A DNA stretch of 32,263 nt, taken from positions 1 to 32,263 of the forward strand of contig JAFGWW010000299.1 in NCBI GenBank assembly GCA_016936955.1, in the 5' to 3' direction. Below, one piece after another: positions 1 to 32,263 of the stretch. The notes below the pieces were generated by a model. The model saw only the letters and a list, made by a program, of their open reading frames with translations. It was not told the DNA's origin and made no database searches. Each line of letters starts with the position of its first letter. The stretch's first letter is position 1. The position numbers were made by a program, and so were the translations under genes. Source of the DNA: Planctomycetota bacterium. GTDB taxonomy: Bacteria > Planctomycetota > SZUA-567.

Positions 1-398
1 GAATGAAACAAGACCTTGGCACCGGGCTGCTTTATGGCTTCAACATACCAGTTTTTATCGTAACACTCTGCAACGCAGACTGTTACGTCAGGATTGCGAG
101 CCACGTACAGCTCCGCAACCTGACTGGCCATGCGCACATGCTCAAGAGGCCCACGGAACAGAGTCAGATTTACGCGCTTTTTCCGCGGCTTGCGGATCAG
201 GAACGTACCCTTCCCTACCTCACGACGGGCAATATTCTCTTCAGCAAGCGAGTCTAACGCCTTTTTGGCTGTTACTCGGCTTACATTAAAAGTGCTCGCA
301 ATCTCGCGTTCCGAGGGAAGCAGGTCTGTTCCAGACGCTTTCGCCTCATTTAAAAGCTGATTACGGATTACTAAATGTTTCGGTACTCGCTTCGCCAC
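1..398 (-). CDS. GntR-family transcriptional regulator, partial (runs off left edge), possibly fused to a substrate-binding-protein-like domain
   Basis: Minus strand from GTG at 398 translates without stops as VAKRVPKHLVIRNQLLNEAKASGTDLLPSEREIASTFNVSRVTAKKALDSLAEENIARREVGKGTFLIRKPRKKRVNLTLFRGPLEHVRMASQVAELYVARNPDVTVCVAECYDKNWYVEAIKQPGAKVLFH; the LLPSEREIA..NVSRVTAKKALDSLAEENI..R..GKGTF pattern is a GntR winged HTH. AAGGGAGG ribosome-binding site just upstream. Confidence 0.85.
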   Translation of the reverse strand, partial: MAKRVPKHLVIRNQLLNEAKASGTDLLPSEREIASTFNVSRVTAKKALDSLAEENIARREVGKGTFLIRKPRKKRVNLTLFRGPLEHVRMASQVAELYVARNPDVTVCVAECYDKNWYVEAIKQPGAKVLFH

Positions 399-434
399 GG
401 TTAATGCCTCCCTTGATAGCACTTAATAAAATAA

Positions 435-449
435 TAGTCCAATTGGATA
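435..449. promoter_or_regulatory. Palindromic operator-like site TAGTCCAATTGGATA, copy 1
   Basis: Contains perfect palindrome TCCAATTGGA about 40 bp upstream of the GntR start; same core recurs at 588-609. Confidence 0.6.
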
Positions 450-587
450 CAAATGTCAACACGCTACGCTCAACAGAGCAGTTTTATCATTAATTCTGTC
501 GCATATATGCAAAATTACCCCGATATATCATTGTTTTGAGACGGTTGTGCCAAAATATATGCATCCATCTGGAGTTTTTATTTGACT

Positions 588-609
588 AAGTAATCCAATT
601 GGACTACTT
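588..609. promoter_or_regulatory. Palindromic operator-like site AAGTAATCCAATTGGACTACTT, copy 2
   Basis: 22-bp palindrome with a single mismatched pair, about 100 bp upstream of the beta-helix protein start; shares TCCAATTGGA core with copy 1. Confidence 0.65.
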
Positions 610-707
610 TAAATCTAAGAAGCCCGTACCGCTCTGTAAACCAGTTGTAGATGAATCGATTTTAGGCTTTCAAATGGCTGCTAATAAGTTTCCGGAAAGG
701 ATTATGT

Positions 708-3700
708 ATGAGAACGCTCTTGAGTCTGACTGCCTGCGTATTGCTGCTTTTCGGAATGGGTCAAAGCAGTGCGCAGGACTATTACGTTATACAAACGGAA
801 GGAGCTTCAGACGAAAACAGCGGCCTGAAGGAATCGCCATGGAAAACAATTGCCCACGCCGCAGCCACAGCAAAAGCTGGCGATACCGTCCATATCGGTA
901 AAGGAATTTACCGGGACAATTTGAAGGTTATGAATTCTGGCACAAAAGACAATCCTATCACCTTCATGGCAATGGGAGACGGCCAGGTTCTGATCTCTGG
1001 GGCGGATGTAATTGCTGGGTTCAAAAAAGAGGGCAATCTATGGGTGATCAGGCCGTGGAAAGTAAAATTTGGCTGGTACTGGGGGGATGAGTCAACCTAC
1101 CCCGAGGTAGCCAACCCCAATTGCCCGTTCATGTCTGCGGCCAGGCGGGAGAACATCTTCATCAATGGCGTTCCACTGCAATGGGTGCCAAACAAACAGG
1201 CTCTCGCTCCTGGACGCTTCTACTGGAACGGCAAGCCGAACTCGAATGACGGAGAACTGCTTGTCTGGCCCGAAAAAGATATGGACCTGTCGCAAGAGAC
1301 GGTTGAAGTACCCATGCGTGAATGCGTGTTGTCCGGCCCTTGGGGATCCTATCCGAGAGGAATTTCTGAAGTGCGCTCGGCGAAGAAGGAAAACCAGTAC
1401 GCCAAGGCCGACTGGATCAATATCAGGAACATTACCTTTGGATATACGAATGAGGGGTTTGTCACGTCCGGGGCCATAATAAGCGGAGACAACTGGACAC
1501 TTGAGGATTGCGTTTTTGAATACATGAACGCGGGTGGAGTCTGGATTGGTGGCGATGATGCTGTCCTGAAGAGAGTGACAGCCCAATACAACGGCAAGGT
1601 CGGGATTAACGGAAAGTTCAGGGTTGTTCGAGCCTTGCTGGAAGATTGCATAAGCACGCACAATAACCGGAAGTTTTATAAGATCTACTGGGACGCTGGT
1701 GGCCTTAAACTGCATGATGCCCGCGACACGGTTGTTCGCAATTTCATAACCGCCTTTAATTTTGGCTCGTCGCTTTGGTATGACTGCGACTGCATTGGTA
1801 ATAGAGTTGAAAATTCGTTGTCTTTTGGCAATGACGGATTGGGCTTCTTCTATGAGGTTTCAGACAAGGGAACTTTTGTAAACAATGTCTCATTTGGTAA
1901 CGGATGCGGATTCATGTACGCCCACTCCGCAAATGGCCTGATTGAAAACAATGTCGTTGTCGGTTGCAGTTCAGGGTTTATTCTCGGTGGAGACCGGGGT
2001 AAATTCAAAGGCGTCAATACCACTTTCCGCAATAATATCATCATGGAGACGCGCGGACATAATGTCGGCTGGAAATGGAGCAAAAATCCTGACGGGCGCT
2101 CCCAGCAATCAAAGAACATGATTACCCAAAACCTGTTTGCATCCATATACGGCAATAAGGGCTTTGAAATGTACAAGACGTTGCCGGGGCTTGCAGAATT
2201 TGAGTCAGAATACAAAAACGGGTTTGATAATCATCAGATACGCGGGCTGGAGGAAATGGATACGGAAAACCGCAGCAGGCTTAACGCTTCGATGCGCCGC
2301 ACTCTTGAAGGAGTCAGGGCTGTCGAGCCGCGGTTCAACTTGAATATAGATGATGCAAAACTCACGCAGATCTGGGAGCTTGGAGCTGGGGGAAATGTTG
2401 GCGGCTATTGGATAAGCACCACTGATGGCCCGGTTCTGGTATTGGTCATCAATAAAAAAGAGGTGTTTAGCCTTATGTGCGAAGGCGAATGCAAGCCGGT
2501 ATTGTGGGAGTTCCACCATCTGGGTAAGCACCGGATCAACCCCGCTAAAGCATATGGGAAATTATACACATTCGAATCGGAAGCGCGCTTTGCAATAATC
2601 ACTGGCCTCCCGGCGGGGACGGTTCCTCTCAAAGGATTACTACAGGTCAAGGCTTCGAAAGACGGAAAACCAACAAGCGAGATAATTGCAGGGGAGACCG
2701 CGCAGATCTCTGTTACCGTAAAAAATATATTCAGCAAACCCGTAGAATTTTCGGCCAATGGAATCGGACTGGACAAGGCGACATTTACCCTCGATGCGGG
2801 ACAGATCAAAAATCTGGAATTTAATGCATCCCCGGTTGGCGGCACCAGAAGTCTTACATACAAGCTCCACAGCGAAGCACTCGGGGCTCCATACCAAAAG
2901 TCTATTCCTCTCAATGTTGTGAGAAAAGTAAAGGCCAGCGGAACAGGCAGCCAGGAGTATAACATCTCAGTGGATACTGAAGAGCAACGGGACGCAACCG
3001 TCTGGGATGAAACAACCGGAGACAAATGGAAAGGTAAGGCTGACGTATCTGCCCAAGCCGCTGTGACCTATAACAGCAAGAGCATGAGTGTTCATGTAAA
3101 AGTCACGGATGACAAATTGTTCTGCAATAAAAGCGAGTTGGGAGGTGGCGACGGCATTATTGCGTACATCGACACCAGAGCACGGCCTGGACTTCGTTCA
3201 AGCAAGTCTGGTGACGGTGTTTATCGAATCATGGTGCCGGCATCGCGCACAGCCAACTGGTCAGACATACCCGTCAGCCAGAAAAAACCGTTGGTCACCA
3301 ACGGGGATTTCGAGGCAGGCAAAAATGGCTGGTACATTCCCAATGGAAGTAATGTGTCTATCGTCACGGACCATTCCAGCAGCTATGCCCATATTTTAGG
3401 GGAATCCGTTATCCAGCGCGACATCAAGATCAAAAAGGATTGGAAGAAACTGGTCCTGACAGCAAAGGTTCGCTACAAAAAAATCATCCCCGGACAACTG
3501 GGTTGGCATTGCGGGCGCGTGGTTCTTGACTTCAAGAACAATAAAGGCAAACATGCTGGCGGTTGGCCTGAGATGATGGATTTCAAGGGAACACAGGAAA
3601 AGTGGATTACCTTGTCAAAGGAATATGAAATACCGGCAGAAGCAGAGACTGTACGCCTTCAGGCAGGCATGTGGTCCGTAAAGGGCGGTGAGCTTGATGT

Positions 3701-3989
3701 TGATGAAATAACACTGGCGCCAGTCACTGATAATGCCGGAGAAGATACAGAGAGTATTCGCGCCACCGGCAAAAAGTCAGGCTCCGGTTATGAAATTCGC
3801 CTGACAATACCCGCGGGGATGTTCCAGGGTGCTGGTTTTGTAAAAGGGCGGGAATTCGGTTTTAATCTTGCCGTTTGCGATTCTGACCGGCCCGAGAGCA
3901 AGGAACCGGAAACACGCCTTTTCTGGAATGGCAACGGCGGTTCTGTAGATATCTGCCCCAATGAATTCGGACTTTTGATATTGGAGTGA
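708..3989 (+). CDS. Secreted right-handed parallel beta-helix protein (polysaccharide lyase/DUF1565-like) with C-terminal CBM9-like region
   Basis: 1093-aa ORF; signal peptide MRTLLSLTACVLLLFGMGQSSAQ; ASDENSGLKESPWKTIAHAAATAKAGDTVHIGKGIYRDN is a typical DUF1565/beta-helix start, followed by repeated N-rich beta-helix turns; C-terminus EIRLTIPAGMF..KGREFGFNLAVCDSD resembles CBM9-like domains. GGAAAGG upstream. Confidence 0.8.
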   Translation: MRTLLSLTACVLLLFGMGQSSAQDYYVIQTEGASDENSGLKESPWKTIAHAAATAKAGDTVHIGKGIYRDNLKVMNSGTKDNPITFMAMGDGQVLISGADVIAGFKKEGNLWVIRPWKVKFGWYWGDESTYPEVANPNCPFMSAARRENIFINGVPLQWVPNKQALAPGRFYWNGKPNSNDGELLVWPEKDMDLSQETVEVPMRECVLSGPWGSYPRGISEVRSAKKENQYAKADWINIRNITFGYTNEGFVTSGAIISGDNWTLEDCVFEYMNAGGVWIGGDDAVLKRVTAQYNGKVGINGKFRVVRALLEDCISTHNNRKFYKIYWDAGGLKLHDARDTVVRNFITAFNFGSSLWYDCDCIGNRVENSLSFGNDGLGFFYEVSDKGTFVNNVSFGNGCGFMYAHSANGLIENNVVVGCSSGFILGGDRGKFKGVNTTFRNNIIMETRGHNVGWKWSKNPDGRSQQSKNMITQNLFASIYGNKGFEMYKTLPGLAEFESEYKNGFDNHQIRGLEEMDTENRSRLNASMRRTLEGVRAVEPRFNLNIDDAKLTQIWELGAGGNVGGYWISTTDGPVLVLVINKKEVFSLMCEGECKPVLWEFHHLGKHRINPAKAYGKLYTFESEARFAIITGLPAGTVPLKGLLQVKASKDGKPTSEIIAGETAQISVTVKNIFSKPVEFSANGIGLDKATFTLDAGQIKNLEFNASPVGGTRSLTYKLHSEALGAPYQKSIPLNVVRKVKASGTGSQEYNISVDTEEQRDATVWDETTGDKWKGKADVSAQAAVTYNSKSMSVHVKVTDDKLFCNKSELGGGDGIIAYIDTRARPGLRSSKSGDGVYRIMVPASRTANWSDIPVSQKKPLVTNGDFEAGKNGWYIPNGSNVSIVTDHSSSYAHILGESVIQRDIKIKKDWKKLVLTAKVRYKKIIPGQLGWHCGRVVLDFKNNKGKHAGGWPEMMDFKGTQEKWITLSKEYEIPAEAETVRLQAGMWSVKGGELDVDEITLAPVTDNAGEDTESIRATGKKSGSGYEIRLTIPAGMFQGAGFVKGREFGFNLAVCDSDRPESKEPETRLFWNGNGGSVDICPNEFGLLILE

Positions 3990-4209
3990 CCTCAACGGTG
4001 TGGACACGACAAGCTTTTATAACGGGCATAAATTTGCAACTAACCGATTTATTTTCGCCTGTCAATAAAGCTGCTGTATACTTAATATTTGATAGAAGCA
4101 GACGTAATTTTAATGATCAACGTATAGCAATATTAGTAACTCGGGATTTTTTATCCGCGACAATGAGTTGCTTATAGCCAAGACCATCGGGTACCTGAAA
4201 GGCGGAACC

Positions 4210-5088
4210 ATGAAACACCATTCATGCCTCGACTCATCTGTCAATAGCAGCAGCAAGAAGAATACCCGCACGCTAAGCATATCACAAGCCTCCCCTTATG
4301 CCCCACCCCATAGAGATATATCTGGCTATCAGTCGAGGCAAAGATCACTGAGAAAAAACAAGATCACAGTGCGGGCATCCATAAAAGCTTTTACCCTGGT
4401 TGAGCTATTGGTCGTTATCGCAATTATCAGCATGTTGACGGTCTTGCTGCTACCGGCTTTGCGTAATGCCGTCACCGGAGCCAGAGCACTGTCATGCCTG
4501 TCCAACCACAAGCAAATCGGACTCGCTTTTCAGTTGTACCTAGAAGAAAACAGAGGCATGATGCCGCGCGGCCAGGATTTTATTAGTCATCAGTCTGATT
4601 ATGTTACTCAAATCCCGAAGTATCTTGATGGCGATAAAAATATCTGGTGTTGCCCTAACGCCACCTATGCCGGCAAAGGGTGGCATTATCTGTCCAATCC
4701 GGCTATCATGCGTGAAATCAGGTCGGCTGACATTCTGGCTGGCGTAGACACTATTCGCTATAGAGATATCGGTCGTTTCACCGAAGTAGTCGTCATGCTT
4801 GACGGAGCCCAATATGACGGCGTAAGTTGCCCTCCCATGGGCAAGTTTATTGACTGGGCCTGGGGGAGCACCTACAGCCCAACCTCAAGCACAAACAACG
4901 AACCGGTTACTCTCGGCCCAAATCTGGATGTATCTACGGCTAAACATTACATACGCTGGCGTGAGCGAGGCACATCAGGAGCCAAGACAGGGGCGGCAAT
5001 TAATGTGCTATTTGCAGATTGGCACGCATCCACCATGGTCTATGGCACTCTTTTACGACATAATATGCGCCCGAATAAAAAGCCATGA
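4210..5088 (+). CDS. Prepilin-type N-terminal cleavage/methylation protein (pseudopilin-like)
   Basis: ORF 4168..5088, likely ATG at 4210; [50 protein letters not shown] and C-terminal [11 protein letters not shown] are hallmarks of this family. Confidence 0.85.
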
Positions 5089-5229
5089 TTGAGCCAAGCT
5101 TTCGCATTCAGAAAACTTATGCGGAGAGCATCATTGCAAAATATGCGCTAGGTCGCTGGGTACGGCTTTCGCTTTCCCCTGCGTAAATGAAAATTTGATA
5201 TATATGGAATTCATCCGCATTGTCGCGGC

Positions 5230-5548
5230 GAACGGCCAAAGGTTCGCCGGAAGCCACTGACAGCATGATTAATCATGAGCGCATGCCAAGTAACCGTCAT
5301 GGCTTGCCGGATAATGAACGGAGACGGCTGCAACTGCATTTTTCAACGGACATGATAGATTGGTGCTTTGCTGGTCTGGTGGCGATTGGGCCTGAAGAAA
5401 AGCATCAAGGCATTATGCAAGCATGGTTATTGACGGTAATGATTTAATGGTGCTGAGCCGCTCCGGAAATGAGAAGGCAAAAAGTCCGCATGACGGCAAC
5501 ATGATCACTCTTCATCGGGTAGAGAATTTCAGAAATCTGGTATACTGA
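5230..5548 (+). pseudogene. Remnant of the C-terminus of a BNR/sialidase-type protein
   Basis: Frame a: LQLHFSTDMIDWCFAGLVAIGPEEKHQ; after a frame change near 5400-5405, frame b: SRHYASMVIDGNDLMVLSRSGNEKAKSPHDGNMITLHRVENFRNLVY*. The two segments form one coherent protein C-terminus. Confidence 0.6.
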
Positions 5549-5586
5549 TTACAATGTTCGTCATGGCATCAACACGAAAGGTAATT

Positions 5587-6906
5587 ATGAAACACGTCGC
5601 TTGCTGCATTATATTGCTTCTTTGTATTACCTCTTCTGCTTTTGCCGTGGATGGTGAACCTGCGGCAATTCCTGAATGCAACGTGCGTAATGGGCTTCCA
5701 AACTTTTACAGTAAACTCAAGTCTGGGGAAAAGGTCACGATAGCCTACTTTGGAGGCAGCATCACTGCTCAACCCGGGTACAGAGTAAAGTCTGCCGAAT
5801 GGCTCCACACCAGATATCCCAAAGCAAGCATCGTTGAGGTTAACGCAGCGATTGGGGGCACGGGATCAGACCTCGGGGTCTACCGAATGGACGATGACGT
5901 ATTAATCAATAAGCCTGACATGCTCTTTGTTGAGTTTGCTGTCAATGATGCCCACTCTTCGGAGGAAAGTGTTGTTCATGCAATGGAAGGAATCGTTCGA
6001 AAGGCAATCCGCGCAATACCCGATATTGACATATGCTTTGTATACACGTTCACGCAAGAGCAGTATGACACTTTGGCTAATAACCGGCTGTTCAGTTCGA
6101 TCAAGGCCATGGAAAAGGTTGCTTCCCACTATGGCATTTCCAGCATTCATTTATGGAAGGAACCTGTTGCAATGACCAAGGCCGGTAAGCTGATACTCAA
6201 GGCCCCGCAGGCCAAAGTGGAAGCGGTAGCAGGGAAGAGCCTGGACGGCCTTAAAGCGGAAGATGACAATGGCGCAGAAACCCCCATGCCGTTCTCCAAG
6301 GATGGCACCCATCCATATATCAATACGGGACACAAGCTCTACACAAATGCAATAAAGCGATCTCTACCCATGCTTGATATCGGTACTCCTGCCCCGCATA
6401 CTTTGCCGGAAGCGATAATTGTTCCCACGCTGGAGAAATGTAAAATTTACGGTATCAAACAAAGCATGCTTGATGGCTTCTGGGCTGAAGTCAATAAGGG
6501 CGATGACCGCTCGGGCTTCTTAGAGCGTTTTAAAAGCATGTGGCTTTCCGAATCGCCCGGAGCCAGCATAAGTTTTAAAGTCATGGCAAGGGCCTGTTAC
6601 ATTTATGACATCCTTGGCCCCGATTGCGCTAAAGTACAGATTTATATAGATGGGGAACCGGCTGAAATGCTCGACAGGTTCGATCGCTTTTGTACATTCA
6701 GCCGGATTGCAACCCTGAAGGTTTTTCGTAACAGTAAAAACATCGAGGAGCACGCCGTCAAAATTGTGATTCAGAAAGAGCGACCAGCGAGAAGAAAAAT
6801 ACTGGGGCCATATAGAAGCAGGGAACTGGATAGCAATCCCGGTAAATTTGATGGCACCAAATGGTTTATTGGCGGGATACTTCTTGATGGCGAAATCATC
6901 GAATAG
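5587..6906 (+). CDS. Secreted SGNH/GDSL-family hydrolase
   Basis: Signal peptide MKHVACCIILLLCITSSAFA; block I IAYFGGSITAQPGYR, VNAAIGGTGSDLG, FVEFAVNDAHS, and DGTHPYINTGHKLY (catalytic Asp-His). ORF 5554..6906; ATG 5587 preferred. Confidence 0.8.
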   Translation: MKHVACCIILLLCITSSAFAVDGEPAAIPECNVRNGLPNFYSKLKSGEKVTIAYFGGSITAQPGYRVKSAEWLHTRYPKASIVEVNAAIGGTGSDLGVYRMDDDVLINKPDMLFVEFAVNDAHSSEESVVHAMEGIVRKAIRAIPDIDICFVYTFTQEQYDTLANNRLFSSIKAMEKVASHYGISSIHLWKEPVAMTKAGKLILKAPQAKVEAVAGKSLDGLKAEDDNGAETPMPFSKDGTHPYINTGHKLYTNAIKRSLPMLDIGTPAPHTLPEAIIVPTLEKCKIYGIKQSMLDGFWAEVNKGDDRSGFLERFKSMWLSESPGASISFKVMARACYIYDILGPDCAKVQIYIDGEPAEMLDRFDRFCTFSRIATLKVFRNSKNIEEHAVKIVIQKERPARRKILGPYRSRELDSNPGKFDGTKWFIGGILLDGEIIE

Positions 6907-6941
6907 AAGTTTAAACCTGCTAAAACTTAACCCTCTCTACA

Positions 6942-7784
6942 ATGGGACATCCTATGCAACGCGTAGCTGTAACCGAGTACTCACATATAGTCTATCCTCC
7001 ATTCAAAGGCATAGACATACGGCGTTATCTGGTTCCTCATACCGGATATTACCATACACATAAACTGCATCAGATCGTAACTGTCCTTGCGGGACGCATA
7101 ACCTTCTGCGATGCGGAAGGTGTGAGTTATGAGTGCAAGGCGGGAGATGCGCTCTTAATTCCGAGCAACGTGTCCCACTCATGGAGCATGGGCAAGCGAA
7201 CCTGCGAAACACTTCAGATTTATCACGATTCACTCAAGATAGATCAATACGGCGAGATCGCGCTTTTTTTTGGCTGTGCAAATCGCGGAATGGTCAAATA
7301 CACCATAGGTGCGGACGAGTTCAATTCTCTGGCGAAAAGAATAAAAAGCGAAGTTACGGCGAAGGCATACAATGGCGGGTTGCTGCTGCATGCTCGATTG
7401 GTTGAATTGCTGGCATTGATCACCCGGCAGTCTCCTGAAGGAATACAGCCTTCTTCCCGCGCACTGGAGATTGTGCGGGAATCGCTTAGCTATATTGAGA
7501 GCAATTTGCGGCATCCGTTAACAGTCGAATTACTGGCAGAGCACGTTCACCTTAGCGCCAGCCGCCTGGCGCATATATTCAAGGAACACACAGGGAAATC
7601 GCCATTGCGTTACGTCAATGATCTTAAAATCGAGCGAGCGTGCAAGCTGATGTTGTATTCGGATATGAATGTGAGCCAAGTTGCAGAATATTACGGGTTT
7701 TCATCAGTCCATTATTTTAGCAGGCTCTTCAAAAAGACCTGCGGTGTGAATCCTACCGAGTTCCTCTCCCGCTTTCGAGAATAG
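6942..7784 (+). CDS. AraC-family transcriptional regulator
   Basis: N-terminal cupin-like AGRITFCDAEGVSYECKAGDALLIPSNVSHSW; C-terminal double HTH LSASRLAHIFKEHTGKSPLRYVNDLKIERACKLMLYSDMNVSQVAEYYGFSSVHYFSRLFKKTCGVNPTEF. Confidence 0.93.
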   Translation: MGHPMQRVAVTEYSHIVYPPFKGIDIRRYLVPHTGYYHTHKLHQIVTVLAGRITFCDAEGVSYECKAGDALLIPSNVSHSWSMGKRTCETLQIYHDSLKIDQYGEIALFFGCANRGMVKYTIGADEFNSLAKRIKSEVTAKAYNGGLLLHARLVELLALITRQSPEGIQPSSRALEIVRESLSYIESNLRHPLTVELLAEHVHLSASRLAHIFKEHTGKSPLRYVNDLKIERACKLMLYSDMNVSQVAEYYGFSSVHYFSRLFKKTCGVNPTEFLSRFRE

Positions 7785-7895
7785 CAGCAATGTGCAAATA
7801 AACGCAATTCTATCTAACGACAACACATAATATATCGGGTATTGTTCACGCAGCATATGGCTGTGCTGTATACAAAACTACCCGGAGATTGTGAG

Positions 7896-9299
7896 ATGAA
7901 GAGGATTGGCAAATTGCGCATGATGCGGTCTGATGAAATCGAATCATCTGGTATCGGCATTGGATTTGAATGTCTTGACAGGGAGATCTTCGATCCCGAG
8001 AGATGTTACGACAAGCTCGCAGAGATAGGAGTCAAGCACGCTCGTTGCCAGACCGGATGGCTCAGGTGCGAGAAAGAGAAAGGCGTCTATGACTTCGACT
8101 GGCTGGACAAGATTGTTGACAACTTGCTACAGCGCGGCATCAAGCCATGGTTTAATGTATCCTACGGCAATCCGCTTTACATGGATGGTGGCGAGAGTAA
8201 TGCCTGCGTAGGGATGGTGCCGCTGTACTATGGTGATGAGACGCTTCAGGCATGGAGGCAATATATAAATGCTTTGGCAATGCATTATCGCGATCGAGTT
8301 TCTCATTTTGAAATCTGGAATGAACCAGAAGGAATCGATTTCTGGCAACCAAAGGCGCCTGATCCATTAGAGTACGCCAGATTCATCCGGGTCACCGCAC
8401 CTTTGATTAAAGATGCAATTCCCGACGCGAAGATAGGCGCCTGTTCAAACTTCGTATTCTATCCCGAATACATGGTTCCTCTATTTCGCAGCGGGATTGC
8501 TGAGTTGCTCTCATTCTACTGTGTCCATGCCTATCGTATCCAACCGGAACTGCACTATGCCAGAGAATTGAGGGCATTGAGGAAACTCATGGATTGCAAT
8601 GGGGGAGAACATGTCGACATATGGCAGGGCGAATCGGGATACGCATCACATTTTCCTGAGAATCACTGGCTCGGCACATATGTGCGCGAGAGCGAAATCA
8701 ATCAAGCGAAATGGCTGCTTCGGAGATTTTTTACCGATTGCTACCATGGCGCAAAGATGACCTCATTCTTCCAGATGGTTGACATGACAGCCAAACCATA
8801 TCAAAAAGCGGTCAATACTGTTCAATCGCCCGCACGCCATGGCATTCTGAATGGCAATACTTACACACCAAAAATGGCGTACAACTGCCTGGGAAATGTC
8901 GCTGCAATTCTGGATGCGGATACGAAACCAGCCGATCTTTTCGCCAAGCTAAGCCTTACTAAAGCATTTCCCAAATCAATGCGGACATCCAGACTCCCTG
9001 ATATATCGGCCACGGTTTTGGGATTTGAAAGAAACGGGTACCCGCTCTACGCTTACTATATTCCAGAGGATGTTCAGATGGAGTACGGGAAAGTTAATGG
9101 CGTAACGTTAGAAGTCCTGAAAGATGAATGTTTACAAAACATCAACGACCCGGTACTGGTCGATATGCTTGATGGTGAGATATTTTCCTTCGCTCCTCAC
9201 CACGACGGCAAGCATGCACTATGCTTTACGGAGCTTCCAATAACAGATTATCCAGTCATCATCACTGATCGAATGGCACTTGAAAACAGGATCGCCTAG
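7896..9299 (+). CDS. Glycoside hydrolase, GH39-like TIM barrel
   Basis: KHARCQTGWLRCEKEKGVYDFDWLDKIVD, RVSHFEIWNEPEGIDFWQP (acid/base NEP) and VDIWQGESGYAS (putative nucleophile). ORF 7842..9299; ATG 7896 after CGGAG. Confidence 0.75.
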   Translation: MKRIGKLRMMRSDEIESSGIGIGFECLDREIFDPERCYDKLAEIGVKHARCQTGWLRCEKEKGVYDFDWLDKIVDNLLQRGIKPWFNVSYGNPLYMDGGESNACVGMVPLYYGDETLQAWRQYINALAMHYRDRVSHFEIWNEPEGIDFWQPKAPDPLEYARFIRVTAPLIKDAIPDAKIGACSNFVFYPEYMVPLFRSGIAELLSFYCVHAYRIQPELHYARELRALRKLMDCNGGEHVDIWQGESGYASHFPENHWLGTYVRESEINQAKWLLRRFFTDCYHGAKMTSFFQMVDMTAKPYQKAVNTVQSPARHGILNGNTYTPKMAYNCLGNVAAILDADTKPADLFAKLSLTKAFPKSMRTSRLPDISATVLGFERNGYPLYAYYIPEDVQMEYGKVNGVTLEVLKDECLQNINDPVLVDMLDGEIFSFAPHHDGKHALCFTELPITDYPVIITDRMALENRIA

Positions 9300-9308
9300 G
9301 AGGCCAAT

Positions 9309-10577
9309 GTGAGCGCAAGCATTGCCGGCACAGTTGAAATATCCAAATCGGTCCGCACGTGGTCCCAGCAGACCTGTGTACGACACAGCTTCTGGAACGG
9401 CCTGGGCGTTGGCTTTCTGTATGGAGATATCATTGCTGTCATCGCCCTATTCTACGGCGCCAAAGAATTGCACATGAGCCTTCTTTTCGGTGTAATATAT
9501 ATGTCCCTTCCTGCAGCATTACTGGCCCCGCTTTTTTTAGCGGGACGGGATTGCACTACGATCTGGCGCTCCATGTGGCTTTTGCGAACGCTTATAATAC
9601 CTCTGTACTTTCTATTGCCTATACTTCCAGCACCCTATCGCGCCTGGTTCATTGTCGGCATCTACGCCGCATTCTGTATTTTACGTTCGATAGGCGTTTC
9701 GGCGTCCCTGCCGGTAATGCGCAGAGTTTCAACATGCAGCGATCGTCAGGCTTTATTCGGTCGGCACATGCAGGCATTCATGATTGCATGTATGTTTGTA
9801 ACCATCACGGCATATGCTGTTCTTGAAGGTGGATTATTCGCGGAAGAGCTGACTCGCTATCAGGTTTTGATCGCCTTGGGGGGCATCTTTTCTTTGGTGT
9901 CAACGGTCTATCTCTACAAACTGCCACATACCGGCCCCCTTGAATCCATATCGATGCGGGAGCTGCTTGCCATCCTTACTAACGTAATGCGAGACCATCA
10001 TTGCCGCCACCTGATCCTGATAACTCTTGGCAATACTTTTATCCTTGTGCTATGTGGACAAGTTATTCCGCACATGAAGAGCGCGATGAAAATAAATAGT
10101 GGTGGTATCGTGCTTCTGTGCTCAAGTGGACTATTCGCGGCCGCCATCGCCATGCATGTATTCAGGAATTTCGGCAGTAGATTGAATACATTCAAGCTTT
10201 TGGCCTACCTGCATGCAGCCATAGCCTGCAGTATGATTTTTCTTGCCTTATCCGGAGGCTTTCTCCCTTCGGGAAATGTTATCGTATTTATTCCCGCCAT
10301 CGCCCTGCTCTATGTCAGCAAGAGTTCAGCAGTTGCGATCATCACAAGCCTCCAGGCCGATAGCCTTCCCACAATAAGGCAATATGCCTATTCTGCCATA
10401 TTCCTGGTTGCTTCCGCCTTCTCTGCCGCTTTGGCGGTCTGTGTGGTTTTTGTCGTGCAGAATGAACTTGGCACCAATACCAGCTGCTTACCCGCCTACG
10501 TCTTCTGCATTTGCGCTGCTGCATCGATGGGACTATGCTTATTTGTATTAAGAATATCCAGAGGATGCACTACCTGA
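9309..10577 (+). CDS. Polytopic membrane protein, probable MFS-like transporter
   Basis: 422-aa ORF with about 10-12 hydrophobic segments (e.g. FLYGDIIAVIALFYGAKELHMSLLFGVIYMSLPAALLAPLFLAG); starts GTG 9309 about 10 bp after the GH39-like stop. Confidence 0.6.
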   Translation: MSASIAGTVEISKSVRTWSQQTCVRHSFWNGLGVGFLYGDIIAVIALFYGAKELHMSLLFGVIYMSLPAALLAPLFLAGRDCTTIWRSMWLLRTLIIPLYFLLPILPAPYRAWFIVGIYAAFCILRSIGVSASLPVMRRVSTCSDRQALFGRHMQAFMIACMFVTITAYAVLEGGLFAEELTRYQVLIALGGIFSLVSTVYLYKLPHTGPLESISMRELLAILTNVMRDHHCRHLILITLGNTFILVLCGQVIPHMKSAMKINSGGIVLLCSSGLFAAAIAMHVFRNFGSRLNTFKLLAYLHAAIACSMIFLALSGGFLPSGNVIVFIPAIALLYVSKSSAVAIITSLQADSLPTIRQYAYSAIFLVASAFSAALAVCVVFVVQNELGTNTSCLPAYVFCICAAASMGLCLFVLRISRGCTT

Positions 10578-10711
10578 TTGACGGCATTTTGCTAATGCCA
10601 AGACGCGCTGCAACTCTTTTGCCCGGTTCAATTCGTCCGCAGGTCAAATGCCGCCAGCACATTTCCATGGCGTGCATATAAAACACTGTCGCTGATGACC
10701 GGATGTGACCG

Positions 10712-11061
10712 ATGCTCCTTGGAACCGAATTTAATCTGGAAGAGTCAACGAGCTACGACAGAAGCGGTCTATGGTACAACTCCAAATATCCAAACTATTT
10801 CAGCAATATAGATTCATCGTGCCAGCTAAGAAATTCACCGCCTTATCATGTCCATCTCGTTTATTGCTTATGGTCGATACCTGCCGCACATGGTACTGGG
10901 ATTCTTATCAGATTTCATGGAACTGGACAAGAGCTCCTGCGTATCGTCATAATGAGCGCCCCAACATCCTGTTTGCCGACAGACGTGTGTCGTCCACAAG
11001 CGATCTGCACACTGATTACTTGGCCAATCAATTGTTCCATAATGCTAGCGGCGTGCCATAA
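10712..11061 (+). pseudogene. Decayed prepilin-type protein C-terminus
   Basis: Frame a YDRSGLWYNSKYPNYFSNIDSSCQLRN then frame b CPSRLLLMVDTCRTWYWDSYQISWNWTRAPAYRHNERPNILFADRRVSS; RHN-x-R-x-NILFADRRV matches the C-terminal FADGHV-type signature of the pseudopilin family. Confidence 0.5.
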
Positions 11062-11205
11062 GGAGGCTGGCAATAATCTGATCCCTTAAAACGACCCCGG
11101 ACTGTAGTTTCAAAGTAATGCCCTTAAGCGATAGTTGGCCTCCATACCATATAATGGACATGGAATTTAAACCCCCATGTAAAGGATTAAACTTAGCATT
11201 AATTC

Positions 11206-11249
11206 TTGTGACGAATTTGTGACGAATCGAACGCATTTTCGTCACAAAT
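11206..11249. repeat. Cluster of three TTGTGACGAA elements (two direct, one inverted)
   Basis: TTGTGACGAA at 11206-11215 and 11217-11226; reverse complement TTCGTCACAA at 11238-11247. ATTTGTGACGAA/TTCGTCACAAAT is a perfect 12-bp inverted repeat. Confidence 0.7.
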
Positions 11250-11348
11250 AGGCACTTTTAAGCATAATATGCACACCCAGTTTGTGTCCAGTTTAACGCC
11301 TATAAGTCCTGTAAAGACAGCGAGATAAGTGATTTATGCGGTGAAGTT

Positions 11349-11720
11349 TTAGTAGGTGATGTTCTCATAAAAACCTGCTTGTGGCTCTGGAGGTCGGGGG
11401 TTCAAATCCCCTTTCTCTCCCCAGTTAATTTTCGCCGAAAGTCCTGATATTAAAGGGTTTTCCGCGTTTTTTGTTTCCGGCCGGGAAACAGCCGATTTAC
11501 TCAAATTTACTCCATTTTTCTGGATCTTAACCTTATTTCGAGTCAAATAGCGAGTCGATTTTTCTTGGGTCTTTTCGGTCGATATGGATGCAGCTAACCC
11601 GAAGTCCGGCAGCCTGGCAATGGCTTCGGACTTCTCTTCCAGCTTGATGTGAGCATAGCACTTCATGGTCAGGTTTATGTCGGAATGGCGCATAAGCCGC
11701 TGGGCTTCCTGCGGGTAACC
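11349..11720 (-). pseudogene. Tyrosine recombinase (phage integrase family) C-terminal remnant reading through the tRNA fragment
   Basis: YPQEAQRLMRHSDINLTMKCYAHIKLEEKSEAIARLPDFG is the box-III region; the tail WGEKGDLNPRPPEPQAGFYENITY is the translation of the antisense strand of the tRNA 3' half. No N-terminal or box-I part upstream (in-frame TGA just before). Confidence 0.7.
11380..11423 (+). other. 3'-half of a tRNA-His gene (att-like site)
   Basis: GTG anticodon context TTGTGGC, variable AGGTC, T-arm GGGGG-TTCAAAT-CCCCT, 3' acceptor TTCTCTC, discriminator C73 then CCA. No matching 5' acceptor or D-arm is present upstream. Confidence 0.65.
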
Positions 11721-11837
11721 TCGTAATATTCATTTTCTTGAAACCTTGCAAATGCAGTTTAATTGCTACATAATGGGTATGTGCTGGCCGTGGGCGGTCA
11801 ATCATTGCATAACTAAGTGTTTTTTTGACGGGTTTGA

Positions 11838-13544
11838 TTGAAGGAAATCTCTATGACATTTGATCCTCCTGCGTTGCCTGAAGAGCAAAATCCTGAAGGT
11901 GAGGGAACAGGGGATGTGCTTTCGGAAAACAAGCCCGAGCCTCTGGAAGCGGTGAATAAAATCATCCCGGATGTCCCTGGTCGCAAGGCTCTAACTGCAT
12001 TATTGCTGGTGGTGCTATTTGACTATTTCCTATACCGCGGCAGCGGTGGCTTGGGATATGCTCTTCTCATGCTTATTACTGCGCCGCTTCTTTACCACGC
12101 ACACACCCAAGCACCAGGAAAGTTCTTTTCGCTTCCTTTGGGGTTGCTCCTGATCTTGGCGATAAAGACTCTCTGGCAATGCGATTTATTTACACCGTGG
12201 CTCGGTTTCTTTGTTCTGGCGGCGCTGGCCCTTTCCCTCACGGGATCTCTTTCCTGCATCATAGATGCGTCAAAGTCCATCGCATTTTCCGTGCTTCGCA
12301 GTCCGATCATAGAAGCCGCGTTCCTGCGCGTTTTCGCAAGGTTGCGGCTTGCGCGAAAACTTGGTGCAATAGACGGATGGCCAATACTGGTTCCGCTACT
12401 TGTGATCGCCATCTTTCTGACAGTTTTCGGTTTGGGAAATCCAATCATCGCCTCTTGGTTGTCCACGGCTGGAGAGTGGTTCTCGCATCACATGCATAAT
12501 TTTACAGACTTGCTTCCATCTGGCTGGGAAGTTGCATTTTGGATTGCCTCTGGTCTGATTGCGGCGGTCTGGCTTTGTCCCTTCAAAACCGAAGCTAAGC
12601 AACTAAAAGATTTGCTTGGCCATGATGAGGACCTGCCGGAAGAATATAACATTAATGAAGAGGTAGAACGGCGTTCTCTTATGGCGCGAAATACATTGAT
12701 AGCCGTGAACCTGCTATTTGTTGCTTACAATGCAGTAGATGTTAACTACCTTTGGATCCAACAGTCTCTTCCAGAAGGAATCAGCTATTCAGAATATGCC
12801 ATTACCGGTACGGTATGGTTGACCGTAGCGCTAGCCCTTACTTCTTTCGTGTTGGGCGTTATTTTTTCAGGCGACTTGAACTTCCATACACGTACTCCCC
12901 GGCTACGCTTTTTCGCTTGGATATGGGCCGTGCAAAATCTCCTTCTCGCTGTTTTTGCTTATCACCGTCTATCTCTTTATGTATCGTTCAATGGACTGAC
13001 AAGATGGCGCACAGTTGGCGCTTTCGGCATTACGCTTGTCATCTTCGGTCTTCTGATCGTTGTGCGGAAGATTCTCAATAAGAAAAGCTTTCTCTGGATG
13101 GCGCGGCGTCAACTTGTTGCTTTTGCGCTGACAGTGTTCGCCTTAGGCATTTTTCCTATTGATTACATTGCTCATACCGTTAATACTCGGCAGATTCTCG
13201 CGGGTGAAATTGGCCCGGCTTATCAGGTAGTGAATCAACCTAAATCGGCAGAAGGTTTATCTCCATTGATTCTGCTCTTGGATTCGGAGGATGTTACGGT
13301 CCGTGAAGGTGTGGCGGGTGTGCTATTGAAGGAACTAGAAATTCTTCGGGAATACGACCGCATTAATACGCGCTGGACCTATAGTGAACTCTCGCGGCGC
13401 TGGGCTTTGCAGAAGCTTACCGAAGCCGAACCGCGTTTGCGGGAATTAATCCCGGACGGCAACTGGCAGAAACGAATTGATGCGCTGGAGGCTTGTACGA
13501 GTGGTTATGAATGGCCGGGGAGAACTGTGGAGTGGAGGCGTTGA
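11838..13544 (+). CDS. DUF4173/DUF4153-like polytopic membrane protein
   Basis: 568 aa with many TM segments; LIAVNLLFVAYNAVDVNYLW..LPEGISYSEYAITGTVWLTVALALTSFVLG resembles the DUF4173 signature. Confidence 0.6.
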   Translation: MKEISMTFDPPALPEEQNPEGEGTGDVLSENKPEPLEAVNKIIPDVPGRKALTALLLVVLFDYFLYRGSGGLGYALLMLITAPLLYHAHTQAPGKFFSLPLGLLLILAIKTLWQCDLFTPWLGFFVLAALALSLTGSLSCIIDASKSIAFSVLRSPIIEAAFLRVFARLRLARKLGAIDGWPILVPLLVIAIFLTVFGLGNPIIASWLSTAGEWFSHHMHNFTDLLPSGWEVAFWIASGLIAAVWLCPFKTEAKQLKDLLGHDEDLPEEYNINEEVERRSLMARNTLIAVNLLFVAYNAVDVNYLWIQQSLPEGISYSEYAITGTVWLTVALALTSFVLGVIFSGDLNFHTRTPRLRFFAWIWAVQNLLLAVFAYHRLSLYVSFNGLTRWRTVGAFGITLVIFGLLIVVRKILNKKSFLWMARRQLVAFALTVFALGIFPIDYIAHTVNTRQILAGEIGPAYQVVNQPKSAEGLSPLILLLDSEDVTVREGVAGVLLKELEILREYDRINTRWTYSELSRRWALQKLTEAEPRLRELIPDGNWQKRIDALEACTSGYEWPGRTVEWRR

Positions 13545-13690
13545 CTATATACAGTTTTTACATTTGTGTGCTAAGCACAGGAGATGTAAGAATGCTATTT
13601 AACTCAAATCCCAATGATAACTATACATAACCAAACCAAGGGAGCCCGCACCCATCCATGCGTCTACCCATTATGTGACTATTTCTCTCT

Positions 13691-13732
13691 TTTGGCAAGC
13701 CGTAGGGGCGTAGCCCCGGAAGGGTAGCCAAA
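13691..13732. repeat. Nested hairpin
   Basis: TTTGGC (13691-13696) pairs with GCCAAA (13727-13732) around an inner GGGGC-GTA-GCCCC hairpin (13705-13717). Confidence 0.5.
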
Positions 13733-13836
13733 TCGTGTTGTACTCCCTGTGCCCGTTCTCTATAAAAGGTAGTGCGCACACAAAAGGATATCAGCAGGAG
13801 GGGTTAATGGCTGGCGCTGATTACTTCTGCACCAGC

Positions 13837-14979
13837 TCACTGGTGCAGATGAACGACCTTTGCCGGACTGAACCCGTTGAAGTGCGTGGCGGAGGCGATA
13901 CTGTAGGCGCCGATTTTGGGGCTGAATACCAGATCACCACGCTTCAGGGTTGAGGGCAGCTGCTCGGCCATGCTGATCACGTCAAGAGCGTCACAGGTCG
14001 GGCCGAAGACCGTGCAGATCTCTTTACGCCCCTTTTTGAAAGATTCAATTCTGTACTGGCAGTGATCAAAAATAATGCCGGAAAATGTATTGTACACGCC
14101 ATCGTCGATGTAGTAACAGAGCTTTCCATCCCGTACAGCCTTGCCGATAATGCGACACACAGCCGTGCCGGCAGTGGCGACGAGAAACCGACCGGGCTCG
14201 GCAAGAATTTCCACGTCCTTTGGGAAGAGACGGTCAAGCTCAGCATTGATCGTGCGGGCTAGTTCAGCGAAGGGACGGACGGTCGCGTCGTAAGGTGCGG
14301 GAAAGCCTCCGCCGATATCGAGAAGGTTCATCTTGTGGTAACCACGGTCCTGCACCTCGCGATAGACGTTTGCGGCGAGATTGATGGCCTGCACGAAATT
14401 CTCATAGTTGGTTGTCTGGCTGCCGACGTGGAAACTGATGCCTTCTACCGTGAGTCCGGCACGGTCGGCGGCGAGGATCAGGTCCACCGCCTCGCCCGAC
14501 CCGGCGCCGCACTTTGATGAGAGTTCGACCATGGCGCCGGTATTCGGAACCTTGAGCCGCAGAACGAGCCCAGAATCGGGGGCGTAGCGCTTGATCTTTT
14601 CAATCTCCTCGGCATTGTCGAAGGTGACAAGCGCCTTGTAGCGATTGAGGTGCCGGAGGGTATCCTCGTCCTTGATAGGATTTGCGTAGATGATTTTATC
14701 CCAGATCCAGTCCTGCCGTTCTTTGGCCGGCATCTTTTTGATGTACTGGTAGACGGTCTTGAATTCCGGCATGGACGCCACATCGAAGCTCGCGCCCGCT
14801 TCAAAAAGCGTGCGGACGATCTGCGGATCGGGGTTGGCTTTGACAGCGTAATAAGCCTGTACCCGGGGAAGGTACTTACGGAACAGGACATAGTTACGGC
14901 GCAGTTCGTTGTGATCCACGACAAAGATCGGGGTGCCATGCTCTTTGGCGAGTGCCTGCAATTCCGCCTGCGTTGCCAT
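13837..14979 (-). CDS. Type III-fold PLP-dependent ornithine/lysine decarboxylase
   Basis: AYYAVKANPDPQIVRTLFEAGASFDVASMPEF (PLP-Lys), FHVGSQ, LDIGGGFP, EPGRFLVA, VFGPTCDALDV; group IV decarboxylase hallmarks. Confidence 0.88.
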   Translation of the reverse strand: MATQAELQALAKEHGTPIFVVDHNELRRNYVLFRKYLPRVQAYYAVKANPDPQIVRTLFEAGASFDVASMPEFKTVYQYIKKMPAKERQDWIWDKIIYANPIKDEDTLRHLNRYKALVTFDNAEEIEKIKRYAPDSGLVLRLKVPNTGAMVELSSKCGAGSGEAVDLILAADRAGLTVEGISFHVGSQTTNYENFVQAINLAANVYREVQDRGYHKMNLLDIGGGFPAPYDATVRPFAELARTINAELDRLFPKDVEILAEPGRFLVATAGTAVCRIIGKAVRDGKLCYYIDDGVYNTFSGIIFDHCQYRIESFKKGRKEICTVFGPTCDALDVISMAEQLPSTLKRGDLVFSPKIGAYSIASATHFNGFSPAKVVHLHQ

Positions 14980-15007
14980 AGGGAACTCCTTAAAATGTGA
15001 CTTTAAA

Positions 15008-16357
15008 TCAGCTCTTGGGCTGCCTGGACGGATCGAGGGCGATCATCGGGTTGGCAGCAGAAACGGTAACGGTGGCGGTGGAGTTGGCCAATTCCTCTTC
15101 CAGCGCCAGGACGTTGCCATTAAACGACTCGGCGCTGTTCGGGGTGATCTCCTTCACCTCCGTCGGCAGGCCGATCTGGTTCAGCAATTCAATAAACGGA
15201 TCAGGGTCAAGCTCTTCGACGTTGACCATGGTCTGCGGGTCCCATGTGCCATTGGCCACCAGTATGGCTGCGGCAATCGGCGGAACGCCGGCCGTGTAGC
15301 TGATGCCCTGACTGCCGAGCTCTTCGTAGCAGGACTTGTGGTCTGAGACCTGATAGATCAGCACTTCGCGGGGTTTGCCGTCTTTGGTGCCCTTGACGAA
15401 ATTGCCGATACAGGTTTTGCCGGTATAGCCGGGAGCAAGAGATTTTGGATCCGGCAGCAGTGCCTTGACAACCTTCAGCGGGACTACCTCCTGACCGGTG
15501 CTGAGGGTGACAGGCAGGTGATCGAGAAAGCCCAGAGTGCGCAGAACCGTAAAGACATTAATGTAATGGTTCCCGAATCCCATCCAGAAGCGGATCGAAT
15601 TGGCGTCGATATTGGCGGAAAGGGAGTGCAGTTCGTCGTGGCCGTTCAGGTACACGGGGCAGTCGCCGACGACGGGGAACTTAACGGTTCGTTTTACCGA
15701 GTGGGTAGGATACTCTTTCCACTGACGGTCAATCCATGTCCAGACCTTGATGAATTCGCGGAAATTGATCTCGGGATCGAAGTTGGTTGCAAAGTACTTG
15801 CCGTGGCTGCCGGCGTTGACATCCACTATATCGATGACGTCGATGGTGTCAAAGTAATGCTTGCGGGCCAGAGCGCAATAGGCGTTGACGACGCCGGGGT
15901 CGAAGCCCACGCCGAGAATGGCGGTCAGCCCTTTCTCCTTACAGCGGTCGCGGCGCTTCCACTCGTAATTTCCGTACCAGGGTGGATTCTCGCAGACCTT
16001 TTCGGGATCTTCGTAAATGGCGGTATCCATGTAGACTGCGCCGGTTTCAAGGCATGCTTCAAGAACCGCCATATTGACAAACGCGTTACCGAGATTAACG
16101 ACAATTTCACTGCCGGTCTCCTGGATGGCGCGGACAGTGGCAGCCACGTCCAGGGCGTCAAGTTGACGGGTCGTCAGACTTCCCGCCGGATCCTTCAGGT
16201 GTCCCATGGAACGGATACTATCGGCGATCTCATCGCATTTGCTTAATGTACGGCTGGCAATACAGATGTTGCCAAGGACATCGTTGTGCATGGCTGCTTT
16301 GTGCGCAGCGACATGGGCGACGCCACCGGCGCCGATAATCAATACGTTCTTCTTCAT
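15008..16357 (-). CDS. Carboxynorspermidine/carboxyspermidine dehydrogenase (saccharopine dehydrogenase family)
   Basis: MKKNVLIIGAGGVAHVAAHKAAMHND (Rossmann), VYMDTAIYEDPEKVCENPPWYGNYEW, AILGVGFDPGVVNAYCALA; sits directly between the decarboxylase and CANSDC genes. Confidence 0.87.
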   Translation of the reverse strand: MKKNVLIIGAGGVAHVAAHKAAMHNDVLGNICIASRTLSKCDEIADSIRSMGHLKDPAGSLTTRQLDALDVAATVRAIQETGSEIVVNLGNAFVNMAVLEACLETGAVYMDTAIYEDPEKVCENPPWYGNYEWKRRDRCKEKGLTAILGVGFDPGVVNAYCALARKHYFDTIDVIDIVDVNAGSHGKYFATNFDPEINFREFIKVWTWIDRQWKEYPTHSVKRTVKFPVVGDCPVYLNGHDELHSLSANIDANSIRFWMGFGNHYINVFTVLRTLGFLDHLPVTLSTGQEVVPLKVVKALLPDPKSLAPGYTGKTCIGNFVKGTKDGKPREVLIYQVSDHKSCYEELGSQGISYTAGVPPIAAAILVANGTWDPQTMVNVEELDPDPFIELLNQIGLPTEVKEITPNSAESFNGNVLALEEELANSTATVTVSAANPMIALDPSRQPKS

Positions 16358-16379
16358 GGGTCATTCTCCTCTTGTATCG

Positions 16380-17492
16380 TTACGAAAGGCTCTTTTTATA
16401 ATCATCGTAGCTGAAGGTGCGGATAGTTTCTATGGTGTTGTCCAGACGACGGACTGCTATGGCGGGCATGGGCAGGCCATTGAACCAGTTCTTCTTGACC
16501 ATGGTATACCCGGCGGCATCGGCGATGCGGATGGTATCGCCCGCTTTCGGGACTCGGGAAAGGCGGGTGGTGCAGAAAACATCCCCCGCCAGACAGCTGC
16601 GCCCGGCGATCGTGACCGGATGCTGGCCCGGACCCGGATGGGCGATCTGTGCCTCCAGACGATAAATCAGCAGGTCCAGCATATGCGGTTCGATGGATGC
16701 GTCAACTATGGCGATGGTGCGCCGATTCTTCACAACATCCAGCACTGTGGTGACAAGCTCGGTAGACCTGGTAATGGCTGCTTCGCCCGGCTCAAGGTAG
16801 ATCTGCAATCCGTGGGTATCGGAAAAGGATTTCAGCTTATCGCAGAACCGGTCCAGCGGGTAGCCATCTTTGGTGAAGAAGATGCCACCGCCGAGGCTGA
16901 TCCATTCCAGCTGCTGCAGAAGTTTGCGGTAGCGTTTGCCCAGTAGATCCAGGGTCTCGGAAAGCTGGTCAAAATTATCGTTTTCGCAATTGAAGTGGAA
17001 CATTGCGCCTCGAATCAGTGGCGCAATTTCCTGCAGGGCTTTTTTATCGGAGACGCCAAGGCGGGAGAAGCGGCGGGCCGGATCGGCGAGGTCAAAATGG
17101 GAGTAGCTGACCCCCGGATTGATCCTGATCCCGATATTCATCCCGGCAACGACTTTCTGGTAACGCTTCAATTGCGATACGGAATTGAAGATGATCTTGT
17201 CGGCAAACGACTTGAGCTCTTCTACCTCCTCCGGTGGATAGGCCACGCTGTAGGCATGGGTCTCTTTGCCGAAGGTTTCTTTACCAAGCTTTGCCTCATA
17301 AAGAGAGCTGCTGGTAGTGCCGTCCATGTATTCGCGCATAAGGTCGAAGACACACCAGGTTGAGAAGCACTTCAGAGCAAGCAGTGATTTTGCTCCCGCC
17401 TGCTCACGGACCTGGCGAATGCGTTCAAGGTTGCGGACAAGCTTCTGCTCATCAATCAGATAGTAAGGAGTTGCGGGTGCGCTCATAGCCAA
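16380..17492 (-). CDS. nspC: Carboxynorspermidine/carboxyspermidine decarboxylase
   Basis: TPYYLIDEQKLVRNLERIRQVREQAGAKSLLALKCFSTWCVFDLMREYMDGTTSSSLYEAKLG, NPGVSYSHFDLADPARRFSRLGV, LEPGEAAI; characteristic NspC sequence. Confidence 0.9.
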   Translation of the reverse strand: MAMSAPATPYYLIDEQKLVRNLERIRQVREQAGAKSLLALKCFSTWCVFDLMREYMDGTTSSSLYEAKLGKETFGKETHAYSVAYPPEEVEELKSFADKIIFNSVSQLKRYQKVVAGMNIGIRINPGVSYSHFDLADPARRFSRLGVSDKKALQEIAPLIRGAMFHFNCENDNFDQLSETLDLLGKRYRKLLQQLEWISLGGGIFFTKDGYPLDRFCDKLKSFSDTHGLQIYLEPGEAAITRSTELVTTVLDVVKNRRTIAIVDASIEPHMLDLLIYRLEAQIAHPGPGQHPVTIAGRSCLAGDVFCTTRLSRVPKAGDTIRIADAAGYTMVKKNWFNGLPMPAIAVRRLDNTIETIRTFSYDDYKKSLS

Positions 17493-17845
17493 ATCCTGTA
17501 GGGTACGGAGAATAGCTCAATCCATTGGCCATGGGCAACCAACAGGCATCCAAACGGTAATGAATGTCCACCCAGTATAACGCGTTTGTGCTGTCTTTTA
17601 AGACTGGATAACAAGGAGCATTCAGCAAGTCGCATTTAGCATTTATCGCTGGTCAAGTCAAGTTATAATTGCATTTAATTGCAGGGCTTCGAAGATGATT
17701 GGGCCTGCCAGGGCTTGTTACCCTCGAGCGCACCATCTTGGTGTGCTCTCCGGCGACCATTCCGATCGCAGAGATTGATAAAAACCTGAGATAAGCCAAG
17801 CAATACAGTAAGGGCAAAGACGAGAAGGGGGGACGTGGCGACAGG

Positions 17846-18170
17846 GTACCGATTAAGAGAGATATGGTGGTTGATCTTGCTGAGTACTGCGCGAGCCCCG
17901 CGGCATTGCCAGCTGCCAAAGCATTCGGGGAGATGCAGGCTAAAGGTGCTTACATGTTGCGGCAAGAAGCTTGTTGCAACCGGTATTGACCGGCGGTAGG
18001 GCAACCGAGGGGAGATCCTCAATTTCCACCGCTTGCGTCACACCTTCGGAGCCATGCCGGCAAAATCAGGCTTTCACTACAAGATATACCAAGACTTAGT
18101 GCGGCATAGCGATATTAATTCTACCATGAGCCTGTCCGTGCATAAGGTGCTTGACGGCAGATCAAATTAG
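17846..18170 (+). pseudogene. Second tyrosine recombinase remnant
   Basis: VPIKRDMVVDLAEYCASPAALPAAKAFGEMQAKGAYMLRQEACCNRY* then frame-changed ILNFHRLRHTFGAMPAKSGFHYKIYQDLVRHSDINSTMSLSVHKVLDGRSN* (18015-18170): HRLRHTFG (box II) and RHSDI (box III). Confidence 0.65.
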
Positions 18171-18387
18171 TTAATGAACGGCCTGGCTTTTCCACGGCAA
18201 TAGATGTTTCAATGGGTTATATTACTTGAACCGGAAAAAGGTTAAAATACACACTGTGGTTTTTGTGTATATTTAAAAAGGTCATTAATGACCCACCAAA
18301 AAGCCTTGCAATTATTTTTCCATAAATTGAAAATTCTGTAACCTTTAGGCATCAGCAAGACATTTGAGGGTGAAAGAGGAAGAATAT

Positions 18388-18951
18388 ATGAGTAATGGGT
18401 TCTGCCCGGACAGTATTGTTGCGAAAGTCAGAGACGGCGATATTGGAGCCTATGAGTACATCATAAAGGCTTATGATGATGATGTGCGCATGGTTCTAGG
18501 AGCTATTCTTCCCGACAATTCCATGGTCGAGGATGGGGCGCAGGAAACCTTTATTACAGCTTATCACAAACTCGAGGACTATGCAGCCGGGACAAACATG
18601 CAGGCATGGATAAAGGAAATCGCCAGGAATACGGGCAGGAACATGCGCAGAAAATGGCTGCAGCAAAACCGCCTGAAGTGCTCGTACCATGAGCACATAC
18701 GCATTGAACTTGGCGACATGATAGAGGAGAAGGTTGAGGCCATAAGCAGTGATGTTTCAGAATCACTGCAGGATTGCATTCGGCGATTACAGGAAAATAC
18801 CCGCCTGGTTGTCAATTTGTATTACGAAAAAGGGAATGAGTGCGCCCAGATCGCAGAAAGCCTGAATCGGACTACGAGTTGGGTTAAGGTTACGCTATAC
18901 CGAGCACGGCTTTCCCTTGCACAATGCATGGAAGCTAAAGGAATTATCTGA
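18388..18951 (+). CDS. ECF-type RNA polymerase sigma factor
   Basis: DGDIGAYEYIIKAYDDDVRMVLGAILPDNSMVEDGAQETFITAYHKLEDYAAGTNMQAWIKEIARNTGRNMRRK (sigma2) and NLYYEKGNECAQIAESLNRTTSWVKVTLYRARLSLAQCM (sigma4). ATG 18388 with GAGGA upstream. Confidence 0.88.
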   Translation: MSNGFCPDSIVAKVRDGDIGAYEYIIKAYDDDVRMVLGAILPDNSMVEDGAQETFITAYHKLEDYAAGTNMQAWIKEIARNTGRNMRRKWLQQNRLKCSYHEHIRIELGDMIEEKVEAISSDVSESLQDCIRRLQENTRLVVNLYYEKGNECAQIAESLNRTTSWVKVTLYRARLSLAQCMEAKGII

Positions 18952-18952
18952 G

Positions 18953-20494
18953 ATGGAAGAGCGTATCGAGAGCCTTACCCATGATTTTCTCTCCGGCCAC
19001 ATGGCGGAAGAGGACGGGCTTGAGTTGCTCGATGACATCCGCAACAATGACGCCCTCATGGACGAACTCTCCGACCAGGTTTTTCTGGATGCAATACTCA
19101 AACAGCTTTATGCCAAACCAACCGATAGTCAGACTGTCATACAAAAGCTAAAGGAAATGCGCGCCAGCAATACTGCAAACGCGGTAATTTCGAGGCTTAA
19201 AGAAGCAAAAAGTGAGAGGAGCACCTCGCGCAGGAAATCAAAACGCGTTAGTGGCGCCTCCCGCTCAAGCAGAAATTCGCGCCGCTCTGACAGGAGACGC
19301 AATATTATTCCCCTTTGGCTTAGCGCGTCCCTATGTGCGGCTGCTGCCGTTATAATCCTGCTGATATATGCTGGCCGTACTGCACCGATAGAGAGCAAGC
19401 AGGGAATCGGAATAGCCAACTCAAGCAATGGCACAAATGCAAATACCAACGCCGACAGCGAACTAATCCTTACAATGAAATCCTTCAAGGGATCTGTAAG
19501 GAAGATCTCAAATGCCGGTGCAACTCCTGCGTTAAATCAGATACGTATTTTGCCGGGTGAAGCTATCAGCACAGAAAAGGACAGCGTTGCAGTTGTGGCA
19601 TGGCCTGATGGCACCGAGATGTCTATTTCGCAAGAATCTTATGTAAGAGTGGCTGATACAACCAAACGACTCCGCAACAGGGAGCTATATCTCGACAAGG
19701 GCAGCTTTTCCGCGAAAGTCGAGCCCCAACCCGTTGGCCGCCCATTTATCGCCAACTCTTCCCACGGCGGGATAGAAGTTGTTGGCACGGAATTCACCTT
19801 TATGACCGAACCGGATATGGATCGCCTGAAAGTGACCAAGGGAGCGGTCAAGATTAGAAACGTTAGCTCCGGCAAAACGGCTGAAGTCAAGGCTGGATAT
19901 GAAGGCCGGTCCGGAGGCGATGATGTGCTTGTTGTTCGTTCCGCTGGAGAAATGCGCAGGATTGATCCGAAGAATAAAGCTGTCGTGGATTTTGACCGCT
20001 ATATGCTTGGCAATGCATCGGCAGAAAATGTTGAAAATGCCTTCTCGGTTTTCGCTGCGAAGTCTGCAAAGAGCGAGCCGCGCAAGCTCCGCAAGTGCGA
20101 TAAGGAATTGTTCATTGTCGACCTGGGTCAACCCGGGAAGGCATTCACGACGAAACCAGGCGGCAGTCCGGATTGGTCGCAACCCAACAAAGGCTTCTTC
20201 GAAGATGTCGACCGGAAAGTTGCATTAGCGACCTCCTGCGGGGTATCCCTCAAAATAACTGTCATTGATCTGGAAAACGCGCTAAGTGTCGACAACACAC
20301 CCCGCGACAGGGCAGCGGCCTTGGGATTTGTCAGATGGTTCTCCCCCATTGTGAAAACATGGATTAGCCAGGGCCATGAGGTTGCATTGGTCAATGCGTA
20401 TCTGCCAAAGGGGATGCCGAAGAGTACCAGCTTGTTACTTACCGACATGTCTGCTGAATTCAAGGCGGTTATCAGCACGCATAAAGACAAATAA
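18953..20494 (+). CDS. FecR-like transmembrane anti-sigma/regulatory protein with long C-terminal extension
   Basis: ATG 18953, 1 nt after the sigma stop; one TM segment (IIPLWLSASLCAAAAVIILLIYAG); FecR core NRELYLDKGSFSAKVEPQPVGRPFIANSSHGGIEVVGTEFTFMTEPDMDRLKVTKGAVKIRN. Confidence 0.75.
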   Translation: MEERIESLTHDFLSGHMAEEDGLELLDDIRNNDALMDELSDQVFLDAILKQLYAKPTDSQTVIQKLKEMRASNTANAVISRLKEAKSERSTSRRKSKRVSGASRSSRNSRRSDRRRNIIPLWLSASLCAAAAVIILLIYAGRTAPIESKQGIGIANSSNGTNANTNADSELILTMKSFKGSVRKISNAGATPALNQIRILPGEAISTEKDSVAVVAWPDGTEMSISQESYVRVADTTKRLRNRELYLDKGSFSAKVEPQPVGRPFIANSSHGGIEVVGTEFTFMTEPDMDRLKVTKGAVKIRNVSSGKTAEVKAGYEGRSGGDDVLVVRSAGEMRRIDPKNKAVVDFDRYMLGNASAENVENAFSVFAAKSAKSEPRKLRKCDKELFIVDLGQPGKAFTTKPGGSPDWSQPNKGFFEDVDRKVALATSCGVSLKITVIDLENALSVDNTPRDRAAALGFVRWFSPIVKTWISQGHEVALVNAYLPKGMPKSTSLLLTDMSAEFKAVISTHKDK

Positions 20495-20689
20495 TTCATT
20501 CACCCGATATCTCATCGTTGCATCCCTTTTTGACTATCGTCGAAGAGGCCTGGTGTAACCGTGCTTTCTATCCCGCATTTTTTGATGATCCCCGAAAAAT
20601 AAGAAGATTCCTGTAACCTCTCCACGCTGACACGACATCTGTATGTGAATAGGAGGAACTGGGAGACTGTTTTGAAAGAAGGAGAGAAA

Positions 20690-23600
20690 ATGAGGTATAA
20701 TGGACTGCGAAAATGGTTTAGGAAAGCAAGAAAGCAAAGCCGTACGGTCACCTGTGGTCTGGTGGTGTGCATGGCTCTGCTCGCGCCCTTGTCAGTTTCA
20801 GCTGCCGATGTGACTGTCGACCTCGGGCCCGAGATAAATGCTGGCGGCACGGCGGGCGGCAATCAATACCAATCCGACCTCCGGGTTAATCCTCTCGACC
20901 TGAAAAACTACTGCATAACCACCAAGAACAGCACGGACGAAACCAAGACCGTGCTCCTTCATACCGCCGATGGTGGGGCGTCATGGAGCAGCGTTCCGAT
21001 GACAAATACCGGCGACCCGGACGTAGTCTACGATCTTTCCGGCAACGCCCACTGGATGTTCATCGACAAGGCTAACAGCAAGCGCCTGGGTTACCGCAAG
21101 AGTACCGATGGCGGTAAAACGTGGGGAACTAAAGTGGTTATGGACTCTGCCCTTGACCATCCACATATCGCCTGCGACATGAACCCCAGCAGTCCTTACA
21201 AAGGCTCTATTTATATAGCTGGCCGCAACTTCTCGGGAGAGAAGGTTACTATTTATCGTTCCCGCGACGCCGGCTTAACCTGGAGCAAAACCGTTCTCTC
21301 CCCCGGTACCCAGCTCGGCTTGGGGTTTGTTTTCAATCTGGTCATTCTTTCGGACGGAACCCTGATCGTGCCCATGCGGACCAAGAACAACATACTGGCT
21401 GTGGACGGCTATTACGCAGGTAACGAGGTGGATCTATATTGCCTGCGCTCAACCGACGGTGGCGTGAATTTTGACCAGCCGATTCTTGTCTCACCCAAAG
21501 ATAGCCCTGCAAAAAGTGGCCCTGGTGGATTCTACGGCATGAGCGCCGGAGTTGGGAAATACAACGGAAAGGACAGGCTTTATATCTCTTTCGTGAAGAA
21601 CTTCCCCTCCCCGAAGCCATGTGGATTAATGCTTACCAACTCGGACGACGGCGGAAAGACCTGGAGCACCCCAAGACAAATCGTGGGACCGACCGCCAGC
21701 GACTGGGGCGCGGGTTCCTGCAGCGTTATGGTGAATAGGGATGGCGTGATTGGAATCCAGTTTTATAGTATATATAAGGGCGATAGCAAGTTCGACGTCT
21801 TCTTTACCGCATCGGCCGACGGCGGACAGAATTTCACCACTCCCGTCCGTATCACCAGCGGCCCCATGATTGAACCAGCTCCGCAGCCACGCTATTTCGG
21901 CCAGGATCAGGTTTACGGCGACACCGACAAGGACGGGAAGTTCCATGTGGTCTGGACGGACGCCCGCAACAACGCGACCCAGTATACCATTTACACCCGC
22001 GTAATAACCGTCAACGGCACATTAGAACCGGTCAATAGCGCCCCCGTAATCGAGTCAATTTACGCCGATCCCTCGTCAGTAACTCTTCCTGAAAAGACGA
22101 CCCTCGGCGTAATCGCCAGCGATGCGGATATGGACAAGCTTTCCGTAAATTGGAGCAAGACAGCGGGGCCCGGAAGTGTTTCTTTTACCAGTCCCGGTTC
22201 TGATGTGACGAGCGTATCATTCAGCGTGCCGGGAGAATATGTTTTCAAAGCGACTGTGAGTGACGGGGAGATATCCATTAGCGACGAGGTCATCGTTACA
22301 GTAAATGCTGCACCGGTTCCGGCCAACGGTCTCGGGATTACCCGCGAGGTGTGGTTTGACATTACCGGCACCAGCGTCACGAATCTCACCAATTCGTCCC
22401 GCTATCCCATGCAGCCGGATCTGCGTGAAATTCGGTCTTCCTTCGAAGCGCCCACTAAAATTGGCGACTACTACGGAACAAGGATGCACGGGTATCTGCT
22501 GGCGCCGGTGACGGGCGATTATACGTTATGGATTGCTGGTGACGATAACTGCGAGCTATGGCTCAGCACGGATGAGTCTACCTCTCAGGCAAAAAAAATT
22601 GCATACATTGCGGGTTGGACCAGTTCGCGTGAATGGACCAAATACAGTTCGCAGCGTTCGGCCGCGATCAGACTTGTCGCCGGACAACGGTATTATATCA
22701 TGGCTCTTCAAAAAGAGCATTCTGGCGGGGATTGCCTTGCGGTTGCGTGGCAAGGACCGGGGCTCAATCAGCAAGTCATCGACGGCAGTTATCTGTTCCC
22801 ATACAACGAAACCGTAAGCGATCTGTCGGTTGAGCTCAATGGTGTTCTCTCATCCCATGACGTAGAGGTTTATGCCGGCTCCCAGAACACGGTTGGCACC
22901 GCACTTGTCGAAGATAATGGTAGCACCCTGCACATAACCGGTAATCTTTGGAGAAAAGTAAATCTCGGTTCTGTAACTGTTACCAAAAATACTGTTCTTG
23001 AATTTGACTTCGCCAGCAGCGCCCAAGGCGAAATCCACGGCATCGGTTTTGATAATGATGACGGCGTAAGCTCTGACCTTACCTTTCAGGTTTATGGCAC
23101 CCAAGGCTGGGGGATTACCAAATTCCGCGACTACGTTGCCCTCTCTGTGAAACACTATGTGATCCCGGTTGGCCAGTATTATACCGGAACTTTCTCGCAT
23201 CTTATGTTCGTCAATGACCATGATGTTACCAGCCCGACCGGCGATAGCGTATTTTCCAATATAAGGATTTACGAGCAGGCTGTTGCCAGTCCAATCGGGG
23301 AAACCGGCACCGTCAAGGCTGCCCAAGCATCTAGTACAGAGTGGCATAAAGTGACCTTCCGGAATAGTTATACCAACCCCGTTGTTGTAATGGGGCCGCC
23401 AAGCTACGAAGGTTCTGATCCGTCGTCTATTCGTGTCCGCAATGTCACAACCACCAGCTTCGAGTGGCAGCTCGATGAGTACGATTATCTTGACGGAAAA
23501 CATGGCGAGGAGACTGTTGGATATATGGTTGTCGAAGCGGGCAGCTACCGTCTCGCCGATGGTTCCTTACTCCAGGCGGGCAAGGCACAGGTCACCGCCC

Positions 23601-24118
23601 AGTTTACCGGCATAACCTTCCCTGTTGCTTTTGCCTCAACACCTGTCTCTTTGACGCAAACCATAACGGTTAACGATGGCAGCGCCGTGGTTACGCGCCA
23701 GACCCAGGACGGCCCGACCGGCTTTCAGGTTTGTTTGCAGAACCAGGAGTCCAGAGCCTCCACCCCCCACTCGACAGAGACGGTTGCATGGATATCCTTC
23801 AGCGCCGGAGCCACTGACTTTGGCGGCCTGAAAACAAGCGTCTCCCCTCTTACCACCGAGATAGATCACGAATGGGCAGCAGTCAGGTTCTCGGAATCAT
23901 TCAGTGTTGCCCCAGTAGTCCTCAGCTCGATGCAGAGCACTCTTGGTGGTGACACTTCAGCCCTTCGCATGAAGTCCTTCGCCACGGGAAGCGTAAGTAT
24001 CATGATAGAAGAAGAAACATCAAAAGACACCGAGGTATGGCACAAGAAAGAAACCATTGGCCTTGTAGCAGTTGAGGCAGGCGACATCGCTGGAAGCGAG
24101 GTAAATGTTATCAAGTAA
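20690..24118 (+). CDS. Large secreted sialidase/BNR-repeat protein with PKD/Ig-like, PA14 and tandem C-terminal beta-sandwich repeats
   Basis: Asp-boxes STDGGKTWG, SRDAGLTWS, SDDGGKTWS, SADGGQNF; Ig-like NSAPVIESIYADPSSVTLPEKTTLGVIASD; PA14 GYLLAPVTGDYTLWIAGDDNCELWLSTDE; two copies of W-x-x-V-x-F..S(Y/F)..P-V-V..(E)-T-V/I-G..V-V/A-E-A-G. ATG 20690 after AAGGAG. Confidence 0.82.
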   Translation: MRYNGLRKWFRKARKQSRTVTCGLVVCMALLAPLSVSAADVTVDLGPEINAGGTAGGNQYQSDLRVNPLDLKNYCITTKNSTDETKTVLLHTADGGASWSSVPMTNTGDPDVVYDLSGNAHWMFIDKANSKRLGYRKSTDGGKTWGTKVVMDSALDHPHIACDMNPSSPYKGSIYIAGRNFSGEKVTIYRSRDAGLTWSKTVLSPGTQLGLGFVFNLVILSDGTLIVPMRTKNNILAVDGYYAGNEVDLYCLRSTDGGVNFDQPILVSPKDSPAKSGPGGFYGMSAGVGKYNGKDRLYISFVKNFPSPKPCGLMLTNSDDGGKTWSTPRQIVGPTASDWGAGSCSVMVNRDGVIGIQFYSIYKGDSKFDVFFTASADGGQNFTTPVRITSGPMIEPAPQPRYFGQDQVYGDTDKDGKFHVVWTDARNNATQYTIYTRVITVNGTLEPVNSAPVIESIYADPSSVTLPEKTTLGVIASDADMDKLSVNWSKTAGPGSVSFTSPGSDVTSVSFSVPGEYVFKATVSDGEISISDEVIVTVNAAPVPANGLGITREVWFDITGTSVTNLTNSSRYPMQPDLREIRSSFEAPTKIGDYYGTRMHGYLLAPVTGDYTLWIAGDDNCELWLSTDESTSQAKKIAYIAGWTSSREWTKYSSQRSAAIRLVAGQRYYIMALQKEHSGGDCLAVAWQGPGLNQQVIDGSYLFPYNETVSDLSVELNGVLSSHDVEVYAGSQNTVGTALVEDNGSTLHITGNLWRKVNLGSVTVTKNTVLEFDFASSAQGEIHGIGFDNDDGVSSDLTFQVYGTQGWGITKFRDYVALSVKHYVIPVGQYYTGTFSHLMFVNDHDVTSPTGDSVFSNIRIYEQAVASPIGETGTVKAAQASSTEWHKVTFRNSYTNPVVVMGPPSYEGSDPSSIRVRNVTTTSFEWQLDEYDYLDGKHGEETVGYMVVEAGSYRLADGSLLQAGKAQVTAQFTGITFPVAFASTPVSLTQTITVNDGSAVVTRQTQDGPTGFQVCLQNQESRASTPHSTETVAWISFSAGATDFGGLKTSVSPLTTEIDHEWAAVRFSESFSVAPVVLSSMQSTLGGDTSALRMKSFATGSVSIMIEEETSKDTEVWHKKETIGLVAVEAGDIAGSEVNVIK

Positions 24119-24312
24119 GGTGCATTTCCTTTGGTCAGATTCATGAGCAAATTTGGTATTCGAAAGGAAATTTGGTGTAGATAGAGTAAATGTTTTTCTG
24201 AATGTCAGATCTACTCATTATAAGCATTATACAAACATGAGTAATGCCGTTGATGTTGCTTTGCCGTGTCCATCGTCAGCAAAATTGGCAAAGCTATGGT
24301 GAATCAGTTAGG

Positions 24313-24363
24313 TGAGATAGTCAAGGACTGATGGGCGCAGCGAAGAAGGCCTTGACTATCTCA
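24313..24363. repeat. Perfect 14-bp inverted repeat TGAGATAGTCAAGG...CCTTGACTATCTCA with 23-nt loop
   Basis: Arms at 24313-24326 and 24350-24363. Confidence 0.75.
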
Positions 24364-24560
24364 GATATCTCTGACAGGTTTGGGTTGCCATCCAGTGCAA
24401 ATGAGCCTGTTGTGAACAAGGACGTAGTAAAGTAAATCCGCCGTGCAACGCGGCGCAGGTTCAGTGCTTAGCAGAAGATCCAGATCGTTTTGGAAGGAAT
24501 GAGGGGGAAGTGCCGGTTTATGATCTCTGCCGCAAGGAAAATATTGGCTGTCGGTTTACT
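24340..24560 (+). pseudogene. Decayed IS3-type OrfA transposase remnant
   Basis: One frame reads ALTISDISDRFGLPSSANEPVVNKDVVK*IRRATRRRFSA*QKIQIVLEGMRG and then after a frame change VPVYDLCRKENI; RRRFSAxQKIxIVLEGxRGE..xxLCRxExI is the HTH_Tnp_1 pattern of IS3-family OrfA. Confidence 0.55.
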
Positions 24561-24674
24561 ACATTTGTGTCATTGATGTAGATGATATGCACACTACTCA
24601 GTTAGTGTTAAAGGATACAAAAGAGCTCACTGTGCAGTTCCTTCAGAACAGCACCGCTGTGCTACAAATCATAA

Positions 24675-26389
24675 TCAGGATTTTGAGAGCTCATGTTTTC
24701 CACCTTTCACTACAAAAGGTTGGCCATGATTACTTTGGGGTAAGTGGACAGTTGCCGTGATAGGTTCGGGGATATCCACATGAATTTGAAAAGCTTTCCC
24801 TGATTTGTTTTCAAAAGACATCTCAACTGGCCCATGGGGGGTAGGAAGTTTTATCTCCCCATATTCCAAGGAACCTGGCTGGGGTTGAATTATCATGTCG
24901 CCAAAACCCGGTGCGGTCGGCCGTAATCCCATCAGTCTGCGGGGTATGATGTTGGCTGGAGCAGCCCCCCATGCATGGTTCCAGTCGAGATTGTTTTTGT
25001 ATTTCCAATCCCATGCCTCAAGGGTCATTGTTGAACCAAGCTCAATCATGTTCCACCAGCTTCGGTCATGTCTGGCTGTCATAAGGGACAACTCATATCC
25101 GTCTTCACCTGCTCCATACAGGCCGTCAAGAAGATGCTGCGCTCCATAAACACTGCATGCCATCCCTCTGGACTTTATAAATTCAATTACCGACTTCGTT
25201 CGGTCCTGCGAGACAAGGCCAAAAGCCAAAGCAAACATGTTTGCATGAAGTGAGGCATGGGTTGAACTCTCGCCATCAATATACACGCCTCTGTCTTTAT
25301 CGAAGAGCAGCTCGTTAATTGATTTTGCAACAAGTGCAGCCGCTGCACTCAAATTTGATGCATCTGCCTTACGGTTTAAAGCTTCGGCAATGTGCGCCAT
25401 TGCCTGCAAGGCTTTATAGTGGAATGCGTTTACAACCGTATTGACCGGTGCCATGTCGTATTCATCCCGCTCCCCGAAGTTTCCCTTCGTAAACTCTTTT
25501 GGCGGCCAGTCAACAAGGTCTTTAGGAGAACGGTCCAGATGCAACGCATCAACAAGCTCGCTGGTTACCATCCCGGTTTCGGTGCTTATCAGGCCGTCTT
25601 CCCTCTTCAGGCATTCGAGAGTGCGCAGCTGCAGGTCATCATAACATTCGTCCATAAATGCCGCGTCGCCTGTATACATGTATTCAGCCCACGCCATTAA
25701 GGGGGAATGAAGCAGCCATTCGGTCGGCCATGTCGGATGATGGATAAAATGTCTTTGCGTAGCCCTCGCCATTTCATAGCTGGCATCAAGGCAGTAATGG
25801 CATAGCTGGTTGATGTAAGCATCACCCTCATACGGGATGCGTTCCCTATCCCCGTCCACATACAAGCCGCAAAAAGTTGTGGCCTTGATTGTATGTTTGC
25901 ATATATCCCACACCTGGTTCAGTGTTTCGTCAGAGCACTTGAAGTGCGAGGCATCATCATTGAAGGGGTAATGCACCATCACCTGCGATATGTCGATAAG
26001 CTTCGCCGATTTGCCGTCGGGAATGATAATCTCACAATAACGGAACGGCATTACCTCGCCGATCTCGGGAGGCATCAGGATAGCCTGCGGGCCCGTATTT
26101 CTTTCATCCGGGGGAATTGCCACCGTATACGTCTTAATGCCTGCCTTTACCGGGATTTCAATTTTCCGGTAACGGACGCACCCTTCCGGTTCGCGTTCAA
26201 GCTTATTTTCCGCCGACAGTTTTTCGCAAGATGCACCTCGATTGAGCAATCGTTGCTGATATCAAGGGAGATTTCAATTGTCCCAAAAACGGCTTTTTCA
26301 AATGCGATAAAGAAATGCCCCGCATTTATATTTAGCATTCGCTTTGGCTTTAAGTGTGTTGTTGTGAGGGGCAGGCTGGCCTGGTTCAT
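24675..26389 (-). pseudogene. Alpha-L-rhamnosidase-like six-hairpin glycosidase (GH78-like), interrupted by a frameshift near 26226-26230
   Basis: ORF 24675..26249: DDASHFKCSDETLNQVWDICKHTIKATTFCGLYVDGDRERIPYEGDAYINQLCHYC, ELGSTMTLEAWDWKYKNNLDWNHAWGAAPANIIPRRLMGLRPTAPGFG. N-terminus in another frame (26389 down): GHFFIAFEKAVFGTIEISLDISNDCSIEVHL then EKLSAENKLEREPEGCVRY. Confidence 0.75.
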
Positions 26390-26688
26390 TTTAGTAGTCT
26401 TCCGATTACGGCTTCTATTTGATTGCCAATTATTAAGCAGAAAAACTTATTCGTCCATTTAACCTTTATATATCGTTAGTGTCAATGGGCTGCAACCTGC
26501 CCTTACAACCAATTTCTTCATGATATGCCTGATAGCTTTTTTGTTTAGATAGATTGGATGTTTTCCCGAGCGGACTTCCTTCAGGATGGCGTTGTCGAGA
26601 TATATAGGTCACCAGTCTATAGCCCGCTATTCTCATGAATGAACAGCAAAAGCATAATGTATTCCGGGCTTGTTTCAAGGGGGAGAGG

Positions 26689-27534
26689 TTATTCTACCAG
26701 CTTGATCGTTCCCATTGCAGCGGGCGAGATGTGGGGGCAGCCGTGCTGGGTGGGCGCCCAGTTTGCGGGAAAGAGTTCGAGTTTTCCGTTCTTTTCCGAA
26801 ACGCGCCAGTCGTAGCGCAGGAAATTCGCGCGCATGGTCATGGCCTTGAATTCTTTCGCGCCCAGTCGGTGCAGAAGCGTCTTGGCGGGAAGAGCAAGCT
26901 CCACCGTCCAGCCCGTTTCTTTGCCATTCTCCGTCAGCTTGCCGGTTCCGACCCTTAGCCCGTCGAACTCCCACGCGCGAAAACCCCACAGGTCTTTCGA
27001 GGAGAACTTGGGAGTCAGGCGCAGGCTGGGCGTGGACTCCGCTTCGGCGGTGAGGAGGAATATCTTGTCCAGCACCTCACCCGCGGGATTGATCTGTAAT
27101 TCGACATATTGCCGTGCGTCGCCCACAGGGTCGATAAAGACCTCGCACACATCCTCGCGGTAAAGGTCTTCGTCGTGTTTGTACTTGCCGGTTGATATTA
27201 TGTTTTTATCGTGGCAGGTAAAGAAGACATAAAGATCGGACTTGCCCCACATGATGCGTACTTCCGTTCTGGGGTCCGGATTAAGAGGAGATGGCTTGAT
27301 GTGCAGCGGAGGGGTTAGTCCGTCGATAAGGGCCGCCTTGTCCCAAAGCTTTTCATCGAGCTTGCCGTCGATCACCGGTGCGGTTGCGGTAAAGGGAATG
27401 GTGAGAGACGGGGTTGTTGCCGTTTTGGTTTCTTTCGGCGCTGCCGGTTTCTGAGCGGAACTGTCGCTGCCGCAGCCTGCGAGGACGGATGCGAAAAGGA
27501 TGAAGAAAGCCAATATGCAATTTCTGGAGCCCAT
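26689..27534 (-). CDS. Lipoprotein with CBM9-like domain
   Basis: Lipobox MGSRNCILAFFILFASVLAGCGSD; FTATAPVIDGKLDEKLWDKAALIDG..TEVRIMWGKSDLYVFFTCHDKN..EDLYREDVCEVFIDPVGDARQYVELQINPAGEV..GWTVELALP is a CBM9_1-like pattern. Confidence 0.85.
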   Translation of the reverse strand: MGSRNCILAFFILFASVLAGCGSDSSAQKPAAPKETKTATTPSLTIPFTATAPVIDGKLDEKLWDKAALIDGLTPPLHIKPSPLNPDPRTEVRIMWGKSDLYVFFTCHDKNIISTGKYKHDEDLYREDVCEVFIDPVGDARQYVELQINPAGEVLDKIFLLTAEAESTPSLRLTPKFSSKDLWGFRAWEFDGLRVGTGKLTENGKETGWTVELALPAKTLLHRLGAKEFKAMTMRANFLRYDWRVSEKNGKLELFPANWAPTQHGCPHISPAAMGTIKLVE

Positions 27535-27584
27535 GAAATCTCCTTCTTTAAAAGGCGCGAAAATTGATAGAGAAAACGTTTCGA

Positions 27585-28352
27585 CTACGGAGGCGGAACC
27601 GGGGCGTAGCCGTTGAAATAATCGAGAAGGTACTCTCCTCCTCGCGAATTTTCACCCTTGTCCACCCTGCTCTTGTAGCCGTTAAAAAAGGTTGAACTGT
27701 TGCGGTTTCGGACCGTGTCGTCGGGGTCGTTGAAGGTTGCGGCCGCGCCGTTGGCGTTTACATAGTTATAGGCTGTTGGGTGGTTGTTGCGCCACTGTGA
27801 GTTGCTTTTGAGGCAGACGTCGTTGGCGAGGCCAAAATCGCCAGGTACCTTCTCCAGTTTGAAGCCGGTGTACATGGCGAATGTGTTGTCTCGCTTGCTG
27901 TAATAAAGCGCAGCGAGAGGCTCGCAGACGTTGTATGAACTGCGGGTATCGTGCTTGAGGCTGTACAACCTCTTTGATGTGGAACTGAAACCGGGTTGAA
28001 CCTTGGTCCAGCCTGGAGCACTCTCCGAGGCGGGGCAGTAAAGCACTTCCGGTTCGCTCGAATCATAGTCCATGGCGCCGTCGTCGATGAGGGTTCCGAG
28101 GTGGCGAATTCGCGGGTCGCTCTGGCGGGTGAGAAATTCGGTTTCCCACATCTGGTAGCCGTAGGCGTAGCCGTCGTTGTTGTCCGCATAAAGGCTGCAG
28201 AGCACATAGACCTGTTTGAGGTTGTTCTTGCAAGCGGCGATGCGGGCCTGGTCGATAGCAATTCCGAGGGCAGGCAGGAGCAGGCCTGCGAGAATGGTTA
28301 TGATCGAGATCACGACCAGCAGTTCGACGAGGGTAAATGCTCTTCTGCGCAT
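27585..28352 (-). CDS. Prepilin-type N-terminal cleavage/methylation protein
   Basis: [65 protein letters not shown] extends to 28403, start at 28352 has GAGG 8 nt upstream. Confidence 0.85.
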
Positions 28353-28399
28353 CAGGCAATCCTCGCAACAAGCCTTCCTGCTTTCAGCATACCTCATAG

Positions 28400-29077
28400 T
28401 CAACGCCCAGACCAGAAAGTATCCATGCCCGCTTCGGGATATTTTATTTCGGCGGGGAACATGGTTTCCGAATGGTAGTCGGTGAAGAGGACGTTGCTGC
28501 GGCCGTAATGCCGCTCGAAATCACCGATGCGGTCGGCCGCGAAGCCGGAGGTTATAATAACCGACCCGCCGGATTGTTCAGTTCTTATCGTCTCGAAGAC
28601 GAGGGCGGTGCGGCTCGGGCGCAAAATCATCCTGGATTTTTTCGGAGTCCAGTAATTCTCGTTACGGATTCCGGTGGTGCACGGGTCGGTGTGCAGTATT
28701 TTCATGTTCATGCCGTAATCCTTGGCCGGGGTTTTCTGCCAGGCGTTGGTGCGCCCCATGTTTCCGGGGCAGATGAAAATGCCGTCCCACTCCTTGTTCG
28801 GATTGAGGGTTACTCTCCAGTTCGGAACGCTGGCGTGCTCCGGCTCCGCCCCCGGGAAAGGATCTTTCGTGGGGGCCGGCAAATATCCGCCGAACTCGTC
28901 GGTGTACTGGCAGAACAGGACGCCCATCTGTTTTTCATTGTCCATGCAGGCGACAAGCCTCGCGTTTTCGAGAGCCTGCTGCAAGGTCGGCATGAGGAGC
29001 GCCGCAAGGACTGTTATGACTGCAATAACAATAAGCAATTCGACAAGGGTGAATGCTTTTCTGCAACAGTGCATCAT
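28400..29077 (-). CDS. Prepilin-type N-terminal cleavage/methylation protein
   Basis: [68 protein letters not shown]-terminal [14 protein letters not shown]. Confidence 0.88.
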
Positions 29078-30153
29078 CTCTTCCCTTTGAGCGGGCCGGT
29101 GGACTCTCCGACAAAGAGAGGCATTTTATCCGGACCGATGACGAGGGGGCCGTCCCACTCCCCGCCGCCGATGATCCAGTTGAAACAAATTTCGAGATAG
29201 GGGTCTGGGTCTTCGAGTTCGAGAACGGTGAGTGATGGGTTGAGATAGCGATAGTAGCCGTCGCCGCCGAGGGAGCAGATGGAGATGTCTTTCCCGATCT
29301 TTACGCCTTCTTCGGAGAGAGCCCTCATCACCCCCATGCTTGACACTTCGCCGGTGATGAAAATAGCCGAGGGGAGTTTCTTTCCGGAAGAGATGTAGGC
29401 CTTCATGGTTTGATAGCCCTGCTCGATAGGCTTGCCGTAATTAGGCACGGGGTTGTCGACAAGCTGGGCTTTCTCGCCGAGTTTTCGCTCTTCGCACCAG
29501 ATGCGCCACTGGTCGATGCGGCGCAGAACGCTCTGCGAACTGGGGAGAAAATTCCAGCAGTCCACACTGTAATGGCCAAGCGACGCGAGATAATCCAGCA
29601 GGTCCGGCACGCAGGAGGGCGGGGTGGTCAGAATGCTCGGGATGCCGAAGTCAGATCCGTCGTGATCCATGCAGACCACGGGTGTGCCCTTCTTTTTTGA
29701 TTGGTCGGCGAGGCGGCCAGAGAGCCACTTGTTGCCTTTGGGGTCGATGCCGCAGAGCAGGACGGCGTCGAAGGATTCGAGGGTTTCGCCCACGATGGGG
29801 TCGTCGGGATGGACGAAGTCGATCGCCCTGACCTGCACGCCCATGCGGCGCCCGGTGTGTTCGGTCGCGCGGCATAACCACTTTGTGAAGGGGGAGGACG
29901 AGGCGGGGCTGAGGAAGGCGACGCGGTAATTGGCCTCCTGCCGATCCATGGTGGCGCTGTTGTCGAGGCGGCCGTTCTCGTGCCTGACCAGCGTGCCCTC
30001 GTCGACAAGCATCTGTATGGCGCGCCGCGCAGTCATGCGGGATACCCCGAGCTCGCTTGCCAGACGCCGCTCGGAAGGGAGACCTCCGATAACATAGTCT
30101 CCCTTGCCGAGGCGTGATTTAAGTGTTTCAGCTATTGCCTGGAACTTTGCCAT
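29074..30153 (-). CDS. GntR-HTH/LacI-type sensor transcriptional regulator
   Basis: N-terminal LPSERRLASELGVSRMTARRAIQMLVDEGTLVR (GntR wHTH); C-terminal periplasmic-binding-like GMQ..ESFDAVLLCGIDP..FITGEVSSMGVMRALSEEGVKIGKDISICSLGGDGYYRYLNPSLTVLE. Confidence 0.88.
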   Translation of the reverse strand: MAKFQAIAETLKSRLGKGDYVIGGLPSERRLASELGVSRMTARRAIQMLVDEGTLVRHENGRLDNSATMDRQEANYRVAFLSPASSSPFTKWLCRATEHTGRRMGVQVRAIDFVHPDDPIVGETLESFDAVLLCGIDPKGNKWLSGRLADQSKKKGTPVVCMDHDGSDFGIPSILTTPPSCVPDLLDYLASLGHYSVDCWNFLPSSQSVLRRIDQWRIWCEERKLGEKAQLVDNPVPNYGKPIEQGYQTMKAYISSGKKLPSAIFITGEVSSMGVMRALSEEGVKIGKDISICSLGGDGYYRYLNPSLTVLELEDPDPYLEICFNWIIGGGEWDGPLVIGPDKMPLFVGESTGPLKGKR

Positions 30154-30163
30154 TTATTCACCT

Positions 30164-32263
30164 TTATTTGATCAGATAACTGTTGAGCTCCATTTTACTG
30201 CTCTTTACCGTGAAGACCAGCTTGCCGTCTTTCTCGACAGCCGGGATCTCCGCGCCGGTAACCAGATCGGTTACCGTGGTTTTTCCGGCGAGGGGAAGGC
30301 TGACCTCAAACTCGGCGTCCTTCATTCCCTTGAACACGACCGCCGCATAAACGCCATTTGCGCTTTCATAGGTACGGACGCGGACGTCCTTGGCCGCCGG
30401 GTTCTCCGCCGCGACCGCATCCTCGACCACAGTGCCCTTGATGTCGGGCAGGGCGAGGTAGGCCTGGGCGAAGCGGCGATGGTCGTCGGCAAATCCGCAC
30501 CCATAAGTGTATGTCGTAAATGTTATCACATTTGCATCGACATGGTAAAGGGTCATTATCTGATGGGCCATGGAAAAACCCTGGCCGCCGGGGGTCATCT
30601 CGCTGGTCTGGTAGTCGTCGTTCTGGATATTCCAGCGCCCCTTTTCCTCATAGTAGAACATGTCGCACATGGCCATGCCGCTGCCGGTGCGGAAGTATTT
30701 GAGGTACTGGTCGTTGTCAGCCAGATAACGCCAGTGCACCGGCGCGAAGAGGTAGATATCCTTCACGTCCTTGAAAAGTTCGGGGTGGAGGTTCCACTCC
30801 ATTGCGCCGAAGTTGGTGACGATATTAAGGTAGTCGGCGTCCTTGAGCTTGAGCTGTTCGGCCTTGATGCGCTTGTACCACTCTCCCGCGCGGTCGACAT
30901 TGTAATAGTCCGACCAGTCCTGGGGCTTGTTGAAGCCGTTTGGCGTGGGGCCGAGGTTCCAGCCGTCCTGATCCCAGTTATAGTAGAAGAGCTTGAGGTC
31001 GGGGCGGTAGCTCTTGAGTTTGTCGCGCATCTTGATAAGGAAATCGCGGCGCTTGCCGTACCACCACATATGGTACTCGTTCTTCATCTTCTTGGAGGCC
31101 CACTGGGCGATCTTCTTGGCGTCGCCCTCGGGCATGGTGTTGCCGGTTTCCTTGCAGAACATCTCCACATCCTGCTTGCCGTAGCTGCAGGTGATGCGCT
31201 CATTGCGCATGCGCCAGAGGAGGCCCTTGATGTGCGGGTATTTCTCGATCTTGCTGCCCACCATGTCGTCGAGCAGGGTCTCCATCTCTTTCCACGTGTC
31301 GGGGTGGAGGATGTTGGCGCCCCACTGGCAGAAGCGGCCGCAGGGGTCGATTTTGCCGTCGGGGCCGATCACCCATGCCTCTTTCGGGAGGGCTGGGCTG
31401 CCGCCGTATTCAAAACGCGGGGCGATGTCGATACCGGCCTTGGCGGTAGCGGCAAGATACTTTTCGTAAATCTCCGAATTATCCTCGCCGGTCAGTTTTG
31501 TCGCCGAGTTCCACGCGTCCGGTTCGGGAACGGAGAAGCCGACCCTGGTTTTCATATAGGCGTGGCCAACCCATTTCTGGAAGACCGGGGAGATCATGTT
31601 CAGCCCCATGAAGCGGGCGTCCCGGGCAAGGTCATAAGGCACGCGGTCGGGCATGCGTTCCCAGTCAGCCATGAGAATGCGCTGAGGCAGGCCGTCGGGT
31701 TTGCGGATCACTGGGTAATGTTTCTCGATGTCCGGGATCTCGTAAAGGCGGATCTCGCCCGCTGCGGGGCCGGCCTCGAACTCCGGCGCGTAACAGCGGC
31801 CGATGTCGTGGAAAGCAACCCAGAAGCCGTGCTTGCCGCTGGCGGCGCGGGAACCTTTGTAGCCGAAGGTGAAGTCGTCATTGAAGACGATATTGTCAAA
31901 CCACTGCCATTCTCCGGTCTGGGGGTAGTTGCCCTTCGGATCGTCAACAGCGGTGCCGGAGCGGAAGCCTGTGCCCTCGTAGTTGCGCCCCGTCTTGATA
32001 TGCATGGCCTGATACCGCGCCACATTGTCGGGGTAGGATACGCGCAGGATATAACCAGTGTGCGGTTTGACCTCGCCGCGGCCGATGCGGTAGAGGAAGT
32101 GCTCGTTGTTGTTGGCTTCGCGGTATTTCTTGCCTTTGAACTCCTTGACCGTTACGCCTTTTTTCCACGTTGCATAAGCGCGGCGGCCGACCCAGCTGTC
32201 GCGGATGCCGCCTTCCTTGTAGGGGTGCTCGTCGGTGGCGGGGTCTTTGGAGCAATCGATCAC
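30164..32263 (-). CDS. Large glycoside hydrolase-like protein, N-terminus beyond the right edge
   Basis: 699 aa open to window end; aromatic-rich TIM-barrel-like IDIAPRFEYGGSPALPKEAWVIGPDGKIDPCGRFCQWGANILHPDTWKEMETLLDDMVGSKIEKYPHIKGLLWRMRNE and C-terminal beta-domain VRVRTYESANGVYAAVVFKGMKDAEFEVSLPLAGKTTVTDLVTGAEI. Confidence 0.65.
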   Translation of the reverse strand: MIDCSKDPATDEHPYKEGGIRDSWVGRRAYATWKKGVTVKEFKGKKYREANNNEHFLYRIGRGEVKPHTGYILRVSYPDNVARYQAMHIKTGRNYEGTGFRSGTAVDDPKGNYPQTGEWQWFDNIVFNDDFTFGYKGSRAASGKHGFWVAFHDIGRCYAPEFEAGPAAGEIRLYEIPDIEKHYPVIRKPDGLPQRILMADWERMPDRVPYDLARDARFMGLNMISPVFQKWVGHAYMKTRVGFSVPEPDAWNSATKLTGEDNSEIYEKYLAATAKAGIDIAPRFEYGGSPALPKEAWVIGPDGKIDPCGRFCQWGANILHPDTWKEMETLLDDMVGSKIEKYPHIKGLLWRMRNERITCSYGKQDVEMFCKETGNTMPEGDAKKIAQWASKKMKNEYHMWWYGKRRDFLIKMRDKLKSYRPDLKLFYYNWDQDGWNLGPTPNGFNKPQDWSDYYNVDRAGEWYKRIKAEQLKLKDADYLNIVTNFGAMEWNLHPELFKDVKDIYLFAPVHWRYLADNDQYLKYFRTGSGMAMCDMFYYEEKGRWNIQNDDYQTSEMTPGGQGFSMAHQIMTLYHVDANVITFTTYTYGCGFADDHRRFAQAYLALPDIKGTVVEDAVAAENPAAKDVRVRTYESANGVYAAVVFKGMKDAEFEVSLPLAGKTTVTDLVTGAEIPAVEKDGKLVFTVKSSKMELNSYLIK

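Follow-up and report, generated by a model that had tools for sequence, protein, structure and literature searches.

Planctomycetes, verrucomicrobia and lentisphaerae (the PVC bacteria) are major degraders of polysaccharides, and some PVC bacteria carry tens to more than 100 prepilin-like genes. The locus described here, in which two pseudopilin genes lie between a sugar-type regulator and a carbohydrate-binding lipoprotein, raises the question of whether such pseudopilins are working parts of polysaccharide digestion or bystanders next to it. The window (the whole stretch of DNA analysed, 32,263 nt) is the entire contig C114, positions 1-32263, of a draft genome (3.66 Mb in 506 contigs, 61% complete). 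Close matches of a conserved neighbouring gene come from Lentisphaerae, Victivallales, Kiritimatiellales and further PVC metagenome bins, among others, which points to a PVC and probably lentisphaerial (Lentisphaeria) origin.

Gene organisation of the locus

The original prediction of a continuous minus-strand run of five genes was borne out, with five consecutive ORFs in tandem spanning 26689-32263, which encode a putative GH-fold protein, a regulator, pseudopilin A, pseudopilin B and a CBM9 lipoprotein. These and a sixth, nearby gene are as follows:

30164-32263, minus strand: putative GH-fold protein, family unassigned, 5' end cut (ORF open to the window end)
29074-30153, minus strand: transcription regulator with a GntR winged-helix domain and a LacI-type sugar-binding domain (Peripla_BP_3) (Pfam)
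28400-29077, minus strand: pseudopilin A, prepilin N-terminus (Pfam N_methyl, 2e-6)
27585-28352, minus strand: pseudopilin B, prepilin N-terminus (Pfam N_methyl, 1.1e-6)
26689-27534, minus strand: CBM9-like lipoprotein (Pfam CBM9_1, 2.4e-9; lipobox LAGC)
24675-26249, minus strand: GH78 alpha-L-rhamnosidase, C-terminal two thirds (Pfam Bac_rhamnosid6H, 4e-45)

From hydrolase to lipoprotein the spacings are +10, -4, +47 and +50 nt. The gap of 10 nt between hydrolase and regulator is as had been predicted (ORF coordinates 30164 and 30153), and so is the 4-bp overlap of regulator and pilin A, which reads ATGA. Pilin B had been called overlapping or adjacent to pilin A; it is adjacent, but the overlap was rejected because both early starts (TTG at 28403 and ATG at 28397) lack a Shine-Dalgarno sequence, which leaves a gap of 47 nt between the two pilin genes. 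The most likely start of pilin B is the ATG at 28352, with GCGAGG 8 nt upstream, and the lipoprotein gene follows pilin B after 50 nt. Plausible Shine-Dalgarno sequences precede the regulator, pilin A (AAGGGAAG), pilin B (from ATG 28352) and the lipoprotein.

Scans of the locus for promoter-like and terminator-like sites returned nothing exceeding chance, with no minus-strand sigma70-like site between the five genes and terminator-like sites at chance level only. A single transcript spanning the five genes is plausible from this layout; its 5' end and promoter region are out of sight because the contig ends inside the hydrolase gene. It should be noted that a tight operon is by itself common, and that the element which is not due to chance is the recurring order of regulator and then pilin.

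The GH78 gene lies about 440 nt downstream of the lipoprotein gene and is a possible additional member of the cluster. In a homologue of 50% identity, the alignment with its protein sets in only at residue 178, and the missing N-terminal part was not found in frame. A frameshift was suspected, but the N-terminus of the homologue had no match in the other frame.

The regulator, hydrolase-like protein and lipoprotein

The regulator carries both domains that the original prediction of a GntR/LacI type implies, with scores which exceed the Pfam cut-offs for the GntR helix-turn-helix (50.3 bits against 27, E 1.8e-13) and for Peripla_BP_3 (42.1 bits against 26.5, E 1.3e-10). The identification of a CBM9-like lipoprotein likewise held, with a CBM9_1 score of 37.8 bits (cut-off 23.4), the best stretch of which covers positions 1-80 of the 185 in the profile, and with the LAGC lipobox near the N-terminus. 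Paralogues of this lipoprotein were found on contigs C196, C393 and C31, the last two of which also bear pilins.

The description of the first gene as a hydrolase stood in part. The protein comprises 699 aa as far as the contig reaches, the gene being 5'-truncated because the end of the window is the end of the contig. We found no match to Pfam and NCBIfam GH profiles, no credible match among PDB sequences, and no relatives in a scan of genome contigs. Homologues at 25-28% identity were found in three genomes from other families (G020, G024 and G032), one of which looks to extend into an apparent pair of SGNH/GDSL-type repeats, whereas none of the members sampled from its own family had a full-length homologue. 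A paralogue of the C-terminus lies on contig C44, with a relative of pilin B directly after it. An AF2 model built from five sequences shows a beta/alpha middle part flanked by beta domains at the N- and C-termini, and its best Foldseek matches in the PDB are all (beta/alpha)8 glycoside hydrolases (GH13/39/30/66), with E values down to 1.5e-11 but with a pLDDT of 54 and low TM-scores. The GH-like fold thus appears in a low-confidence model of a protein with no Pfam family, and the protein is likely to be a glycoside hydrolase of unassigned family.

Identity of pseudopilins A and B

Both pilins carry the prepilin N-terminal motif PF07963 (pilin A 27.6 bits and pilin B 28.4 bits, cut-off 21.2). 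Like the type II pseudopilins GspG and GspH they have a prepilin N-terminus with an E5-type motif, and their best partial matches include GspG. However, identity with GspG (TIGR01710) was rejected, since the scores of 22.3 and 28.4 bits come from the N-terminus only and fall far below the equivalog cut-off of 88.85 bits; the C-terminal domain is larger and unrelated, and both are encoded in a glycan operon rather than a gsp cluster. Verru_Chthon cassette protein D (TIGR02596) was also rejected (25.0 and 19.8 bits against a cut-off of 70). The globular domains of the two pilins matched no family beyond its cut-off and no recognised PDB fold, so that binding or cargo roles have no structural support. 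No structure in the PDB significantly matched a model of pilin A (pLDDT 70, with mostly 40-85 in the globular part).

It is somewhat unlikely that the pseudopilins make up a type IV-like filament, or the tip of a pilus, by which cells adhere to the polysaccharide and which has no role in enzyme export. Such a filament would fit the N-terminal signature, which is common to pili and type II secretion systems, the best PDB sequence matches, which are mostly type IV pilins (the likeness of pilin A being confined to the helix), and the several tandem pilin arrays in the genome; but proteins that are 225-256 aa long and are encoded singly next to secreted enzymes suit pilus and pseudopilus alike.

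In an alignment, pilin A has a conserved pair of Cys residues and an H-X9-D motif near its C-terminus. The corresponding motif of an expanded prepilin-like family in PVC bacteria goes by the name H-X9-DG. The present genome resembles PVC genomes with expansions of DUF1559 or H-X9-DG proteins in its many prepilin-leader proteins, but pilin A has D-Y in place of D-G and misses the profile cut-off: DUF1559 (SBP_bac_10, PF07596) was rejected for pilin A at 16.2 bits (E 0.011, cut-off 23.3), and pilin B had no match to this profile. DUF1559 proteins are described as solute-binding and are expanded in PVC bacteria, with 74 in R. baltica (PMC2754498, PMC4807772). This description leaves room for a non-filament role, in which the pilins would be DUF1559-like, membrane-anchored proteins that keep a prepilin-type signal, never enter a filament and bind glycans on their own in the periplasm or at the surface. 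We regard this as unlikely: the weak matches of pilin A and of one pilin in a related cluster of genome G032 (2.2e-4) point towards it, but the scores are under the curated cut-off and no binding fold was recognised.

A recurrent, polar order of sugar-type regulator and pilin

The genome encodes 105 prepilin-motif genes in its 3.66 Mb, alongside 36 Peripla_BP_3 regulators, 23 GntR matches and 65 AraC regulators. With so many pilins the argument from overlapping codons, on which the original prediction rested, is weak, and two pilins in one operon say little by themselves; the regulator/pilin A overlap shows no more than a likely co-translation of two genes. This abundance, together with a patchy spread of 1 to 95 pilins per genome among relatives within one family, is also what would be expected if the pseudopilins were bystanders, members of a much expanded family which lie near many operons without any function there.

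Gene order was examined across the genome. Pilins were detected by a single profile, and all pilin-bearing contigs and the remaining regulator contigs were examined. A pilin started directly downstream on the same strand of 14 of the 36 Peripla_BP_3 regulators and of none of the 65 AraC regulators, contigs without any pilin-motif match being scored as negative in both counts. In gene calls from a home-made caller based on simple codon usage, a pilin came next after 12 of 35 regulators and after 33 of 455 other genes (7%; P = 1.5e-5), the comparison genes being taken from the same, pilin-enriched loci. The corresponding figures in three other genera (G001, G005 and G007; a sample of 63 loci in hand-picked regions) were 10 of 55 regulators and 10 of 308 other genes (P = 1.6e-4). 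Shuffling the pilin labels within contigs gave P = 5e-5 for the own genome and P = 8.5e-4 for the three other genera. The adjacency statistic thus covers draft genomes of four genera, all in one family.

The order is also polar: in the gene calls the pilin was downstream of the regulator in 23 cases (13 in the own genome and 10 in the relatives) and directly upstream in none (0 and 0). This fixed polarity, the enrichment over within-contig permutation and the lack of pilins after AraC regulators argue against bystanders. The pairs include regulators with GntR-type and with LacI-type N-termini, and in most of them the regulator is apparently the first gene of the unit; the present locus is a variant, with the hydrolase 10 nt upstream of the regulator. 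Among the relatives of pilin B in the own genome, that on C230 is 38% identical, that on C486 follows a Peripla_BP_3 regulator and that on C44 follows the homologue of the hydrolase C-terminus. About 90 of the 105 pilins are not beside a Peripla_BP_3 regulator. An apparent regulator-pilin fusion lies on contig C462; a second apparent fusion (G005 C40, an 814-aa frame) proved to be an ordinary LacI-type regulator with a reading frame that merely stays open ahead of it.

Conservation in relatives

Conservation of the operon in relatives was found in altered form: the exact five-gene set is not kept, but the regulator-pilin order recurs, with orthologous pairs across genera. In the pair G001-C2/G007-C25 the LacI-type regulators are 65% and the pilins 60% identical, and on these sequences regulator and pilin are co-inherited in at least one clear case, a further point against a bystander role. 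In 22 complete pairs the distances between regulators correlated weakly with those between their pilins (Mantel r = 0.27, P = 0.004).

Homologues of the present regulator were found in G032 (38%), G022 (38%) and G001 (30-31%). The G001 homologue (C262) is the nearest within the same family; 45 nt after it comes a pilin that, in a comparison of 140 pilins, matched pilin A best, the globular parts being homologous (26%, E 7e-12). The G032 homologue heads a same-strand run of regulator, GH16, GH38 and two tandem pilin-like genes, the first with an N_methyl score of 17.4 bits, below the cut-off, and the second with a DUF1559 match just below the cut-off. Around the G022 homologue no prepilin motif was found in 11 kb, of which about 0.8 kb lies downstream before the contig end. 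In G002, of the same family, there are 48 Peripla_BP_3 matches and one pilin, so that sugar regulation needs no pilins.

Genes after the pair and secretion machinery

The genes found within 300 nt after regulator-pilin units are mostly carbohydrate-active. They include GH42 with CBM4_9 and CBM9, two more GH42 (weak), GH2, GH5 with CBM9, GH5 and GH10, and also a beta-helix protein, two LamG proteins, a polysaccharide deacetylase and, at the present locus, CBM9. By a crude signal-peptide rule, the encoded N-terminus is signal-like for 12 of 16 post-pair genes and for 15 of the 36 that follow pilin-free regulators (P = 0.026). The latter include GH94 and GH130 phosphorylases and sugar oxidoreductases, and also fucosidases, GH42 and GH2. 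From these frequencies and the make-up of the pilin-free set, pilins tend to be found next to secreted enzymes, although the sets overlap and the difference in secretion is modest.

The own genome contains 13 T2SSE-type matches (four above 360 bits), six secretins and two A24 peptidases. These machinery genes are few relative to the 105 pilins.

A proposed role for the cassette

The gene order, its polarity, its recurrence and the prepilin motif are established from sequence. The order of regulator, pseudopilin and secreted enzyme recurs both here and in related genomes, which makes it probable that the pseudopilins take a working part in digesting polysaccharides; a bystander role is disfavoured, indeed improbable. 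The original prediction, which counted the pseudopilins among the functional parts of the polysaccharide system, is supported by comparative recurrence, polarity, orthologous pairs and secreted neighbours, and not by overlapping codons.

For the cassette as a whole we infer co-regulation, export and glycan binding. We hold with moderate confidence that this operon serves polysaccharide utilisation under the control of its substrate and belongs to a recurrent cassette type, in which each pseudopilin would most likely adapt a shared machine to its glycan. Judging by its domain content, the regulator would bind a sugar set free from the target glycan; the operon would then be derepressed and provide the putative (beta/alpha)8 glycoside hydrolase together with a CBM9 lipoprotein at the cell surface. 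Since pseudopilins A and B have class III signal peptides, they should be processed by a prepilin peptidase and enter a type II secretion or type IV pilus machine, of which a few would be shared. The cassette's own pseudopilin could then fit that machine to the glycan through enzyme export, surface display or glycan holding; it might do so as a subunit for secretion, as part of an adhesive filament or as a binder in the membrane.

A more far-reaching version, which we consider possible but doubtful, is that every sugar-sensing regulator turns on a pseudopilin of its own, so that the few shared secretion or pilus machines are re-tooled for each polysaccharide. If so, pseudopilins in this lineage would be a modular, substrate-specific counterpart of SusC/SusD, and one genome could encode as many as about 100 interchangeable subunits. 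A fixed cassette would link many prepilin-like genes to specific glycans, and each cassette predicts which pseudopilin rises with which enzyme on which sugar.

Comparison with known systems

The locus is ordinary as a single operon and noteworthy as a recurrent cassette of regulator, pseudopilin and secreted enzyme, of which we found no earlier description; no report of a regulator-pseudopilin cassette was found in the literature, within which subscription journals were poorly covered. Like polysaccharide utilisation loci controlled by LacI or GntR regulators, it combines a regulator of the sugar type and genes for secreted GH and CBM proteins. However, no match to SusC, SusD or TonB-receptor families was found among the cluster proteins (Pfam/NCBIfam; genes this side of the contig end), and the pseudopilins lie mid-cluster.

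The closest parallel is the alginate cluster of Verruconatronum alginivorum (pgaptmp_000046-60), in which a pulG-like pseudopilin also lies within a polysaccharide-degradation gene cluster, in another lineage of what is broadly the same phylum (Verrucomicrobiota) and for another substrate; the paper describes no regulator coupled directly to the pseudopilin (PMC13274419). In that genome, which has 67 pseudopilin homologues, the cluster was induced as a unit and a further pseudopilin was over-expressed on alginate, in a proteome with one replicate per condition, and the authors suggest that the lyases are exported by a type II secretion system (PMC13274419). By analogy, this cluster supports co-induction of pseudopilin and enzyme in an independent lineage.

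Pilin genes and their neighbours

The number of pilins varies strongly inside one family. Genome G002, which belongs to the same family as the genome of the window, has a single prepilin motif versus 48 matches to Peripla_BP_3 (the LacI-type sugar-binding domain of regulators), and prepilin motifs reach 105 in other genera of this family. Within the window's own genome, a Peripla_BP_3 regulator is followed by six pilins, all on the same strand (L048, contig C269), and a row of five pilins is found at L036 (contig C379). Three further loci carry a pilin or a homologue of the window's 5'-truncated hydrolase:

L047 (contig C462 of the same genome), about 5670-7355, minus strand: GntR/Peripla_BP_3 regulator and prepilin in one open frame of 579 aa
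Window, 708-9299, plus strand: second carbohydrate cluster, including a pilin
L245 (genome G032, from another family), about 3600-4995: hydrolase homologue extending into two apparent SGNH/GDSL-type domains

As the regulator and prepilin parts of the C462 frame are joined without any ATG, GTG or TTG start between them, the regulator would serve as the leader of the pilin in this one case, although the single frame may be an assembly error. The second cluster encodes a beta-helix/CBM9 protein, the pilin (motif at 4387), a GDSL esterase, an AraC regulator and a GH39-like protein. In G032 the extension looks like two SGNH/GDSL-type domains, which are separated by proline/threonine linkers.

Other genes of the window

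24675-26389, minus strand: GH78 rhamnosidase without an in-frame N-terminal part, including the preceding ORF
18364-24118, plus strand: three consecutive genes, for a 1157-aa BNR/PA14/lectin-type protein preceded by an ECF-type sigma factor and a FecR protein
13837-17492, minus strand: saccharopine-dehydrogenase-like gene between two PLP decarboxylases (Orn/DAP/Arg type)

Ahead of the GH78 gene lies a short ORF (26147-26389) in a different frame, and a frameshift or truncation is possible. The sigma factor, FecR and lectin-type genes possibly form a surface-signalling unit. The decarboxylase region looks like a polyamine pathway including a horizontally spread gene; its saccharopine-dehydrogenase-like protein has about 80% identity to proteins of both Gammaproteobacteria and PVC bacteria.
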